From: a virus
Reading direction: 5' to 3' (one strand)
Length of the DNA stretch: 64,000 nt
IMG/VR virus record: IMGVR_UViG_3300017613_001944
Location: 18,212 to 82,211 of that record
The notes beneath the pieces were generated by a model. That model made no database searches. It saw nothing but the letters and a program-made list of their open reading frames with translations, and was not told the origin of the DNA. Both the position numbers and the translations under genes were made by a program. Positions 1 through 64,000 of this stretch are shown piece after piece. Numbering within the stretch: position 1 is the stretch's first letter; each line of letters begins with the position of its first letter.

Positions 1-24
1 GAGCGCCAAGAACAAATCAGAACG

Positions 25-60
25 CCCCTGAGCGTCGTGAGCTCAGGGGTCTTTTTATTT
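25..60 (+). terminator. Rho-independent terminator
   Basis: A perfect 9-bp inverted repeat (CCCCTGAGC at 25-33, GCTCAGGGG at 41-49) with a 7-nt loop is followed directly by a T-rich run. It ends transcription from genes left of the window, or attenuates read-through into the virion gene that begins at 73. Confidence 0.9.
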
Positions 61-72
61 CAGGAGGATCAG

Positions 73-1473
73 ATGACAGGAAACAGGAAGTATCTACAAA
101 CCGCAGCAGCAGCGACAGGAAATGGCAGTCCCTTTGAAGTGAGGGGTTATGCCACAACGGTGATACAGATCACCGGAACCTTTGTCGGAACAGTCACATT
201 TGAGAGCTCTCTTGACGGGGCTAACTGGGTTGCTGTCCAGGCTGTCAATCTCAATGATGGCACGGTTGGAACCACGGCAACCGCCCCTGGACTTTACAGG
301 ATTCCAACGGCAGCGCTAGCAGACATTCGCGCCAGGGTCTCCGCTTGGACCAGTGGCACTATCACTGCTCAGGCTCGTGGCGTCAAGCAGGGCGCAGGAT
401 TGAGCTTGGCTGACGTTGACATCGGCGATGTGGAAGATGTCATCATCACAGACATCGAGGGCTTTGATACCGTCAAGGGCCAAGCTACGATGGCAGAGTC
501 TCTCCCCGTAGTAGTCGCCAGCGACCAACCTGGGCTGTCTGTGGTAGGCGGTGGCACAGAGGCGGCTGCCCAGCGGGTCACAATAGCCAACGATTCAACC
601 GGCCTGGTAAGCGTAGACGATGGGGGAGGGGCGCTCACGGTAGACGGAACCGTGACGGCAAATCTTAGCGTAACGGACAACGCAGTCCTAGATCAGATAG
701 AGCTTAATACTGATCCATTGCTGGTTGTGGGCGGCGGCACGGAAGCAACCGCGCAAAGAGTCACTATAGCCAACGATTCAACCGGCCTTGTAAGCGTAGA
801 CGATGGTGGTGGTTCTTTCACTGTAGATCAGGCCACTCACGACAACCTCAACGCAAATGCAAATCTCCAGGTAGCCGACGCTGATGTAGCTGCTGGCAAC
901 CCTGTATTCACAGACATGCGTGCCATCTCGGGGATTGCCCCGGTACTATTACTTCTCGATGGTGACAGGCATGGTCAGATGGACGTGCTCACTATTGCCG
1001 CCGGGGAAAACCACATAGGCCAGGTGGGCAGTACGGGGATATCAATCGCCCAGATACCCACCGTTACAGCAGGGGCTTACGCTGCCGACGATAATGTCGG
1101 TGGGCTCTTGACCTTCGCCAATGCCGCCAGAGTTAGTGGTGGCGGTGGGGTCATCAAGACTGTGACTATCGTAGATGACGCCGAACAAGATTCCCAACTG
1201 GAGTTGTGGCTCTTTAACCAGACCTTTACCCAGGGGGCTGACAACGCTGCTTGGACGGCGGTGGAGGCTGATCTCGAGAACGTGGTAGCTATCATCAGCA
1301 CTACGGGGGGAGAGTACTTCTCGGGTAATGGAAACTCTGTTTGCACCATAGAATGCTCTCTAAGATTTGACCTGGACGCCACAAGCCTTTTCGGAAGACT
1401 GGTGACCAGAGACACACCCACCTACGCGGCAACAGATGATGTCACGGTGATAGTTGGACTACTCCAGGACTAA
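73..1473 (+). CDS. Repeat-bearing virion protein, probable tail/fibre component
   Basis: A 466-residue beta-rich protein of unknown function. The ATG at 73 is chosen because AGGAGG (62-67) lies 5 nt upstream; an upstream GTG at 37 falls inside the terminator hairpin. Residues about 157-186 and 219-248 are near-identical copies of a module with the core QRVTIANDSTGLVSVDDGG, duplicated at DNA level too (541-630 and 727-816), which suggests recent internal duplication. There is no signal peptide or membrane segment. The C-terminal third is a separate compact beta domain. Its place ahead of two LamG-type adhesin genes suggests a virion surface or tail-fibre role; this is context, not homology. 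Confidence 0.7.
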   Translation: MTGNRKYLQTAAAATGNGSPFEVRGYATTVIQITGTFVGTVTFESSLDGANWVAVQAVNLNDGTVGTTATAPGLYRIPTAALADIRARVSAWTSGTITAQARGVKQGAGLSLADVDIGDVEDVIITDIEGFDTVKGQATMAESLPVVVASDQPGLSVVGGGTEAAAQRVTIANDSTGLVSVDDGGGALTVDGTVTANLSVTDNAVLDQIELNTDPLLVVGGGTEATAQRVTIANDSTGLVSVDDGGGSFTVDQATHDNLNANANLQVADADVAAGNPVFTDMRAISGIAPVLLLLDGDRHGQMDVLTIAAGENHIGQVGSTGISIAQIPTVTAGAYAADDNVGGLLTFANAARVSGGGGVIKTVTIVDDAEQDSQLELWLFNQTFTQGADNAAWTAVEADLENVVAIISTTGGEYFSGNGNSVCTIECSLRFDLDATSLFGRLVTRDTPTYAATDDVTVIVGLLQD

Positions 1474-1479
1474 AAGCAT

Positions 1480-2184
1480 ATGTTATCAGGAATAGGCGCT
1501 TATCACGACGTAGTAAACACGGTACTGGCTACAGACCCCATAGCTTTCTGGCCGTTGTGGGAGGGGACTGGTGCAACAGCTGCCTGTCTCATCAACCCTG
1601 CTCAAAACGGCACTTACACAGGAGTGACTCTTGGAGATACTCTGACGCCGTGGGGAGAGCAAGCACCGTTCTGGGATGGAGCTACCGACTTTTGTTCCAT
1701 CCATTCGGCAACTCTTGAGACAGCATTTAACGATGATGAAGGATCTGCTGCGATATGGGCACAAGTGTTCAATGCCGGTGTATGGACTGATGGTGTGACA
1801 CGCAGGGCATTACAGATCCGAGACAGTGGCGCAAACCAACTGTTTTTCACTAAAGTGGTTGCGAATGATACACTCACGTTTTCATACACGGCAAAAGACA
1901 TCGCTAAGAACCCCATATCTACGACCTCTTGGATGTTTCTTGGTATGAGCTGGTCGCTATCTGCTAATGAAGTTAAGTACTTTTATAACGGAGCTCAGGA
2001 AGGCGCTACGCAAATCTATGCTGGTGGATGGACAGGATCAACTCCGACACGTTGGAATATAGGCTGCTTTGATAACTCTATCCCCAACCTAATTTGGCAC
2101 GGCTGGCTTGCCGGTGTTACTCTTTGGGACACGGTACAGGCAGAGGCCACGCTATTATCCATCTACAACACAGGGACACCCTAA
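1480..2184 (+). CDS. LamG/concanavalin-like virion protein
   Basis: A 234-residue protein that looks like one concanavalin-A-like (LamG) jelly roll. It opens with a DPIAFWPLWEG segment typical of phage LamG proteins, which then run through WDGATDFCSI, a ...TSWMFLGMSWSLSANEVKYFYNG strand pair and a final WHGWLAGVTLWD strand. Such domains bind glycans on the host surface or decorate fibres. It begins 7 nt after the preceding stop, so the genes are co-transcribed and probably translationally coupled. The fold call rests on motif pattern only. Confidence 0.65.
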   Translation: MLSGIGAYHDVVNTVLATDPIAFWPLWEGTGATAACLINPAQNGTYTGVTLGDTLTPWGEQAPFWDGATDFCSIHSATLETAFNDDEGSAAIWAQVFNAGVWTDGVTRRALQIRDSGANQLFFTKVVANDTLTFSYTAKDIAKNPISTTSWMFLGMSWSLSANEVKYFYNGAQEGATQIYAGGWTGSTPTRWNIGCFDNSIPNLIWHGWLAGVTLWDTVQAEATLLSIYNTGTP

Positions 2185-2239
2185 TGAGAAGTGATCGCCC
2201 AGGGTTTTTGCCCATTAAAGAAAAAGATCAAGGAAATAA

Positions 2240-5200
2240 ATGGGACTTCTAACAGGAACAAGACGCGGATTAATAGGCGGAACAAGAATAAGACCCTTCG
2301 ACTTCGACCTGGATGCCACCACCTTCACCGCAGGGATGGCAAAGCGTACTGCGCCAGGCCCCTTCACCGCCGCCCCGATTGTGCAGGGGACTTGGGCATC
2401 TGAGGTGACGACCAGGGACCAGCTTACCGGTCCCGTTGCAACAGCTGTCCATGATCTTTTTGAGGACACTGGCGACGCCTATCAAGGCACTTTTGTTTTT
2501 TGGGTAACGCCAGAGTGGGACGGTGATGATGGAAAAGAGCACCGGTTAGTTGGGTTAGGCAATCATGCCTACGTTTTCAAGAGTACTGGTGGCTACCTTG
2601 TCTTTATGTTCAACGATGATGGAGCTTGGTCTAGTACGAGCGTTGATATTTCTGGCTGGTCGGCAGGTGCTACTTATAATGTGGTGGCCAGATGGGATGT
2701 CAAGAACACGCTAGATGGGACTAATTATGCCTGCATTTCCATCAATGATGTTCATTCTTTTGGATACACAACAGCAATAACTCCAGCCGACATGGATAGG
2801 GTGCTGGTTGGGGATTACTCAAACAACAAGCCACCCAATGCCATCATCGAAGGACTCACCATCTACCGCCGCCCCCTCTTCGACGGCACTTACGGCGTGG
2901 ACGCCAACAGCGGAGTGGATGAGATCAACGCCATCTACGCGGCGGGTGCTGGCGCAGACCCGTGCTTGATAACGGGTTCGTGGGATGCGGTGTTCTGTCT
3001 GCCCACTGACAGCGCGGTAGGCGCGTTGGCGACGGGAACGGGTGAGGCGTGGAGCCACCCGCACAGTTCGGCGGTACTGAACCACTGGATAGCGGAGGAT
3101 GGCTATTACGGTGGTGGGCAGTGGGCGCTTATCGGTAACGCATCCAATACAGGGGTCAACTGCGGAAGCGCGGCGGCTTTGGATGATTTACCACTGGCTG
3201 ACTTTACCGTGGAAGGTTGGTTCCGCTGTGATGGGGGTGGAAGTGGTCACGACGGGGCGCTTGTATGGAAAAGCGGTGGATGGGACACTGACGGATTTTA
3301 TCTTAATATCTACAATGGATATATCTCTGTAAGAATCAATTTTAACAATACTGATGTCGTGATGAACACTACCCCGACCTACAACGACAGTGCTTGGCAT
3401 CACTGGGCGCTAGACTGGGATCAGGGAACTCTCACTGCCACACTATACGTGGATGGTAAAGAGGAGGCCACCGGCACGGCTGTCGGTGCGTATCAATCAG
3501 ATGCAGCCGCAGAGTTCAGGATTGGAGTAGAGGGTGATTGGGGCAATCCGTTCAATGGCGCTATGGGTTGGGTGCGTCTTTCTGATGTTAGGCGCTACAC
3601 AGCCGATTTCTTACCTTCCCGCGCATTTCCTGGTGCTGACGGTAACACTGTTGAGGCGTGGAATATAAACGACGGAACCGGCGCAACAGTGGTTGCACAA
3701 GTCACATCGCCGGGGAACGACGGAACCGCTGCCAATCCCGAGTGGGAGCAACAGTGGTGGCCCACCGGCACGCCGGTGATCGCGCCGTGCTTGAACTTGA
3801 CAGCAGATTGGGCAAATGTGAATGGTGGATCAGGGGCCAATATTGACGATATGCCAACAGGTGATTTTACGGCAGAGCTTTACTTTTGCTATACAGATGC
3901 TGTTGCCTGGAATGTTATTGCTCAGAAGAAAACGGGGGGACTGGGCTGGTCCCTTAGTTTTGGCAGCAGTAATAAAACGCTCTTTACTACTTTTGAATTT
4001 AATACAACAGATGCGGCTTCAGAAACAGTGGCTAATACAGTCCAACCTGGTAGATGGTATCACATCGCAGTCACTTTTGATGGCGGCACAACCGATACGC
4101 CTATAATCTATGTGAACGGAATAAACAGATCGTCTTATTCGACTGCTGGTGTTGGTGTGTACCAAGCTGATGCTGCACAGAACTTTCTTGCCAGTAATGC
4201 AGCGACTAGAAATTTTAGATATGGCTGGCTTCGCCTCTCTGATTCAATTCGATACACTGATACCTTTGTTCCCAACAGCAGGGCCAACCCGCCAGGAAAT
4301 GACGCCAATGCACAATTGCTTTGGAATATGGACGACGGAGAAGGCACAACCGTTACAGATACAAGTGGAAACGCTTATCACGGCTCTATGTCGGCGGCAA
4401 CTTCCGAGGGCTGGCTCAACACCCCCGACATGCCCACAGTCGCACCCGGCGCACGCGAATACCAGTGGGGCTACGCCATCGGCAGCGACGGCGCTAACGA
4501 CGGGGTGATCCAGAACTTGGCAGGACTGAGCGCGGGTGATGATTTCGTGGCTCGCATCCCCATTCGGTATGAGGATGTGAACGCGCAGCCGAGCATCCTT
4601 GTGTACGACGAGATTGGCGCGGCTAATATCACCAACTTCCTTGGACCCAAGCTCACAGGCGTTCACAGCGGTGGGAACAACAGCGCAACTCTCATCGTCG
4701 CGACAGGCGCTTTCCCTCAGAGCCTAATAGGAGCTGCACTATACAACATCACCGATGGATCAAGCACTACCATCACCGCTGTGTCAGGAGACATGACGAC
4801 GATCACAGGTGTGTTGTCTGGCGGCACCGACGACGATTGGGACACGAACGATGTGTTTATGATCGTCCCTGATCCGACGTGGGTGTGGTGCGAGACGTTC
4901 ACCTGGGAGCTTCCGGCAGGCTGTACGGAGATGAGCGTGCATCTGCGTAACGCGGCGGGGTTGGGCGTGCTGTACTGGAACCAGGCGGAGGTTCAGGAGA
5001 ATCTTGTCACTAATCCGTCAATGGAAGATCAGCGGTTGTGGGACATTGATCTTGAAACAGCAGACTTTTCCCAGTTCGACGCCACCACGGATGTGGACGG
5101 AGATATGACAGTGGGAGGCGCTGGCGCATTAGCCGGTTCTTCTAACGGCATCTCGTTCCTTGTTGATGATGCTAACGTCATGTATGCTGACAAGAACCAG

Positions 5201-6571
5201 ACTAACCCAGCGTCTGACGAGTTTAGGCTCCGCTTTTTTGTTGACCCTAACGGGTATACGCAAAACGACACTCAGGAAACAAGGTTGGCGCAGTGGCTGG
5301 ATACCGGGGCTGGACTTTACACATGCATTATCGCTCTTAGGGATGATGCAGGAGCGCCGTCCTTCAAGATGCACTATTGCGATGACGCCGGTTACGGAGG
5401 CGGTGACGTTTCGGCAGAAATCACGGATGATCCACACTATGTAGAGTTCCACGTTGTTAGAGCGACAGGCGCTGTCGCCGCTGATGGGACGGTACAGTGG
5501 TGGATTGATGGAGTGGACCAGGGGACAGTCACAGGTATAGACAACTGGGACCTGTTCGCAAACATGGACGTAGTTCGTGTGGGGGCAGAAGCAGTTGGGA
5601 CTGGCGGATCAGGTACGATCTTTATTGACGAGATCACGGCTAACGACACAGGAGAAGAAATTGGACCTACGTACATTCCGATGGGGTGGAGTAATTCAGG
5701 TCTTGGTGCAGGGGATTCGGTTCAAGATAATGCAGAGCCGCATTCTGACTCGTCTTGCGTGGAATTTGTTACCGCACCGAACGCTTCTGCACTTTATTAC
5801 AGCGTTAGTTTTGCTCCGGCTCCGGCGTTCGTTGGCATAGGTGGGTGGGCGCGTGAAACCGCAGGCAATATTATGTTGCGCGATGCTAGTCAACGAGCGA
5901 TTCAAAACACACTCAGCACTAGAGCAGAGCTTGAAGCCTCTGGCGATGTGTGGCAACACCTTACTGGTGTTGTGAGACAAGATAGTGGCGGTGGCTGGTT
6001 TGCTTTGCGTAGTCATGAAGCCAGCTCCAGTGGTCGTTTTGATGACGTTTATGGTTTCCGTCTCGACGACGTATCCCTCACCGTCACCCCCGCGTCGGAG
6101 GCGAACAGCCTGGAAAGCGGCGGGATTCGGGTGGATGGAACGGATGACTTAGCTCAGCCCCTTTTAGGAATGACGCCAACGCGATTCCGCATTCGCTGGC
6201 GTTGTATTCCAAGGCACGGCGCAGGCGATTTTGAAAAGTTCGGCGGTGATGTATGGATGTATGCTTGGCAGGGTGTGGGCGGCGAATATCTCTATGTGGA
6301 TTGTGTGTCTGACACAACCATTAGGCTCGGTTTTGACGATGGCGGGGGTTTTCACGGCGCAAACTGGGACGCAACGGGAGTTATTGCAGCCGATACGGAA
6401 TACCTGTTTGAGATTAGAACTGTTCCTACTCGAATGCAGCTTCTTGTTGATGGTGTTGTAAGGTCTACAATAAATACACCGATAAACTTTGGTGACTTTC
6501 CCGCCAATATCCATTGGGGTGTGGATGCTTGGTCGCTGGGTCAAATTGACGCCGTATTCCTTGAGCCATAG
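2240..6571 (+). CDS. Giant multi-LamG tail fibre/adhesin
   Basis: A 1,443-residue protein with at least three jelly-roll-like units. Residues about 30-250 and 285-465 each resemble a LamG repeat with the ...FTVEGWFR...WHHWALDW...TLYVDGKEE...GWVRLSDVRRYT pattern. Residues about 515-705 are a second clear copy (GDFTAEL...WYHIAVTFDGG...YGWLRLSDSIRYT). Later parts (about 930-1130 and 1160-1290) look like further carbohydrate-binding jelly rolls, and residues 1300-1443 form a final beta domain ending in DAVFLEP. The ATG at 2240 has AAGGA just upstream. Likely a receptor-binding fibre or virion glycan-binding decoration. Size and modular repetition are the strong evidence; the receptor is unknown. 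Confidence 0.7.
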   Translation: MGLLTGTRRGLIGGTRIRPFDFDLDATTFTAGMAKRTAPGPFTAAPIVQGTWASEVTTRDQLTGPVATAVHDLFEDTGDAYQGTFVFWVTPEWDGDDGKEHRLVGLGNHAYVFKSTGGYLVFMFNDDGAWSSTSVDISGWSAGATYNVVARWDVKNTLDGTNYACISINDVHSFGYTTAITPADMDRVLVGDYSNNKPPNAIIEGLTIYRRPLFDGTYGVDANSGVDEINAIYAAGAGADPCLITGSWDAVFCLPTDSAVGALATGTGEAWSHPHSSAVLNHWIAEDGYYGGGQWALIGNASNTGVNCGSAAALDDLPLADFTVEGWFRCDGGGSGHDGALVWKSGGWDTDGFYLNIYNGYISVRINFNNTDVVMNTTPTYNDSAWHHWALDWDQGTLTATLYVDGKEEATGTAVGAYQSDAAAEFRIGVEGDWGNPFNGAMGWVRLSDVRRYTADFLPSRAFPGADGNTVEAWNINDGTGATVVAQVTSPGNDGTAANPEWEQQWWPTGTPVIAPCLNLTADWANVNGGSGANIDDMPTGDFTAELYFCYTDAVAWNVIAQKKTGGLGWSLSFGSSNKTLFTTFEFNTTDAASETVANTVQPGRWYHIAVTFDGGTTDTPIIYVNGINRSSYSTAGVGVYQADAAQNFLASNAATRNFRYGWLRLSDSIRYTDTFVPNSRANPPGNDANAQLLWNMDDGEGTTVTDTSGNAYHGSMSAATSEGWLNTPDMPTVAPGAREYQWGYAIGSDGANDGVIQNLAGLSAGDDFVARIPIRYEDVNAQPSILVYDEIGAANITNFLGPKLTGVHSGGNNSATLIVATGAFPQSLIGAALYNITDGSSTTITAVSGDMTTITGVLSGGTDDDWDTNDVFMIVPDPTWVWCETFTWELPAGCTEMSVHLRNAAGLGVLYWNQAEVQENLVTNPSMEDQRLWDIDLETADFSQFDATTDVDGDMTVGGAGALAGSSNGISFLVDDANVMYADKNQTNPASDEFRLRFFVDPNGYTQNDTQETRLAQWLDTGAGLYTCIIALRDDAGAPSFKMHYCDDAGYGGGDVSAEITDDPHYVEFHVVRATGAVAADGTVQWWIDGVDQGTVTGIDNWDLFANMDVVRVGAEAVGTGGSGTIFIDEITANDTGEEIGPTYIPMGWSNSGLGAGDSVQDNAEPHSDSSCVEFVTAPNASALYYSVSFAPAPAFVGIGGWARETAGNIMLRDASQRAIQNTLSTRAELEASGDVWQHLTGVVRQDSGGGWFALRSHEASSSGRFDDVYGFRLDDVSLTVTPASEANSLESGGIRVDGTDDLAQPLLGMTPTRFRIRWRCIPRHGAGDFEKFGGDVWMYAWQGVGGEYLYVDCVSDTTIRLGFDDGGGFHGANWDATGVIAADTEYLFEIRTVPTRMQLLVDGVVRSTINTPINFGDFPANIHWGVDAWSLGQIDAVFLEP

Positions 6572-6651
6572 GAGAGTATGAGTGAGTGGATCGTGCGGTA
6601 TTTTATCTAGTAGAGGAAAAGACTTTTCTGATAATTTTCAGGAGGGACAAA

Positions 6652-7062
6652 ATGACAGAGTATGATTTCAGATATCAGTTGGAGGCTCTCGAGGCCAAGA
6701 ACGATGGGACTGGAGTAATCAAGCATCAAACTGCTGCGGTGTCCAGACCATCCGACGCTTTGCCAGAGGATGGTTGGAGTGTGATTGGCGGAAGACGCAA
6801 AGAGATTCAGATCCATCACGTTGACTTGGCTGTGGTTAATGCCATGGACCCCGGCGCTGCGCGGAACCAGGCTTACAAGGCGTTGCTGGTGTCAAGTCTT
6901 AACTCAACCTTTGAGCCGGTGCTTGGGTGGGATGGGGATTCTTTGGCGCTCTTCATGGCAGAGAATGATGCTGCTATGTCGGTGTGTGAGGATGCTGTGG
7001 CATACCTGGCTACCATCGGGGCTTTCAATTTCCCAGAAAATCCTATTCCCTTTAACGTGTAG
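6652..7062 (+). CDS. Small virion-region protein, unknown function
   Basis: A 136-residue protein starting MTEYDFRYQLEALEAK; the ATG at 6652 follows GGAGGGACAAA, so the longer frame from 6586 is rejected. It is mixed alpha/beta and acidic with no membrane segment. Its last part (LGWDGDSLALFMAENDAAMSVCEDAVAYLATIGAF) is helical. I recognise no family. It is encoded between the fibre genes and small structural genes in one tight + strand run. Confidence 0.6.
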   Translation: MTEYDFRYQLEALEAKNDGTGVIKHQTAAVSRPSDALPEDGWSVIGGRRKEIQIHHVDLAVVNAMDPGAARNQAYKALLVSSLNSTFEPVLGWDGDSLALFMAENDAAMSVCEDAVAYLATIGAFNFPENPIPFNV

Positions 7063-7071
7063 GAGGTCGGT

Positions 7072-7440
7072 ATGATTGTGCCAGATGCGTATTCTCTTAA
7101 AATGATTATCAATATCCTTGCTGATGGGCGTACTGTCTCGTCACCAGGTCCCAGGGCGGCGGAGACAGGTACTTTAACGGAGGGGTATGGCGGCTTACCG
7201 TTCCTGGTGAGCCCCGGCTCAACCACGCCTGTTGGCCTTGGCACGATCACTAGACCAAAGTTTGTCGGGGTGTGGGGGGATGAGGGGATTAGCTTCAAAA
7301 CCTCTGGCAGCGGAGATGAGATCAGCGCCAACCCCTTCGCCTTCATCGCGAATATCAGTGATGGTATGGATGTCGTCAGTCTTCAGATTGTTAACGCAGA
7401 TACAGTCTCTCATAACGTGATAGTTATGGCGGCAGAGTAA
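7072..7440 (+). CDS. Small beta-rich virion-region protein
   Basis: A 122-residue protein with AGGAGG 5-10 nt before its ATG. It is predominantly beta, rich in Gly, Pro and Ser, and ends in a hydrophobic strand SHNVIVMAAE. The final A of its TAA stop is the first base of the next gene's ATG (TAATG), so translation is coupled. Function unknown; size and place suit a head or tail accessory protein. Confidence 0.55.
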   Translation: MIVPDAYSLKMIINILADGRTVSSPGPRAAETGTLTEGYGGLPFLVSPGSTTPVGLGTITRPKFVGVWGDEGISFKTSGSGDEISANPFAFIANISDGMDVVSLQIVNADTVSHNVIVMAAE

Positions 7441-7673
7441 TGACTAAAAGAAAGACCACTAAGAAAAAGAAGTGGATCGGCAAGGCTTCCAAGAGTATCA
7501 AGAAGAGGGGTACTGCTGGCAGCTTTACCGCATATTGAAAGAGGGTGGGATATGGTGGCGTGACCACCGCCTGTATCGCCCAAGGTCTCAGGAGTAAAAA
7601 TCCGTCTATCCGTAAAAAGGCACAATTCGCCAAGGCAAGTAGGACTATAGCGCGGAGGAAAAAGAAGAAATGA
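7440..7673 (+). CDS. Lysine-rich small protein interrupted by in-frame UGA
   Basis: ATG at 7440 opens a very basic frame (MTKRKTTKKKKWIGKASKSI...SFTAY) that meets TGA at 7536-7538 after 32 codons. The same frame then continues for 44 codons (KRVGYGGVTTACIAQG...RRKKKK) to a TGA at 7671-7673 overlapping the next ATG. The second half has coding character: Lys/Arg-rich like the first and no frame change. From memory, short basic phage and giant-virus proteins carry SFTxYCKRxGYxGVT, with Cys where this gene has UGA. Options are a nonsense mutation or sequencing error, natural read-through, or selenocysteine insertion. A GGTGG/CCACC hairpin begins about 16 nt past the UGA. If UGA stops translation, the product is a 32-residue peptide. 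Confidence 0.5.
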
Positions 7674-8065
7674 TTCCGGTTATTAAGACTAAAGAGGATA
7701 TCCTGACTGTGATGCGGCAGAACCGGCGATGGCGTCGGCGTCAGCGCATCTTTGCACTGCGACAGTGTGTGAAAACCCTGGGGCTCCTGCGCCAAAAGCT
7801 GGAGATAGATGCCAACGAAGGCTTTAGCATCCGTAGGCCATTACTCCTTATGTTGAAGAGGGAGGAAAAGATCTGGCAGGAACGGGGCGGCGAATGGCCT
7901 TTAAAGAAAGGGAAAAAACTGCCAGCAGAGAAGAAAGTAATAACAACGGGTCCCGCTAGGAAAATGGCTAAAGAGCATGATGTACCACTAGCCATACTTG
8001 AAGGGACAGGAAAGAATGGAAAGATCACCGTGAAGGATGTAAGGGAATATGTCCAAGCCCAGTAG
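7670..8065 (+). CDS. Basic protein with C-terminal E3-binding-like domain
   Basis: A 131-residue basic protein. Residues about 1-80 are an Arg/Lys-rich helical region (RQNRRWRRRQRIFALRQ). The last about 40 residues (ARKMAKEHDVPLAILEGTGKNGKITVKDVREYV) match the peripheral subunit-binding (E3-binding) fold, known from 2-oxoacid dehydrogenase complexes and in variant form from DNA-binding proteins such as Lsr2. Here it is probably a small protein- or DNA-binding module, not a metabolic enzyme. ATG overlaps the preceding stop (ATGA). Confidence 0.6.
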   Translation: MIPVIKTKEDILTVMRQNRRWRRRQRIFALRQCVKTLGLLRQKLEIDANEGFSIRRPLLLMLKREEKIWQERGGEWPLKKGKKLPAEKKVITTGPARKMAKEHDVPLAILEGTGKNGKITVKDVREYVQAQ

Positions 8066-8402
8066 TGTCAAGATAGTACAGGGTGACACGGTTTATGATA
8101 CCGTACATGCTGCGTGGCTGTCCAATGGTCAGCCATCTCAGTTTGAGCGTTACGGAGAGTTTGGTGGAGCTCTATACAGGGTGCTAGACACCACAGAAAC
8201 GTATCCAGATTTCTACCAGTTCGGTTCACTGGGGCCAACAGTGTTCAGTGAGGACAGCGCCAGTGAAAGGCCAACCGAAAGAGGTTGGCATATCCTCAAT
8301 AGACGTTATCACTACTTGAAGGCGAAGTGGAAGTTCAATGGGAGGGTCAAGATAACCGCCCCCGAACTTCCGAATGAGTTGAGTCCAGATGAAACAGCGT
8401 AG
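8049..8402 (+). CDS. Hypothetical protein in structural operon
   Basis: A 117-residue protein whose ATG lies inside the end of the preceding gene, with GGGA just upstream. It is mixed alpha/beta and aromatic-rich (SQFERYGEFGGALYRVLDTTETYPDFYQFGSLG), with no membrane segment or metal motif. I do not recognise it; the overlaps on both sides argue that it is a real operon member. Confidence 0.55.
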   Translation: MSKPSSVKIVQGDTVYDTVHAAWLSNGQPSQFERYGEFGGALYRVLDTTETYPDFYQFGSLGPTVFSEDSASERPTERGWHILNRRYHYLKAKWKFNGRVKITAPELPNELSPDETA

Positions 8403-8697
8403 TGATACTCTCAGGTTCAACAGCGAAGGCCAGGTAGTTCTTGGTGATATAAGAAAACCTGGACATGACTATCTGTGTGATATGTGCGCCGAGTTATTTG
8501 AGGTGAGATACAGCCAGGACAAGAAACCTATTGCCGTGACCTGTCCCATCTGCGGTTCTGGACGCACAAACAAGGTGTTGAATATGCCAGCCACCAGCAT
8601 TTGGTGGAAAGATGCTATGTCTAGCAGTGATGTGGGGGACTTGACTCCCAGAATGAGACGTGCATCAAAGAACAGGCATATTCAAAGAGATGAGTAG
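8389..8697 (+). CDS. FmdB-like zinc-ribbon protein
   Basis: A 102-residue protein with a CDMC...CPIC zinc ribbon (residues about 30-60), in the arrangement of small FmdB-type regulatory proteins (YxCxxCxxxFE...CPxCGS). The C-terminal 40 residues are basic and probably disordered. It may bind nucleic acid or assist assembly; related ribbons are common in phage structural operons. The start overlaps the preceding gene by 14 nt. Confidence 0.6.
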   Translation: MKQRSDTLRFNSEGQVVLGDIRKPGHDYLCDMCAELFEVRYSQDKKPIAVTCPICGSGRTNKVLNMPATSIWWKDAMSSSDVGDLTPRMRRASKNRHIQRDE

Positions 8698-8706
8698 GAG
8701 GGTTGT

Positions 8707-9090
8707 ATGGCAACTACTACCAGTTTTCTACAGTCTCGAGCCGTAAGAGAAGCGACGTTTACACTTGTCTTTGGTGATATAGCTGCTGCCAGGATGTTTA
8801 CTCTCCCGGCGGGAGCGCGGATCATCCACTGGATTGTAAATGTCAAAACAGCCTTTAGTGGCGGTACAACTACCATAGATGTTGGTACTACCAGTGCCAG
8901 CAGCAATGAGATTATCGACGGTGAGTCGGTAGCCGCAGTAGGAAATATTGACATTGGGGTTCATCTTCTTTTACCGGGTCACGAGACGACGGCGGTTACC
9001 GATATCTATGCGGTAGTCGGCGCTTCAAACTCAGCGGGTGAGGTTGATGTAAGCTGCGTGTTCTCACTAGAAGTAGACACGCCGAGATAA
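8707..9090 (+). CDS. Small structural protein, paralogue of next gene
   Basis: A 127-residue beta-rich protein with GGAGGG upstream. The core (LPAGARIIHWIVNVKTAF...TTTIDVGTTSAS) aligns with the gene at 9104 (VPRGSLIVDCFLRLDEAF...ADTVDIGDSNVA), and both end in a short strand that looks like a virion beta sandwich. Being close upstream of scaffold and capsid, the pair are candidates for capsid decoration or head fibre subunits. Confidence 0.6.
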   Translation: MATTTSFLQSRAVREATFTLVFGDIAAARMFTLPAGARIIHWIVNVKTAFSGGTTTIDVGTTSASSNEIIDGESVAAVGNIDIGVHLLLPGHETTAVTDIYAVVGASNSAGEVDVSCVFSLEVDTPR

Positions 9091-9103
9091 GGGAGGAATA
9101 AGT

Positions 9104-9670
9104 ATGGCTGATGCGATTTTTGCACGCAAAGAGAGGGCCACTGATACCACATACGTGACCTTCAAACAAGTCCATTCCTACCGTGATGTCCTGGAAGGCG
9201 ACGCCTCCAGTGATGTCGATACCGGCAAGTCCCCAGTTACTCGCTGGCTCACGTATGTCTTTGACTACGCTGACCTCGCCAGCAATACTGGCGGAACTGC
9301 TGTTGTAACCAACTGTCTGGTTCCACGCGGATCTCTGATCGTAGACTGCTTCTTGCGTCTCGATGAGGCATTCGATGGCGACGGTGCGGATACAGTCGAT
9401 ATCGGTGACTCCAATGTCGCTGACGGATATGCGGTGGACTTGGACCTAACCACAGCTCCAGGTACTACGGCTCTGTGGTTCCGAGATGCGAATGCCGTTT
9501 ACATTAACAAGGCAAGCGACATTTCGGCGGGGGCCACTGGCGCTCAGTACTACAGAGAGGGTGGCGCAGTAATTGTCGCCATCGGAGAAACAGTACCTAC
9601 TCAGGGTAAAGCCATCGTGTTCTTGGTATCACCAAGCTACAACGAGCCGCTTAACTCAGAGTGGACCTAG
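9104..9670 (+). CDS. Structural protein, probable head decoration
   Basis: A 188-residue paralogue of the 8707 gene, with an added N-terminal segment and a C-terminal strand ending PSYNEPLNSEWT. AGGAGAG-type ribosome sites precede this gene and the next. Composition is Asp/Ala/Gly-rich and beta, typical of virion proteins. Placed two genes upstream of the major capsid protein, so a decoration or head-completion role is the best guess. Confidence 0.6.
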   Translation: MADAIFARKERATDTTYVTFKQVHSYRDVLEGDASSDVDTGKSPVTRWLTYVFDYADLASNTGGTAVVTNCLVPRGSLIVDCFLRLDEAFDGDGADTVDIGDSNVADGYAVDLDLTTAPGTTALWFRDANAVYINKASDISAGATGAQYYREGGAVIVAIGETVPTQGKAIVFLVSPSYNEPLNSEWT

Positions 9671-9682
9671 CAGGAGAGTTAA

Positions 9683-10465
9683 ATGACTGAAGAGCAGACC
9701 ACGAATGTGACGGATGGAAATGCTGCACCGGCAGTAACACCTGTTCCTGCTGTAACTACTCCCACTCCGCCGCCTTCAGGCCAGCAAACTACTTCTTCCA
9801 AGCCGAATTCAGATGTTGTGGATGCCGACGGGAAAAAGTGGAAAGATAAGTTTTATGGTCGCGAAGGTGCGATTGGGCAGTTGCAGAAAGAAAAAGCTGA
9901 GTTAGAGGGGATGTTTAAAACCCGCCTCGATTCCGCCCAACAACAGTTGGACGAAAGAGATGCGAGTATACTCGTCCTGCAAACCCAGGTTGGAGATCTA
10001 CAACCCCAGATCGAAGCCATTGGCGACCTCCAGGAACAAATCGACAATCTTAGTAAAGAAGCCGGGTTAGCCACCAAATACAAAATATTGACTGAGTACC
10101 CAACGCTGCTTGGTATGCAGGTAGAAGAAGAGATCCCCGCAGAGGGAGAGGGAGAACCCACGAAAGTGTTAGTTAACCCTCTAGTAAATCTCGTGGAGAA
10201 CTCAACTTTAGAGGGAGATGCACTGCGTGCAGAGATTGCGCGTCTTGCAACCCTTTATAGTAGCGTCCCCCAGCAAGAGACGCCACCTCCTGCTGCACCA
10301 GTAGCTCCCACACCCGCTGAACCCGTTCAGGACAGTCCTCAGTTCCATTACAACAAAGCAATGGAGATAAAGGACAGAATGAACTCGGGAGAGGGCGGGT
10401 TGATGGATGAGTTTAGGGAGGCTTGGGAGCAGTACAACAAATCGAATGCGGCAGCAACCGGCTAA
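9683..10465 (+). CDS. Capsid scaffold protein
   Basis: A 260-residue acidic protein immediately before the capsid gene. Residues 1-50 are Pro/Thr-rich and disordered, residues about 60-130 form a coiled coil (QLQKEKAELEGMF...QEQIDNLSKEAGL), residues 190-230 are Pro/Ala-rich linker and the C-terminal 40 residues are a charged helix. This layout and position are diagnostic of prohead scaffold (core) proteins, which template capsid assembly and are then removed. No protease motif is visible. Confidence 0.75.
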   Translation: MTEEQTTNVTDGNAAPAVTPVPAVTTPTPPPSGQQTTSSKPNSDVVDADGKKWKDKFYGREGAIGQLQKEKAELEGMFKTRLDSAQQQLDERDASILVLQTQVGDLQPQIEAIGDLQEQIDNLSKEAGLATKYKILTEYPTLLGMQVEEEIPAEGEGEPTKVLVNPLVNLVENSTLEGDALRAEIARLATLYSSVPQQETPPPAAPVAPTPAEPVQDSPQFHYNKAMEIKDRMNSGEGGLMDEFREAWEQYNKSNAAATG

Positions 10466-10477
10466 GGAGGATTAAGT

Positions 10478-11932
10478 ATGGCAGGCGAAGTTGAAAAATA
10501 CCTCGACTCCCATCCATTTCGGATCTGGGATCAAAATAGTTGGGATGAGCGTTCTGCCTTGATCGACGTAGCTTTTCACGGCACCGACGTGTTGTTCACC
10601 CCTCTCATTGGCTCGACAATGACGATGCCAGCGGGGGTTGGTTGGAACGACTATTGGTACGCGGGAGCTGAGTTGGTCAAAAGCCATGTGAACCACGAAA
10701 CCATTGGTCGATACCAGAGAATGATGAACCCGCTATACGTGGACACACGACAGCGCAGGCTGCGTGCACGTTATCGCTGGGGCGTTAAGGCTCAGTACGA
10801 TCAAATGGATGAGATGGTCACACGGTACGGCAACGACAGCGATCAGTTCATCAGCCGAGTATTGCAAGCTCAGTTAGCCGACCAGATCGTCGGCATTACC
10901 GAGAAGGTAGCTCGTGACGGCATTCTCGACAACGCTCTTCACAAGTTTATCTTCGACGGTAGGGCCTTCGTGAATGGCACTGCTGACTATAGCGATATCG
11001 GCACCACCGCCGCAAGTGCCTTCAGCGTCAAGATGTTGGAAGACATCGCCCTCCGCATGAGCTATCGTGCAGAGGAGACTACGAAGGCTTGGGGCGACTA
11101 CGCACAACCCGTCCCTGGAAGCAACTTCCGAGGCTCAGTACTCGTGATGGTCACCACTGGTGTCTATGACAGTATCTGGAACTCTGAGGAGCAAGACTGG
11201 ATGATCGACCTGCGACAGTTGCAGGATGATCGGATCATCAATGGTGGTCGTGTGCAGTATCGCAACATGACTATCCAGGATACGGGGCACACCATGGTGC
11301 AATGGAATGCTGGCAATATCACCAGGCAGGTAGGCGTTAACGCTCCCATTCAATGGGGAGATGGCGCACCTGATCCTGATAGCACACTGGTTGACAGTGT
11401 GTGGCTGGCAGGACAGAGCTCCAGTGACATGGTTCACTATGTGAGCTGTACGGATCTAGGCACGTCCCAGTTTGCTGCTGGTGACTTTGTCTCGATTCAC
11501 ACACAGCGCACCAGTGCAAACGGTGTCACGAACGCTTGTGATCCTCTACACGGTAAGACCTTCCTTGCGGAGGTTTACAGTGTTGATGAGGATAACGAAC
11601 GCTTGACGTTCCGCAAACCCATCACCGAGCAGTATCTCGATGCGTTCAATGATGCTACCCATGGTCAGGTGTATGCTTACGTGACCAAGGCCCAGCACAT
11701 TCACCCCATCGTCATAGTCGCTGCAAGGGAAATGGTGCAGTTCGTAAAGCGCAATCACACTGATGGCAGCTTCATCCAGTTCAACCGCCCCACCGATAAC
11801 GACGTGGACTTCCCGTCGATTGAGCGTGTGACGGCTAACTGGTATGGCGAAGTCAACCCGTGGTCACTGGACCTCTTTGAGGTTTGGTACGCCGCTGGAC
11901 GCTTCGGAAACCGTGGTGCTGTGAGCTACTAG
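10478..11932 (+). CDS. Major capsid protein
   Basis: A 484-residue protein directly after the scaffold, with AAGGAGG upstream. N-terminal region (LDSHPFRIWDQ...LFTPLIG) and central ARYRWGVKAQYDQMDEMVTRYG helix fit the larger HK97-fold capsid proteins, possibly the N4 gp56-like branch. An inserted domain around residues 290-390 lengthens it relative to the usual 300-400 residues. It would form the icosahedral shell. No cleaved pro-domain is evident, which agrees with a separate scaffold gene. Confidence 0.75.
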   Translation: MAGEVEKYLDSHPFRIWDQNSWDERSALIDVAFHGTDVLFTPLIGSTMTMPAGVGWNDYWYAGAELVKSHVNHETIGRYQRMMNPLYVDTRQRRLRARYRWGVKAQYDQMDEMVTRYGNDSDQFISRVLQAQLADQIVGITEKVARDGILDNALHKFIFDGRAFVNGTADYSDIGTTAASAFSVKMLEDIALRMSYRAEETTKAWGDYAQPVPGSNFRGSVLVMVTTGVYDSIWNSEEQDWMIDLRQLQDDRIINGGRVQYRNMTIQDTGHTMVQWNAGNITRQVGVNAPIQWGDGAPDPDSTLVDSVWLAGQSSSDMVHYVSCTDLGTSQFAAGDFVSIHTQRTSANGVTNACDPLHGKTFLAEVYSVDEDNERLTFRKPITEQYLDAFNDATHGQVYAYVTKAQHIHPIVIVAAREMVQFVKRNHTDGSFIQFNRPTDNDVDFPSIERVTANWYGEVNPWSLDLFEVWYAAGRFGNRGAVSY

Positions 11933-11933
11933 T

Positions 11934-12605
11934 ATGGCAACTGGAACATGGGATTCAGTTAACGATAAGCTGGATTTGTTTCTGGGTAAATCCTGGGAGG
12001 CAGATGGCACGAATCTAAAGTCATTGCCTCTCAGGATAGAGGCGTGGAACTGGGCACAACGGGTGTTTGTGCACCACACGCCGCTGCAACAATATGCCAC
12101 TCTGTCCTTCCTAGCAGGAGGGCGTTCAGCGCTTTTACCAGAAGACTACTATGCTATAGACGGCATATACGATTCTACGGAGGAGCGTTGGTGGAAGCCT
12201 ATGCGCCGTCGTCCAGGCGACATTAGGTACGTAGATGATGAGGTACTGGAGTATTGGGTGTGGGCTGACAAGATCATTCTCGAGAATGAATACACTGTCG
12301 GTGCTACGGATCTTACCCTTTACTACTGGGCTTATTATCCAGACGTTACTTATAATGTCGAGACGGTTGGCGAAGATGTGCTGATGACACCAAGATGGGC
12401 AGAGTTGGCATTGGCGCACCTGACCACTGCTAATATCATGCAGCCGATGGAGGTCTTTGCATCTGATATCAATCAGTACAAGATCCGCATCGAGTCAGGC
12501 AACCCGGAACACAATCCAAGAGCACAATCTGCACTATACCATCTCAATTGGTACAATATGCTGTTGTCTCTACACCCACCAGCAAACATGGAGAGGTCTG
12601 GATGA
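11934..12605 (+). CDS. Head-tail connector/adaptor protein
   Basis: A 223-residue protein starting one base after the capsid stop. It is Trp/Tyr-rich with an N-terminal helical half and a beta middle (WWKPMRRRPGDIRYVDDEVLEYWVW...LTLYYWAYYPDV), as in head-completion adaptors that sit beneath the portal. The order capsid-adaptor-terminator-tail tube is standard. Its TGA overlaps the next ATG (ATGA). Confidence 0.6.
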   Translation: MATGTWDSVNDKLDLFLGKSWEADGTNLKSLPLRIEAWNWAQRVFVHHTPLQQYATLSFLAGGRSALLPEDYYAIDGIYDSTEERWWKPMRRRPGDIRYVDDEVLEYWVWADKIILENEYTVGATDLTLYYWAYYPDVTYNVETVGEDVLMTPRWAELALAHLTTANIMQPMEVFASDINQYKIRIESGNPEHNPRAQSALYHLNWYNMLLSLHPPANMERSG

Positions 12606-13156
12606 CACGTCCCGATAACGTGCCGACCACTCTCGAGGCGATGATTGCCGATGGATTGGAGGGTGCATGTACTGAGTACTGCATCACTAACGTCGATGAC
12701 GACGATCCATCAATGTCAGACCACGTTATTCTTGGTAAGCCTACGGAGGAGTTGGCTGACGAAATCGTAGTATCTATTCACATGCAACACCCTTTTGGCC
12801 CAACGATGGACAAAGACTCGGCTATCACAGGCAAGACTGGTGTTACAGGCTTTCACTTCCCGGATGAGACTATCGGTGGTGGGCGAGTGGATCAGATAAT
12901 GGGAGCCGTGCAAGTTAATATACGTCAGGATCTAGAATATGCTGACGCTATGTGGATTAGCGCGGTAGTCGTGGAGCGTGTCAAACAGGCCATCAATCTC
13001 CATCCAGATGTGCGGAGCTTGACGGATAGTTACGGTAATGTCATGTTCAAACTGCAAACTTTTAGAGCGATTGGCTATGCTAGCGGCGGTGGCGATGTCT
13101 CTGTCTATTTTAGATGGGTTGACTTTGTCGCTTACGTCAGCTACACCAATTGCTAG
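12602..13156 (+). CDS. Head-tail joining / tail terminator-like protein
   Basis: A 184-residue protein with ATG at 12602 overlapping the preceding stop; a longer frame from 12548 is rejected because the ATGA overlap is the usual coupling here. Its alternating strands and position just ahead of the tail tube suit a tail-terminator or tail-completion protein. No family signature is recognised. Confidence 0.55.
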   Translation: MTRPDNVPTTLEAMIADGLEGACTEYCITNVDDDDPSMSDHVILGKPTEELADEIVVSIHMQHPFGPTMDKDSAITGKTGVTGFHFPDETIGGGRVDQIMGAVQVNIRQDLEYADAMWISAVVVERVKQAINLHPDVRSLTDSYGNVMFKLQTFRAIGYASGGGDVSVYFRWVDFVAYVSYTNC

Positions 13157-13168
13157 GAGGGATAGGTT

Positions 13169-14356
13169 ATGGCTGGGTTACAAATGCCAAATGAGACCAG
13201 GTTTGGCTTGGGCATTCAACAGGGAGGTGGAGGCCAAGGTGTCTCTGACTACTTGAAGATGGCCCTGGGCTATGAGCATGTGGTCTCGAACAACGACAAC
13301 TTTTCATATTTCCCTCTAACCGACGTTGGTATCTCCCCTGTTAAAACTATGGGAACTCTTCCACCGGAGATTGGTGGACGAGCCCTGGCGACAGGAGCTT
13401 ATGCAACCGGCACTTGGGCTGCTGGCCCAGTGACAATGATCCCACGCTTGGACAATCGGCTGGGGTGGTTGCTATTGGCTGGAATGGGGGATGTCAGCAC
13501 AGTTGCGGATACGAAAGCTGAGAATCTCGCCATCCTTGGCGGGGTACACGGCGCTGATGCTGGTATCAACAGCCACATCTTCCAGTTCAACATTGACGAT
13601 CAGTACTTCGTCCCGTGGCTCACGCTACGTCGTTTGCTTCCGCATTCGACCACGGCGCTGCGCTTGGGCGAGACGTTCCAAGATGGAAAGATGGCTACCT
13701 TCACGCTCACGGCAACCGCCGGAGCGCCCTTGCAAGTAGACGTTGACTTCCTGGCTAGATTGAAGCAGAGTAACTACATCTTTGACTTTGATCCAAGCTG
13801 GGGTACGTTCGTCAACGATGACTTTGACAAGTTCGGCGTTACGAGTTGTGATGGTCACTTTAACGTGGAAGACGTGGCATTCGATGTCACTGCGGTTACG
13901 ATCACGGTAGGTAACATCTTGTTGCCTCCAACCCAATCAATCATCATAGGAACCACACATCCTGTTGACTTCCCGAATCTCAACAGGACGATGACGGTGA
14001 CGGCTTCCTTCCTGGTGAGCACTTGGGACTTCTATGTCAGCACTTTCGCTGGGTCTGCGGTTACGGCTACAGATTCCAATGTTGAGTGTGCGGTTTACAA
14101 GGCAGACATAGATGTGATGTTGGCGAGTCAAGTTAACATCACCGGATCTGAACCGTATCGTATTCGGATACTGTCCAACCCGAACGAGGATAATGCGGCT
14201 TGGACTGTTCAACCCGTTAGGATCATGCCTAACAGACCAGTGGTTGTTCAGGCTAACTGCACCGTCCTGGCGTTGGAGGGATCAAGTTGGGAGAACCATC
14301 CGGTTTTCATCGTTCTTCAAAACGACAAAGCCGACTACAACCTTCCAACACCATAG
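13169..14356 (+). CDS. Major tail tube protein
   Basis: A 395-residue beta-rich protein with AGGAGGG before its ATG. The Gly-rich N-terminus (FGLGIQQGGGGQGVSDYLKMALGYEH), a central GKMATFTLTATAGAPLQVDVDF strand pattern and a C-terminal immunoglobulin-like part match phage tail tube proteins with a fused surface domain. Position between the connectors and the tail chaperones/tape measure is diagnostic. It would polymerise into the tube through which DNA and tape-measure protein exit. Confidence 0.75.
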   Translation: MAGLQMPNETRFGLGIQQGGGGQGVSDYLKMALGYEHVVSNNDNFSYFPLTDVGISPVKTMGTLPPEIGGRALATGAYATGTWAAGPVTMIPRLDNRLGWLLLAGMGDVSTVADTKAENLAILGGVHGADAGINSHIFQFNIDDQYFVPWLTLRRLLPHSTTALRLGETFQDGKMATFTLTATAGAPLQVDVDFLARLKQSNYIFDFDPSWGTFVNDDFDKFGVTSCDGHFNVEDVAFDVTAVTITVGNILLPPTQSIIIGTTHPVDFPNLNRTMTVTASFLVSTWDFYVSTFAGSAVTATDSNVECAVYKADIDVMLASQVNITGSEPYRIRILSNPNEDNAAWTVQPVRIMPNRPVVVQANCTVLALEGSSWENHPVFIVLQNDKADYNLPTP

Positions 14357-14368
14357 GGGGTTAGAGAA

Positions 14369-14677
14369 ATGGTACTGACTGTGGGCCAAATGCTCCAGTT
14401 GGTGCGTGCTGATCTTGAGAGTGAGACAGTTTCCATGAGCAGGAATGCTTGTATAAGGAAACTGTCTCATCTCGAGGGTCAGCTTGGACCTAGACTGGGG
14501 AAAGGGATTAACATCCCGGTAGAAGAAAAGGATGAGAGGCTTGTCCCATCTGAGGATTTTTCAAAGCGCTCTCAGAAGCAGAGCGTCGTCGCGGAAGATC
14601 CAAAAGATGCGGAAACTGTTGAGGAAAAAAAGAAACCAACCAGAAAAAGAAGGACATATACTAAGAAAGAGGTGTAA
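14369..14677 (+). CDS. Small charged protein of tail operon
   Basis: A 102-residue protein. The N-terminal half is helical (GQMLQLVRADLESETVSMSRNACIRKLSHLEGQLG) and the C-terminal 45 residues are a low-complexity Lys/Glu tail (KKPTRKRRTYTKKEV). It is unrecognised. Encoded 3 nt before the tail chaperone start, so it probably acts in tail assembly. Confidence 0.5.
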   Translation: MVLTVGQMLQLVRADLESETVSMSRNACIRKLSHLEGQLGPRLGKGINIPVEEKDERLVPSEDFSKRSQKQSVVAEDPKDAETVEEKKKPTRKRRTYTKKEV

Positions 14678-14679
14678 TA

Positions 14680-15165
14680 ATGGCTATCAAAGTCGCGCCT
14701 ATCTTCTCGGAGCCGCTGTATCTCGGTGATCTGAGCGAAGAAGTGGCTAAGATGGAGAAGGATTGTGACCAAAACGACAGAGCATGGATAAAAGCACGGC
14801 AAGCGACAGAATCTGATGAGATGGAGATCAGTTCACTGTACTCTAAATCAAAGACTGTGTGGACTGGTGAGGCTACGGAACAGGTCCAAGAAATCAACCC
14901 CAGGGAACGGCAGGCCATGGAGATCTACCTGTGTATGGTAGACGCCGGTAACATTGACGATGAAGATGGCCCACTGTTCACCTTTGTAGAAAATGGACCT
15001 TACGCCAAAGTGGACGGAGGCTTCCAGATATTCAAGGAAGCATACGGAAGACTTCCATCCGAGGCCACATTAGCTATGTTGCGTGCCGTGTATACTGTTA
15101 ACCCCGGCTGGGGTTGGTGGTTGAGCCAAGAGAAATCGGAGGGGGAAGCGAAGACGGGGGAGTAA
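14680..15165 (+). CDS. Tail assembly chaperone (G-like)
   Basis: A 161-residue helical, acidic protein in the invariant position between tail tube and tape measure. In long-tailed phages this slot encodes the chaperone that coats the tape measure during tube assembly, extended by a ribosomal frameshift. Here the frame ends at 15165 while the -1 frame is open from 15102 to 15506, allowing a G/GT-type fusion. Confidence 0.7.
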   Translation: MAIKVAPIFSEPLYLGDLSEEVAKMEKDCDQNDRAWIKARQATESDEMEISSLYSKSKTVWTGEATEQVQEINPRERQAMEIYLCMVDAGNIDDEDGPLFTFVENGPYAKVDGGFQIFKEAYGRLPSEATLAMLRAVYTVNPGWGWWLSQEKSEGEAKTGE

Positions 15166-15506
15166 ACCCCCTTCTACAGCATCTCGATGTACTGGAGAAC
15201 GCAGTTCTTGAGTGGTTAGAGAGGAGCTTCTATGAGACGGCTGACCACGAGCTCCAGAAAGCTCTACGTAAACAAGCGCTGCTCCCAGTAAATATGCAAG
15301 CCGAAATGCCGGAGGCTTACCGCATCTGGCGTACCTGTCAAAGACATAGTGAGTTGTTCTGGCCTGGTGGTATAGCCAATCAACCGGCAACCCTTATGTT
15401 AGAGATGGAGGCTTGCGAGAGAGTTTCAAACCAGTTCCAGGATCAAATCAAGCGAATGTACGGCATTATCGAGGATAAAGGCAGTGGCGCTTCGCCCATC
15501 GGATAA
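15102..15506 (+). CDS. Frameshifted extension of tail chaperone (GT-like)
   Basis: This open stretch in the -1 frame relative to the 14680 gene starts just after a stop at 15099 and ends at 15506. It has no ATG near its start and no good ribosome site; TTG at 15114 is the only early candidate. The encoded part (NPLLQHLDVLENAVLEWLERSFYETADHELQKALRK) is helical and coding-like. The simplest reading is translation as a C-terminal extension of the chaperone by -1 frameshifting in 15138-15165. Confidence 0.6.
   Translation, partial: PRLGLVVEPREIGGGSEDGGVNPLLQHLDVLENAVLEWLERSFYETADHELQKALRKQALLPVNMQAEMPEAYRIWRTCQRHSELFWPGGIANQPATLMLEMEACERVSNQFQDQIKRMYGIIEDKGSGASPIG
15138..15171 (+). promoter_or_regulatory. 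Candidate -1 frameshift signal
   Basis: Within the overlap, a Shine-Dalgarno-like GGAGGGGGAA (15138-15147) is followed about 10 nt later by a GGGGGA slip site (15156-15161). A GGGGG/CCCCC hairpin (15156-15160 with 15167-15171) spans the zero-frame stop. An internal Shine-Dalgarno upstream of a slip site stimulates -1 shifts, as in dnaX. The heptamer is not a canonical X-XXY-YYZ, so the exact slip point is uncertain. Confidence 0.4.
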
Positions 15507-18500
15507 CCCAGGGAGAGCTCTGCAAGACAGGGCAGAACAACGCGCTCAACAGCTTATGCGTGAGCGGCGTGGTTGGTCTTATTCTGCTGCACTCAACTTT
15601 GCTATGAATGAGTTGACGTATCAGCAGCAGCATGTCGTCCTGGATGTTGAGACAACGGGTGTAAAGAAGGGCGAGAACGAGCTCATCCAGATTGGTGCCA
15701 GGAAGTTTGGTCCTGGTGGAAAACCCGGAGAGACCTATCAAACCTTTGTTGATCCAGGTGGTCCAATTCCCCAGGACATCACTAATCTAACCGGCATCAG
15801 CACCCAGATGGTAATGGGTGCTCCCTCTCCACAACAGGCAGTCTCAGAACTGTCTCAGTTTGTAGGCAATCTCCCCGTCGTTGGTCACAATGTTGGCTTT
15901 GACATTGGCTTCCTGGGGATGCACGGCTTTGAAGCATCAACAGCAGCAGACACTCTAGCTGCATCCAGAGCCGCTATGCCACAACGTCGCAGCCACTCTC
16001 TTGCCAACATCGCCGCAGAGCAGGGGTGGGGAATACAACAGCACGAGGCCATGGCTGATGTTGGCATGACCTCCTTACTTCATAGTCAGCTAGCAACAAT
16101 GTATCAAGGAGGTGTTCCTCCACCGAGTGGACCACCTCCACCTGCAAACATCTCCCGCTCCATGGGACCCACGCAAAGGGCGTTGCCCCCAGCAGTGCAC
16201 GGCGCTGCTATGCAGTTGGGGATAGACGCACAGCAGGCTTCTGAGATCGTCAGCTCGGCTGGTGGTGGATCTATCCGCCAGCAGATAGAAGCCGTACAAC
16301 AGTTTGTATACAACAAGATAGGCAAACCCGCCCCCTTTGGCGGTAGTGCAGATCCCATGCAGGCTCTCTCCCCCACACAGTGGGTGCAAACCACAGAGAG
16401 TGGGCGTGCGATGACACGCACCATGACACCCTTGCCATCATCCTTTGATCCAGCTAAAGCGCAGGAGACATGGGACCCAGGGCAGATATCCTATCCTGGG
16501 AACAAGATGCAACTTGATCTTGAGCGCAGTCTTGGTGCTTCGATATGGCCTGTTCGAGGTGGGGCGATTCAGACGGGACTAGAAAAGCCTGAACAATTCC
16601 CCAAGCGAATTAAGCAAGCAATCTCGAACTATCAGCAGATTTATCTCAAGGACATGGAGATAGAGGAGGCTCCGTGGTTGACAGGGCCAACCTCTCAAGC
16701 TCCCGAGAAGGGGCAGACTCTTCGCACTGCTGTGGTGTTTGGCGGCTTTGCTCCCGAGGGCATGTCCTACATTAAGCAGGATCTGGGCTCCGCCGGGGAC
16801 TTCAAGTATCACAAGCTCCCTATTCCAGCAGGGGTGGTGCCAGAGGATATAGCTCCTGTCGGAACTGCATTTACTAGATCTCAGGGGGCACAGCTATTCA
16901 AGGGGCACACCGGCATCAAGTTTGGTGACTGGGAAGAGCAGCATGTTCAGGACATTAGATTTGAGCCTGGAGCCATCAACCAGCCAGGCGCTCTACACGT
17001 CAGAATGGGAAGGGGCATTCCTCTAACACGCGGTATCGGCTACTCGATGCACTCTGGTAAGGAGTTGCTGGTGGGTGCCGATGTCGAGAAGATGACTGGC
17101 AGAAGCGACATCCAGGTGGTGAAAGCTGGTCCCAGGGATGTGCTTGGTCTGGCATTCCAGGCATACAGCTCCATGGCTCCAGCCGAATACGAGAGGGTAA
17201 CTGGCAAGCCGCGCCCTGCCACTTGGCAACAAGCTGCCGCAGATGAAGAGTCTATGGCAGCTTTTGATCGGATGGCTAGTGACAACGCCACGATGCTCCA
17301 GTTCCCCGACCAAATTATCTCTAAAGCCAACCTTGAGGCTTTTAAAGAGGGCAATAGGATAGTTCCCGGCACATTAGAAGAGCTCGGCGGCGAGAGATAC
17401 CGTGCCACCCTGGAGTATCCAGCGGTGGTAATGGATCTCTTTACCCAGTTCACCCGTGGGGCCTATGAGCATGGTCAACCATTTGTTGGGGAGGGTACTC
17501 TCCGGCGAATAAGAGACGCCAACCCTCAACTCTACAACCAGATGATGGGTGAGGGAAAGCAGCAGCGTGAGTGGAGACAGCAAAACGTCCAGGCATACAC
17601 TGCCAGCAGAGGAATACCGGGATTAAGGCAAGCTCCAGACCAATACACTATGGCAAGGGATCTTCCCTGGACTAACATTACACAAGACGCTACTCGCAGA
17701 GCCATGAAGATCAGCGGTGTTGATCGCCCCGAGGATATCCCTTACGGCGCAGAACAAGCAGCACTGTTACAACGAATCCCTCTAACTCACGAGGGTCGAG
17801 CCACAGGAGCTCTCGCCTTCGAGAGCCGTGGCAAGGATTATTTCTTCCCCCATCCCAGGCATGTCCCCGCCGTACCAGGGACCTTGGGCTATGAAGAACG
17901 AAGCGCCTATAGGCACCGCTACGCAAATCTACTCCAGGAACAAATGAGGTATCAAGAGACTGGTGAGGAGGAGCCGTATCGCTCTGCCCTTGCTGGTACA
18001 ATGCTAGCTAGTCACCGTCTTGTAAGCTCCGGCGAATTTCTAAAGCGCACGCTGGGCGTAGAGCCACGAAGTCTATATGGTGGCATGGGTGCTGCATCTT
18101 TCGCCAATCTTCCCGAAGAGCTGTATATGCCAACAGAGGCTGCTGCAAGAGCCAGTGGTATCAAGGTTGGCACTCCCGAATATGAAAGATTCCAGCGCAA
18201 TTTCGAGTCAGGCGGTTATCAGTTTGCTGCCTCTGTATTCCGGGAGCCTACCACTGATACGGCGGGAGTGCTGGTGAAGGGACTGGTCAAGTGGATAGGC
18301 ACACATCCAAACGAAACTCTTCGGGACGCACGTATACCAGTCTTGTCTGCGGAGATGGGCCAGACACTAAGAGGCGACTTTGACAAGGACGCCTACACCA
18401 TTGCCAGGGAGTGGGGCATTGATCTAGCAGATGCCCAAACTCTCAAGATACAAATGCGCGACTTCAATCTTTCAAATGCCCAGGCTGACAAGGCAGGACA

Positions 18501-21500
18501 GCGAGACAAGCAATTCAAGGAGATTGGAAAGTTTGGCACTATTAGATCCATGCTGGATAGAATAGGCCAGAGAACAGCAATACCTCTTAGAGATGCTATT
18601 GGGCAGATGAGCGAGAGGTCCAGTGTCGGCAGACAGATGGGTTATGGCTACAATATTCAGCAAGAGCTAGAAATGTCGGCGGTAGATCCAGAATCCAAGG
18701 CAGCAGCAGAGCTATTGGGCTCCAATATGTATATGCAGGGCCAGGACTTTGAGAAGTGGAGCAAGGAGCTTGAAAGTCTGGTAGTGCATCGCAGTGCCAA
18801 CCTTGCAACAGGCGGTGCATATAATATCATTACTGGTGAGCCGTCACGCATCCCATTCGGCAGGTCAGAGACGGGAATGATGCTCTCTGCCATTAGGATG
18901 GGATCAAATCTCCCAGGCTTGAGCTCCAGAGAGAAGGCAGCAATGATGACCCCTGCTGGTAATGAGGGGCTTCGTGCAGCAGTGGAGGGAGCTCTTGAGT
19001 CTGGTGACATTGACTCAATAGCACACTTATTGGAGGGTGCTCTTCCCGGCGGGGCACAGGAATGGGGAGAGAATACATTATTAGGGCGACAAGTGTTAGG
19101 TCGCGCAGCAGATTTAGGACAAAGGAAAGGTGCCAAAGGAATCCGTGAATCACTAGCAGAAATCGGCAGATCATTAAGGTCTGTCGGTGCAGTAAGACGT
19201 TCTTATCCATTTAAGGGACGTGTGGAGGCGCTTAGAGAAAGAATGCGTCTAGGCGGAGAGCCTCCATCACCCGTTATGCAGGCTCTCTTGCCTGGCAGCG
19301 AAGCGCCTCTGGATGTCTCAGGTATGACACCAGAGGAGCAAGATGCTATGGCTATAAAAGCAGCCTCAGCCTCCTCTGGTAGGGGGCAAGGGCAAACACC
19401 AGAAGAAACAAGACGATTCGCTGATCGACAAATGGAGTGGCAAGCTGAGATAGCAAGAGGTACCGCTGACCCAGCAAACTATCCCGATCTATTCCCAACG
19501 AAGGAAGAGTACGCGAGATACGCGGCTCAAAGAGCCGGGGCACCCCCACGCCCACCCGATCCGGCACGTTCTGCCGGTTCAGGCGGTATGGGAGGTGGAA
19601 GATTACCGCCTGTCACCACCGCTACCCCAGATCCGTCAGATCCACGTCAGTCTGGTGAAGGTGATCCCAAGAAGTGGGTTGTCAACCTGAACTATGGTGC
19701 TGTGAAGATAGGAGACTTTAACCGAGCAATTGAGACAATGACCAGCCGACTTGGTGATTGGTCTGAAGAAATGGACCCGATTGTCACCGGCGGTAAGCAG
19801 TTCACAAAAGCCCAGCAGCAGATGACTGAGAAGTTAATCTCTGCACGCAGAACTCTCGAAAGAGCAGATAGAGGCGAGGGGGATTTTACGTCTGCACAGA
19901 TACAAGCTGCCCAGCAAGCTCTTGCCACGCCTGGTATGGGTGTTCTTGGGCAAGCAGAAGAGCAGATCACCAATCGCTGGTGGGGCCAGAGAATGGATCA
20001 GGGCGCAAGAGGGCGCGTAGGTCGCTTCTATGAGCGCTTTGGTTCACGAGGAATGGGAGACGCCTCACCAACAGAGCGCATGGAGCGCGGATTCAGAAGT
20101 GTATTCTCTGGATGGGAGCTCATGCGCTTACAGCGTATGTGGGGTCTGACTGGTGGACGAGCGTTTGGCGCTATGCCAGTTGCCGCAGAAGCACAGCAAG
20201 GTGCTATGCAAGCCGCCATGGTTGGACAGCCTATGGGCCAGTTTGGGATGGGCGATATCACTGCTGGCTTACTTGAGACGGGTGCAAGACAACAACAGTT
20301 CCAGGTTCAGATGGGCACTGCTACTAACCAGGCTTGGGGCTGGATGCCTAGAGCTATGGCAAACACAGGACTGGGCACAGCGGCTGGCATTGGATTACCT
20401 GCACTTGGCATGGGTGCTGCTGCTGGATGGGGAGCTGGGGTACTTGGACTTGGCGCTCTTTCTACTCCCCTTGGTTTAGGGGTTGCAGCAGGAGCGGGTA
20501 TATATGGCGGGATCAACTATCTAAGAAATAGGCCAGAAGAGGACATAGATGTTGCGGCAGCGGAGCAACGAAAGCGAGATCTGACGCGACAAATAGCGAC
20601 ACCTCAAGGGCTGGAGCGCTTCAGGCCACCGGGATGGATGGGTGGTGCCTTTGGCCCAAGCGTTGAAGGCTACTCTGAAGAACAAGCAGAGAGAGGCGAA
20701 ACGATCCTTAGCGGAGAGCTAACTGGTCTTTCTGTTCCACAACGGATGAAGGCCATTCAGGAAGCATATCAATATGCTCCGCAATGGATGGAGCCAACGG
20801 CTGCACAGGGCCTTGCTCAACAGTGGATGCGCTATGATCCCGAAGCAACTAACATCAGAGAAATCTACGAGGACCCACGCTTCGAGGCAATGGCTGCACG
20901 CGGCACTGATGTTGAAACCTACGCTAAAATGGCAGAGGGTTTTGGTATGCGCCCAAGCCAAGCCTTTGATATTTACAGTATCATGGCTGGCGTGTCAGAG
21001 CAAGAGTTTGGTCCAGTTTCTGAGACTGCTCAATCGTGGATGGGACTTGGTAGAGCTGCTGGCATGAAGCCAGAAGACATCTTAAGTCGCTCCAAGCCAA
21101 GAACACAGACTCCTGGGGATACCCGGTGGGGTGATGTATATAATCCTGAGCGACTGGCGGGACCAAGATTGGAGCGATTGTCAGGCGATCCGATGGTACA
21201 GCAAAGAGCGCAAGCTATCGAAGGTATGATGATACAGCGGCGCACAGCAGGGATGGAGATCCCGTTTGAACCCCCCACCACTGAAGCGGCGGTGATGGAT
21301 ATCTACCAAGGTGGGCAGATGCAGCTAGGCACTGCTGGATTGGGGCTTGCCAATCAGTTTATGGGAATGGGAGCTACTCCGCTAACTGCCGGGGCTGGTG
21401 CTGGTGCCGCAGAGCGTTACGGTATGATGGGGGTACGAGGTGTCAGTGGCTTTATGGGCGGGGACAGGAACATAATGGCTATGCTTGGTCAGGCCAATGT

Positions 21501-22731
21501 TCAAGGTCCATTCTCCCAGGTGAATGTCGGTGGTGGAATGCAATATAACGCAGGTCCACTGCGACAGGGCATCGAGGACGCCCTGGCACAAGTCATGTCC
21601 CCAGAGGGAGCACAGAGTATAAGGGGAATGATGGGGGATATTCGCCCCTTAGTGGAACCAGAGACTGGCATGCAGATGGGTACCACTCGCATGTACGAGG
21701 GTTTCGCTGATGAATACCAGTTGCCTAGAGGCACAGATCAAGGAGCGTTTGATAAATATACTCAAATGCTGGTTACTGGTGGTAGACGTGACGTTGAGCG
21801 GGAAAAGGCCAGTCTCCAAGGTGACTTCCGAACATTCCAGCAAGATCAGCAAAGAACACAGCTAGAGTTACGCGGTGTATCTCAGTTCGGTGGGACCTTT
21901 GAGTCGCCCTACGGTGGTACATTAGATACCAAGGGCACCTTTGAGCTCACGCGGGAGATGAGAAATCTCTCCAGGACCTTCCAGGACTATAACCAAGAGT
22001 ACAATCAGGAGTCTCGACAACTGGGCTACAACCAGTTCCAAGAGAATTGGCAAGTACGAGCTCAGAGAATGCCTATCCAATTCCAGAGGCAGCGTGAAGA
22101 CCTGGCTTTCCAGGGCAACCAGGCGGCTATGGGCTTCGGTTGGCAGATGGAAGACATCCAGGAGAACCTGCGCTTTGCCACTGGCAGGGACAGGCGACGG
22201 CTATTACGCCAGCAAGAGCGTGCAGCCATCAGCTTTGGGATGGGACAGGGCCAGCGAGAAACACAGGCTGGACGAATAGACCAGAATGAGCGCTGGGCTG
22301 CTGAAGATCTTGAGCGACAGAAGCGACATTTTGAAGAGCGCTTCCGCTTACAGGATGATTACCAGGAAAGGTACCGTCAGTACACAGAAGAGCGTAGGGC
22401 AATAGAGGATCAGCTCCAAGAGATCCAGGAATTCAATGCCCAGTACAACTTAGAGGCTTCGACAGAGCAGCTAGACAAGTCCATCGCTCTCAACGAGCAG
22501 CTAAACGGGATACAAGAAGCATACACGGCAATGAACCAGGATCTCGAGAAGCAGGTTGGACTACAGCAACAGATCGTCAAGAACATCGAGTACTTGATAG
22601 CTCAATTTGCCGATGATGGTAGAGCAACCAACGCATTCAACGGTTTCATTTCACACATCGAGAACTCCTTCTCTCGGGAATCCGCCGAGATAGGGCTGAT
22701 GATCGACAGAATTTACGGCAACGATAGCTAG
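15484..22731 (+). CDS. Tape-measure protein with N-terminal DEDDh exonuclease and RNA-polymerase-like motifs
   Basis: A 2,415-residue protein, GTG start with AAAGG upstream. Residues about 48-200 are a complete DnaQ-type 3'-5' exonuclease: D54/E56 (LDVETTG), H135-N136...D140 (GHNVGFD), and H187...D192 (HEAMADV), so all four acidic residues and the catalytic His are present. Residues about 440-560 (R510, G517, SGK at 524-526, then EKMTG...VVKAGPRDVLGL) recall the beta-type barrel of cellular RNA polymerases. R920-x-P922-T followed 45 residues later by D965-F-D-K-D969 recalls the beta-prime RxP...DFDGD catalytic site. Residues about 1,400-2,100 are tape-measure-like with Gly/Ala hydrophobic stretches near 1,628-1,680, and 2,110-2,400 form long coiled coils. 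Position after the chaperones establishes the tape-measure role. The exonuclease is well supported by motifs; the polymerase core is a hypothesis. Confidence 0.75.
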   Translation: MALRPSDNPGRALQDRAEQRAQQLMRERRGWSYSAALNFAMNELTYQQQHVVLDVETTGVKKGENELIQIGARKFGPGGKPGETYQTFVDPGGPIPQDITNLTGISTQMVMGAPSPQQAVSELSQFVGNLPVVGHNVGFDIGFLGMHGFEASTAADTLAASRAAMPQRRSHSLANIAAEQGWGIQQHEAMADVGMTSLLHSQLATMYQGGVPPPSGPPPPANISRSMGPTQRALPPAVHGAAMQLGIDAQQASEIVSSAGGGSIRQQIEAVQQFVYNKIGKPAPFGGSADPMQALSPTQWVQTTESGRAMTRTMTPLPSSFDPAKAQETWDPGQISYPGNKMQLDLERSLGASIWPVRGGAIQTGLEKPEQFPKRIKQAISNYQQIYLKDMEIEEAPWLTGPTSQAPEKGQTLRTAVVFGGFAPEGMSYIKQDLGSAGDFKYHKLPIPAGVVPEDIAPVGTAFTRSQGAQLFKGHTGIKFGDWEEQHVQDIRFEPGAINQPGALHVRMGRGIPLTRGIGYSMHSGKELLVGADVEKMTGRSDIQVVKAGPRDVLGLAFQAYSSMAPAEYERVTGKPRPATWQQAAADEESMAAFDRMASDNATMLQFPDQIISKANLEAFKEGNRIVPGTLEELGGERYRATLEYPAVVMDLFTQFTRGAYEHGQPFVGEGTLRRIRDANPQLYNQMMGEGKQQREWRQQNVQAYTASRGIPGLRQAPDQYTMARDLPWTNITQDATRRAMKISGVDRPEDIPYGAEQAALLQRIPLTHEGRATGALAFESRGKDYFFPHPRHVPAVPGTLGYEERSAYRHRYANLLQEQMRYQETGEEEPYRSALAGTMLASHRLVSSGEFLKRTLGVEPRSLYGGMGAASFANLPEELYMPTEAAARASGIKVGTPEYERFQRNFESGGYQFAASVFREPTTDTAGVLVKGLVKWIGTHPNETLRDARIPVLSAEMGQTLRGDFDKDAYTIAREWGIDLADAQTLKIQMRDFNLSNAQADKAGQRDKQFKEIGKFGTIRSMLDRIGQRTAIPLRDAIGQMSERSSVGRQMGYGYNIQQELEMSAVDPESKAAAELLGSNMYMQGQDFEKWSKELESLVVHRSANLATGGAYNIITGEPSRIPFGRSETGMMLSAIRMGSNLPGLSSREKAAMMTPAGNEGLRAAVEGALESGDIDSIAHLLEGALPGGAQEWGENTLLGRQVLGRAADLGQRKGAKGIRESLAEIGRSLRSVGAVRRSYPFKGRVEALRERMRLGGEPPSPVMQALLPGSEAPLDVSGMTPEEQDAMAIKAASASSGRGQGQTPEETRRFADRQMEWQAEIARGTADPANYPDLFPTKEEYARYAAQRAGAPPRPPDPARSAGSGGMGGGRLPPVTTATPDPSDPRQSGEGDPKKWVVNLNYGAVKIGDFNRAIETMTSRLGDWSEEMDPIVTGGKQFTKAQQQMTEKLISARRTLERADRGEGDFTSAQIQAAQQALATPGMGVLGQAEEQITNRWWGQRMDQGARGRVGRFYERFGSRGMGDASPTERMERGFRSVFSGWELMRLQRMWGLTGGRAFGAMPVAAEAQQGAMQAAMVGQPMGQFGMGDITAGLLETGARQQQFQVQMGTATNQAWGWMPRAMANTGLGTAAGIGLPALGMGAAAGWGAGVLGLGALSTPLGLGVAAGAGIYGGINYLRNRPEEDIDVAAAEQRKRDLTRQIATPQGLERFRPPGWMGGAFGPSVEGYSEEQAERGETILSGELTGLSVPQRMKAIQEAYQYAPQWMEPTAAQGLAQQWMRYDPEATNIREIYEDPRFEAMAARGTDVETYAKMAEGFGMRPSQAFDIYSIMAGVSEQEFGPVSETAQSWMGLGRAAGMKPEDILSRSKPRTQTPGDTRWGDVYNPERLAGPRLERLSGDPMVQQRAQAIEGMMIQRRTAGMEIPFEPPTTEAAVMDIYQGGQMQLGTAGLGLANQFMGMGATPLTAGAGAGAAERYGMMGVRGVSGFMGGDRNIMAMLGQANVQGPFSQVNVGGGMQYNAGPLRQGIEDALAQVMSPEGAQSIRGMMGDIRPLVEPETGMQMGTTRMYEGFADEYQLPRGTDQGAFDKYTQMLVTGGRRDVEREKASLQGDFRTFQQDQQRTQLELRGVSQFGGTFESPYGGTLDTKGTFELTREMRNLSRTFQDYNQEYNQESRQLGYNQFQENWQVRAQRMPIQFQRQREDLAFQGNQAAMGFGWQMEDIQENLRFATGRDRRRLLRQQERAAISFGMGQGQRETQAGRIDQNERWAAEDLERQKRHFEERFRLQDDYQERYRQYTEERRAIEDQLQEIQEFNAQYNLEASTEQLDKSIALNEQLNGIQEAYTAMNQDLEKQVGLQQQIVKNIEYLIAQFADDGRATNAFNGFISHIENSFSRESAEIGLMIDRIYGNDS

Positions 22732-22740
22732 AGGTGAACC

Positions 22741-23166
22741 ATGGCGGCAAGTGTGCATAGCAGTATCAGGTTAGACTGTGATCTTACCGGAGAGTTACCA
22801 ACAAACGAGTACGGCGTGACATTTGATGGCCTATCTCAGATGTATGAACCTGCCATTGTGGTGGAGCGCTCTCTCACCGGGACCATGCACGTACACCGCA
22901 TCCTCACCGGCAGTACCCCAATGGTATTCGACGGGTTTGAGTATGTTCTACTGCTCACCAGGGCAGAGAAAACTCAGCTTGCAGAGGACCTGGGCAAACT
23001 GGTGTACTTTATGCCTCACTATCGAGACGAGAGTGATGTAGACGCCTATCGCAGTGTGATGTTATTCAGGGGTATGCAGGATGTTCGGAATCTCGATCCT
23101 CACCTGGAGTACTATCACGCCACAATCATCTTAGAAGAGGCAACAGGACGGGTAGCTGATTCATGA
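22741..23166 (+). CDS. Distal tail-region protein
   Basis: A 141-residue beta-rich protein right after the tape measure, with GAGGTG upstream of ATG. The sequence (IVVERSLTGTMHVHRILTG...FEYVLLLTRAEKTQLAEDLG) resembles the small barrel of tail-completion or distal-tail proteins. Its TGA overlaps the ATG of the next gene. Likely a tail-tip hub or tube-end component. Confidence 0.6.
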   Translation: MAASVHSSIRLDCDLTGELPTNEYGVTFDGLSQMYEPAIVVERSLTGTMHVHRILTGSTPMVFDGFEYVLLLTRAEKTQLAEDLGKLVYFMPHYRDESDVDAYRSVMLFRGMQDVRNLDPHLEYYHATIILEEATGRVADS

Positions 23167-26100
23167 TAACGAAGAGTGGAGACCTCACTTGGTGGCTGCA
23201 AGCCGCCTACGATAACTTTGTCAGTGATACGGGAGATCCCGTGTTCCAGTTCTTGTTGGAGGCATACAGCCTCTCCATCTCATCTGTCTCAGAGGTGAGT
23301 GGTAGTGGCTACGCGCCGGTAAGTGAGGTTGACGCTATTGTCTGCGGTGATACCATCATCAAGGCTTGGGTGGTAGATCCGTGGGCACAGGGGGGTGGCC
23401 TTCACATCGCAACCCTGGCTGATGAAGATGCTGCCGATCAAACCTGGACAGAACAAATACTCATTGATGTAAACCTTGACGAGACGGTTCCCCCCTCTCT
23501 GGCAGTAGATGGCAACACCGCCAGGGTGTTTTACTACGATGGTACCAGCATCGAGTATTTCGAGAGTGCTGATAAGGGGGCGACTTGGGGGGCCTCCCAA
23601 TCAGTACAGGCTATCAACAACTGTACCTTTATCGCGGCGACTACCCTCACGAGGGTGCATTATATGTATGAGACGGCGGAGCATAACCTCCTACTGGGGG
23701 TACTCAACTATGCCGCCGCTGTATGGACGGCTACGGATAGTGATATCTACTGGCCCTTCAGACCCGGCTCATTCGACGCTATCACCGGCAACCAACTGGA
23801 TGATGGAGCAGCCTCCGATAATGACATAATAGCCTTCACCACAGACTTTCCGCCGTTAATAGCAATGAGGGTTGACGGTACGGAGACAGTGAGGTTCTAT
23901 GAAAGAGTGCAGGGGATAGCCGTTATACGTTATCAGAACGGTAGATGGAGTGACCACTACGAGTTTGATGTAGTGGACAACCAGCCGACTATCCCGGCAA
24001 GAACAAATCTGCGTCTATCCAAGTACGGTGAGTTCATGTTCATGACCTACTTGCGTGTCGATGGCACAGAGAACTACCCTCACAACTCTCTGGCTCTCTC
24101 CCGCTCTAGGACAGGGCTGGACTGGGAGATGCCCTACCTTATGCCGTCCAGCGTTGTGGGTACGGCGGCTGTTTTACTGAAGCGTGGGATATATGCGTAT
24201 CTGGTGGACTCCACCGGGAAAAAGATGCGCTCCTACTCCTGCGGCTACGTGGGAGATCCCTACATAATCCATGATCTCTCTGACTACTGCCTCTCCGTGG
24301 ACACCCGCATGGGGGACCTGAAGGAAGTCTCTATCACTTTGGGTAACCCCAACGGCGTTCATAATGACATATTCGATGATGAGATAATGTGGCAGATGCG
24401 GGTCAAGCAGGGCTACCATATCGACGCATCAGACTATATCATAGATACTGCCGTAGCCGACCTGTATGAGATCTCCCGTGATCGTAATATCCCCACGGAT
24501 CACCTTGTCCTTACTGGTAGGTGTGAATTGGGTAGAACAACTTCTCTGCGTGCAGATACGGTGCAGGAGAGGGAGAGCCACCAGATAGGTGGGGATGACT
24601 TTGAGAGCATGGACGGTACCAAGTGGTCTGGATTGAGGCACACCGCTGCCTTCGTGGGCTACTATGAGGCGGAGAACAACATCCTGTATCTTAAACCCAC
24701 CGCCAACCAGGGTGTTGCCTTTACCACGCTGGTCTCTGAGGTGTGGAATGGAGCTGTTCAGTCGGGTATTTACGTGGCTGGTACCGATGCCCAGGACTAT
24801 GCCGGTGTGATCTTCAGGGGCTATGACCTCTATAATTTCTGGTTTGCCGCTTATAGGGCAGATACCGATAAGATCATCCTTGCCGAGAGGGTGGATAATG
24901 TAGACACGGTGATTGCCTCTGTCTCTAACATGGGCTGGTCGTTCGGGACCTGGTATTATATCAAGGTGGTGTTCCGTTACAACTACATCAAAGTCTACAG
25001 TTCTACCGATGGTAAGACGTGGACAGAGAGGATTGCCTTCCAGATAGATGGTACCCCCTCTACTGCTGACTGGACCACCTTTGGCGGCATCTCTGTGATG
25101 TCAGGAAGTATGGGATACTGCGGCTATGGCTACTCGGAGGAAGAAACCTACTATCCTGACCCACCTGACCCACCTCCTCCGCCTGTTGTGGACCCCGTGT
25201 GGCCCAGTATTGTCATGGTTGCCACTCAGGGAGGGACTGGGAAAGTGGGCGGAATCTATCTAACGGAGGATTTTACTGAACCCGGTGGTACAATGCCTAC
25301 CTGGACGGCAGCTAATACCGGCTTGCCTGATGGTGCCGGTGAGCCGGATATACGATTACTGGGAGTTGATACATTCCATAGAGCCTATCGGCAATACTGC
25401 TTGACTGAGGATGGTCGAGAGCTGTATGTACGCACCACCTCTGATCTCGGGGGTGATGGTTCCTGGAGTTTGATCCTCAACAGAAGCATGATTATAGACC
25501 AGTTCACCGGGGATTTCGCCCTGGCACAGATTCTCTATTTCGACACAGACCCACAGAATGATGGGCACATCTACGTCCTGTTCCAGCACACTACCGGAGC
25601 CGCCAGGGTACCCTTTGTAGCCAAGTCTACCGACTATGGGGCTACATGGGAGAATATGGGACAGGTGAAGTACGATGAAGCAGGCAGTTTATTCTACCGT
25701 ATCTGCTCCATTCACGCTTATGGCGGCAAGGTGTTCGTCCTAGTTAACAGATCCTACACTCCGTGGGGTGTGTGCATATACTACAGTGATGATGGAGCCG
25801 CCAACTGGGTGGATAGGAGCGAGAGGGTCGGCAATTACCGGGGTACCTACGACACTCTTGGCAATTTCAATCACACCGAACCCGATATACTGCACATGCA
25901 AGCATACGAGGTGACACATCCCATTGAGTTTACCCAATACGACCTATGGTTATGGCAGAATGTGGGTAGTGGGGTTGACACATTTGAGTGTGGTCATGAT
26001 GCTATTACTGGGCTGAGGTTGGGGGTCAACAGACCTGACTTTATCTGCTATGATCGTAGTGTTGCGGCTAATGCCAAGATGATTAAACTTGGTGATCCTA

Positions 26101-26453
26101 CTACTGTCCCGGCGAGAATGGCAAAATACTACATAACCACCTTGCGTTTCAAGACTCTGACCAATGGTATAGCCGATTTCTCTAACTGGAATGTCATGTG
26201 CTACGCCTCTGAGGGTGGTACCTCCTGGGTGAATGACGCCGATGACAGTATGCTGATCTATGGGGCGAATAACTGTGACCACAGCCACGCCTCAACGACT
26301 CGCCATCACATCCTGGCGGCGGATACCACCGTAGATCACACCACCACCTCTGGAAAAGCAGGGTCAAACGTGACAAATGGACCAGCTTATACCGACTCGA
26401 TCCCATACGCTGCTGGCGGAGTTAGTTGGCGTGGAATCCAGGTGCTAAAATGA
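23163..26453 (+). CDS. Tail-tip protein with Asp-box beta-propeller
   Basis: A 1,096-residue minor tail protein. Sialidase-type Asp-box motifs recur in two blocks: SADKGATW (about residue 136), STDGKTW (about 618), STDYGATW (about 820) and SDDGAANW (about 870). This indicates one or more BNR-like propellers. Between them lies a segment (YCLSVDTRMGDLKEVSITLGNPNG) like the beta domain of tail hub proteins, and a jelly-roll-like region near 480-640. A Pro-rich linker (about 660-680) separates the halves. It probably combines a tail-hub function with glycan binding; catalytic sialidase residues cannot be claimed. Confidence 0.65.
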   Translation: MITKSGDLTWWLQAAYDNFVSDTGDPVFQFLLEAYSLSISSVSEVSGSGYAPVSEVDAIVCGDTIIKAWVVDPWAQGGGLHIATLADEDAADQTWTEQILIDVNLDETVPPSLAVDGNTARVFYYDGTSIEYFESADKGATWGASQSVQAINNCTFIAATTLTRVHYMYETAEHNLLLGVLNYAAAVWTATDSDIYWPFRPGSFDAITGNQLDDGAASDNDIIAFTTDFPPLIAMRVDGTETVRFYERVQGIAVIRYQNGRWSDHYEFDVVDNQPTIPARTNLRLSKYGEFMFMTYLRVDGTENYPHNSLALSRSRTGLDWEMPYLMPSSVVGTAAVLLKRGIYAYLVDSTGKKMRSYSCGYVGDPYIIHDLSDYCLSVDTRMGDLKEVSITLGNPNGVHNDIFDDEIMWQMRVKQGYHIDASDYIIDTAVADLYEISRDRNIPTDHLVLTGRCELGRTTSLRADTVQERESHQIGGDDFESMDGTKWSGLRHTAAFVGYYEAENNILYLKPTANQGVAFTTLVSEVWNGAVQSGIYVAGTDAQDYAGVIFRGYDLYNFWFAAYRADTDKIILAERVDNVDTVIASVSNMGWSFGTWYYIKVVFRYNYIKVYSSTDGKTWTERIAFQIDGTPSTADWTTFGGISVMSGSMGYCGYGYSEEETYYPDPPDPPPPPVVDPVWPSIVMVATQGGTGKVGGIYLTEDFTEPGGTMPTWTAANTGLPDGAGEPDIRLLGVDTFHRAYRQYCLTEDGRELYVRTTSDLGGDGSWSLILNRSMIIDQFTGDFALAQILYFDTDPQNDGHIYVLFQHTTGAARVPFVAKSTDYGATWENMGQVKYDEAGSLFYRICSIHAYGGKVFVLVNRSYTPWGVCIYYSDDGAANWVDRSERVGNYRGTYDTLGNFNHTEPDILHMQAYEVTHPIEFTQYDLWLWQNVGSGVDTFECGHDAITGLRLGVNRPDFICYDRSVAANAKMIKLGDPTTVPARMAKYYITTLRFKTLTNGIADFSNWNVMCYASEGGTSWVNDADDSMLIYGANNCDHSHASTTRHHILAADTTVDHTTTSGKAGSNVTNGPAYTDSIPYAAGGVSWRGIQVLK

Positions 26454-27679
26454 CAGATTATGAGTGCGTAAAGTTCAAGTCGTCTTTCTTCACCGATCAC
26501 AAGCATCCAATGACGCTGGAGGATAGCATCCGTTGGGCGGGTGCTTACTCTGGAGCTCACAAGTGGGACTTTCAGAATAAAATAGACGAGACCTTTGGGG
26601 GCGATCTGAGTGAGTGGACTGACGATGACAACATAGGCACCATTGTGGGCGGGGAGCTCTCCATCACTGGTACGGCGGCTGTTGGCTCTTGGCAGTCTAT
26701 GTACCACGATACCCAGGTTCCCCCCTCCTTTCTAGCCTCTTTTGACAGGATTTCTGGAGAGGGTGCGTTCTGCTTCCGGCACAATCAGACCACATCAGAG
26801 TGCTTTTTGGCCTGGTGGGGTACTGCCACCTGCGGAGTGGCCTATGTGGACAGTGACGGTGTGGGGCACGACCTCTCCACTATGCCATACGGGATAAGTA
26901 CTAGCGCTTCTCGCATCCAGGTGGAGGTAAAGTACTCCCTTGACAGTCTGGATGATGAGCGGAAGTGGCTACAAGTGGGCCTCTTTGCCGATGGGCGCTA
27001 TCTGGTGGGTTTCGCCAAGGATATTGGAGAGACAGAGCTCGACTGGGAGGGCGATGGAGTAGGGTTTGGTGTCTATCACGACGCCACATTTGTGGTGGAT
27101 AACCTAACCATATCAGAAATTCACCGTATTGCAGAATGGACCACCATAGATGTGGGCAAGACCCCTGGGTCAGGTATCTCCCGTGTCGTAGGCACCACAA
27201 GGCTACAGTATATGACCCGTTACGATGGCACCGTCAGGGTGTGGCGTCCTGGGAACAGGGACGTGGATTGGACAGCGCCCTCCGGCTATGCCAGTATCGT
27301 CAGAATGTCTAATAGAACCAGTGCCGTAGCACCCACTCACGCCAGGGTGCAAGCTGCCCTACATGAGGCTGACGGATTTGATGATACCGGCGGCGAGGCC
27401 AGGATGCACAGGTTCATCATTCACAACGATCCTAACATTATGACTGAGTGGGAGACCTACGACGAGACGGCTAGAGTGCTACACGACTTCAAGGAGAGGA
27501 AGAGCTCGGTTCGTGTGAGGATGCCTCCCAACTGGACACTCGAGCCCAATGACAGAATCACCATAGATGGTACCGATTACAGGGTTTTGTCGATTGGCAC
27601 CGTTCTAATGAAGACTGAGGGGGGTGTTGAGGTGGCCTGTCAGATAGAGGCACAAGTTTACCTGGAGTTGAGCTTATGA
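26450..27679 (+). CDS. Minor tail protein
   Basis: A 409-residue protein starting at the ATG that overlaps the preceding TGA; a GTG eight codons earlier is possible but less likely. Residues about 75-220 look like a concanavalin-type beta sandwich, and the C-terminal 150 residues (VRMPPNWTLEPNDRITIDGTDY) resemble a phage joining-protein barrel. Likely a baseplate or tail-tip component linking the hub to the fibre encoded next. Stop and next start overlap (ATGA). Confidence 0.55.
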   Translation: MTDYECVKFKSSFFTDHKHPMTLEDSIRWAGAYSGAHKWDFQNKIDETFGGDLSEWTDDDNIGTIVGGELSITGTAAVGSWQSMYHDTQVPPSFLASFDRISGEGAFCFRHNQTTSECFLAWWGTATCGVAYVDSDGVGHDLSTMPYGISTSASRIQVEVKYSLDSLDDERKWLQVGLFADGRYLVGFAKDIGETELDWEGDGVGFGVYHDATFVVDNLTISEIHRIAEWTTIDVGKTPGSGISRVVGTTRLQYMTRYDGTVRVWRPGNRDVDWTAPSGYASIVRMSNRTSAVAPTHARVQAALHEADGFDDTGGEARMHRFIIHNDPNIMTEWETYDETARVLHDFKERKSSVRVRMPPNWTLEPNDRITIDGTDYRVLSIGTVLMKTEGGVEVACQIEAQVYLELSL

Positions 27680-29952
27680 CCACCGGCAGAAAACCAAGAG
27701 TTATGCCTGTCAGAAGGGCAGGTAGGCGAGAAGGCATACCAAATCTCACGATTGGCTATGTCACCAACCGTCCTCCCGGCTCTACCAGGGCCAGTGTGCG
27801 CTTGTCAGGCCAGTCCTCACGCGCAATCCGCAATGTGAAGGCGGCTGACGGGGTTGAGTTCAGGAGTGGGGATCAGGTTCTTGTCGCCAACATCGCAGAC
27901 TCTCAGGAATGGGTGATTGTAGCACGTATTTTGGACGTTTCCGAAGCAGCCGGATATTTGGCTAGTGGCGCTGCATCTAGCCAATTGCACCCGCCGTCGG
28001 GATTCACTGTTTTTGGGGCAATTGGTGCTGTTGTAGCCAATTGGCAAAGCTGGTCGGGTAGTACTGTCTGCTGGCAGGTACAATATAATAGTTCAGCCTC
28101 CGAATCTGGTGCATCTACACTCTATACTTACGGCTCTTATTTCTTTTATCACGCCGCATCTCCCGCAACTCAGTACATTCGGGTGCGCGGCATCAGATAC
28201 GATGTCTCCACAGGCAGCGCTCACTACTCCGGGTGGACGGAGTGGGCTGGAGACACCTCTCTGGCAACTGCTGAAAGCCTGGAGGTCAACAATAACACCA
28301 TAGTAGCCACTGCCGGTGGAAATTACTCTATCATTCAATCAGCCGTCAGTGCCAACCCAGACACTACCATCATCACCGCTCCAGGGGACTATGGGGAGGA
28401 CATCACTCTTACTGAGAGTGGCACTACTTTAATTGGACAGGCTCCCACATTCCAGGAATATGGTGGGGATGTGCGTGTGACAGGGTCTGGTCTCGAGAAT
28501 GACCCGGTTCTAGCCGCCCTAGCCAACTGCTCCATCTCTGGTTACATCCTGGAGGGTGTACTTACAGACTCTCTTGCCTCCGAACCCACCTTCCCAATAG
28601 TGGAGTGCAGTGAGGTGAGCATGGTTTACTTCACGGATGTCACAATCAAGGGAGATGCTGGCGATACAGGTCGGGATCTCACCGGGATCAAGATACACAC
28701 TGGTGGGCTGTCCCGGTGCAGCATCACCGTAGAGAATGAGGGTAGCGGTTACGCAGCAGAGCTCCTGGGTGGCACTGTTTCGCTGGATAATTGCCTGGTA
28801 ACAGGGGACATCTGCGCTACAGCCGCCTCCGATCTCTACCTTTACAGTGGCTCCGTTACTGGAGACGTGACTGGCATGGCTGGGAGTGCCCTGTACTTGA
28901 GAGGATCACCCCATATATCAGGGACTGTTTCCGGCTGGGACTCTGTTGTCGGTGAAGAGACGAAAGGAGCACCTTTAACCGTTTACAAGGACACCAGGGC
29001 GAATGTAGAGGCGGATCATACCGACGCCGGTATGATCGCCTATGCCACGGATACCGGCAGACAGGGCTATTATGATGGCGCAGTGGGTCAGTGGGTGTGG
29101 TTATCCACTGGGGGAGGTGTGTCTGGTGGAGATGCGGCTACTGTAGATGGTTATAGTGCTTCAGGCACCCCGGTTGCCAACTTCTTACTAGCTCTGAACA
29201 GTGATGCACAGTTCACCAGTGAGGTGATTCCATCGGAGATCAACGCCCTCTGCTACCCTCCCGTCTGGAAGTTTGATATAGATGAGCCCAAGGAGTTCTC
29301 TACTTCATTTGATGATGACTTTACCAGTGGGTCATTGGACGGTAAATGGACTGTTGTTGATGGTACGCTGGGCGCAGTGGATCTGTTTGGAGTATTAGCC
29401 GGGGGGAATGGACTTTATGACCTCTCCACTCGTTCAGGACAGCTCCTCATTCAGGGTAGGGACAACGATGAGGTTCTTTTCCGGCAAGACTATACTCTCC
29501 CTGATGGGCATAGCATTATATTGGCAGTGGCTGCTTCGGTGAACCTTGCAGGCAGTGTTAGCTCTGACGAGCTGATTGTTGGCGTGAGCCTCAATGACAA
29601 CGACACGGATTTTAACGCTGGCAATTGCGCCTATATGTGCTATGATGCCCAGGCAGGGGGTTATCAGTATCAGTACGTCACCAGTGGCAGTGGGGAGGTA
29701 GGCGCTACAGAGGAGGATGGGCCATTTACATCATCTATGGTGTATCTCAGGATATCCAGAGTCGGAACCGCTTATTACGGCTTCTTTAGCATAGATGGTC
29801 AGATGTGGGCACCCTTCGGCAGTGACGATATGAGCGTCGTGATGGACAATGTGTGGATCTTTGTGATGGGCACCGCCGCGATGAGTGGTCCAATACCCAT
29901 TCAGGCGGTGAACTGGATACGCCAGGGCTCAAATGAGGTCGATCCCTGGTAG
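27676..29952 (+). CDS. Tail fibre/tip protein with OB-like, FnIII-like, beta-helix and jelly-roll parts
   Basis: A 758-residue modular protein. Residues about 20-95 (ASVRLSGQSSRAIRNVK...GDQVLVANIADSQEWVIVARI) resemble the OB barrel of baseplate spike proteins. About 100-195 is fibronectin-like. About 200-440 has short repeating turns (GGTVSLDNCLVTGDICATAASDLYLYSG) of a parallel beta-helix. About 540-758 is a concanavalin-like end domain. This composition is typical of central fibres or depolymerase-like tailspikes; no catalytic residues can be assigned. Last gene before the lysis-region promoter. Confidence 0.6.
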   Translation: MTTGRKPRVMPVRRAGRREGIPNLTIGYVTNRPPGSTRASVRLSGQSSRAIRNVKAADGVEFRSGDQVLVANIADSQEWVIVARILDVSEAAGYLASGAASSQLHPPSGFTVFGAIGAVVANWQSWSGSTVCWQVQYNSSASESGASTLYTYGSYFFYHAASPATQYIRVRGIRYDVSTGSAHYSGWTEWAGDTSLATAESLEVNNNTIVATAGGNYSIIQSAVSANPDTTIITAPGDYGEDITLTESGTTLIGQAPTFQEYGGDVRVTGSGLENDPVLAALANCSISGYILEGVLTDSLASEPTFPIVECSEVSMVYFTDVTIKGDAGDTGRDLTGIKIHTGGLSRCSITVENEGSGYAAELLGGTVSLDNCLVTGDICATAASDLYLYSGSVTGDVTGMAGSALYLRGSPHISGTVSGWDSVVGEETKGAPLTVYKDTRANVEADHTDAGMIAYATDTGRQGYYDGAVGQWVWLSTGGGVSGGDAATVDGYSASGTPVANFLLALNSDAQFTSEVIPSEINALCYPPVWKFDIDEPKEFSTSFDDDFTSGSLDGKWTVVDGTLGAVDLFGVLAGGNGLYDLSTRSGQLLIQGRDNDEVLFRQDYTLPDGHSIILAVAASVNLAGSVSSDELIVGVSLNDNDTDFNAGNCAYMCYDAQAGGYQYQYVTSGSGEVGATEEDGPFTSSMVYLRISRVGTAYYGFFSIDGQMWAPFGSDDMSVVMDNVWIFVMGTAAMSGPIPIQAVNWIRQGSNEVDPW

Positions 29953-29954
29953 TA

Positions 29955-29983
29955 TTGACTTTCGACAATCGAGATGGTAGTAT
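29955..29983 (+). promoter_or_regulatory. Sigma70-type promoter for lysis cassette
   Basis: TTGACT (29955-29960), a 17-bp spacer and TAGTAT (29978-29983) lie right after the fibre gene stop. The predicted start is near 29990, at the AGGAGG ribosome site of the holin-like gene, giving a very short leader. Confidence 0.55.
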
Positions 29984-30003
29984 TCTAGTAGGAGGTAAGC
30001 AAA

Positions 30004-30315
30004 ATGGAATGGACTTGGTTGGCAGTACCTGGTGGAATTGGTCTTCTCTTGGGCGCTCTCATTGAAGTTTTGAAAGCGTTCGGCATCGTGAAGGACTCCT
30101 TTGGCGGCATTCTTGCTATGGGTGGCAGTATTATCATCGCTGCTGTTCTCACACTTGCCGTTGAAATTGGTGGCCTTGATGTAGCCAATGAGCAGTACGT
30201 AGCTCTTGTGGAGTTGGCAGGGTTGATGGGACAAATACTTGTGACGTTCCTGGGATCTTTCGTTACACACAAGACTGCAAAGACTGCGGAGCTTTTGCCA
30301 CAGTACAGGGAATAG
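30004..30315 (+). CDS. Holin-like membrane protein
   Basis: A 103-residue protein with three hydrophobic segments (about residues 5-25, 35-55 and 66-90) and a short charged C-terminus; AGGAGG precedes the ATG. Small size, membrane topology, a dedicated promoter and a following terminator-like hairpin suggest a holin that permeabilises the inner membrane at lysis. No endolysin is adjacent, so another membrane role cannot be excluded. Confidence 0.55.
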   Translation: MEWTWLAVPGGIGLLLGALIEVLKAFGIVKDSFGGILAMGGSIIIAAVLTLAVEIGGLDVANEQYVALVELAGLMGQILVTFLGSFVTHKTAKTAELLPQYRE

Positions 30316-30322
30316 GGGAGCC

Positions 30323-30353
30323 GGGGAGCTAGTTTCGGCTAGCTCCCCTTCTC
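30323..30353 (+). terminator. Terminator-like hairpin
   Basis: A perfect 10-bp inverted repeat (GGGGAGCTAG at 30323-30332, CTAGCTCCCC at 30339-30348) with loop TTTCGG is followed by a weak TTCTC tail. It probably terminates or slows transcription after the holin-like gene; the short T run means some read-through to the cupin gene. Confidence 0.6.
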
Positions 30354-30365
30354 ACAGGAACAGCT

Positions 30366-30749
30366 ATGGAAAATATTGAAGTAATAAAAGAGTTAACACC
30401 GCATTTAACAGATATGTTAAATCGTTCAAATGATGGCGTTATAGAGTATAGTGTTGAGTGTGGAACCGTGATAGGCTTTGGCCTATTTCACAATGATGTT
30501 GTTGCTGTGCAGAGGGCATTTGCATCTTTCGGTTCACTTTTCTCCCGTCACGAGCACGCCGAGCACGAGATTCTGATTGTTATCTCGGGTCACATGGTGG
30601 TTATTTATGACGATGAGACTAAGGTATCACTCAATTCTGGAGAGTCAGTCAATATACCTCCAAACACACCTCATAGGGTGGATGTTCTGGATGACACCTG
30701 GATGATAGGTGTTACGGTGCCAGCGTCGGAGGGATACCCGGATGCCTAG
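30366..30749 (+). CDS. Cupin-domain protein
   Basis: A 127-residue protein with both cupin signatures: metal-binding HEHAEHEILIVISG and GESVNIPPNTPHRV. Cupins are small beta barrels that bind metals, sugars or small acids, with roles from isomerase to sensor. Ligand His/Glu residues are intact, so it likely binds metal. Its job in a phage lysis-side cassette is unknown. AGGAACAG precedes the start; it overlaps the next gene by 8 nt. Confidence 0.7.
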   Translation: MENIEVIKELTPHLTDMLNRSNDGVIEYSVECGTVIGFGLFHNDVVAVQRAFASFGSLFSRHEHAEHEILIVISGHMVVIYDDETKVSLNSGESVNIPPNTPHRVDVLDDTWMIGVTVPASEGYPDA

Positions 30750-31059
30750 TGGATTGAAACCAGATACAGGCAGTCTCCAAGCAGAGTGGATGAGGCGTGT
30801 CTCTAGCGAGTTGGCAGAGATGAACGTCAATAGCAAGAATGAGGCGGAGAAACTCCACGAGCTCGACAAAGACATCATTCGCCTCCAGGTTAAAACAGGC
30901 ACCCTAAATGAGACTGTCAGTAAAATCACTGTACTCGAGGAGAGAATTGCCGCACTGGAAAGTGGGCAAGCCGCTCTCAACGTCAAAGCTGGTGTGTTCG
31001 GGGGCCTAGCAGGCTTGATATCGGTTGCTATAGCGTTGGCTGCTGGGTTGTTAAAGTAA
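30742..31059 (+). CDS. Coiled-coil protein with C-terminal membrane anchor
   Basis: A 105-residue protein starting at ATG 30742 behind GGAGGG. A heptad-rich helix (SSELAEMNVNSKNEAEKLHELDKDI...LEERIAALESGQ) is followed by one C-terminal transmembrane segment (GGLAGLISVAIALAAGLL). This is the layout of XhlA/hemolysin-type holin accessory proteins, which help holins position at the membrane. Probable lysis accessory protein. Confidence 0.55.
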   Translation: MPSGLKPDTGSLQAEWMRRVSSELAEMNVNSKNEAEKLHELDKDIIRLQVKTGTLNETVSKITVLEERIAALESGQAALNVKAGVFGGLAGLISVAIALAAGLLK

Positions 31060-31078
31060 CTCTCAAAGGAAAACACTA

Positions 31079-31924
31079 TTGACTGTCATACTTGCTGTAA
31101 ATGCGGATAAGCACAGTGGATCAAGGCTGGGCTTATGTCCTCCGTACTTTGAGTTCACTGATGGGGGGATGTATAGGGCCAACAAGGGACAATTGTGGGC
31201 CTGGGAGAGGTGGCTAGGCTACTGGGATTACGTGGCTGCTCTCAAAGAATCTCTGCTGGCAGTTGATCCAAGTACAGAGGTGTGGTCTATTGACAATGGT
31301 GATGCTCAGGAGAGGGGAAAGCATGCCTCTCATCAGTATATCACCTCAAATAAGACAGATGTTGAGCGGTTGGCTGTGAGGGTAAATGAGCCAACCGCTC
31401 CTGTTGTGGATAAGTACTGGTTTTCCCGTGGAACAGGCGCTCACGATGGTAAGAGTGGCTGGATGGCGGAGTGGCTAGCCGAGGACTTGGGCGGAGAACG
31501 CCCCGACGATAAGGCTTGGTCGTGGTGGTACATCCCTATGGAGATAGAGGGGATACTGATAGACTTCTACCATCGCCCTCCGACCAGCGGAAGAATGCCC
31601 TGGACGGAGAATGCTGCTGCATCCAGGGCTTCAGCCATTATCAGGACACGCTGTGTAGAGATAGGAGATCCTGTGCCGGATCTGTGTGTCTTCAGCCACT
31701 TTCACTACTACGCTGACAGTGGTAGGGCCAAATATCCACGGGTTCTCTACACTCCTAGCTGGGCGCTGCCCTCTGACTGGATTCACGATATTGGAAAGGG
31801 CGTTTACCCACCAAGAATTGGTGGGCTTATTTTTGTTATCACGGAAGGAACATACAAGCTAGATGATAGCCAGTTGTTCCGACCCAAGAGGACACCAAGA
31901 TGGAGTTTACAGAGCAGGAACTAG
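31079..31924 (+). CDS. Calcineurin-like metallophosphoesterase
   Basis: A 281-residue protein with TTG start and AAAGGA upstream. The metallophosphoesterase motifs appear in order: D-x-H as ADKHSG (near residue 10), GD...G as DNGDAQERG (about 73), G-x-HD as GTGAHDG (about 120), and H-x-H as FSHFHYY (about 208). These ligate two metals for phosphoester hydrolysis. Substrate is unknown: nucleic acid, nucleotides or protein phosphates are possible. Found in the lysis-side cassette in place of an evident endolysin. Confidence 0.6.
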   Translation: MTVILAVNADKHSGSRLGLCPPYFEFTDGGMYRANKGQLWAWERWLGYWDYVAALKESLLAVDPSTEVWSIDNGDAQERGKHASHQYITSNKTDVERLAVRVNEPTAPVVDKYWFSRGTGAHDGKSGWMAEWLAEDLGGERPDDKAWSWWYIPMEIEGILIDFYHRPPTSGRMPWTENAAASRASAIIRTRCVEIGDPVPDLCVFSHFHYYADSGRAKYPRVLYTPSWALPSDWIHDIGKGVYPPRIGGLIFVITEGTYKLDDSQLFRPKRTPRWSLQSRN

Positions 31925-32154
31925 CTGATCTGGTAGCCGCCATAAAGGAGGAGTACCCCGAAGGATTTACATCTCGGGAGTACTGCACTGCTCGTGGGTG
32001 GGATTACGACATTAGCTACCGTGCCGCTAAAGCAAGAACAGAGCTACGAAAGCTCTGTTCTAAGGGAAAGATAGAAGCGGTGCATGTTACTCGTGAGGAT
32101 ATTCATGGGCGAGAGTATCCAGCCCTTGGTTTTCGGATTCTAGGTCCTTTCTAA
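31900..32154 (+). CDS. Small winged-helix-like protein
   Basis: An 84-residue charged helical protein with AGAGGAC before ATG. FTSREYCTARGWDYDISYRAAKARTELRKLCSKGKIEAV looks like a winged helix-turn-helix with a wing (HGREYPALGFRI). It overlaps the upstream gene by 25 nt and, tail to tail, the recA-like gene by 68 nt. Confidence 0.5.
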   Translation: MEFTEQELADLVAAIKEEYPEGFTSREYCTARGWDYDISYRAAKARTELRKLCSKGKIEAVHVTREDIHGREYPALGFRILGPF

Positions 32155-33127
32155 TCAGGTTTATCTTTTCGGGGTGTTCCTCTATATGATTCATCACACC
32201 CCCCTCACTCTCCCATCCCTTTAAATGGAAACCAATCTCTTCGTCGGGACGCCAATCGTACCACGCCCCCCTCTGCTCTATGACTGTGCCCTTGGCGGTT
32301 TCCATCACGTCAAAGTTTACGTCTAGTCCCCTGTCAAACTTGATTCTATAATTGGCCTGTAGGTATGGGGGTCCTGCTTGGTTCTTCTGGAAGTAGGCTC
32401 TGGCGTCAATGCCAATGGTGTTTTTGCCCCTCTTTACTCTACCCACCTGCTGTAGTTTCATTATCATGATGTTATCCTGCATGACGACCCTTCCGCCGGG
32501 GATGGTCTCGGGGTTGGCTCCAGGCATCGACGCAAACTTATAGCGCATCTGATTGGTCATTAGGAACACGCAGTTACTAGCTCCCAGTATGGACTTCAGC
32601 GCCTTCATGTTGGGGCTCAGGAGCTTGGAAAGGTGGGCAGGAAAGTTGTCACCGGCTGAGTTAGCATCAAGCACATTGGCGGGGACCAGGTGATAGATGC
32701 TATCCAGTATCACTGCATCCACTACGGGGACCATTCCCCTGATGACATCCAGGGCCTGGGGGCCTGTCTCTGGTTGAGCGATATAAAGCTCATCGGGGTT
32801 CACATCGTACTGAGAGATGCAGGTACGTATCCAGTCCTCTGATCCCTTCTTCTCCATATCCACAAATAGGGGTGTCCCTCCGCCACGGATAACACTGGCG
32901 GCGAAGCATTGGGCCAGTGTGGTCTTACCGCCATTCTCTTTGCCCCAGTACATGACTGAATGTTTTCGCGGAAACCCCCCTATTCCCGTCGCCTGGTCAA
33001 TAGCCATACATCCCGATGAGATCACATCGAACTTCATGGGCTTGTCTTTTAGCTTGAGGATAATGTCACCCCCAAACTTTTTACGGAGTGTCTTTAGCTG
33101 GGCCTTTACCTTGCTTTGATCCGCCAT
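32087..33127 (-). CDS. RecA-like recombinase (UvsX-type)
   Basis: A 346-residue RecA-fold ATPase: Walker A GKENGGKTT (residues 62-70), Walker B VDAVILDS (about 136-143), and the NQMRY motif about residue 197. Length and motif order suit phage RecA/UvsX strand-exchange proteins, which coat single-stranded DNA and drive homologous pairing in phage replication. It follows a Sak4-like gene with a 47-nt overlap under a strong promoter. Its 3' end overlaps a convergent + strand gene. Confidence 0.85.
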   Translation of the reverse strand: MADQSKVKAQLKTLRKKFGGDIILKLKDKPMKFDVISSGCMAIDQATGIGGFPRKHSVMYWGKENGGKTTLAQCFAASVIRGGGTPLFVDMEKKGSEDWIRTCISQYDVNPDELYIAQPETGPQALDVIRGMVPVVDAVILDSIYHLVPANVLDANSAGDNFPAHLSKLLSPNMKALKSILGASNCVFLMTNQMRYKFASMPGANPETIPGGRVVMQDNIMIMKLQQVGRVKRGKNTIGIDARAYFQKNQAGPPYLQANYRIKFDRGLDVNFDVMETAKGTVIEQRGAWYDWRPDEEIGFHLKGWESEGGVMNHIEEHPEKINLIRKDLESENQGLDTLAHEYPHE

Positions 33128-33878
33128 CTTCTTCCTTTCCGCATACCAGATCAGCGATTGTGCTGTCAGGCCATCCCGTGTCTGAGGTGATGTCGATTAA
33201 CATTGACTCTGGGTCCCCCAGACTTTTCAATAGGTTGTGTCTATCCTTCGCCAGATAGCGTATGTTCCCTCTGGTTAGAGGTTGCTTTACTACATAGCGC
33301 TTTGCCTTTTCCTCCGCAATGACGTGTAGAGTGAGAGAGAACCATCCTGGTAGCTCATCCCTTAAAGCACCCTTCACTGCCAGCATAGCATCCTTCACTC
33401 TGGCGTCATCGTCTCCCCTCACCTTTACGTGCCCCACCACGACTACTGTGATAGGCAGTCCCGACCACTCGAGAACGATAGGGTACATGGTGTTTAGCAG
33501 CGTACCCCAGTCTCGCATCTGCATGGTGGTCTTGGTGCCCAGGATCTTAGTCTCGGCGGCACGCTGTATTTGATCTATGGGGTCAATAACCAGTGTTCTC
33601 ACAGGTCCAGTCTCTAGCTGGTAGGCCCCATTCTCAAACTTGCTGCTCTTGAGCCTCTTGATAGCAGCGATGGTGTCCTGGACGGTGTTGGACGATAGTG
33701 GTAACACGATTCGCGGGGTTGGTACTGGTCTGGCAGTGGTAGCGCCGTCACTCTCAATGTCGATGAACAGTGGATCGGGGAATGTACCGGCAAGACGCGT
33801 CTTGCCTGTACCCGGTTCTCCTAAGATGAGCACTCTCGCAGGGTCTCGCTCTCCCGATTCAGTTAATACGATCTTCAT
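33081..33878 (-). CDS. Sak4-like RecA-core ATPase
   Basis: A 265-residue P-loop ATPase with Walker A GEPGTGKT (residues 20-27) followed by TFPDPLFIDIESDG, and Walker B TLVIDPID near residue 95. This pattern is characteristic of phage nucleotide-binding proteins of the Sak4 family, RecA-core single-strand annealing or recombination mediators. First gene behind the promoter at 33903-33931, with GGGAGGTG ribosome site. Pairing with SSB elsewhere in the window fits recombination-dependent replication. Confidence 0.75.
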   Translation of the reverse strand: MKIVLTESGERDPARVLILGEPGTGKTRLAGTFPDPLFIDIESDGATTARPVPTPRIVLPLSSNTVQDTIAAIKRLKSSKFENGAYQLETGPVRTLVIDPIDQIQRAAETKILGTKTTMQMRDWGTLLNTMYPIVLEWSGLPITVVVVGHVKVRGDDDARVKDAMLAVKGALRDELPGWFSLTLHVIAEEKAKRYVVKQPLTRGNIRYLAKDRHNLLKSLGDPESMLIDITSDTGWPDSTIADLVCGKEEDGGSKQGKGPAKDTP

Positions 33879-33902
33879 TTAACACCTCCCATACTTTTGT
33901 AC

Positions 33903-33931
33903 AGTATAGCATGGGGTATGGGAGGTGTCAA
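33903..33931 (-). promoter_or_regulatory. Strong promoter with TGTACA operator (recombination genes)
   Basis: Read on the - strand: perfect TTGACA (33931-33926), 17-bp spacer, TATACT (33908-33903). It is followed at once by GTACAAAAGTAT, giving an ATACT...AGTAT inverted repeat over the start point. The same ACTGTACA core recurs at three other - strand promoters, so it is a candidate operator. A leader of about 15-20 nt precedes the Sak4-like gene. Confidence 0.8.
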
Positions 33932-33933
33932 GT

Positions 33934-34113
33934 TTATGTTCCAAACACTGCCATGATTATGATGAACACCAACAGTGCAGCAACCGCCGATCCCACCATG
34001 GCCTTGAGAAAGTCTCCCTTGGCAAGGTAGTACGGCGCTCCCCTGGGGTATTCGTCACGCCAGCAGTCCCCAGCATAATCATAATCTACATCATCGTAAC
34101 CATTGTCACTCAT
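33934..34113 (-). CDS. Small membrane protein
   Basis: A 59-residue protein: acidic, Tyr/Asp-rich N-terminus (DNGYDDVDYDYAGDCW) and one C-terminal transmembrane helix (AMVGSAVAALLVFIIIMAVFG). Its ATG overlaps the stop of the next upstream gene (ATGA), showing a real coupled gene. It ends at the -35 of the recombination promoter. Confidence 0.6.
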   Translation of the reverse strand: MSDNGYDDVDYDYAGDCWRDEYPRGAPYYLAKGDFLKAMVGSAVAALLVFIIIMAVFGT

Positions 34114-34310
34114 TTTGCCTCCTCCATTGCAGTATTCAGCTTTGCTTGTAGCTCTCGTGCTTCTCCGAATGCTTGTTGCATTATCTCTAGTGTGTATTCA
34201 GACTGGATGTCGAGCTCTTGCTTGGCCCCGTACATCTCACGAAACCATCTTGCCCAGAACAAAAGATACAAGCCAATCACGACAAGCGAAAACACTACCT
34301 TCAGCACCAT
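34110..34310 (-). CDS. Single-pass membrane protein with coiled coil
   Basis: A 66-residue protein: N-terminal transmembrane helix (VVFSLVVIGLYLLFWARWF), then an amphipathic helix (EYTLEIMQQAFGEARELQAKLNTAMEE). Start follows GAAATGG with the previous gene ending 2 nt away. Function unknown; likely a membrane accessory. Confidence 0.6.
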   Translation of the reverse strand: MVLKVVFSLVVIGLYLLFWARWFREMYGAKQELDIQSEYTLEIMQQAFGEARELQAKLNTAMEEAK

Positions 34311-34311
34311 T

Positions 34312-34953
34312 TCACAATCCCATCAGGTACTCTAGCCAGTACCCTTCATCTAGTAAGAACCTCACTCTACCTGTGTCTATCCCTGCCCATGTCTTGGGGA
34401 CAGAGCCTTTTGCCCACTTGGGCCTACTCCCCTGCCAGCGGGTCACGATCAATGCACGGATGTCTCTAGCTCGAGATGTCCCTGGTTGATCTATCCACTC
34501 TTCATCAGGCGGGAGGGTAGCGCCATGCAGGTGTGCACCCAGTTCAAGATATTTGAATGAAGTACTCATGCGTGTATGCTTTGGATCGAGTAACAACCCT
34601 TTTGGTACATGTAGCATCATCTCTTCCCAAAGACTCTTGTACCACCTACCAACTCTGCTGGCAGTTATTCTTTGGGCGACCATGAATAAACACTTCTGTT
34701 TCGTCCCCCTGGTTTGTCCTTCTTGCATGTGGCAAGTCGCACATACAGGGCAGCAGTTTTCTGGAACGAAGATGAGATGCTGTTTTCCCTTCGGGACTGC
34801 ACTCCTCTTGACAAGGTATTCGTGGAGGTGCCACTCCCCGGCGCGAACGCCACAGATGGGACAGTCAACACCTGACCCCTTTCCAGTATCCCACCTGCTA
34901 TAGAGGTGTTGTACCTCTTGCTTTAATGCGTTTCTTCTATCGGCAACATCCAT
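34312..34953 (-). CDS. HNH-like zinc-binding endonuclease
   Basis: About 213 residues. CPICG...LHEYLVKRS...NCCPVCATCHMQEG has the paired Cys ligands and the N...CxxCH end of an HNH/His-Me nuclease, with LHEH-type metal residues partly altered. C-terminal half is Trp-rich and basic. It may be a free-standing homing-type or packaging-associated HNH nuclease. ATG at 34953 preferred over GTG at 34968; both overlap the upstream gene. Confidence 0.5.
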   Translation of the reverse strand: MDVADRRNALKQEVQHLYSRWDTGKGSGVDCPICGVRAGEWHLHEYLVKRSAVPKGKQHLIFVPENCCPVCATCHMQEGQTRGTKQKCLFMVAQRITASRVGRWYKSLWEEMMLHVPKGLLLDPKHTRMSTSFKYLELGAHLHGATLPPDEEWIDQPGTSRARDIRALIVTRWQGSRPKWAKGSVPKTWAGIDTGRVRFLLDEGYWLEYLMGL

Positions 34954-35168
34954 ATCGTTCTTCCACACTCTGGGCAGAGATCAACTGCTAGAAAACCAAG
35001 CAAGTTAATCCCCACTCCAGAGTTCCTATCTCCACAGGTACAGAATCCATAGAATAGCTGTAGGTTGAGATCCTGTGCTTCTTCCTTCGCCGTTGCGAGT
35101 GCCTCATCAAAGACACTCTTCGGCATTACAGGTAACTCAACTGGGTCCCGAACGTCTCTGTCAGCCAA
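34923..35168 (-). CDS. Small zinc-ribbon protein
   Basis: An 81-residue protein with FCTCG...LCPECGRTIW, two CxC/CxxC knuckles forming a zinc ribbon (residues about 42-72), after a helical N-terminus. Overlaps both neighbours, typical of this compact operon. Function unknown. Confidence 0.55.
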   Translation of the reverse strand: MADRDVRDPVELPVMPKSVFDEALATAKEEAQDLNLQLFYGFCTCGDRNSGVGINLLGFLAVDLCPECGRTIWMLPIEETH

Positions 35169-35464
35169 GATTCAAGCTCCTTTCCATTTTCCTTCGCCCA
35201 CTTCTCAAGATAGTGTAGCTCGGAATCGGTGAGTTGATTGTAGCTCTGGAGGCTCTCTTTATTTAGAGCGTCCTTTGCTAGCTTGATCCTAGCATACCGG
35301 AATCCGCCGCCAAATTCAAGGGGTGGGGAGAGTCTAGCCGCAGCCCTCTCTAAGGCATCGTCTATGCTGCCCACACGCCAGCCTCTCCCTCCCTTGGTGA
35401 GTTCGTAACCTAACTCCTTCTTGGCGTCTCTACGAATCAGTCTTGCTCTTTGATCGAGCTCCAT
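35126..35464 (-). CDS. Hypothetical helical protein
   Basis: A 112-residue charged helical protein. DALERAAARLSPPLEFGGGFRYARIKLAKDALNKESLQSYNQLTDSELHYLEKW looks like a helix bundle. Overlaps both neighbours by 30-45 nt. No family recognised. Confidence 0.5.
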   Translation of the reverse strand: MELDQRARLIRRDAKKELGYELTKGGRGWRVGSIDDALERAAARLSPPLEFGGGFRYARIKLAKDALNKESLQSYNQLTDSELHYLEKWAKENGKELESWLTETFGTQLSYL

Positions 35465-35753
35465 CCTTCTCCTTTGCTGGCGGGTAGCGCCACGTCTCTA
35501 TAGCACCTCCGCAACTTGGGCAATCGTGCCCTTCCTCCAGCCCACCACGCCCAACCGTGCTATTCATCATGCCCATGCACCATGGGCAGATGGGAGGGGA
35601 CAGTAGCTTGATTACGTCTTGGTCTAGCATAACCTCTACTGCTGGTATCCCCTCGGGGAGTAGCTGCCTACCCTCTATCGCTCTGATGGTGATCCCTGCA
35701 TTCTGTATCGCTTCATAGTCTTCCAGGCTCATACGAAATTCTATTATCTGCAT
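35430..35753 (-). CDS. Zinc-ribbon protein
   Basis: A 107-residue protein with an N-terminal beta segment, then CPWCMG...CPSCGG (residues about 56-85), a typical zinc ribbon, and a Lys/Ser-rich tail. Possibly a nucleic-acid or protein adaptor. Directly downstream of the Cas4-like nuclease. Confidence 0.55.
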   Translation of the reverse strand: MQIIEFRMSLEDYEAIQNAGITIRAIEGRQLLPEGIPAVEVMLDQDVIKLLSPPICPWCMGMMNSTVGRGGLEEGHDCPSCGGAIETWRYPPAKEKDGARSKSKTDS

Positions 35754-35762
35754 ATCATTCTC

Positions 35763-36578
35763 CTAGTAATCTTCTCCTTCTATGAATGGACCTTCGCCCA
35801 GTTGAGGCCAGCATTTATGGAACCATTGGCAAGCAACTGCCTTTCCCTTCAGGGCCTTCACGTTCTTTGTGCAAGCAAAGTTTTCTGTAAATGGGCTATC
35901 GTATGTGGGCGGCAGCTCTGTCTCCCCCCAATGCTCTTCGTAGAGGGACATCTCTGCTGGCAGTGTTGTGTCCAGTGACCCTGATCTTATCCTTCGGTTA
36001 ACCTGCCCCTCATACCCGATACCGTCATCAGTCTCGAACACTTCAAACTGGGCGAAGTTGTTCCAGCAGCGATAGTATAGGACCACCGGCAGCATCCCGC
36101 CATGGGTCTCGTAGTACAGCTTCTGGTAGGCCAGCGCAGATAGAACGTGGTGCTTGTAGGGTAATCTCTTGGCGTGGAAATTCCAGGGGGCAGTACCCTT
36201 GTGCTCGATGATGACACCACTGGGGAAGTCTTCGCAGGTCTCGACCACGAAGTCAATTCTCCCCGACCAGATGTCATTCCTCACACTTACCTGCTCGTGC
36301 AGATTGTCTTTGAAGATCCAGCGGAAGGTCTCTTGACTGTTGAGCTCGAGCTCGGTGCCCATACGCATCACCTCGATGACGTAATCATCGAACGGATTGG
36401 TCACCTTGTTACCCGTCCTTACCCTGAAAGCGTCCAGGTATGCCTTCCTCACGCACATCCCTAGACTGGATACGAATAGCCGGGGGTCAGTGCCGTCGTG
36501 CTCAATCTCCCATGCCTCGTCCCTCAGTCTTGACGCATCCTTGTACTCCTTTACCATCAAGTCATGTAATTGAATCAT
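35763..36578 (-). CDS. Cas4/RecB-like nuclease with Fe-S cysteines
   Basis: A 271-residue PD-(D/E)XK nuclease: D109 (SGRIDFVVE), E125-x-K127 (IIEHKG) and a QxxxY-like YQKLYY helix at 151-156. Four cysteines, C42 in the N-terminal SSLGMCVRKAY and C236/C250/C256 at the end, match the 4Fe-4S cage of Cas4/AddB-type exonucleases. Phage versions resect DNA ends for recombination. GGAGGAG overlaps the upstream gene's stop, so it is coupled. Confidence 0.75.
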   Translation of the reverse strand: MIQLHDLMVKEYKDASRLRDEAWEIEHDGTDPRLFVSSLGMCVRKAYLDAFRVRTGNKVTNPFDDYVIEVMRMGTELELNSQETFRWIFKDNLHEQVSVRNDIWSGRIDFVVETCEDFPSGVIIEHKGTAPWNFHAKRLPYKHHVLSALAYQKLYYETHGGMLPVVLYYRCWNNFAQFEVFETDDGIGYEGQVNRRIRSGSLDTTLPAEMSLYEEHWGETELPPTYDSPFTENFACTKNVKALKGKAVACQWFHKCWPQLGEGPFIEGEDY

Positions 36579-36824
36579 TTACTCCTCCATCTTGTTTAGC
36601 AGATATACTCCGTATGTGTCTCGTGGAACCCAGATACCCTCCTCAACCTCCACGAAGCACCCGTTGATGAGCCTGAACTTGACATTAAGATCAATATCGC
36701 CCTCCAGAGCCCTGCATGCAACGTAGTTTCCCGTCTTCTCAATTGTTATCCCCAGTGCGATCAGTGCTACTAAGAAGAGAGCCACTATTAGCACTGCACA
36801 TGTTACAGAGTACGACTCACTCAT
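36579..36824 (-). CDS. Single-pass membrane protein
   Basis: An 81-residue protein starting at ATG 36824 behind GGAGGGAAG. One transmembrane helix (VTCAVLIVALFLVALIALGIT, residues about 6-27) and a C-terminal 50-residue domain (CRALEGDIDLNVKFRLINGCFVEVEEGIWVP). Function unknown. Confidence 0.6.
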   Translation of the reverse strand: MSESYSVTCAVLIVALFLVALIALGITIEKTGNYVACRALEGDIDLNVKFRLINGCFVEVEEGIWVPRDTYGVYLLNKMEE

Positions 36825-36916
36825 CTTCCCTCCTTTAGCCAGTATATCATCAGCAGGACAATTAGTATAATGTCCAGCCCACACAGAAACATCGCCATAA
36901 CTCTATCTCTTTTCAT
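36821..36916 (-). CDS. Membrane microprotein
   Basis: A 31-residue peptide, MKRDRV followed by one hydrophobic helix (MAMFLCGLDIILIVLLMIYW) and LKEGR. ATG overlaps the upstream TGA and its TGA overlaps the next ATG, and its 3' end carries the next gene's GGAGGG site. Confidence 0.5.
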   Translation of the reverse strand: MKRDRVMAMFLCGLDIILIVLLMIYWLKEGR

Positions 36917-37005
36917 GGTGGAGGAAACAGTATCAGCAGACTAATCACAATAATAGTCAAAAGCAATGCTGCGACGATGTACTTTTCCATTGTTTTATTC
37001 ATCAT
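36913..37005 (-). CDS. Membrane microprotein
   Basis: A 30-residue peptide with one transmembrane helix (KYIVAALLLTIIVISLLILF) and a PPP end. AAGGAGG lies 3-9 nt upstream of ATG 37005. The ATGA overlap with the next gene supports translation. Confidence 0.5.
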   Translation of the reverse strand: MMNKTMEKYIVAALLLTIIVISLLILFPPP

Positions 37006-37011
37006 TCCTCC

Positions 37012-37170
37012 TTATACCAGACTAGCTCTTATCGCCCATAGGATTACGAATGCAACTAACCCAACACCTATAGACAGATCCAGTGGTACCCCGAGATTGT
37101 ATGCAATTGCCCCTGCCAAAAGTGCCCCTGCTCCCATGCCAATAGCATCTTCTACAAACTCACGTAGCAT
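37012..37170 (-). CDS. Two-helix membrane microprotein
   Basis: A 52-residue Gly/Ala-rich protein with two hydrophobic stretches (AIGMGAGALLAGAIAYNLG and LSIGVGLVAFVILWAI). Its start overlaps the 3' end of the methyltransferase gene by 11 nt. Function unknown. Confidence 0.55.
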   Translation of the reverse strand: MLREFVEDAIGMGAGALLAGAIAYNLGVPLDLSIGVGLVAFVILWAIRASLV

Positions 37171-37957
37171 CTGGTAATCCCTCCTGACTGAGTGCCTCCC
37201 CGTCTGTTGTCACAATCTCTACTAGTGGACTTGCCTTCCTGAACTCGAAATCTCTTGTGTCCAGCGAAGAGGTTTCTATGATCCCTCCAGTAGCCTTCTG
37301 CCACTTCTTGTATACTCTGGAGTTGGTTGGCCCATGGTGTGGCGTACTTAGCCCATATTGACAGCTCATTTGCGGCATAATCATCACGCCTCCGCGTTCT
37401 GCAATACGGATGGAGATCTCTGCCACCATCAGGTCTGCCTTGCCTTGATATGACAGCCAGTCTGTAAGATCCTTGTTAATCCCTGGCGGATTGCCAAATG
37501 GTGGATTACTCACTGCAACATCGAATGGTCCATAGGCTTGCTTTAAATGCTGAAGCAGCGGGAGATCAAACACGTCTCCTTCCACCCACATTACGTCTGG
37601 GAACAGTCGCTTGCCCACCTTTACAAACTCTGGGTTGATCTCAATGGCTGCTACTTCATCGTAGTCCTTTCTCCAGGGATCTGAATGGTACAGCCCATAG
37701 ATCAGAGATCCTATCCCCGCGCAGAGATCAATCACCCTGGCGACATCATGGTTGATCTCGAGTTGCATCATTGCCAGACTCATCTCTACCGGCGTGAAGA
37801 ATGATGCACCTATTGTTTGAATGTTCTTGGCGTCGGGATACCAATGGCGGAGGACAAACTCAATCTCCTCATCCTTCAATATCCTACCATTGGTATCCCA
37901 CAGGATAGCCTCAGCCTCCTGAAATAGCTTGGCCTCCTGTTTAGTCAGCTTTGCCAT
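37160..37957 (-). CDS. N6-adenine DNA methyltransferase-like protein
   Basis: A 265-residue Rossmann methyltransferase: FFTP (53-56) and DLCAGIGSL (77-85) bind S-adenosylmethionine, E106 (AIEINPE) is the acidic motif II residue, and NPPF at 151-154 is the catalytic motif of N6-adenine methylases. No target-recognition domain partner or nuclease is encoded nearby, so it is an orphan phage methylase, likely protecting its DNA from restriction or marking it. It follows the DUF932-like gene by overlap. Confidence 0.8.
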   Translation of the reverse strand: MAKLTKQEAKLFQEAEAILWDTNGRILKDEEIEFVLRHWYPDAKNIQTIGASFFTPVEMSLAMMQLEINHDVARVIDLCAGIGSLIYGLYHSDPWRKDYDEVAAIEINPEFVKVGKRLFPDVMWVEGDVFDLPLLQHLKQAYGPFDVAVSNPPFGNPPGINKDLTDWLSYQGKADLMVAEISIRIAERGGVMIMPQMSCQYGLSTPHHGPTNSRVYKKWQKATGGIIETSSLDTRDFEFRKASPLVEIVTTDGEALSQEGLPDAT

Positions 37958-38979
37958 TACCGTTGTTGACTCCTCGTCACCAGTACTGCCCCTGCCATCA
38001 ACTGCATATCAGCCGCCTCGGTGGGGTCATCCATCCTGTTGGCAGCGTGACTAATACCCTGCACCACACCAAACAGAGACTCGTGACCCTCACTGCCGAT
38101 CAGAATCTCGTCACGGGTCTCAGTCGTGAAGCTGTATTCCTCTGCTAGACTGTCGATGTAATCAGCAAAGTCAGGAATCTCCTGCTCTTCAGCCCTTAAT
38201 AGAAGATCCAATCCTTCGGCAGCGCCCTTCAGCACTTCAAAGATAGCCCCCATAAAGAGGCTACGAAGTACTGCCCTACTACCAGTGTGGTTGTGCTCCC
38301 AGCTAAACTCATCTTTGGGGATCACGATGGAGTTGGTGCAACTGTGCCTCTGGATCAGTGGATATGCGCCAATGCGCCGGTTACCGATCTCCCCGGTGGT
38401 GAAGTACCCACCAACAGCATAGCCTCCATCATTGACATCCTTGAACAGCACCCGCAGGTGCAAGATGTCTGGTGTGACAATGGGGTTATGGATCACTGGT
38501 GTCAAGCCATTACCCTTGGAATCGAGAGCTTGCTTCACCCAGCCAAGTGTCTCCGTTACGTCAACGACGGAGAACCTATTGGACAGTACAGCCCTACAGG
38601 TGCTGCCATCGTCATAACCCCTGACAAACCACTCCTTAGCCGTACCGTTCTGATTGTCGGGTAGTCTCTTGACCCAGTGGTTGAGTTGTCGTGCCCTCAT
38701 GCTGGAGGGGCACTGAAGTAGATACTCTCCCGGCAGAGATTTATTCTCCCCAGGCCAACAAGCTACACCCAGCTTCTGACAAATCTGGTTCTTGAATGCC
38801 CAGTCAGTGGGTAGCATTCTGACTTCACTCTCGCCGCTCATGGTGCTCATCAAATCCGGCGGAAGCACTAGCTCTGCGGTGACATCATCAAACTGCACCA
38901 TCTCTCTAGCTGGCACTGGTCCATAGTCCCTTTTCAACTCATCGAACTCGCAACTGGTGTTAATCAATTCATCTAACAT
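37957..38979 (-). CDS. DUF932-like phage protein
   Basis: A 340-residue protein starting at ATG 38979 behind GGAGGTGCAG. A central RAVLSNRFSVVDVTETL segment and a later LRVLFKDVNDGGYAVGGYFTTGEIG core with SWEHNHTGSRAVLRSLF resemble the DUF932 (phage/plasmid-like TIGR03299) family, whose role is unknown. Predicted mixed alpha/beta with a long C-terminal helix. Confidence 0.55.
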   Translation of the reverse strand: MLDELINTSCEFDELKRDYGPVPAREMVQFDDVTAELVLPPDLMSTMSGESEVRMLPTDWAFKNQICQKLGVACWPGENKSLPGEYLLQCPSSMRARQLNHWVKRLPDNQNGTAKEWFVRGYDDGSTCRAVLSNRFSVVDVTETLGWVKQALDSKGNGLTPVIHNPIVTPDILHLRVLFKDVNDGGYAVGGYFTTGEIGNRRIGAYPLIQRHSCTNSIVIPKDEFSWEHNHTGSRAVLRSLFMGAIFEVLKGAAEGLDLLLRAEEQEIPDFADYIDSLAEEYSFTTETRDEILIGSEGHESLFGVVQGISHAANRMDDPTEAADMQLMAGAVLVTRSQQR

Positions 38980-39382
38980 TCTGCACCTCCTGTAGAAAAT
39001 CTGCAAACTGTTCGGCTTGCTCTTGGGTGAGAGATATAACAGTGTGTTTGTATCCGGGACGTACATCTAATCCCTCTATTGGAATTAGATCTTTTATCTT
39101 GTCGCTTAGTTTCTGCCTTTCTCTTGATCTTTCTCTTGCTTTTTCGTGCTTTTTCTCTCTCTCTTCTACTAGCTCGACTTCCTTATCCCACGTATGCTTT
39201 AGGTTGCGTGCAGGGATATTTCTCTCTGAGAGACTTCTGACATCCTGTACCCTTACACCTGGATATGTGTAATAACCCAGCTTGACACCTTTTTCTATTA
39301 CCATCACTCTGTTTGGCTTCCAGTCGCCTCTCCATTTGCAGTAGGCGTACTCTTTCCCGACCTCTATATCTGTGTATCTCAT
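38969..39382 (-). CDS. Charged helical hypothetical protein
   Basis: A 137-residue protein. N-terminal 55 residues look like a small SH3-like beta barrel (VGKEYAYCKWRGDWKPNRVMVIEKG), followed by a highly charged helix (EEREKKHEKARERSRERQKL) and a C-terminal segment. ATG 39382 overlaps the stop of the zinc-ribbon gene before it. Confidence 0.55.
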   Translation of the reverse strand: MRYTDIEVGKEYAYCKWRGDWKPNRVMVIEKGVKLGYYTYPGVRVQDVRSLSERNIPARNLKHTWDKEVELVEEREKKHEKARERSRERQKLSDKIKDLIPIEGLDVRPGYKHTVISLTQEQAEQFADFLQEVQNVR

Positions 39383-39486
39383 TTGGTCTCCCACTTATAC
39401 CAGCCGCACATCTTGCAGCGATACCAACCGTCCCTCCACTCGAATGGCCTAGCACGTTTACATCCCTCACAGTACCAGATAATCAT
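39379..39486 (-). CDS. Zinc-ribbon microprotein
   Basis: A 35-residue peptide with two CxxC pairs (WYCEGCKRA...YRCKMCGWY) separated by 14 residues, enough for a complete rubredoxin-like zinc ribbon. ATGA overlaps at both ends show it is part of the operon. Confidence 0.55.
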   Translation of the reverse strand: MIIWYCEGCKRARPFEWRDGWYRCKMCGWYKWETK

Positions 39487-39653
39487 TTATCTTGACTCCA
39501 CTCCGCCGCGACACAGGCTTCGTCAAAGAGCAGTTCCATCTGACAAAAGTCACACATCTCAAGATGTTCTACCCAGCAATCCAGACACATATTGGATCTG
39601 AATGGATTCTCCATTCCCTCTTGCACATGCACACAGGTGTCTTCGCAGTTCAC
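39483..39653 (-). CDS. Cysteine-rich small protein
   Basis: A 56-residue acidic protein with GTG start and AAAGGAGCG upstream. Seven cysteines (CEDTC, MCLDCW, MCDFCQM, C) suggest binding of one or two zinc ions. Function unknown. Confidence 0.5.
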   Translation of the reverse strand: MNCEDTCVHVQEGMENPFRSNMCLDCWVEHLEMCDFCQMELLFDEACVAAEWSQDK

Positions 39654-40075
39654 TGGCGCTCCTTTATAGCATACTCTTCAGATGTCTCTACTACATATTC
39701 TGCGATGGCACTTCTCATCTTACGCATCGCCTTCCATAATGGGGTTTGATCTGCCGTACCCTCACTGCATTGGTACAGCCAGCTTCTCAGGAATTTGTAT
39801 ATTTGCATGGTTGTGACGTTAAGAGTGAATGCCCACTTGAAGTTGAGCTCCCTGAACTCACTTGCTTGCCCAGGGCCATATCTAGCATCGACGGCTCTGA
39901 CATTCAGGTCAAACATATCATGAGCTAGTCTTGCCTCATCTCCGCTCTCAAGATGGTAACCAATGGGCTCCAGGATGGTTCTATAGCTGCGCTCAAAGTG
40001 AGGATCTCTCTGCTTGAGTATCAGCCAAGACACTACCTCATTGATAACTCTATCGTCCACTACAAAGGCGCTCAT
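39650..40075 (-). CDS. Hypothetical protein
   Basis: A 141-residue helical protein (VINEVVSWLILKQRDPHFERSYRTILEPIG...MQIYKFLRSWLYQCSEG). No membrane segment or known motif. Overlaps both neighbours by 4 nt, so translated in series. Confidence 0.55.
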   Translation of the reverse strand: MSAFVVDDRVINEVVSWLILKQRDPHFERSYRTILEPIGYHLESGDEARLAHDMFDLNVRAVDARYGPGQASEFRELNFKWAFTLNVTTMQIYKFLRSWLYQCSEGTADQTPLWKAMRKMRSAIAEYVVETSEEYAIKERQ

Positions 40076-40323
40076 TCTTGCCCCGCTATCGTGTTCCAGT
40101 TCTCAAAGAAGTAGTCGTAATAGATACAGCCGTAGTATGCAAATGAGGTTGACATACTACCATCATCCTCCTCATCAGGGCGTGTCTCAAACCGAATGTC
40201 TATAAAGCGGTTGTCCTCCATGTTCTTGACGAACCAAGCCATGTCTTTCAGTAACTCGGCGGGGTCTCCATTCAAAAACTCTACACTCTTTGATCTGCCG
40301 TATCTATACGTTATCTTCGTCAT
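40072..40323 (-). CDS. Hypothetical protein
   Basis: An 83-residue acidic alpha/beta protein starting MTKITYRYGRSKSVEFLNG and ending with an aromatic segment (YYGCIYYDYFFENWN). GAGGTGC lies upstream of its ATG. Unrecognised. Confidence 0.5.
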   Translation of the reverse strand: MTKITYRYGRSKSVEFLNGDPAELLKDMAWFVKNMEDNRFIDIRFETRPDEEDDGSMSTSFAYYGCIYYDYFFENWNTIAGQE

Positions 40324-40495
40324 CTAGCACCTCCATAAACTCAGGCCATAGGTGTACCGAGTACATGCTAACCTTGTCCCACAGCCCCATCCTTGCCTTT
40401 TCTATTGCTACCTCTTTACTGAATGCGGATACGTGAAGGATAAACTCTCGCCGGTACTGTATCAGATATTCTTTTTGCAGCTTACTCTTCGACAC
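40304..40495 (-). CDS. Hypothetical protein
   Basis: A 63-residue basic helical protein with a GTG start inside the end of the SWIM-domain gene. Sequence SKEVAIEKARMGLWDKVSMY suggests a helix. Overlaps its neighbours by 14-20 nt. Unrecognised. Confidence 0.45.
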   Translation of the reverse strand: MSKSKLQKEYLIQYRREFILHVSAFSKEVAIEKARMGLWDKVSMYSVHLWPEFMEVLDDEDNV

Positions 40496-40907
40496 TCGGG
40501 TTTGTCCTTTCCATTTCGTAGAATGGACCTAGCTTGTTGGGATGCTTTCTAATTGTGAGAAACTTCTTCACATTCTCTCCTGCCCTCCACTCCCAATAGT
40601 GAGACTCTGTCTCACATTTCCAGAAAGGTCCCTGACATCTGAATGGGAATGTCACTTCAATGTCATGTCCACACACTGGGCACGTTTCTGGAATATTCCG
40701 AATGAGAACCTTCCCTTCGACGCGGGTAGCTCTCTTCCCGCCGTCCTTGAGGTAATTCTCAACTGCTTTGATGTGCTTGCACACTGCATACTCTGTCCCG
40801 CCGCAACTGCACTTCTTATCGGTATTGACAGAGTGCATGTGCAGCATGGTACCATCCCACTCTGATGTGAAGTAGTGCCACGTTCTAGGCGTTACGTCTA
40901 TCGTCAT
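40482..40907 (-). CDS. SWIM-type zinc-finger protein
   Basis: A 141-residue protein. CSCGGTEYAVCKHIKAV (residues about 33-49) fits the SWIM finger CxC...CxH, and CPVCGHD plus CQGPFWKCE add a second zinc site. SWIM domains bind DNA or protein, often in recombination and chromatin proteins. GGGAGAAAAC precedes the ATG. Confidence 0.6.
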   Translation of the reverse strand: MTIDVTPRTWHYFTSEWDGTMLHMHSVNTDKKCSCGGTEYAVCKHIKAVENYLKDGGKRATRVEGKVLIRNIPETCPVCGHDIEVTFPFRCQGPFWKCETESHYWEWRAGENVKKFLTIRKHPNKLGPFYEMERTNPSVEE

Positions 40908-41191
40908 GTTTTCTCCCAGCAGTCCCGGTATATGGGATTGTGGCTCACTATTCTTGCCTCTCCATCAAGCCCCTTCTCGATGATCTTACAAGAGAACTTT
41001 GGCATATCTAGGATGCAGGGCCAGGTACCGTAAGAATTGTCATTCTTCCAGGCCAGGTACCTGGCTTGACTGTGGTTTCTGGCTATCACCAACTCCGCTA
41101 TGCAGTATGGCTCATAGTAGAATACGTTACCCTCACGGCATATCCACATCTTATCCTGTAGTTCTTCTGATAGCACGAAGTATAGATTCAC
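40904..41191 (-). CDS. Hypothetical protein
   Basis: A 95-residue alpha/beta protein with GTG start behind GGAGGACTA. EGNVFYYEPYCIAELVIARNHSQARYLAWKNDN is unrecognised. Such short host-takeover-sized proteins fill this region. Confidence 0.5.
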   Translation of the reverse strand: MNLYFVLSEELQDKMWICREGNVFYYEPYCIAELVIARNHSQARYLAWKNDNSYGTWPCILDMPKFSCKIIEKGLDGEARIVSHNPIYRDCWEKT

Positions 41192-41346
41192 TAGTCCTCC
41201 TCTTCGTCATCTTCTTCAAGGTCTTTACCGCCGCAGTTGGGACAGTAGCTAAAGTCCTGGTCATCCAGATCATCAGTCAGAGCAACCAGTTCGTCTGGTT
41301 CCCCTTGCCAAAGGCACTCATTGCATATCAGATACACAGTCATCAT
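41191..41346 (-). CDS. Zinc-ribbon microprotein with acidic tail
   Basis: A 51-residue protein: CNECLW...YCPNCGGKD zinc ribbon and a strongly acidic end (LEEDDEEED). AAAGGAAAT precedes tandem ATGs; the first, at 41346, is used here. It is separated from the helicase gene by a small hairpin repeat. Confidence 0.55.
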   Translation of the reverse strand: MMTVYLICNECLWQGEPDELVALTDDLDDQDFSYCPNCGGKDLEEDDEEED

Positions 41347-41362
41347 ATTTCCTTTCACCCAA

Positions 41363-41381
41363 CCCCCGCCGGAGGCGACAA
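41363..41381 (-). repeat. Intergenic hairpin repeat (copy 1)
   Basis: On the - strand TTGTCGCC-TCC-GGCGGGGG folds into a 4-5 bp GC stem with a three-base loop, just after the helicase stop. Near-identical copies lie at 57718, 60291 and 62737. It may act as a terminator-like or RNA-processing hairpin. Confidence 0.55.
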
Positions 41382-41384
41382 CGG

Positions 41385-42746
41385 TTACACTATTGCAATC
41401 CCCTCCACAATACGGCGGTGCCTGGTCTCAATCCAGTAGTCCTTGTACTTCTCGCGTGGGTCTATGGTATGTCCATTCTCATCTACAAGGATGGTTGCTC
41501 TCGCCTTCCAGCACTTCCCTCTCATCATCTTGTTACCCATGGCGTCGATGAGGTTCATCGACCAGAGATGGATCATCGTTGACGCAATGTTTTGGACTAC
41601 TGATCCACCAAACTGGGCGTCAGGTCCCCTCTCCTCCTCCTGCCGAGCCCCCTTGGTGTACTGGTTTAACATCACACCGACGTGATTGTTTCTGCTAACT
41701 GCTTGCAGAGTTTTTGAGAACAGGGATATGTACCTTTGGTACTCCCTCATATTGCTAGCTGCCTCGCTTTGTCCTACGATAGCGAAGGCGTGGTCTATTA
41801 TCACTAGGCTTGGTTCTGTAATGGATGAGACGATTGATACTACTTCGTCCTCTCCACGGCTAGTCCTGTATATTCTTATTGGCAAATCTCCGTAGTACTC
41901 ATCCCATAAGTCACGCACTTTCTTTAGATTGTTCTTGGTTCTGTATCCAAAGTCGTAGCGTATTCTCTGGGCGAAGCTGGCATCCAATTTGCCTGTCTGT
42001 AATAGCATACCCATCTTGATCTCGAGCTGATCCGTCTCTGCTGCAATTATCACAGTTGATACAGGTGGACGCGGCTTGAAACCTGGCGGGTCCATGATGG
42101 TTATACCTCTAACGTTGGCTGTCGCCATCTGGATAGCACCAGTAGTCTTACCTGCCCCCGGATCTCCCGCTATGAAGTGGAGTTCTCCCGACACTAAACG
42201 TAACCACTCATCAATGAACGGTATTCCGGTGAAGGTGAACCATCCATCGGCACCCTCCAACTGATCTGCTGGGTTGGTGGTGAGAGGATTCCTCATCCTC
42301 ACGTAGCGTGTACTGAGCCTGTCTAGCTCTGACTGAGAGACAACAATCCTCTCCTGGGGATCTGTCTCCTCATCGTAGGCTGATGTGATTAGCTCCCTGC
42401 CCACCAGGATCTCCTCCCGGCGCACAGCCTTGCTGATTACAATCTTGATCCAAGTCTCCACTTCATCTAGTGGTACCTCTGGCGGCTCCTTCAATAGCTT
42501 CTGTACTTTAGTGTTCCACCTGTCTCTTATTACCAGGTATTCATACAGTGTCTCTGGTGTAACTACATCACCATCGTCCCTGAGTGCCACGATGCCCTCC
42601 CACATCCAGCCAAGGTATATCCAGTGAAAATCTTCCACACTCAGCCCTCTTCCCTGAGCCATGGGGATCACTTTGTCTGGATAGGACAGCCCTGCTGTTA
42701 CAAGTCTTCTCTCTGCCTCAATGCTACGTGGTTGTTCTCTTGGCAT
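41385..42746 (-). CDS. DnaB-like replicative helicase
   Basis: A 453-residue RecA-fold protein. The helical N-terminal domain (to about 150) resembles the DnaB primase-interaction domain; Walker A GDPGAGKTT is at 194-202, AAETDQLEIKMGM follows as the DnaB-type motif 1a, Walker B LVIIDH is near residue 312, and NQY(T)KG near 353 is the expected motif 3. It unwinds DNA at the phage fork. GGAAGGAGC precedes its ATG and it overlaps the upstream gene by 49 nt. Confidence 0.8.
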   Translation of the reverse strand: MPREQPRSIEAERRLVTAGLSYPDKVIPMAQGRGLSVEDFHWIYLGWMWEGIVALRDDGDVVTPETLYEYLVIRDRWNTKVQKLLKEPPEVPLDEVETWIKIVISKAVRREEILVGRELITSAYDEETDPQERIVVSQSELDRLSTRYVRMRNPLTTNPADQLEGADGWFTFTGIPFIDEWLRLVSGELHFIAGDPGAGKTTGAIQMATANVRGITIMDPPGFKPRPPVSTVIIAAETDQLEIKMGMLLQTGKLDASFAQRIRYDFGYRTKNNLKKVRDLWDEYYGDLPIRIYRTSRGEDEVVSIVSSITEPSLVIIDHAFAIVGQSEAASNMREYQRYISLFSKTLQAVSRNNHVGVMLNQYTKGARQEEERGPDAQFGGSVVQNIASTMIHLWSMNLIDAMGNKMMRGKCWKARATILVDENGHTIDPREKYKDYWIETRHRRIVEGIAIV

Positions 42747-43123
42747 GATGCTCCTTCCTGTACTTTATACCAGTCAGCCCACTGCCCACAGTAGCCGTGT
42801 CTCTTCTGCCCTGACACCGCCTCGCCGGGGTTAATTGGCTGTAAACATATCCAGCTATGCTTGACTGCCAGGTCCTTGTATTGCCAGTGACAATTGCAGC
42901 AGCATTTCCCCAGTATCTCAAGTCTACACTCCGGGTCAGTGATACGCTTCTTTGTTGATCCGATCACGCGCCATATAGCACCCGACGCACGCTCCTTAAT
43001 CACCATCCCAATAGGCCAACAGCCTATTGACAGTGTCTCTGCGAAGTCTAGCTTACCAAACTTTGCCCCACTGTACATCCTGTCGGGGCAGTAGATCACC
43101 TTGAACGCATTACTTGTTGTCAT
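42698..43123 (-). CDS. Cysteine-rich hypothetical protein
   Basis: A 141-residue protein with a beta N-terminal half and clustered cysteines (LGKCCCNCHWQY...SWICLQP...HGYCGQW), a probable zinc site. Directly upstream of the helicase and overlapping it. It could be a helicase-associated or primase-zinc-like factor, but no primase motif is visible. Confidence 0.5.
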   Translation of the reverse strand: MTTSNAFKVIYCPDRMYSGAKFGKLDFAETLSIGCWPIGMVIKERASGAIWRVIGSTKKRITDPECRLEILGKCCCNCHWQYKDLAVKHSWICLQPINPGEAVSGQKRHGYCGQWADWYKVQEGASCQENNHVALRQREDL

Positions 43124-43729
43124 TTACTCCTCGACTATGAAGGTGTAACCGTATTGTCTGCTCTTGGCTAGTCCCAGTGAACGACCATTCTGGCGACCAT
43201 CTCTGTTGTGCCAGTACACCAGGACAGGAGCATAGAGGATGAGATCATCTACTTCTTGATCCCGTTGACTGTATGAAAAGTTAATTATCTGTGAGTGGTG
43301 GACAAAGAACACAATATGTCCTTCGTCTCTCATTGTTCTTGCCAAGATCCCAGCGTACTCACTGGAGTCCTTGCTTGGTGGCTTGAGCATTGGCTCCTTG
43401 CTAACCCCCAAGGGGTTTCTCTCCAGGCCACTGTAGTATTCCTCTACTTTGATCTTGGCTGTGGATGCTATCCTGCTCTTGTTCCATATCTTTGGGATTG
43501 GATAGCTTAACCCGGCAGCTTGAATTGCCCACTGTGCTTCTTTTGATCGGTGTTCCCACTCGTGATAGGGGCAGCGCCGGGGCTCATTATCTACGAATAG
43601 ATTGGGCCATGTACCTTCTGCGTTATCACAGGCACACGTTGCTCTCTCTTTATAGAAATGTATATACGATAGGCAGATGCTGCGGATCACGGGGGTCTTT
43701 ATGGTGGCGTAATCAAAGGATGTTGTCAC
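43124..43729 (-). CDS. Hypothetical protein with N-terminal zinc site
   Basis: A 201-residue protein with GTG start. CACDNAEG...RRCPYHEWEHRS may bind zinc; the C-terminal half (GHIVFFVHHSQIINFSY...DDLILYAPVLVYWHNRDG) is alpha/beta. Stop is directly next to the following start. Function unknown. Confidence 0.5.
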   Translation of the reverse strand: MTTSFDYATIKTPVIRSICLSYIHFYKERATCACDNAEGTWPNLFVDNEPRRCPYHEWEHRSKEAQWAIQAAGLSYPIPKIWNKSRIASTAKIKVEEYYSGLERNPLGVSKEPMLKPPSKDSSEYAGILARTMRDEGHIVFFVHHSQIINFSYSQRDQEVDDLILYAPVLVYWHNRDGRQNGRSLGLAKSRQYGYTFIVEE

Positions 43730-44159
43730 CCACTTTCTCCTCTCTAATTCCTTGCTTACGTGCTTTCTTGTGAAGTGTGTTGATGGTGAAGGCCATGGTA
43801 CCTCTGCCCTTGCGTTGCTTTACGCAGTAGTCTATGGTTCTACGTACATCAGAATCACTTAGCGTGGACACCGCCTCACTCCAGCGGTGGTACTGTGCGC
43901 CATTCTTGAATTTCTCTGTCCCTACTTGTTCCATCAGGTATATAGCTAGATCTGTTTCTGGAAAGAGGAAAAGTTGGTCCCACTCTTTGCTGTAGAGCCA
44001 CACTACCCGCTCATCACACACTTCACATCTGTCTACCTGTTGTGTCAGTTGTTCCCCGCATTTGCAGTACCCCGTGTATTCGGATGCGATGAACGGATCG
44101 TAGTGGTCCCCGAGTCCTCGTGTGATATTTCGTAAGTTGAGTGTTGTGTACTTCCGCAT
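43713..44159 (-). CDS. Zinc-ribbon hypothetical protein
   Basis: A 148-residue protein. YCKCGEQLTQQVDRCEVCDE is a zinc ribbon (residues about 31-50) and the rest is helical and basic (RRTIDYCVKQRKGRGTMAFTINTLHKKARKQ). There is no good ribosome site before ATG 44159, so the true start could be further in, or it could be translated from the overlapping upstream frame. Confidence 0.5.
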   Translation of the reverse strand: MRKYTTLNLRNITRGLGDHYDPFIASEYTGYCKCGEQLTQQVDRCEVCDERVVWLYSKEWDQLFLFPETDLAIYLMEQVGTEKFKNGAQYHRWSEAVSTLSDSDVRRTIDYCVKQRKGRGTMAFTINTLHKKARKQGIREEKVGDNIL

Positions 44160-44257
44160 CTACATTTACACCTCATCGCTTCACTATAGGATCTGCACGG
44201 TTCTTTCCTTTGCTTGCCGCAGTTCAGACAAGTCACATAGATCTCAGGTGATGACAA
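44045..44257 (-). CDS. Possible zinc-ribbon protein overlapping next gene
   Basis: A 70-codon frame from TTG 44257. The first 35 residues (CLNCGKQRKEPCRSYSEAMRCKCRCG) look like a real Cys-rich ribbon and fill the gap between genes. The rest lies out of frame within the 43713 gene and looks unnatural. Either a real short gene with a long overlap, or two genes joined by frameshift. Low confidence. Confidence 0.35.
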   Translation of the reverse strand: MSSPEIYVTCLNCGKQRKEPCRSYSEAMRCKCRCGSTQHSTYEISHEDSGTTTIRSSHPNTRGTANAGNN

Positions 44258-45125
44258 TTTCCACGCTCCCTTTCTTCCGACGGATGTCTGCTACTACCAG
44301 GTCCCACTCTACTTGCTGGCCCAGTAGTCTAACCGCTGGACCAATGCTATCCTTGTCGGCAAAGTGGACGACTATGAAAGCATCCTCTCCATTCACGTTC
44401 ACACTGGCGTGACCAGGCTTGTCTCTCTGCTGTCGAAACTTGGTCCTCACCGCATCTCTCGTGGGGATCTTCTGTATTTCCTCGAGTACCTTTGCAATCC
44501 TCTTGGGCGATTGCTTCTCTTTCACCATCCCACGGATAGCGGATACCGCCTCCATTGTCTTGCCCAGGTGCTCCTTGGTGAGGTTGTCCTCAATGGCTAC
44601 GTCACCTGCATCCAGGTAGGGTACGATTTGTGACAGGGCTACCAACTCATAGAATCTACTGGTGCCCTGGATACCGGCATTCCTCATGAAGTCTTTGATG
44701 TCCTGCATCTTATCGGGGTACATCGCGGTGGGGGGATGGTATAACCATAGCTGCTCTCTTGCCACCTTGAGGACTACTGCTACTTGCATCTGACCAAGAC
44801 TGAGCTTGCGGTTCTCGATCTCGGTTAGCATATTCATTGCCACCTTGGATTGATATGTCCTCGCCTCAGCGTCTGGGTCATCAGCGGTGGCGGTGAGCTC
44901 TGCCTCTGCGGAGATCTCCAGATAGGTACGCTCTAGCTGTGTCATGCGTACTATTTCCTCTGCTGGCAGTTCTCCCATATCCACTTCTAAATACTCAGTA
45001 CCCCCTCCCATTCCTGCCGCCTTCTTCGCTTCCTTCTCACTATCGTATAAGATGGGTGCGTTGTCCTCATCCGTCAATGTCAGACCCTCAAAGTCAAAAG
45101 CATGCCATCTGTCAACCTTTACCAT
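44244..45125 (-). CDS. Hypothetical protein of replication operon
   Basis: A 293-residue mostly helical, acidic protein (NRKLSLGQMQVAVVLKVAREQLW...LTKEHLGKTMEAVSAIRGMVKEKQSPKRIAKVLEEI), with a C-terminal beta domain (HASVNVNGEDAFIVVHFADKDS). The central helices recall helix-turn-helix adaptor proteins such as ParB-type middle domains, but no ParB catalytic motif is visible. Lies between the nuclease and the helicase block. Confidence 0.55.
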   Translation of the reverse strand: MVKVDRWHAFDFEGLTLTDEDNAPILYDSEKEAKKAAGMGGGTEYLEVDMGELPAEEIVRMTQLERTYLEISAEAELTATADDPDAEARTYQSKVAMNMLTEIENRKLSLGQMQVAVVLKVAREQLWLYHPPTAMYPDKMQDIKDFMRNAGIQGTSRFYELVALSQIVPYLDAGDVAIEDNLTKEHLGKTMEAVSAIRGMVKEKQSPKRIAKVLEEIQKIPTRDAVRTKFRQQRDKPGHASVNVNGEDAFIVVHFADKDSIGPAVRLLGQQVEWDLVVADIRRKKGSVEIVIT

Positions 45126-45133
45126 AGCTCCTC

Positions 45134-45649
45134 CTATGTTGCTGGGTGTGTGTAAGGTACGGTGATCTTTCCGCCCTCGTAGACTAGCTTGTAGTGGTAG
45201 AACTGTGAGACAATATCGTATCGTACTATCGGGGATTCCTCTCCCTTCTTCAACCTAAAGGGGATTGACTTTTCGCCCAGGGATTCCACCTCTTTCCAGA
45301 AAATCCATGGCACAAGATAGGCTGCAACTAGCGTGTCTTTACTCTTCTGTTTGTCGATGATCCCCAGCCCAATGTAGGCTATCTCCTCTATCTTATCTAG
45401 CTTGTCCCTCTGGTCACTGGTGATACGCCCAAACGCAAATGACTTGGCATCCTTCAGCTTGAGAACCTTAGCCTCCATCGCCATACCCACTCCCTGCTCA
45501 CGAAGGAACAGGACATCGGGGACCCCGCTGGGCGGGACTATCAGGGTGCCGCACTTGTAGCACTTGGCGGCATCCCGTTGCTTGTACCATTCATACCCAT
45601 GCTCATGTAACCCGTGACAAATCTTCAGTCTGACAAACGCTTCGTCCAT
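45134..45649 (-). CDS. RecU/VRR-like resolvase or nuclease
   Basis: A 171-residue PD-(D/E)XK-type protein. GVPDVLFL...AMEAKVLKLKDAKSFAFGRITSDQRDKL gives the D, E-x-K and following Gln expected of RecU-like Holliday resolvases and VRR-NUC nucleases. An inserted CYKCG may bind zinc. ATG 45649 is chosen (AAGG 6 nt upstream); a GTG 13 codons earlier would extend it. It would process recombination intermediates made by RecA and Sak4. It follows the LexA-type regulator by overlap. Confidence 0.6.
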   Translation of the reverse strand: MDEAFVRLKICHGLHEHGYEWYKQRDAAKCYKCGTLIVPPSGVPDVLFLREQGVGMAMEAKVLKLKDAKSFAFGRITSDQRDKLDKIEEIAYIGLGIIDKQKSKDTLVAAYLVPWIFWKEVESLGEKSIPFRLKKGEESPIVRYDIVSQFYHYKLVYEGGKITVPYTHPAT

Positions 45650-45842
45650 TGACTGCCTTGTACCTTCGTGCACACCCCACCTCTCCACACTCTTCTACCA
45701 AGCCCTGCTCCTGCAACTTGAGGATGGTATGACGTGCACTACTTCGCCAATTGATCTCGTCCACTGCTTCTACTATCTCCGCCAGCGTCGGAGGCATTTG
45801 ATTCTTCTGCTGGTACTCCACCATAAACTGATATACTGACAT
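45603..45842 (-). CDS. LexA-type winged-helix regulator (no peptidase)
   Basis: A 79-residue protein: YQFMVEYQQKNQMPPTLAEIVEAVDEINWRSSARHTILKLQEQGLVEECGEVG corresponds to the LexA N-terminal winged helix-turn-helix (xPTxxEI...SxxxVxxHLxxLExKGxI). LexA's C-terminal Ser/Lys autoprotease is absent, so it would not self-cleave. It lies 20 nt behind a promoter carrying the ACTGTACA element, so autoregulation and control of the other three such promoters are plausible. GGGAGGGAAGT precedes the ATG. Confidence 0.65.
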   Translation of the reverse strand: MSVYQFMVEYQQKNQMPPTLAEIVEAVDEINWRSSARHTILKLQEQGLVEECGEVGCARRYKAVNGRSVCQTEDLSRVT

Positions 45843-45862
45843 ACTTCCCTCCCATTTTGTAC

Positions 45863-45891
45863 AGTATATCATAGGGAGAAATGAATGTCAA
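45863..45891 (-). promoter_or_regulatory. Promoter with TGTACA operator (regulator operon)
   Basis: Perfect TTGACA (45891-45886), 17-bp spacer and TATACT (45868-45863) on the - strand, followed by GTACAAAATGGGAGG. The region from -10 to +5 is identical in core to the promoter at 33903. The -35 overlaps the stop of the upstream gene. Drives the LexA-type gene and likely the nuclease-to-helicase operon. Confidence 0.8.
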
Positions 45892-46232
45892 CACTTGGCA
45901 GTATCCTTTGGTACCTCGACACCGTATTTCTTTTGCAGCTCCTCACAGAACTCAGTAAGCTCAATAGCTATTTTATCTCTTGTCTCAGTCCTCCCTTCCG
46001 GCAGCGAGAATATTACTCTAATCACAGGCCACTTATCAGCGCCGCCAAAAGATTCCTTTCCGCTGCCGTTGTAATGGTAGATGGCGGAGACTCGAATGCC
46101 GTTACTGCTCAGGTGTCCAGGCCCTGCCGCCCACGCAGGGAGATCATAGTAGTATCTGTCTGGTATGTCTTCCCATTCTGGTGGGTGTGTTTCTACACTA
46201 TATTTTCGCTCGTACTGTTTGATGTATGTCAT
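45888..46232 (-). CDS. Hypothetical protein
   Basis: A 114-residue alpha/beta protein with GGAGGTAGC upstream (YIKQYERKYSVETHPPEWEDIPDRYYYDLPAW...KWPVIRVIFSLPEGRTETRDKIAIELTEFCEELQ). A beta sheet with a C-terminal helix. No family recognised. Confidence 0.5.
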   Translation of the reverse strand: MTYIKQYERKYSVETHPPEWEDIPDRYYYDLPAWAAGPGHLSSNGIRVSAIYHYNGSGKESFGGADKWPVIRVIFSLPEGRTETRDKIAIELTEFCEELQKKYGVEVPKDTAKC

Positions 46233-46244
46233 GCTACCTCCACG

Positions 46245-46718
46245 TCAACGGTACTTTTCTAGTGGGTCTTTTTCGTACTCAGCTATTTTCTCTAATAGCT
46301 TCACTCTTCTTGCGCCGATAGTTCCAACTGGTGCTCTTCCAAAAAGATGGTTGGGCCATCCGTTATACGTCTCTGGCCCTGTGCGAAATACGTCTTGGAA
46401 TGTTGCATCGTTCCACATCACACACATTCTCTTGGCGGTATGGTTTATGCCACGGTAGTGCAGGGCGGTTAGCCACTTCACCTCTGTCACTCCCTCCATT
46501 TTGACAGTCCATAGCTCCCATGGGAGAGTGTCCAACATCTTCACCCAGTCAAGCACATAGTCCATACTTACTGCCTCTTTGTTAAAGCAGATTATTGGTC
46601 CATATTTTCCCTCAATCCATCGCCCCTTTCTATACCAAACTGCCCACCTTTCCTCCGGCATCATAAGTGACATTCGCCTTCCCTCATAGATCGACACCAG
46701 CTTGAATGCTGTATTCAT
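46245..46718 (-). CDS. Hypothetical protein, paralogue of the 47389 gene
   Basis: A 157-residue Trp-rich protein that clearly shares ancestry with the 47389 gene: both have xTAxKLVSxxxxxR at the N-terminus, GPIxCFxx near residue 40, WELWxVxxExVTxVxW in the middle and GTIGARRxxLLE at the end. Function unknown. GGAGGTGAC precedes the ATG. Confidence 0.55.
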   Translation of the reverse strand: MNTAFKLVSIYEGRRMSLMMPEERWAVWYRKGRWIEGKYGPIICFNKEAVSMDYVLDWVKMLDTLPWELWTVKMEGVTEVKWLTALHYRGINHTAKRMCVMWNDATFQDVFRTGPETYNGWPNHLFGRAPVGTIGARRVKLLEKIAEYEKDPLEKYR

Positions 46719-46719
46719 G

Positions 46720-47388
46720 TCACCTCCACGTCCAGAGTAGACCCAGCCGTAATTCCTTTCTCTCTAGCGGGTGGAACCCCAGTATCCTGTTGAAGAACCA
46801 ATAGGCACAGTCAATGTAGCCATCCGAGTATCTGTAGAATGTGTTGTATAGATGCTTGTCATCTAGTCTGCGTTGATACTCACTCACCATGTGCGGGTAT
46901 GGCACAGTAACTCCAGCCTTGCTTGCCTTCCACCAGTAGGCATCCTCTGCGGCGTTGTCTTCTGTCTCCACTTGGGGAATTTCTATAAAGGACGATCTAG
47001 TATGGTACTCGGGGTGGATGGCGGCTAGTGCCCATAGGCAGTCGTGGTCATAGGGCAACTGCCTCAGTACATAGAACGCCCAACCCGGTATACCGTACTC
47101 ATTATCGAACTCGAGATAGTCGTCCACTCTCCTGGGGCAGTGGTTAAAACCATTCGCCATCCAGAGGTACATGTCCCAACGGAACTTCTCGCTGTTCTCC
47201 TTATCCGCTTTGTATTCCTTGTGTGATCTGTCCATCTCCTCTTCGCTGGGACCAAATACAGGCTTGTTCCTTGTACCCTCTGGTAGATACCAGCGCTCAT
47301 CTGTTATTGTGCACTTGCCTTCCTTCTCGTGGTAATTGTGCAGTAGCTTCAGCCCAACTACAAAGCTGAGTCGTGGTCTAATTCCCAT
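46720..47388 (-). CDS. Hypothetical aromatic-rich protein
   Basis: A 222-residue protein rich in Trp, Tyr and Arg (KFRWDMYLWMANGFNHCPRRVDDYLEF...HLYNTFYRYSDGYIDCAYWFFNRILGFH). Lies between two paralogues, and starts within 1 nt of the upstream stop. No recognised motif. Confidence 0.5.
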   Translation of the reverse strand: MGIRPRLSFVVGLKLLHNYHEKEGKCTITDERWYLPEGTRNKPVFGPSEEEMDRSHKEYKADKENSEKFRWDMYLWMANGFNHCPRRVDDYLEFDNEYGIPGWAFYVLRQLPYDHDCLWALAAIHPEYHTRSSFIEIPQVETEDNAAEDAYWWKASKAGVTVPYPHMVSEYQRRLDDKHLYNTFYRYSDGYIDCAYWFFNRILGFHPLERKELRLGLLWTWR

Positions 47389-47886
47389 CTAGGTATAGCT
47401 CCTGACTGGCTTCTGAACCCTCTCCAGCAACCTAATCCTCTTAGCTCCTATTGTTCCGTCTGGTGGTTCCCCAAATTGCCAGTATCCCAGTGGCCCTGTC
47501 CAGTTCCCTGCGTTGTGATATGTATTGAAAGCCGTCTTCTTGAACAGTTCGTCACTCCATAAGATTTCCATTCTCTCGGTAAATCTCTTCTCATCATATA
47601 GATCCATCACCAAAACCCAGTCAACTGTTACCGGCTCCTCTATCTCGACAATCCACAGCTCCCACGCAATATTGCCGTATTCCTCTTTCCATCCCTTACG
47701 TATCTTTTTTGCCCAGCCCCACACCCCCCAGCTTGATCTTATATCTCTATCAAAGCAAAGAATGGGGCCAACACCACTCTCCGTCCACTCTTCTGTACTA
47801 TATTCCAGTGCCCACTCCTGGTCTGGAGTAACAAACGATTTGCGTTTGTCGCCCACCAGTGATACTAACTTGTACGCCGTTAACAT
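47389..47886 (-). CDS. Hypothetical protein, paralogue of the 46245 gene
   Basis: A 165-residue relative of the 46245 gene with an inserted GVWGWAKKIRKGWKEEY segment. It retains the shared CFDRD, AWELWIVEIEEPVTVDW and GTIGAKRIRLLERV stretches. The duplication flanks the 46720 gene. Function unknown. Confidence 0.55.
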   Translation of the reverse strand: MLTAYKLVSLVGDKRKSFVTPDQEWALEYSTEEWTESGVGPILCFDRDIRSSWGVWGWAKKIRKGWKEEYGNIAWELWIVEIEEPVTVDWVLVMDLYDEKRFTERMEILWSDELFKKTAFNTYHNAGNWTGPLGYWQFGEPPDGTIGAKRIRLLERVQKPVRSYT

Positions 47887-47887
47887 T

Positions 47888-49159
47888 TTATTTCCTCACT
47901 GCATACGATACGATGATCCCACCGGCAATCTCTGCAATCTTATTGGCTATGTCATCGCCGGGACCTGCGCCCTCTGCGTGGGCCATCTCATGTAGCAGGA
48001 TAGCTACTGCCTTAGCGCGGTTATCTTCCCGTAACTGGGTGAAAGAGATCCTCACATTTCCCTTGCGCTCCTGCCCTAGGATATTATCCTCCAGCACATA
48101 GGCGTCCACCTTCCCGCCGAAACCCGCCCTGTTAGCCAGTCTCCTCAACATATTCAAGGTGCGCTTGTGAGAAGTGTCTAGCTTCTTATCAGGGATGAAC
48201 ACCTTCTTGTTACCCTGCATCTCTTGGATGTACTGTCCATCGGTACCCACTGCCTCAATGACAGCAGCCTCTAGTGCGTGGCCTATTCTCACCGGCTTGG
48301 CACCTATGTGCTCTGCCATGTCAGCAGCAGATTTGTCTGTCTCAACCACTGCCCACTTGCCGTGTACCCGCTTGAATGCCAACTCAAAGGATGCACGATT
48401 GGTCACTTTATGTGAGCCTACCTGTGCGCCATTCTCTGCACAGCCATCGTCAACTGCTATGAAGAAGCGCTCTAGCAGATCCACATCTGTGACAGAGGCC
48501 CATATCTTCCCGGCTTCCCAGTTTACATTCCATCCACTGACAACGCCTCTGTCCCGATTCATCTCGGCGTCGATCAGGTTGTACCCAAAGTGATAGGGGT
48601 TGCCGTAGCCCTTGGCCTTCTGTACCCACACACTCTTGACGAAGATATCGGGATCGTCCTGCTCTAGTACAGAGCGCCCATACACATCGGTGTATAGAAT
48701 ACGGGGATCTCCAGGTCTAATGAATCTGTCCCCATAGGTGGGATGCTCCCAGCCCTTAATGGTGAGCACAGTCTCGAAAGTCTCCTCTTTCCCGTTCTCC
48801 CACACTATCTTGAAGACATCCTCACCCTCCAGTGTTGCTGGCTCGTTCCACAGTATCCTAGTCCCACTGCGAATCTCTGCGCGCAGTCCCATACGGGTCA
48901 GCATCAACAGGGCTAGCTTCAGGCCCTCACCAAACTGCCCAACAGCATTCTCTTTCTTCTCCGACACACCAAGTAGCAGGTGTCTGATTGCCAAGCCCTC
49001 ACCCAGACTCCTAATGGTGAGCACATCGCCGGAGAGATTGATCGTAAAGTTGGGGTCTTCATCCAGAGCATTGGTTACTAGCTCTCTAACAATGAACCAC
49101 GCCTGGTCATCGACGTGGTCCATATACTCCATAGTGATCGGATACAATAACTCAGGCAT
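47888..49159 (-). CDS. GHKL ATPase fused to HExxH metallopeptidase-like domain
   Basis: A 423-residue protein. Residues 1-100 carry the GHKL/HATPase fold: N-box E26-LVTN30-ALDED, a degenerate G1 (SLGEGLAI at 51-58, Asp replaced by Ser), and G2 GQFGEGLK (74-81) after VSEKKENA. Residues about 385-400 carry HEMAH (390-394), a zincin HExxH helix in AVAILLHEMAHAEGAG. The domain pair recalls Hsp90/MORC-like ATPases joined to a zinc hydrolase. Function unknown; host-protein remodelling or anti-defence is inference. AAAGGAGTAGC precedes the ATG. Confidence 0.65.
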   Translation of the reverse strand: MPELLYPITMEYMDHVDDQAWFIVRELVTNALDEDPNFTINLSGDVLTIRSLGEGLAIRHLLLGVSEKKENAVGQFGEGLKLALLMLTRMGLRAEIRSGTRILWNEPATLEGEDVFKIVWENGKEETFETVLTIKGWEHPTYGDRFIRPGDPRILYTDVYGRSVLEQDDPDIFVKSVWVQKAKGYGNPYHFGYNLIDAEMNRDRGVVSGWNVNWEAGKIWASVTDVDLLERFFIAVDDGCAENGAQVGSHKVTNRASFELAFKRVHGKWAVVETDKSAADMAEHIGAKPVRIGHALEAAVIEAVGTDGQYIQEMQGNKKVFIPDKKLDTSHKRTLNMLRRLANRAGFGGKVDAYVLEDNILGQERKGNVRISFTQLREDNRAKAVAILLHEMAHAEGAGPGDDIANKIAEIAGGIIVSYAVRK

Positions 49160-49171
49160 TGCTACTCCTTT

Positions 49172-49399
49172 CTAGTCCCCTATCACAATGAGACGCCGGG
49201 GGAAATAGATATGCTTCACTGCGCTCTCTTTAAACGTGATCTCAAAATCAGCTTTGATACTTGCTATAGTGTCCTTGACACTCCATAGTCCAGATGGGCA
49301 GTTTACTAGAGGCCCATAGAACAGCCCCTTGCTAGTGTATAACGCCACGACTCGGTACTTATCATGTTCTATCTGCTTGAGCTCATCATGCACAGACAC
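49172..49399 (-). CDS. Hypothetical protein
   Basis: A 75-residue alpha/beta protein with GTG start overlapping the upstream TAG (KYRVVALYTSKGLFYGPLVNCPSG...KESAVKHIYFPRRLIVIGD). A small beta sheet. Unrecognised. Confidence 0.5.
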   Translation of the reverse strand: MSVHDELKQIEHDKYRVVALYTSKGLFYGPLVNCPSGLWSVKDTIASIKADFEITFKESAVKHIYFPRRLIVIGD

Positions 49400-49569
49400 T
49401 ACCAGCCTCCTCTAGCTTCAGCTATACCAACTGCCATGTGGTTACAGTAGATGTCATAACAGATCTCGCATAGGGTAGTACCGTCTTCCAGCTCATAGTA
49501 TTTCATTGGGCACTCTCTTACTTCATCTTTCAATGACTCGGTTCCACACTCCTCGCAGTGAAACTCCAC
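49399..49569 (-). CDS. Zinc-ribbon microprotein
   Basis: A 56-residue acidic protein with GTG start and AAAGGAGAGG upstream. CEEC...CP...CEIC...C (HCEECGTESLK, TLCEICYDIYC) suggests zinc binding. The stop overlaps the next gene's GTG. Confidence 0.5.
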   Translation of the reverse strand: MEFHCEECGTESLKDEVRECPMKYYELEDGTTLCEICYDIYCNHMAVGIAEARGGW

Positions 49570-49571
49570 AG

Positions 49572-49715
49572 CTAGTCCTCTCCTTTCACCCTCTTTCCAA
49601 GGCCAACCAATCTATTACCCAGACCAACCAACCCACCTCCAACCATCGACCTGAACGTGGACATGCCTGTGATAACTATACTTCTCCAAGTGGACATTCC
49701 TTCTGGTTCATTCAT
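49572..49715 (-). CDS. Small Gly-rich protein
   Basis: A 47-residue Gly/Val/Arg peptide (STFRSMVGGGLVGLGNRLVGLGKRVKGED), perhaps amphipathic. ATG overlaps the upstream TAA (TAATG). Its end supplies the next gene's AAAGGAGAGG site. Confidence 0.4.
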   Translation of the reverse strand: MNEPEGMSTWRSIVITGMSTFRSMVGGGLVGLGNRLVGLGKRVKGED

Positions 49716-49846
49716 TACTCTGTCTCCTTGCTAAATTTTTCTATAACGGCTATCGACATCTTGTGCATTATATACATGAATGGAAAGCACAAGGCTATCC
49801 CCATTACCAGGGCAGCCACTTCTCTTGTGCCTATACTGCTGGGCAT
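49715..49846 (-). CDS. Membrane microprotein
   Basis: A 43-residue peptide with one transmembrane helix (EVAALVMGIALCFPFMYIMHKM) and a charged end. ATG at 49846 lies within the end of the preceding microprotein gene, so coupling replaces a strong ribosome site. Confidence 0.45.
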   Translation of the reverse strand: MPSSIGTREVAALVMGIALCFPFMYIMHKMSIAVIEKFSKETE

Positions 49847-49959
49847 CCGGCTGCTATCTCTGCAAGCTTGATGACCAGAGCGACCAACATCATGAGTCCC
49901 AAGAGCCCAAATATCAAGCACCCTTCTATGTTTTCATTAAGCACTTCCCAGAATCCCAT
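49831..49959 (-). CDS. Membrane microprotein
   Basis: A 42-residue peptide with one transmembrane helix (GCLIFGLLGLMMLVALVIKLAEI). AAGGAGATAGC precedes its ATG, just downstream of a strong leader hairpin. First gene behind the promoter at 50062-50090. Confidence 0.55.
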   Translation of the reverse strand: MGFWEVLNENIEGCLIFGLLGLMMLVALVIKLAEIAAGCPAV

Positions 49960-49980
49960 CGCTATCTCCTTATAAGAGTG

Positions 49981-50009
49981 GGGGCAGTGGCCCCCATGAC
50001 CACTGCCCC
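49981..50009 (-). promoter_or_regulatory. Leader hairpin before membrane microproteins
   Basis: A perfect 10-bp stem (GGGGCAGTGG at 49981-49990, CCACTGCCCC at 50000-50009) ends about 10 nt before the ribosome site of the 49831 gene. There is no T run, so regulation of translation or RNA stability is more likely than termination. A second inverted repeat lies at 50023-50062. Confidence 0.55.
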
Positions 50010-50061
50010 GCTATTAAGTTGTACTCCCGACTCCCCGTGAACCGACCTAGCTTGTCGGGAG

Positions 50062-50090
50062 TGAATAGCAGTACCCGAAGGCACTGTCAA
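50062..50090 (-). promoter_or_regulatory. Promoter overlapped by inverted repeat
   Basis: TTGACA (50090-50085), 17-bp spacer, TATTCA (50067-50062) on the - strand. Its -10 to start region is one arm of a 9-bp inverted repeat (ACTCCCGAC at 50023-50031 with GTCGGGAGT at 50054-50062), flanked by GCTATT/AATAGC, which could be an operator. No TGTACA core here. Confidence 0.6.
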
Positions 50091-50121
50091 TTCCGTCTTA
50101 CTTGTTGTTGTCTGGCGTTCA

Positions 50122-50526
50122 TCAGAGCTCACTTCTGAGCTCATTCCAATCTATTTGCTGAGTCTCGTACTCGTGCGGATTGCCCTTTATCATTGCACGA
50201 AAGCTAAAGTACTCACTTGATATCTTTATGATCGAGTAGTCTGTATACAGCTCATGTGCATCCGGTGCCGGGTCTTCTAACATTATGTCCCATCCTGAAT
50301 CACTGTCCACAGACTCCTCAAGATCTTCAGGCATGTCATCGCAGAATACAGGCAAGCAATAGAAGTATTCTATACAGTAAAAGTCACCATCTGTATCTGC
50401 TAAGAACTTGACTAGGCCCATCTGTTTTTCTATCCAGTCTACTAGGCGATCTCCAATACAAAACTTGGCAAACCGTGGACCACCATCTGGCCCCCACACC
50501 CTTGTCACTACCCACTTATAACTCAT
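50122..50526 (-). CDS. Hypothetical acidic protein
   Basis: A 134-residue protein, ATG at 50526 overlapping the upstream TAA. Beta N-terminus (KWVVTRVWGPDGGPRFAKFCIGD), then a strongly acidic middle (DDMPEDLEESVDSDSG) and a beta end. Negative charge could mimic DNA; this is inference. Unrecognised. Confidence 0.5.
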   Translation of the reverse strand: MSYKWVVTRVWGPDGGPRFAKFCIGDRLVDWIEKQMGLVKFLADTDGDFYCIEYFYCLPVFCDDMPEDLEESVDSDSGWDIMLEDPAPDAHELYTDYSIIKISSEYFSFRAMIKGNPHEYETQQIDWNELRSEL

Positions 50527-50783
50527 TAGTGTGAACACTCCTCTCTATGACAGATGCTGCACCGATACCTGTATGAAATCACAGGCTCATCGGGTGAGCA
50601 GTCATCACAGGTAAACAGTGCTGGCTCAAAGCTATCGAACTTCTCACGGAACACCCATAACAGGACATAGAACTCTTTGCCACACACCTCGCAGGTGACA
50701 GGGACTTGCCCCACCTCTTCGTGGTCGTCAGGGTGATTATCATAATCTAGTTCTGCGTTGGATCTAGCTGACAGATATGACAT
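50526..50783 (-). CDS. Zinc-ribbon protein
   Basis: An 85-residue protein with two zinc sites: CEVCGKEF...CDDC (residues about 31-62) and CSICHREECSH at the C-terminus. ATG overlaps the upstream TGA. Probable protein or nucleic-acid adaptor; function unknown. Confidence 0.55.
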   Translation of the reverse strand: MSYLSARSNAELDYDNHPDDHEEVGQVPVTCEVCGKEFYVLLWVFREKFDSFEPALFTCDDCSPDEPVISYRYRCSICHREECSH

Positions 50784-50932
50784 CAGTCTTCCTCGTATGG
50801 ATCTTGTCCAGAGATTATCTTAGCCATAGCACGGAAGGCACCTGCCTCATTGTGCTGTCTGAAGGCTGCAAGCACCACTGTCACGACGAATCCGAACGCC
50901 AGTGAGAAGCCACACAACTCAATTGTCTTCAT
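50783..50932 (-). CDS. Membrane microprotein
   Basis: A 49-residue protein with one transmembrane helix (LCGFSLAFGFVVTVVLAAF) and a basic then acidic tail. AGAAAT precedes ATG; stop overlaps the next start (TGATG). Confidence 0.5.
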   Translation of the reverse strand: MKTIELCGFSLAFGFVVTVVLAAFRQHNEAGAFRAMAKIISGQDPYEED

Positions 50933-51143
50933 ATTTCTCCAGGCAGCTACTCAGTTCGTCTCTGAATGCCACTAGCACGTCTATGAACTCGGGGAGGATG
51001 TCGTGCCTGATCTTAAACTCTGATCCAGTGACACTTACTGTTATGTCTGTTGGCTTTCCATCAGTTACCACCGTCTCTGCCTTTATAGGTCTGCCCTCTG
51101 CGCCGACATAGACTGTCTCACTTATGATTCTTGTTACCTTCAT
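50919..51143 (-). CDS. Hypothetical small protein
   Basis: A 74-residue beta-rich protein (TRIISETVYVGAEGRPIKAETVVTDGKPTDITVSVTGSEFKIRHDI) with a C-terminal helix. ATG 51143 follows GGGAGAGAG. Unrecognised. Confidence 0.5.
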   Translation of the reverse strand: MKVTRIISETVYVGAEGRPIKAETVVTDGKPTDITVSVTGSEFKIRHDILPEFIDVLVAFRDELSSCLEKYEDN

Positions 51144-51154
51144 CTCTCTCCCTT

Positions 51155-51925
51155 CTAGTTGCACTCTAGGTGGATACTGTCCACAATGAAATCCTCATGC
51201 TTGAGAGGCCAGTTGGTCCTCACTTCCAGTATCCATATCACACTACCCACTGCTGGTACCTCTGGGCTCTCGACCCTGTACCATACCGGCTGTAGCCCAT
51301 TGCCGTAGCCCTCAGCCCACTCACCCCAGTTGACGTTATCATCTGGGGGATTGAGGAAGCCGTGATCTGATATGCCAATCCTCACGCGCATGTGAGAATC
51401 GAGCAAGGGTGTTTCACAGTCATCGCCTAGCGGCGGGGCAAAGGGTTTCTCTGAGCACTGAGAGAACCAGGATGAGAACTCTGCTGTTACTTTACAGGAC
51501 TTTGTAACTGCCAGCAGAGATTGCTCGGGGCCAAGTCTGATCCTTTGCATGATACCCGCTTGCTGACATCTCCAGAACGTGAACCAATGGAGGCTCCAGT
51601 CCCCGGTGAATACCCTCTCCTCCGCGCTCTCCCATTTCATCTCCGGCTGACCAGTGGACCACGGTGGACAGATGTTGTAGTTATCTGATATCCACCAGGC
51701 AGTGATCCCGTTGATGGGCCTCACCTCTTGGGGACATACCCAGTGCATCCCGAACTTATCCCAGTACTGGCAATTCCCTGGCTTGTCGTTGTTCTCTAGC
51801 TCCCCATTCAGGAGATAGGTAATGGTGGTCGGTGCCACAAAATACCCGTGCTCCTGAGTGTCGTCGGCAAACGATATACACATACCCGCCGCCAACAGTA
51901 TCAATACAGTCAAGACTATCTTCAT
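51155..51925 (-). CDS. Predicted secreted protein with Sec signal peptide
   Basis: A 256-residue protein, ATG 51925 behind AAAGGAGAC. Residues 1-20 (KIVLTVLILLAAGMCISFA) are a Sec signal peptide, with cleavage likely after SFA. The mature part has about 10 cysteines, fitting disulphides, and a Trp/Pro-rich beta sandwich (WSLHWFTFWRCQQAGIMQRIRL...HMRVRIGISDHGF) like carbohydrate-binding domains. A phage early-region protein exported from the cell could modify the surface or block superinfection; inference. Confidence 0.6.
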   Translation of the reverse strand: MKIVLTVLILLAAGMCISFADDTQEHGYFVAPTTITYLLNGELENNDKPGNCQYWDKFGMHWVCPQEVRPINGITAWWISDNYNICPPWSTGQPEMKWESAEERVFTGDWSLHWFTFWRCQQAGIMQRIRLGPEQSLLAVTKSCKVTAEFSSWFSQCSEKPFAPPLGDDCETPLLDSHMRVRIGISDHGFLNPPDDNVNWGEWAEGYGNGLQPVWYRVESPEVPAVGSVIWILEVRTNWPLKHEDFIVDSIHLECN

Positions 51926-51935
51926 AGTGTCTCCT

Positions 51936-52034
51936 TTACCAGCTTGGATGTTTCCTTGCACGCTTAACCACCTGGAGGATAACAAACACCGCCAGGGATA
52001 GTAAGCCCAATACCAGAATAAGATCAGTGTTCAT
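51936..52034 (-). CDS. Membrane microprotein
   Basis: A 32-residue peptide with one transmembrane helix (LILVLGLLSLAVFVILQVV) and a basic tail (KRARKHPSW). AAAGGGGTGC precedes the ATG, and its stop lies inside the next gene's AAAGGAG site. Confidence 0.5.
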   Translation of the reverse strand: MNTDLILVLGLLSLAVFVILQVVKRARKHPSW

Positions 52035-52047
52035 GAGCACCCCTTTC

Positions 52048-52218
52048 TTACCAGTGCATCTTAATCAGTGGCTTTTGTGTAGTATATCTGTACTCTCCCC
52101 AGAATGCGTTATACTGTTTGTCTTGGAGCCACCAGACTTCTAGCTTTTCCTTGTTCCATGTAAGCACGAAACGCCAGATCCGTTTTGTGCTGAACATCTC
52201 GATCCTGATCCCCGACAT
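52048..52218 (-). CDS. Small basic aromatic protein
   Basis: A 56-residue basic protein (IRIEMFSTKRIWRFVLTWNKEKLEVWWLQDKQYNAFWGEYRY), likely a small beta sheet. AAAGG precedes ATG 52218. Unrecognised. Confidence 0.45.
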   Translation of the reverse strand: MSGIRIEMFSTKRIWRFVLTWNKEKLEVWWLQDKQYNAFWGEYRYTTQKPLIKMHW

Positions 52219-52331
52219 AGTTGGCCTTTCTTACCAGATTCTAACCGGATCTCAATACTTCTTTTATAGCTTGGTGGTATACTGGAACTGGGAAAGGTGT
52301 AACCATCGCACATCACTCTTGACTAGCGCAC

Positions 52332-52610
52332 TCATTCTTCACCGCCGCCTGTTACATCTTTCTTCTTCAACTCATTCATATCGTTTATGGCACACTCCCA
52401 CGCTAATTGAGAGTCAAGTCCTGTTTTATGTGCTTCTGTATATCCATTGATAGCTGCCTGAACACACTCATCTATGATCTCGTTGCGGGAAATGTCAGCC
52501 TCAACAAATCCAATAGTCGGTTCACCCCACGCCCACTTCCATCTAAGAGCATAGACACCTAGATATTGGACTGACTCACCCTCTTCTAATTCTACTGCTC
52601 GGTAGTGCAT
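52332..52610 (-). CDS. Hypothetical protein
   Basis: A 92-residue acidic protein (NEIIDECVQAAINGYTEAHKTGLDSQLAWECAINDMNEL), mainly helical with a beta N-terminus. Overlaps upstream gene by 19 nt. Unrecognised. Confidence 0.5.
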   Translation of the reverse strand: MHYRAVELEEGESVQYLGVYALRWKWAWGEPTIGFVEADISRNEIIDECVQAAINGYTEAHKTGLDSQLAWECAINDMNELKKKDVTGGGEE

Positions 52611-52846
52611 TCATCCTCCCCGGCGCGGTTCTTGTCGATGGTGCGCTGGACTTGGTCCATTGCACATTCGAGCTTTGCTTCTGGCATGAGAGTAATTACT
52701 GCCTCAATTGATAATGTCAAGTCTCCACCAGCATACAGCCGTTTGAAGAAGTGCTGTTGCTTTTCCGTACACAACATCAATCCTTTCTTCAATTCGTGTC
52801 TTGCTGTTTGAGACGACTCGTCTTGTATCTCCCGATAGCTTTTCAC
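52592..52846 (-). CDS. Hypothetical helical protein
   Basis: An 84-residue charged helical protein (ARHELKKGLMLCTEKQQHFFKRLYAGG...AKLECAMDQVQRTIDKNRAGED). Ends overlap both neighbours by 4-19 nt. Unrecognised. Confidence 0.5.
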   Translation of the reverse strand: MKSYREIQDESSQTARHELKKGLMLCTEKQQHFFKRLYAGGDLTLSIEAVITLMPEAKLECAMDQVQRTIDKNRAGEDECTTEQ

Positions 52847-53130
52847 GTTACCTTCTCCGCCGTGCTGGCGTCGAGCGCGGCGTGGGCATTGCGATAAGCC
52901 TCACACCTGTCACAATCGCAATTTAGCTTTGGTTCGTGCATCCAGTCGATAGCATCGCGCAACGCCTCCCGCAGCGCATCGCGTTCGGCGCGGAGGGCGG
53001 CGTTATCTCTGCGGATATTGATATTTTCAACTCTCCATTCCTTAATGACAAAATCCGTAACATCTTGTAGGCACGACTTACACAATGGAATGCCTTCGCT
53101 TAATTCTATCTCGCACTTTTCGCAGTTCAT
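52843..53130 (-). CDS. Zinc-ribbon plus coiled-coil repeat protein
   Basis: A 95-residue protein: N-terminal ribbon (CEKCEIELSEGIPLCKSCL), a coiled coil containing ALRAERDALREA (residues about 46-57), then CDCDRCEAY and the end-motif AALDAS. The coiled-coil and end motifs recur in four neighbouring genes, with high-GC near-identical DNA. Confidence 0.55.
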   Translation of the reverse strand: MNCEKCEIELSEGIPLCKSCLQDVTDFVIKEWRVENINIRRDNAALRAERDALREALRDAIDWMHEPKLNCDCDRCEAYRNAHAALDASTAEKVT

Positions 53131-53135
53131 CCTCC

Positions 53136-53408
53136 CTACCTCCCATCCGTATCGCTGGCGTCGAGCGCGGCGCTCAGTTTGATTACAGCCGTAATAAATT
53201 GTTCATCATCCGAGCCGAGCCAGTCCATCACCTGCATCCTTAGCCGTATTGGGCCTTTGCTAATAGCAGCGATCACATCCTGTGCGGCATCCCGCAGCGC
53301 GTCGCGTTCGGCGCGGAGAGCAGCGCATTCAAAAACGAATGTCTCAAATATCTCTAGGCGTTCCTCATCTAAGCAGTTTGCTACCCTATCAAAACCTTTT
53401 TGGTCCAT
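53136..53408 (-). CDS. Coiled-coil repeat family protein
   Basis: A 90-residue protein starting at ATG 53408 behind GGTAGAGAG. ECAALRAERDALRDA and the C-terminal SAALDASD link it to its neighbours; the rest is helical. Function unknown. Confidence 0.5.
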   Translation of the reverse strand: MDQKGFDRVANCLDEERLEIFETFVFECAALRAERDALRDAAQDVIAAISKGPIRLRMQVMDWLGSDDEQFITAVIKLSAALDASDTDGR

Positions 53409-53412
53409 CTCT

Positions 53413-53625
53413 CTACCTCTCATCCACCACGCTCCACGCCCCGGCGTCATCGTCGCCACTCTTCACTACGTCCACGTCCCCCGCGTCGGCGTCTTCGCGC
53501 TGTCTGCGCCACATACGATACCGTATTAGAAGATTTCCCAACCAATAGCGGGGGCGATAGACATACCACCAGAATCGGTAGCGCCAGTCTTTCATCAGTT
53601 CGGCATGTAAGTCGCGATGTTTCAT
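53413..53625 (-). CDS. Basic small protein
   Basis: A 70-residue protein with a basic aromatic N-terminal half (DWRYRFWWYVYRPRYWLGNLLIRYRMWRRQ), possibly membrane-associated, and an acidic tail. Unrecognised. Confidence 0.45.
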   Translation of the reverse strand: MKHRDLHAELMKDWRYRFWWYVYRPRYWLGNLLIRYRMWRRQREDADAGDVDVVKSGDDDAGAWSVVDER

Positions 53626-53627
53626 TG

Positions 53628-53933
53628 CTACTCCTCCCCCGCGCCACTCTTCACTACGTTCGAGTGCTCCGTGGCGTCTTCGTCGTCATCTGATACTTCA
53701 AAATCTCCACTTATCCATTTTTCAAAAGCGTTTGCCAAGTCAGCGGCGGCACCTATGATAAAGTCGGTGTTATGAGGATCATGGCGTCTATGCCACGCCT
53801 TTTTTGCTTCACACTCTGCAAAACACTCAGACGTACGAGCGAGACAGTCTACACACTCAATCCACCACCACTTTTCTAGATGACGAATCTCTGCTTTTCC
53901 TCCACAAAATGGACAACTAGCTAACTCACTCAT
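53628..53933 (-). CDS. Lar-like restriction alleviation zinc-finger protein
   Basis: A 101-residue protein. MSELASCPFCGGKAEIR...WWIECVDCLARTSECFAECEAKKAWHRR follows the Lar pattern (LxxCPFCGG...VxCxxCxAxT...EAxxxWNxR). Lar modulates type I restriction in favour of unmethylated phage DNA; many phage members of the family are untested. ATG 53933 overlaps the upstream stop. Acidic C-terminal tail. Confidence 0.6.
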   Translation of the reverse strand: MSELASCPFCGGKAEIRHLEKWWWIECVDCLARTSECFAECEAKKAWHRRHDPHNTDFIIGAAADLANAFEKWISGDFEVSDDDEDATEHSNVVKSGAGEE

Positions 53934-54321
53934 ATTCTCCATCCTCCCCCGCCCCGCCGTCATCGTCGCTGGCGTTGAGCGCGGCGCTATTTATTTCCGC
54001 GATGGTAAGGACCACCACTTTTAGAGCCGACTCTGGTACAACGCCGCGCTCTATCAATTCGATCAATGTGGTTTTTGCCGCCTCACACGCCTCCCGCAGC
54101 GCATCGCGTTCGGCGCGGAGGGTGTTCGTTTCTTCTTCGTAGAAAATAACTGAGTTATCATTGGCTGGATGTAGCGGCGTGTCTAGCTCAAAATCGCCAA
54201 CCAACATCAATTCACCGCAACTGAGGCAGACACAATAAAGCAATCCACCATCGGCACTTTCGGCGTATCCAATAGCGTCTGCTGCATCACACTCTAAACA
54301 TTGGTAAACAAGGGTATCCAT
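53926..54321 (-). CDS. Zinc-ribbon plus coiled-coil repeat protein
   Basis: A 131-residue protein: YQCLECDAAD...CVCLSCGEL ribbon at the N-terminus, TLRAERDALREA at about residue 69, and AALNASDDD near the end. Same modules as the 52843 gene. Confidence 0.55.
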   Translation of the reverse strand: MDTLVYQCLECDAADAIGYAESADGGLLYCVCLSCGELMLVGDFELDTPLHPANDNSVIFYEEETNTLRAERDALREACEAAKTTLIELIERGVVPESALKVVVLTIAEINSAALNASDDDGGAGEDGEYE

Positions 54322-54323
54322 CT

Positions 54324-54701
54324 CTACCTTCCTTCGTCGCTGGCGTCGAGCGCGGATTTTGCCACGCCAAGCGCATCAAACAGCGGGATGTCACTGAGGT
54401 TTGTTTCGGGGTTTGCTGCAATATACAGTTCTTGCAGCGCTCCCCGCAGTGCGTCCTGCTCAACGACTGCCGCGTCACGTTCGGCGCGTAAATCTTTTAA
54501 TGCACCTGTTGTCATTATTCGCCAACCCTCAAAATCTTTATGGAATGCTGATAGTTGTGTGTCCAGGTGGTCATAGGCACGGTTTAGCTTTTCATTCTCT
54601 GATTGCAGCGCGTCACGTTCGGCGCGGAGGGCGTCGAGTTCTTCATGCCTCGCCTTGGTCACCATTATCAGATCGTCTGCCACACTTTTGTCAATTTTCA
54701 T
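54324..54701 (-). CDS. Long coiled-coil repeat protein
   Basis: A 125-residue protein with two copies of the module (DALRAERDALQS near residue 23, DLRAERDAAVVEQDALRGA near 72) within a continuous coiled coil, and the end-motif SALDASDEGR. Likely self-associates or binds its paralogues. Confidence 0.55.
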   Translation of the reverse strand: MKIDKSVADDLIMVTKARHEELDALRAERDALQSENEKLNRAYDHLDTQLSAFHKDFEGWRIMTTGALKDLRAERDAAVVEQDALRGALQELYIAANPETNLSDIPLFDALGVAKSALDASDEGR

Positions 54702-54757
54702 CTATCCTGCCTCCCATCCGTACATCCAGTTTATCTTTTCCAGCCTCACCTTGTCGA

Positions 54758-54961
54758 TCATCTGCGTAACCTTCCTATCAAGTATGGGGATGCTCCGATA
54801 AGGGCCAGTAAGGTAAGGGGCCACAACAGGGCTATCCCCGTCGATACTATTAGTGCTGTGATAACTTTCGTGGTGTTGCTGTCATGGATAGGGGCCAAGA
54901 GGTACATCCAAAGGCACACTGCTATGGGGTACCCCAAGATGTAGATCTGAAGCAGGTTCAT
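54758..54961 (-). CDS. Two-helix membrane protein behind switch-like leader
   Basis: A 67-residue protein with two hydrophobic helices (LLQIYILGYPIAVCLWMYLLA, residues 3-23, and VITALIVSTGIALLWPLTLLALIG, 33-56) and a basic tail. GGAGGAAG precedes ATG. The roughly 90-nt leader contains competing hairpins and an ACCTCCTTTCT tract. Function unknown; elaborate control suggests toxicity or a membrane role. Confidence 0.6.
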   Translation of the reverse strand: MNLLQIYILGYPIAVCLWMYLLAPIHDSNTTKVITALIVSTGIALLWPLTLLALIGASPYLIGRLRR

Positions 54962-54965
54962 TCTT

Positions 54966-55018
54966 CCTCCGCAAAGGGGCAGGAGATGCCCAGTCCCCTG
55001 CCCCCTTCAGAAAGGAGG
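54966..55018 (-). promoter_or_regulatory. Leader with mutually exclusive hairpins and anti-Shine-Dalgarno tract
   Basis: On the - strand transcript, CCTCCTT pairs with AAGGGGG (55018-55012 with 55007-55001) in one hairpin. Alternatively the same Gs join GGGGCAGG/CCTGCCCC (55004-54997 with 54983-54976). The CCTCC tract can also pair with the ribosome site GGAGG (54970-54966). This is the layout of a translational switch. Confidence 0.5.
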
Positions 55019-55057
55019 TACTACGGGACGTTACTAGAGATCCCCGAGCACATAGAA

Positions 55058-55086
55058 ATAATATCACACTTTGTACAGTGTGTCAA
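55058..55086 (-). promoter_or_regulatory. Promoter with TGTACA operator (membrane protein)
   Basis: TTGACA (55086-55081), 17-bp spacer, TATTAT (55063-55058) on the - strand. The spacer holds ACACT-GTACAA-AGTGT, an inverted repeat with the same ACTGTACA core as three other promoters, so a bound protein would block polymerase. The -35 overlaps the preceding gene's stop. Confidence 0.75.
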
Positions 55087-55205
55087 GCATAGATCTTACG
55101 ATCAATATGACCACACATATCACAGCAGTACCAACGATAGATGATGCCGTTCTCTTCGTCGGTTGCGTATGGTTTCATCTTGCATCCACACATTCTACAC
55201 TTCAT
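55083..55205 (-). CDS. Zinc-ribbon microprotein
   Basis: A 40-residue protein with CRMCGCKMKP...YCCDMCGHID, a complete zinc ribbon. GGAGGGGGTATC precedes ATG 55205, which overlaps the upstream stop. The longer frame from 55313 is rejected. Confidence 0.55.
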   Translation of the reverse strand: MKCRMCGCKMKPYATDEENGIIYRWYCCDMCGHIDRKIYA

Positions 55206-55444
55206 GATACCCCCTCCATCCATCGCCCAAAGATTATCAGTCCCTTGGCGACAAGAAAAGATATGATTACAAACCACACCAGGACAGCCATAACCTGCCA
55301 CGCAGCACACCATGAATCTGCGGCGGGTTTTATTGAACCCCGGTGTTGTCTGATTAGTTGGACTGTGCCATAGATCACCCCAATTACTGCACCGATGAGT
55401 AGCGTTCCAACAAGGCCAGTAAAGAGAGCGTCGATGTCTGTCAT
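55202..55444 (-). CDS. Two-helix membrane protein
   Basis: An 80-residue protein with two transmembrane helices (LFTGLVGTLLIGAVIGVIYGTV and WQVMAVLVWFVIISFLVAKGLIIF). ATG 55444 behind GGAGGTTTATC. It is the first gene after the large-RNA terminator, so it depends on read-through or an unseen promoter. A frame extending it to 55726 crosses that terminator and is rejected. Confidence 0.55.
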   Translation of the reverse strand: MTDIDALFTGLVGTLLIGAVIGVIYGTVQLIRQHRGSIKPAADSWCAAWQVMAVLVWFVIISFLVAKGLIIFGRWMEGVS

Positions 55445-55456
55445 GATAAACCTCCT

Positions 55457-55489
55457 ATAAAAACAAAAGACCCTGCAAATGCAGAGTCT
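55457..55489 (-). terminator. Rho-independent terminator of the large RNA
   Basis: On the - strand AGACTCTGCA (55489-55480) pairs with TGCAGGGTCT (55477-55468, one G-T pair), followed by TTTTGTTTTT (to 55457). It lies 12 nt upstream of the 55202 gene's ribosome site and ends the long non-coding stretch. Confidence 0.85.
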
Positions 55490-56366
55490 TGTTTGATCCT
55501 TAGTTAGACTTCCTTTGGATCTGCCTAGAGCTTTTGCCCCCGTACCCGTTGATTGCGAGTCTTCGGTTAAGGGCTTATCCGGTAGTCTTACGACCACCAC
55601 CCCGGCACAACCGCCTTTTAGTTTACGGGTCTGGCGTTCGACCCATGCAGCAGGTTTACTCCACACTCTAGCGCACTCTTGCCCTGGCCTGGGAAAGATG
55701 ATTGCCTCGGCATGAACCCCCATCAACCTTGCGGGTATCAGGGGACCCAGATTCGCAATGCGTCTGGGCTTAGGTTATTTTTCTACCTGCCCTGGAGTCA
55801 GTCTTTGCATTTTACAGTACGATCCATATTCGTATGCTTGATTGCTCAAGCGATGCAACCAACAGCGACGTGCTGACCCCAGTGGTGGCGTGACTGTCTC
55901 CAGCCACGATATGCCACACGCCACTTGTGTTTCGGGGGAGCTACCCCTACCGCACCGTCCTTCGCGATCCCTGGCCTGGGCCAAGATCCACTTGAACTGC
56001 TACCCGCCCTCACCCGCTACGGCTTGGACTAAATAACTACCCTTTGGTGTACCTCTTCGCAGTTTGCTAGGTAATCTCTCCTGCCGGAGAGAAAAGCCCC
56101 TTACAGTGTTACCCTCGGGAGCCCTGTCCCATCTGCTTCAGAGTTAGCTTCTCCCCGGAGGAGAAGCCAAGCACCTCAGCTTGCCTGAGTGGACCACTTT
56201 CGTGGTGACGGTATGTTGGCTTTCCGTCTTTGGGCAACTTACGTTGCTTATCCTCAAGGATGTCAGGCCACCCTGTGTACTACCTATTCAATTATTAAAG
56301 ATTCCTGGGCTAAGAGATCGACCAGTTACCTTATCTCTTAGCCCACTTGCAAAGTGGTCCTCTACG
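55457..56366 (-). ncRNA. Large structured non-coding RNA (about 0.9 kb)
   Basis: Between a strong promoter (56372-56400) and an intrinsic terminator (55457-55489), about 900 nt hold no credible gene but many stable hairpins. Examples on the - strand: GGGCTAAGAGAT/ATCTCTTAGCCC (12 bp, starting near 56344), GCTTCTCC/GGAGAAGC (near 56170), TCTCTCC/GGAGAGA (near 56095) and GTGGCGTG/CACGCCAC (near 55930). Size, single-unit transcription and phage setting fit the giant ornate RNAs GOLLD and ROOL, which are known from phages and prophages and assemble into cages. I cannot confirm either by sequence; it could be a new class. No rRNA, tmRNA, RNase P or intron signature was recognised. Confidence 0.7.
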
Positions 56367-56371
56367 CGACT

Positions 56372-56400
56372 ATCTTATCACACTATGTACAGTGTGTCAA
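56372..56400 (-). promoter_or_regulatory. Promoter with TGTACA operator (large RNA)
   Basis: TTGACA (56400-56395), 17-bp spacer, TAAGAT (56377-56372) on the - strand. The spacer ACACT-GTACAT-AGTGT is nearly identical to that of the 55058 promoter. Start predicted near 56366. A shared regulator is likely. Confidence 0.8.
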
Positions 56401-57046
56401 GCCGTGCTGAACTTTGCCGTACTTCACATCACCGTTGCAATGTGTCACGGTTCTCAGCTTTGCCATCGCTCGACTTCACACCGAACCGCCGCGCCCATCC
56501 ACTGCGTGACCCAGCTGCACTCAGTATTGCCCTTGCTTGGCTTTACTTGACTTGGCTTCGCCCTTGCTATGCTCTGCGGTACTGCGCTCGGCAGTGCCTT
56601 TGCACTACTTCACACGGATGAATCACGCCCTTGCATAACTGCGCCCCACCCGGATGAGCAACGCCGTCGCCTCGCTTTACTCAGTGTTACTATGCCAAGC
56701 CGTTGCCACGCCTCACCGAGTATTATGGCGCTAGGCCCTTGCTATACGCAGCCCTGCCACACACCGTGCCGCGCCACCATCGCACTGCTCCACTCCACAC
56801 TACCAGGCCATTGCTGTGCCGTGCCACGCCTGATTGTGCACTGCCATTGCTACACTTAGCACCACGCGACGGCACCTCGCCATTGCTGGACTCCGTGGTG
56901 CAACACCCCGCCATTGCTGCGCGGCACTTTGCCTTACCATCGCTTCACGCCACTAAGCGCAGCTATGCCATCGCTCTACATAGCTTGGTGGAGCTATGCA
57001 ATACCACTGCCGTGCGTCACCCTGCGGCACCTCGTGGGGCTAGGCC
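56401..57046. repeat. Degenerate pentanucleotide-repeat tract, no gene
   Basis: About 645 bp between a gene stop and the large-RNA promoter. Much of it reads as 5-base units of form NN(G/A)C(T/C) on the + strand: GGCTT-TACTT-GACTT-GGCTT at 56539-56558, then in register TTGCT-ATGCT-CTGCG-GTACT (56564-56583), with repeated GCCATTGCT and GCCATCGCT later. Frames that read through encode only repetitive Ala/Leu/His/Arg peptides and are artefacts. No promoter, terminator or gene is visible inside. Function unknown. Confidence 0.7.
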
Positions 57047-57637
57047 CTAGCTTAGTTCCTCTAGAGTGTACGTGAAGCTTCCCCATCCACCATTCCGCCA
57101 CTGACCCAGACCACGCAACTCGCCATAGTACAGCCACTCTGTTAGCAGAGATTCATCCACCACACCCAGGATACTCACCTTAAACTCCAGCGTCGTACCT
57201 GGAGGACAAGTGTGTGAGTGCGCCAGTGCCACTCGGGGACCCCGTGGCGTGTCGATCCTAATGGGACGCTCATTGGTACCCATCTCAGAGCCGTTGAGAT
57301 TCAGTAAGATCTTGCGTGGTGCTATGAATACCACACCATCAACCACCTTCTTGTAAGCCGTGAGCTTCGATGACTTTGTGCCAGCACAACGTCGTAGCAT
57401 GCCACAGGCGTCTTTGAAGAAACCCTTGATAACATAGTCATATAGGAATGGTGTGCCATCAACCATATGAAAGCCAGTCCACCCCTTGTCTAGATTCTCT
57501 GGTACTGTCTCGAGCTCTCCTTCTAGCTGCTCCTCTGGGAGATCGTTCCCAATGTGGGCTTTGTAGATGTCCTTATCGGGAACAGTTCCTAGAATCTCTG
57601 TTGTAAGCATTAACTTCACATTGTACTCGTCCATCAT
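57047..57637 (-). CDS. Conserved phage hypothetical protein
   Basis: A 196-residue protein. Internal stretches (FLYDYVIKGFFKDACGMLRR, VFIAPRKI, IDTPRGPRVALAHSHTCPPGT, GLGQWRNGGWGSFTY) are of a type I recall from many unrelated phage genomes. The ferredoxin-like beta pattern and Gly-rich end recall RAMP-fold RNA-binding proteins, but that is inference. Tandem ATGs at 57637/57634. Last gene before the repeat tract. Confidence 0.65.
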   Translation of the reverse strand: MMDEYNVKLMLTTEILGTVPDKDIYKAHIGNDLPEEQLEGELETVPENLDKGWTGFHMVDGTPFLYDYVIKGFFKDACGMLRRCAGTKSSKLTAYKKVVDGVVFIAPRKILLNLNGSEMGTNERPIRIDTPRGPRVALAHSHTCPPGTTLEFKVSILGVVDESLLTEWLYYGELRGLGQWRNGGWGSFTYTLEELS

Positions 57638-57643
57638 TCCTCC

Positions 57644-57805
57644 TTACTGTAAATGTTGCTGGTCCATAACTGCCAGCAGAGAATAATCTTTCGAGAAGAT
57701 CATCAGTTCATCCACGTCCCCGCCGGAGGCGACAAGAGCCAGATACTCCTCTAGCGTGAGCTCAGTTTTCACGGCGATGGTCTCCGGCAATTTCTCTTCA
57801 CTCAT
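57644..57805 (-). CDS. Small hypothetical protein
   Basis: A 53-residue acidic protein (AVKTELTLEEYLALVASGGDVDELMIFSKDYSLLAVMDQ). Its VASGGD codons are a copy of the small hairpin repeat found between genes elsewhere. ATG overlaps the upstream stop. Confidence 0.5.
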   Translation of the reverse strand: MSEEKLPETIAVKTELTLEEYLALVASGGDVDELMIFSKDYSLLAVMDQQHLQ

Positions 57806-58194
57806 GGAAACACTCTCCTTACAAGCGTGATGTCATCACACAGCACAGTTCCCGCAGGTACAGGCCATGTCATCCCCTCATTCTCTCCCGCTTCCCAGAA
57901 ATACATGATATTTCTCATCGACGTGACCAGTGAGGGGATTCGTGTCTCCCTATCAGTGCGTTGACATTGGGTTGTTTCGGCTTCCCACACCTGTGTTGGT
58001 CTGACTATATCATTGATAAACTCTGCTGCACACCAACGATGCTCGAATGCAAAGAGCTTTCCGACCTTGGGTACAACCATCTCCCCCGGTACATACTCTA
58101 CCTCAAGATCCTTTGTATGTACGGTAGCTCCGGCTTGAGCCGAGACTAGCTTGCCGTTGAAGGTGCGATGTACCACTTTATATATCGTTGTCAT
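57802..58194 (-). CDS. Hypothetical protein
   Basis: A 130-residue beta-rich protein (VYKVV-type start, then VEYVPGEMVVPKVGKLFAFEHRWCAAEFI) seen in phage genomes as small conserved proteins of unknown role. Overlaps its neighbours by 4 and 17 nt. Confidence 0.55.
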   Translation of the reverse strand: MTTIYKVVHRTFNGKLVSAQAGATVHTKDLEVEYVPGEMVVPKVGKLFAFEHRWCAAEFINDIVRPTQVWEAETTQCQRTDRETRIPSLVTSMRNIMYFWEAGENEGMTWPVPAGTVLCDDITLVRRVFP

Positions 58195-58423
58195 CTTCCA
58201 CCTTTGGCTTAACTATCATCTCCAGATCAGCAGAGCCTGGGTTTACTGCTACAATGCTACCCTCAATGGCCCACTCGCCTTGCTCAACATTAACGTAGTC
58301 CATGGCCTCAATGTACCACATATCTCCAGTGTCTGATGGCGTGTGTAATACCTTTCCATAGATACGGCTACTGTCAGTCCATATCACAAATACAATGTCG
58401 CCTATCTTGATTGGTCTAGTCAC
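58178..58423 (-). CDS. Hypothetical protein, SH3-like
   Basis: An 81-residue beta protein with GTG start (KIGDIVFVIWTDSSRIYGKVLHTPSDTGDMWYIEAMD), patterned like a small SH3/Tudor barrel. Function unknown. Confidence 0.5.
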   Translation of the reverse strand: MTRPIKIGDIVFVIWTDSSRIYGKVLHTPSDTGDMWYIEAMDYVNVEQGEWAIEGSIVAVNPGSADLEMIVKPKVEDDNDI

Positions 58424-58703
58424 TCTCCACCTCCCTGGCCTCCATCACATCCACCCATCTACCCTCATACATCTCATAGGGTACCTCCATGGCGTGTTCA
58501 CAACTAATGGCATCCACCACCATGACAGTGTTCGTGTCCTCAAGCCAGAACTGTACTCTATACTTGTGGGTCTTCAGGATAGCACACCCCTCTAGTAGCT
58601 GTGTTATTTCTGTAATGGTTTGGGGTGCCAGGTGCTCTTCGCTGTCGTCCCACTCCTGCCAGAAGTAATCAATCTTCTTCTGTATCTGTGCTTTGATGTC
58701 CAT
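58416..58703 (-). CDS. Hypothetical protein
   Basis: A 95-residue protein: N-terminal helix (IQKKIDYFWQEWDDSEEHL) and C-terminal beta sheet (YRVQFWLEDTNTVMVVDAISCEHAMEVPYEMYEGRW). Overlaps both neighbours. Confidence 0.5.
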   Translation of the reverse strand: MDIKAQIQKKIDYFWQEWDDSEEHLAPQTITEITQLLEGCAILKTHKYRVQFWLEDTNTVMVVDAISCEHAMEVPYEMYEGRWVDVMEAREVESD

Positions 58704-58920
58704 GTAGAATCCTCTCTGCCTCTATAACGGCAAGTTTCCTTGAGGCACCATCATACATCTCTTTCCCATACTCGTACACAAACGCCATCATGATGGACTC
58801 TGTGCCTAGCATCACGCTTGCCGCTAGGACGCACACCACATTAGCAACATCTGGGTACTCTGGCCTGAGCTCCTCACCCAAGTCTGCAAGTCTCTCAGCT
58901 AACCGCTCTCTCTCATCCAT
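58669..58920 (-). CDS. Helical protein, paralogue of the 58913 gene
   Basis: An 83-residue helical protein. LAERLADLGEELRPEYPDVANVVCVLAASVMLGTESIM matches the 58913 product (LARRIGEFGDEVADEYEDVARVMGLLAASTALELESVM) along its length: a tandem duplication. Function unknown. Confidence 0.55.
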   Translation of the reverse strand: MDERERLAERLADLGEELRPEYPDVANVVCVLAASVMLGTESIMMAFVYEYGKEMYDGASRKLAVIEAERILHGHQSTDTEED

Positions 58921-59122
58921 CAGATTCCTCTTTCGCAGCCGTTATCCCTGCGACAAGCATCTCTGCTAGCGGAGTCAGGATATCAACCATAACACTCTCT
59001 AGCTCAAGTGCGGTACTGGCAGCAAGCAAGCCCATCACCCGTGCCACATCTTCATACTCATCTGCTACCTCATCACCGAACTCGCCTATCCTCCGCGCAA
59101 GTTTGAACCTATCTGTGGTCAT
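58913..59122 (-). CDS. Helical protein, paralogue of the 58669 gene
   Basis: A 69-residue helical protein, first in its - strand run, with AAGGAGGTAGC before ATG. It shares (L/V)xxLAAS...ESVM with the next gene. Divergent from the + strand gene at 59167; 44 bp separate the starts. Confidence 0.55.
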   Translation of the reverse strand: MTTDRFKLARRIGEFGDEVADEYEDVARVMGLLAASTALELESVMVDILTPLAEMLVAGITAAKEESDG

Positions 59123-59131
59123 GCTACCTCC

Positions 59132-59160
59132 TTGACATCTGCGTGCAAATAGATTATAAC
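59132..59160 (+). promoter_or_regulatory. Sigma70 promoter for isolated + strand gene
   Basis: TTGACA (59132-59137), 17-bp spacer, TATAAC (59155-59160). The predicted start falls on or beside the ATG at 59167, implying a leaderless message; no Shine-Dalgarno lies before that ATG. Confidence 0.6.
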
Positions 59161-59166
59161 TACATT

Positions 59167-59832
59167 ATGGATACTTCTGATACCCCTACCACACTGGAAA
59201 AAACTGGACCCATCCCTGCCAAGCTGAAAGATGGCTTCTTGGTGGCGCTGACTGCCAGATATGGCAATGGTCTACGCATCAATCAAGCCTTCGAGCTACC
59301 CGACACTCCCGATAGGACCACATACTACCGCTATCTCAAGAGTCATGCTGATGAGATGCACCTCATTGATAGTGAGGCGAGAGAGACGGCGATGTATGGG
59401 CAGTCGGGTGAGCAGATGTCCTTTGACGCCGAGCAGTTCCTTGTCTCAACAGAGCTACAGCGTCTCGCTCGAGATAGTCTGGCCCCCATCATTGAGCACA
59501 TGGCAGAGCTAGCACAGGGCCTGCCCTACACTATGGGCTCTGGTGATAACGAACGCCAGGTTACTCCTCATCCCCGTGACAGAGTTGACGCCGCCAAGGT
59601 GGTCGTGATGATTGCCAAGGAGGGCGTGATGAACGGTGTTCAGGCTTGGACCAGGGGCATGGAGAGAGCAATCTCTGCTGGCAGAGCTTCTGGTAAGATA
59701 GAGCAGAAGTCACTACTCCCCATGCTTGGTGTATCACCTGACTTCTCCAGGGTTGAAGCCACCAAACCCGACGGCACTAAACTCATAGCTGCCGTCGAGT
59801 ATGGTGCTGATGTCATCGACTCAGAAGATTAG
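59167..59832 (+). CDS. Helix-turn-helix protein, possible small terminase
   Basis: A 221-residue protein and the only + strand gene in the right half. RINQAFELPDTPDRTTYYRYLKSHADEM resembles the N-terminal helix-turn-helix of phage small terminases, which recognise packaging sites, followed by helical oligomerisation-like segments (RVDAAKVVVMIAKEGVMNGVQAWTRG). A transcription or replication regulator is equally possible. A GTG at 59143 lies inside the promoter and is rejected. Ends overlap the SSB gene by 4 nt tail to tail. Confidence 0.5.
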   Translation: MDTSDTPTTLEKTGPIPAKLKDGFLVALTARYGNGLRINQAFELPDTPDRTTYYRYLKSHADEMHLIDSEARETAMYGQSGEQMSFDAEQFLVSTELQRLARDSLAPIIEHMAELAQGLPYTMGSGDNERQVTPHPRDRVDAAKVVVMIAKEGVMNGVQAWTRGMERAISAGRASGKIEQKSLLPMLGVSPDFSRVEATKPDGTKLIAAVEYGADVIDSED

Positions 59833-60233
59833 AATGGGATCGAATCACCGTCATCGTCCTGAGCTGGGGCATCGCCGTCTTGACGACCACCCAAGAACAG
59901 AACGTTCCGAGCACGAAGCTCAAACGACGCGCCGTAGGTGCCATCGCTCTTCTTGTAGACCTTGGGACCACCATTCTCGGGATCGTGGACAAGCGTGCCG
60001 ACGACCTGCACCTGACGACCCTTCGACAGGTACTGATTAGCAGCCTCTCCCTGGGGACCCCACACTGAGACACGGAACCACTTGACTGACTCCCTGGTCT
60101 CGCCGTCCTGGGTCTTCCACTTGTTATTGACAGCCACCGACAGGTTAGTCACTGGCGTACCGTCCTGGGTGTACCGCATCTCGGGATCACGACCTAGGTT
60201 ACCAACAATAATCATTTGTTCAAAACCAGACAT
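59829..60233 (-). CDS. ssb: Single-stranded DNA-binding protein
   Basis: A 134-residue OB-fold SSB: GFEQMIIVGNLGRDPEMRYTQDGTPVTNLSVAVN, then VKWFRVSVWGPQGEAANQYLSKGRQVQVVGTLV, and the acidic C-terminal tip DDDGDSIPF that recruits partner proteins. Full family features are present. It would coat phage single strands during replication and work with RecA/Sak4. GGAGGATATAAA precedes the ATG. Confidence 0.93.
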   Translation of the reverse strand: MSGFEQMIIVGNLGRDPEMRYTQDGTPVTNLSVAVNNKWKTQDGETRESVKWFRVSVWGPQGEAANQYLSKGRQVQVVGTLVHDPENGGPKVYKKSDGTYGASFELRARNVLFLGGRQDGDAPAQDDDGDSIPF

Positions 60234-60285
60234 TTTATATCCTCCTGGATATGTGTGATATGGAACCGAATATTTTATCTTTCAC

Positions 60286-60309
60286 AAAAACCCCCGCCGG
60301 AGGCGACAA
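60286..60309 (-). terminator. Hairpin repeat with T run (copy 3)
   Basis: On the - strand TTGTCGCC-TCC-GGCGGGGG-TTTTT: a GC hairpin followed by five Ts between the 60320 gene and ssb, so likely a weak intrinsic terminator. Same hairpin as at 41363, 57718 and 62737. Confidence 0.55.
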
Positions 60310-60319
60310 AGATAGAAAG

Positions 60320-60604
60320 CTATCTCAAGCGGGAAACAATTCTCTCGAGAATACCCTTTGTCGGTGGTGCAGCCACCGACTCTTCCTTCAATACCTTACC
60401 TCCCTCGTCATTGATACTGGCAACAAGAGCCTCTCTTCCCTGCTCTTTATAGAAATCGGCTATTCTCTTCGCAGACTCCTTTGAGTTGATGAGGGTTATT
60501 CTTGGAGAGCCAAAGGATGTGAGCCCTGGTTCTGCGCCTACTCCCACGCTCTTAAACACTTTGTAACTCCCGTCCTGTGTCTGGATGACTACGATATACT
60601 TCAT
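60320..60604 (-). CDS. Hypothetical protein
   Basis: A 94-residue protein from ATG 60604, which overlaps the upstream stop. Beta N-terminus (KYIVVIQTQDGSYKVFKSVGVG), then helices (SKESAKRIADFYKEQGREALVASI). Unrecognised. Confidence 0.5.
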   Translation of the reverse strand: MKYIVVIQTQDGSYKVFKSVGVGAEPGLTSFGSPRITLINSKESAKRIADFYKEQGREALVASINDEGGKVLKEESVAAPPTKGILERIVSRLR

Positions 60605-61068
60605 CCCTCTCTCTCCTTGATGATAATCTCTGAACACACATCCACTACCGACTCACTCTTGAGTGAGCGGTTGGCGTAATGGCGATGGAGCTCCTTGCCC
60701 TCCTCGCTAGTAATCAGGTAGCCGTGGATTACCTTGGTGTGCCTATCTCCTCGGATGCTATGGTGATGGAATTGATATAGCCACACTGGTCGGTAGTGTG
60801 CTAGCTTCTTTACCTTGGCACTCACCTCTATGGGGATGTCGTTCTGATAGGGCAGTCCATCCCACCATCCAAGATCCCACTCTCGGTGTTGTCCTGGCTC
60901 CACTGCGATGATCCCCATGTTGGGGGTGATGTCGATGTACGCTCTGACATGACGCCCATACATAGTGGGTGCAGAGATGTTACCGTATGTGATGATACTG
61001 GTTTGCTTATTGAATGTCTTGTGCTCAGTCACCACTATCATGTCACCATTCTTGTCATATTTTGTCAT
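60601..61068 (-). CDS. Hypothetical protein
   Basis: A 155-residue beta-rich protein (MIVVTEHKTFNKQTSIITYGNISAPTM...WDLGWWDGLPYQNDIPIEVSAKVK), His/Trp-rich. Coupled by 4-nt overlaps to both neighbours. Function unknown. Confidence 0.5.
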   Translation of the reverse strand: MTKYDKNGDMIVVTEHKTFNKQTSIITYGNISAPTMYGRHVRAYIDITPNMGIIAVEPGQHREWDLGWWDGLPYQNDIPIEVSAKVKKLAHYRPVWLYQFHHHSIRGDRHTKVIHGYLITSEEGKELHRHYANRSLKSESVVDVCSEIIIKEREG

Positions 61069-61451
61069 TTCGTGTCATCTCCCAGTAATCTTCTCAGTCC
61101 AGCATCACGCTCACCCATGTCGTAGCCGATGCAGGCCATCATCCCAAGCAGACCCATTAATCCGTCTGCTCTTACACTTGCGGGGGCCTTGCCATCACTC
61201 AGCACGATATCTATCGCTGCCGACAGTATCATTCTAAACGTGCTAGTTTCTATTCTTACTGTGCGGTAGCGCTCAGTATTAATCTTATCTTCAATAGCGA
61301 CTATATCCATACTTATTGCCGACATACCCAACAGGGCATCGAATACTGGTGCGATTTCCTCTTTGGTAATTTTACCTGAGTCAATACCCTCCAGTATCTC
61401 GCTAATGGGTGCCTCTTCCACTTCTTTTGTAACCAGCTCTAACAGATCCAT
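61065..61451 (-). CDS. Helical hypothetical protein
   Basis: A 128-residue helical protein (SEILEGIDSGKITKEEIAPVFDALLGMSAISMDIVAIEDKI) with Met-rich hydrophobic helices near the C-terminus. ATGA-type overlaps on both sides. Unrecognised. Confidence 0.5.
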   Translation of the reverse strand: MDLLELVTKEVEEAPISEILEGIDSGKITKEEIAPVFDALLGMSAISMDIVAIEDKINTERYRTVRIETSTFRMILSAAIDIVLSDGKAPASVRADGLMGLLGMMACIGYDMGERDAGLRRLLGDDTK

Positions 61452-62713
61452 TATTGTGCTACTCCTCTCGTATCGAATGCCTCTTGCACCTGCTCACGCA
61501 CCCTTGGCTCCGCAAGGATTGCCTTGGGCATTTGAGCGCCCAGTTTACCAAGGTACTCCCAACTGAAGAACCTGCCGTTGTCATTGCTAATCCCAGCGGG
61601 ACCTATGGTCCTGACCCTCAAGCGACCAAGGCGATTACGCTTGGACTTGGACTTGGTATCGCTCTTGCGATACGCCTCCCATCCAGCCGTGGTGCACTGA
61701 CCAAGCGGCTCCCTGCTTTCCAGGAACCTACCACCCTTGATGAAATCCTGATCGTTCTTGGGATTCCATTTGGGGTGCTCTGGTGGCAGACAGATCATGT
61801 TAGCCAGAGTATCAGTGTCCTCTTGCGTGCCCTCAAACTCTATCGCCGGGATCTCTTCTGTGTCCCTATCCTCCAGGTAGTAGGCCACGTCCTCATCAAG
61901 CAGGTTAAAGTCAAACGCCTGGAAGCACAGTGCCTCTATCATCTTGGGGTTTGGATTCCACTCTTTGAGATGGCTTGTCATACAGGCCAGCTCTACATCC
62001 ATTAAACCCTCACCGGCTTTCTTTAAATGGGCGACGGCAACTGCCCACTTGTCGAGATTCTTGGCGACGTAGGCAAAGACACCCGAGTTCATCTTGCACG
62101 CTGCCTTGTATGCTAGATCGTAGTCAAGGTCGGGTGTCTTGTAGATAGGGGTGTACTCATCGTACTCACCCTCTGCCACCGGCTTATCGAAGGAGAGATA
62201 CCCTGCTCCCCCGGCGCTAGCTTTCAGTGCTTGCTCACGCTGGGCAAGGTTGGGATAGGCACTCTCTATGGACTGTTCAACAGCGGTGTCTGGATTGATC
62301 TCAAAGACAGTCATCGCCTCGGGGTGGAACTCATCAAGAGTTACTTCCCACTCCCATAGAGCACGCTGGATCTCCTGCGCCCTCTCGTTATCATCCTCAT
62401 CAATCGCATCCATCATAGCGTTGATGGCTAGCTCTTCGAGATACACACCACCATCACGGTAGTGATCGAGTGCTGCCTCGATCCCCTCAAGCACGGTGAT
62501 GTCCTCATACTGACTCTCGTTCCAGCCGATGCGACCAAACTCCCGGAAGGCATCGCGAATGGCGCGTGCCACATCTCTGCCGTGCTTGCCATCGTGCATG
62601 GCCTCAACAGCACGAACCATAGCGAGAGACACAGCATCCTGTGCCTCATTACCGAAGCTCCAGGCATCTACCATTCGAGTGAGACTTTTCCTAAGTGTGA
62701 TCCAGCTATTCAT
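61451..62713 (-). CDS. Large hypothetical helical protein
   Basis: A 420-residue mainly helical, acidic protein; ATG 62713 is chosen because AAAGGAGA lies 5 nt upstream. Middle segment (YKAACKMNSGVFAYVAKNLDKWAVAVAHLKKAGEG) resembles helical repeats; the C-terminal 110 residues are basic (KSDTKSKSKRNRLGRLRVRTIG). No catalytic motif recognised. Confidence 0.55.
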   Translation of the reverse strand: MNSWITLRKSLTRMVDAWSFGNEAQDAVSLAMVRAVEAMHDGKHGRDVARAIRDAFREFGRIGWNESQYEDITVLEGIEAALDHYRDGGVYLEELAINAMMDAIDEDDNERAQEIQRALWEWEVTLDEFHPEAMTVFEINPDTAVEQSIESAYPNLAQREQALKASAGGAGYLSFDKPVAEGEYDEYTPIYKTPDLDYDLAYKAACKMNSGVFAYVAKNLDKWAVAVAHLKKAGEGLMDVELACMTSHLKEWNPNPKMIEALCFQAFDFNLLDEDVAYYLEDRDTEEIPAIEFEGTQEDTDTLANMICLPPEHPKWNPKNDQDFIKGGRFLESREPLGQCTTAGWEAYRKSDTKSKSKRNRLGRLRVRTIGPAGISNDNGRFFSWEYLGKLGAQMPKAILAEPRVREQVQEAFDTRGVAQ

Positions 62714-62730
62714 AGTATCTCCTTTCATAA

Positions 62731-62752
62731 GAAAATCCGCCGAAGGCGACAA
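62731..62752 (-). repeat. Hairpin repeat with T-rich tail (copy 4)
   Basis: On the - strand TTGTCGCC-TTC-GGCGG-ATTTTC, a variant of the repeats at 41363 and 60291 with a T-rich tail. It sits between the microprotein genes and the 61451 gene and may act as a weak terminator. Confidence 0.5.
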
Positions 62753-62770
62753 ACCTGACGGTGATACGGC

Positions 62771-62899
62771 TCAACGATCATCATCCACCGGAGGGTAGAG
62801 CCGTCCTCTATCGCTCAGAATCTTGCCAAAGAATGGTGCAGCTACCAGGGCAGCTATCAACCATAGAGCACCACACTTCAGTACCAGTACCCAATCCAC
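62771..62899 (-). CDS. Membrane microprotein
   Basis: A 42-residue protein, GTG start behind AAGGAGGGGC. One transmembrane helix (WVLVLKCGALWLIAALVAAPFF) and a charged tail (SDRGRLYPPVDDDR). The start overlaps the upstream stop. Confidence 0.5.
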   Translation of the reverse strand: MDWVLVLKCGALWLIAALVAAPFFGKILSDRGRLYPPVDDDR

Positions 62900-62988
62900 T
62901 AACGCCCCTCCTTGTTGAGTAGATAGCCTAGTTGTATGAGTGCCAGAACCCCTAGCCCTATCCAGATCAGGCTAAGATTCACCGGCAT
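62899..62988 (-). CDS. Membrane microprotein
   Basis: A 29-residue peptide, one transmembrane helix (LSLIWIGLGVLALIQLGYLL). AGAGAG precedes ATG. Carries the next gene's ribosome site at its 3' end. Confidence 0.45.
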   Translation of the reverse strand: MPVNLSLIWIGLGVLALIQLGYLLNKEGR

Positions 62989-63016
62989 CTCTCTGCTGGC
63001 AGTGTTGCATCATCGC

Positions 63017-63196
63017 CTAGAAGAAGTGATTGCCCAAGACGGGGTGCCTCTCATCAAGGATTCTAATCTCAACCTGATCCCAGTCATAGCCAAGCGCATC
63101 GTCAAGTCCCCTCACGCGCCTGGGATTCTCGACCTCACCCCGTTCAAGAAACTCCTCATACTGCTTTTGATCCCTAGCTACTACCAAAGTCTTCAT
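63017..63196 (-). CDS. Small hypothetical protein
   Basis: A 59-residue charged protein (KTLVVARDQKQYEEFLERGEVENPRRVRGLDDALGYDWDQVEIRILDE) with a beta-alpha-beta pattern. ATG overlaps the upstream TGA. Unrecognised. Confidence 0.5.
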   Translation of the reverse strand: MKTLVVARDQKQYEEFLERGEVENPRRVRGLDDALGYDWDQVEIRILDERHPVLGNHFF

Positions 63197-63387
63197 CTCA
63201 TTCCCACTCCTAACAGCCTATCCAGGCTCTTTTTACTGAGCTCATCTTCAACGCCAAGGGGTCGGCTATCATTAACCGTGGTGATCTCATAGTTATCACC
63301 TATAACCATGACCTCCACGATGTGAACCTTGAAGATATAGTGTGTGTTACCGCGCAAGTCCACTACTTTAACAGTGTCTCTATTCAT
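63193..63387 (-). CDS. Small hypothetical protein
   Basis: A 64-residue beta protein from ATG 63387 behind GGAGGATCAC (KVVDLRGNTHYIFKVHIVEVMVIGDNYEITTVN). Pattern suits a small barrel similar to part of the next upstream product. Unrecognised. Confidence 0.5.
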   Translation of the reverse strand: MNRDTVKVVDLRGNTHYIFKVHIVEVMVIGDNYEITTVNDSRPLGVEDELSKKSLDRLLGVGMR

Positions 63388-63536
63388 GTGATCCTCCAGA
63401 TGATCTCGACAGCAAGTATAGCAAGTGCCCACTGACCTGTTACAAAGAGAGCTGCCTTGATATCTCCCAGGAGCACTCCTGCGGTGATAACTCCAACGAA
63501 AACACCAACACACCATGCCTTATACGCATTACTCAT
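63384..63536 (-). CDS. Membrane microprotein
   Basis: A 50-residue protein with two hydrophobic stretches (WCVGVFVGVITAGVLLG and AALFVTGQWALAILAVEII). ATG 63536 lies inside the end of the upstream gene, behind GAGGAGAG. Confidence 0.5.
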   Translation of the reverse strand: MSNAYKAWCVGVFVGVITAGVLLGDIKAALFVTGQWALAILAVEIIWRIT

Positions 63537-64000
63537 TCTGACTCTCCTCGCATTCAATGACCTCAACCAGGTTATACACATTGGACATAGAGCCTGTTGA
63601 GAACCTATAGCAAGCACCTTTTACAACCAGCTTGCTCACTCCCTTATTGATAGCCAACCAGCTACCATCGGCTAGTCCTACGGCGTAGTCGCTAGTGCTT
63701 ATACTTTTCAGATTGATTACATCAACAACCTGTCCCTCAATGGGCCTACGATTGAACATTGATGCGGTACATGCCCCTATGAGTAGTGCGACAATCGGCT
63801 GACCGAGGAAATTGATAAGAGATGTGATATCTCCATCACCGAATGGTTGTACCAGATTGTTAAAGGATCTAAAGATGATGAGAAACAGCGGTACGATAAT
63901 AGGGAGGATTGATTTCGATGCAGACGGGGCTTCCAATTCGAGACTAACTGGCTCCTCGTTTTGTGAGTTCGTATCGCCGTGTATTACAACCCTGGATGCA
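63529..64000 (-). CDS. Membrane protein, N-terminus beyond the window
   Basis: The frame is open to the right edge (at least 157 codons), so the true start is outside; a TTG at 63936 is only an internal codon candidate. Visible parts: an acidic N-terminal region, two hydrophobic helices (ILPIIVPLFLIIF and FLGQPIVALLIGACTA), then a beta domain (VVDVINLKSISTSDYAVGLADGSWLAINKG). Function unknown. Confidence 0.55.
   Translation of the reverse strand, partial: ASRVVIHGDTNSQNEEPVSLELEAPSASKSILPIIVPLFLIIFRSFNNLVQPFGDGDITSLINFLGQPIVALLIGACTASMFNRRPIEGQVVDVINLKSISTSDYAVGLADGSWLAINKGVSKLVVKGACYRFSTGSMSNVYNLVEVIECEESQNE

Follow-up and report, generated by a model that had tools for sequence, protein, structure and literature searches.

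The solved GOLLD RNA env-38 forms a closed D7 cage of 14 chains with its linker pointing inside (PMC12286853). This cage assembles without protein, and its half-shells meet via the self-kissing loops L21a and L21b; the L21a loop is palindromic and forms the inter-half-shell bridge B8, and the other self-kissing bridge is B9 (PMC12286853). The 5′ and 3′ domains of env-38 measure 420 and 413 nt, respectively, and the 5′ domain caps the half-shell (PMC12286853). ROOL is an RNA cage as well, built as an octamer (PMC12286853). Earlier work on one L. brevis prophage, as cited in PMC7567579, reports that the GOLLD RNA accumulates there in lytic growth and is dispensable for phage production.

Here we describe a phage locus that, judging from covariance models and sequence comparison, is almost certainly a GOLLD RNA with both domains. 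It is a divergent member of an already known family, and this member is new.

An RNA gene in an uncultured phage record

The whole stretch of DNA that was analysed, hereafter the window, is 64,000 nt long and corresponds to positions 18212-82211 of an 82,211-bp uncultured virus record (IMGVR_UViG_3300017613_001944). Coordinates refer to the window unless stated otherwise. The record is that of an uncultured tailed phage, and its phage genes include TerL, DnaB helicase, SSB, and a UvsX-like protein. Neither the major capsid candidate nor TerL matched annotated phages, and these searches gave no indication of the host. In the structural-gene block, a DnaQ-type exonuclease domain (Pfam RNase_T, E = 5.8e-23) is found at the N terminus of a 2415-aa protein (15484-22731, plus strand) that, from its position and size, is probably the tape measure. 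To the left of the window (record positions 1-18300), genes for UDP-glucose dehydrogenase, an epimerase, glycosyltransferases, and methyltransferases lie beside TerL, and a role of these sugar-nucleotide genes in phage or host surface modification is possible. On the minus strand at 52843-54701, several adjacent small proteins have a common coiled-coil motif like ALRAERDALREA, and some carry zinc-finger-like Cys motifs; they are a local family of duplicated genes.

An earlier note on this DNA had proposed a giant structured RNA of about 900 nt, without a plausible gene, at positions 55457-56366. These coordinates proved accurate, and the strand, which had been left unstated, is the minus strand. 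The RNA gene runs from ~56365 to 55467, with a predicted transcript of ~890-900 nt when the start is placed ~7 nt after the -10 element. In agreement with a structured RNA, the minus strand of the region folded to -357.3 kcal/mol compared to a mean of -308.5 kcal/mol for shuffled sequences (z = -5.6), and none of the 20 shuffles was as low. The plus strand likewise had a low folding energy (z = -3.8), which is expected because the region has inverted repeats.

Short open reading frames (ORFs) are present in several frames within the region, as might be found in coding or regulatory intergenic DNA without any RNA gene. However, none of them is plausible as a gene inside the ~890-nt RNA, as the earlier note had held, and no Pfam family was found at E ≤ 1 for the ORFs inside the RNA region, the one weak match being outside the RNA. 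The covariance evidence presented below is that of an RNA on one strand and refutes the reading as coding or intergenic DNA, to which we assign virtually no probability. The sole plausible gene that touches the region is an 80-aa membrane-type ORF (55202..55444, minus strand), which starts at 55444, ~22 nt past the terminator stem, and has its own AGGAGG upstream; no Pfam or PHROG family was found for it. This ORF lies outside the RNA and is probably reached only via read-through or another start.

The 3′ domain

The published GOLLD survey accepted Rfam-profile matches at E < 1e-5 (PMC12286853). On the minus strand of the window, 55500..55926 matched the whole RF02032 model (1-416/416), which describes the 3′ domain only, with 96.8 bits and E = 1.2e-25. 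This match, the only one for GOLLD in the 82-kb record, clears the survey's limit by 20 orders of magnitude. At the curated gathering cut-off, Rfam reported nothing for the whole window, and the match appears under relaxed (E-value) reporting. The gathering score of RF02032, 150 bits, is a reporting threshold and not a biological feature, and two other plain GOLLDs likewise stay under it, at 149.1 bits. The RNA is like ROOL in size class and phage location, but none of the ROOL models matched the window even at E ≤ 10, and neither did the OLE and HEARO models, which had also been suggested for the search; the initial preference for GOLLD over ROOL was therefore justified.

Out of the 98 base pairs of RF02032, 91 could be scored in the window, and 80 of these were standard, including 43 with both bases unlike the consensus, counts that lean in favour of the structure since the alignment was fitted to it; the E-value is independent of them. 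When residues were shuffled among the paired positions, standard pairs averaged 36.8 and reached a maximum of 51. Among the 11 broken pairs, three belong to a P22-like helix and one to the last helix. The last loop of the RNA reads GGAAGUCUAAC, where GOLLDs usually have GUAAUCUCAGC, and the closest form is that of mycobacteriophages, CAAGUCUACG.

The 5′ domain and the connector

The 5′ domain (55927..56365, minus strand), in GOLLDs the less conserved of the two domains, spans 439 nt, and its assignment draws on module models, pair support, and sequence similarity. The perfect 12-bp stem that had been noticed before is real and is located near the 5′ end (56307..56344, minus strand; z = -4.2), where the arms GGGCUAAGAGAU and AUCUCUUAGCCC, at 56307-56318 and 56333-56344, enclose a 14-nt loop.

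Known GOLLDs contain a conserved multibranch module in this domain. It opens with an outer 6-bp helix and a strand whose last bases are AUAAG, continues with a GNRA hairpin, (G)AAAG, and a second hairpin, and, after a single purine, has a third hairpin, 4-5 nt, the closing helix, and AA. In the window (56180..56269, minus strand; fold z = -4.7), AUAAG follows the outer 6-bp helix, AAAG separates a GNRA hairpin from the second hairpin, and another GNRA hairpin precedes the closing helix and AA. Two covariance models of the module, restricted to a 78-position part of the 5′ domain, were built with the window left out, R1 from five modules and R2 from 15 known GOLLDs. In the 64-kb window, R1 gave a single match, 56269..56180(-), with E = 0.01, and R2 gave one significant match at the same position with E = 1.9e-5, followed by one at E = 4.4, these E-values being rough due to a short calibration. 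The distance from this match to the 3′ domain downstream is ~250 nt, and both its strand and its place are the right ones. Over 13 sequences including the window, 98.1% of the module cells were paired versus 29-42% with the partners slid, and 16 of the 20 module pairs showed changes on both sides in an alignment fitted to this structure. Conserved pairs, whose absence the earlier note had regarded as contrary evidence, were thus found in both domains.

As a reciprocal test, a pattern derived from the module of the window was used to search IMG/VR and pulled out 32 stretches. Full-length GOLLD 3′ domains, scoring 149-203 bits, were found in 12 of the 31 new records, and a thirteenth match, of 22 bits, was disregarded as too weak. 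In BLASTN comparisons with 34 GOLLDs, the 5′ domain reached 44.0 bits and the 3′ domain 42.5 bits, and both domains beat all of their 200 dinucleotide shuffles, none of which exceeded 29.7 bits. The best 5′ stretch falls within the module that had supplied the search pattern for those loci; positions 327-378 of the 5′ domain, outside this module, gave 39.7 bits to two of them (L163 and L169). Between the domains there is a connector of the form GUAG-hairpin-CGAAA (55927..55951, minus strand), which was read directly from the sequences: GGUAG GGG-UAGCU-CCC CCGAAACAC in the window and GAGUAG CC-CGCAA-GG CGAAAGAC in other GOLLDs.

DNA-level searches of the phage collection gave no match for the RNA, nor for a 24-kb part of the window. 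The former result and the empty one at the Rfam curated threshold would suit a large phage RNA of a new class, distinct from GOLLD, a possibility raised in the earlier note. The match to the whole GOLLD model, the 5′-module match, and the reciprocal retrieval of GOLLD loci exclude such a class, and we give it hardly any chance.

Transcription signals

The promoter of the RNA gene, TTGACA-17-TAAGAT with a TG before the -10 (56372..56400, minus strand), starts with TTGACA at 56400 and ends with TAAGAT at 56372. It has 10/12 consensus matches. The region is not enriched in promoter-like sites taken as a class (15, with 12.0 expected), and the promoter claim therefore rests on its quality and on a near-identical second copy. 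Only two of the promoter-like sites in 50000-62000 have an exact TTGACA, the promoter at 56400 and its twin at 55086, and the second promoter/operator copy (55058..55086, minus strand) is identical to that of the GOLLD promoter at 26/27 nt. The spacer of the promoter is filled by an operator-like palindrome, CACACTGTACATAGTGTG (56379..56396, minus strand), present in exactly 2 copies in the window where 0.06 are expected (≤3 mismatches). The 82-kb record contains no further copy with <4 mismatches, and IMG/VR gave no match to the operator pattern. The copy at 55058..55086 is probably a co-regulated promoter, and this second cassette apparently drives the block of small genes downstream. Together, the twin cassettes (55058-55086 and 56372-56400) suggest a small regulon, in which a phage regulator would bind both palindromes. 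A LexA box in the promoter was also considered and dropped, as there was no fit to the LexA consensus. At the other end of the RNA gene, a strong intrinsic terminator (55467..55490, minus strand) consists of a 10-bp stem, 55490..55467(-), followed by the T-rich tail TTGTTTTTAT.

Upstream of the promoter, 56410-57046 is non-coding and shows a strong 5-nt periodicity, with an autocorrelation of 0.386 at period 5; the best 400-nt windows reach 0.39, compared to 0.334 at the next-best unrelated site of the record. The stretch contains recurring degenerate words such as GCCATTGCT, and no similar DNA was found in the phage collection.

Self-complementary loop and linker

In the 3′ domain, the P21a hairpin (55682..55693, minus strand), CCC-AGGCCA-GGG, has a self-complementary loop; this L21a loop, AGGCCA, at 55685-55690, was assigned by hand from the alignment. 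The P21b hairpin is missing in the window RNA, with 19 model positions deleted. The GOLLD of mycobacteriophage Weiss13 (KT591076) likewise lacks P21b and shares with the window RNA the 5′-module outer helix, GCCUGA/UCAGGC, and the L21a loop, which it carries on a different stem (GGGG-AGGCCA-CCCC). Weiss13 further differs in its score, 187.6 bits, and in having a tRNA-like linker.

Most GOLLD loci examined carry tRNAs in or beside the RNA. The variable linker of the window RNA (55814..55864, minus strand; ~51 nt) has two small hairpins, one of which has a 7-nt loop, and ARAGORN found no tRNA in it or anywhere in the 82-kb record. A tRNA remnant in the linker was rejected, as there is no T-arm, the ARAGORN search was empty, and the fold was no better than that of shuffles. 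Caging the tRNA of its own linker can therefore not be a universal function of GOLLD, nor can this RNA depend on caging a tRNA encoded by its own record. At other loci, DSS3_MAL1 (2570-3507) has a permuted phage tmRNA directly after its GOLLD, and a tmRNA is also located near the GOLLD of L125; these tmRNAs may hint at a translation-related role.

Divergence and nearest relatives

With 96.8 bits, the window RNA is the lowest-scoring of the 54 full-length GOLLDs examined, the other 53 having 149-287 bits. These comprise the references LR745206 (287), Javan565 (256), Acinetobacter phage Herod (225), Weiss13 (188), and DSS3_MAL1 (160), and IMG/VR sets of 17 contigs (159-277), 19 more (192-266), and 12 more (149-203), of which the 17 and 19 contigs were collected with a pattern favouring typical members, so that low-scoring GOLLDs may be underrepresented. 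A second 3′ pattern retrieved only one GOLLD contig, which was among those already found.

The low score, and a P22-like helix that is mostly mispaired in the Rfam alignment, could be signs of a decaying GOLLD, in which the family signature is left and folding or assembly is lost. However, the fold offers the P22 region other local pairings, and the 3′ pairs that changed on both sides have retained pairing. Moreover, the 5′ module is fully closed, promoter and terminator are intact, and the palindromic L21a loop has been kept even though its stem differs from that of Weiss13. Decay is therefore quite improbable, and the locus is very likely a divergent, apparently intact GOLLD gene, with its own promoter, a two-domain fold, and, by homology, a cage. 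In common with the family (RF02032) are the whole 3′ model, the 5′ module, the connector, a variable linker, the palindromic L21a loop, a length of ~0.9 kb, and the phage location, whereas the lower score, the lack of a tRNA in linker and record, the absent P21b, and the altered last loop set the window RNA apart from other GOLLDs.

The best matches at the sequence level were the GOLLDs of the uncultured phages L163 (IMGVR_UViG_3300028948_000703) and L164 (IMGVR_UViG_3300009709_000002), which are collinear with the window RNA over parts of both domains and 59-72% identical in the aligned parts; both were found with the window-derived pattern, and the likeness inside that pattern is partly selected. 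Searches for relatives via a 420-aa neighbour protein and TerL found none, and a 196-aa neighbour protein led to 32 loci, none of which has a GOLLD by Rfam or by the 5′ model. Comparison of the window proteins with the GOLLD-bearing loci tested gave a single weak match, for SSB. Since the window proteins are otherwise not shared and relatives of the adjacent gene are without GOLLD, the data fit transfer of GOLLD between unrelated phages, or its patchy loss.

Proposed assembly and implications

Based on these data, the RNA would be transcribed from the minus strand by its own promoter, probably under control of a phage regulator at the spacer palindrome, and transcription would end at the intrinsic terminator ~890 nt downstream. 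The covariance models show that the fold of the transcript comprises a 5′ cap domain, the conserved 3′ domain, and a variable linker. By homology with env-38, assembly into a cage is likely: the many copies made in infection would form a protein-free closed 14-mer with the linker inside, and self-complementary loops, among them L21a (AGGCCA in this RNA), would join the two half-shells. Cargo holding, ribosome binding, or another activity may be the role of such a cage for the phage. That it is the standard 14-mer we consider probable, with less confidence than the identity of the gene.

A GOLLD descendant with a like fold may also have a stoichiometry or cargo mode other than that of the 14-mer. 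P21b is missing, which rules out B9 in the form seen in the solved structure, and the linker has no tRNA. However, the absence of P21b is not special, as Weiss13 is also without it, and one symmetric bridge (L21a, B8) is kept, and we judge such a variant assembly to be rather unlikely. A broader version, which draws on the missing P21b, the altered P22 and L27, and the tRNA-free linker, would make the RNA an outlying GOLLD branch with a cage unlike the 14-mer, switched by a regulator via the shared palindromic promoter as part of a small regulon; this we regard as equally doubtful. The standard 14-mer thus remains our preferred reading.

The 5′ module occurs in GOLLDs of streptococcal, mycobacteriophage, marine-phage (DSS3_MAL1), and environmental origin, and can be used to find or confirm divergent members, real GOLLDs being missed by the Rfam curated threshold. 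The presence of a GOLLD in a tRNA-free phage record argues against tRNA caging as a universal role. That so divergent a member has kept its core pairs and one inter-subunit loop helps to define the features under selection.
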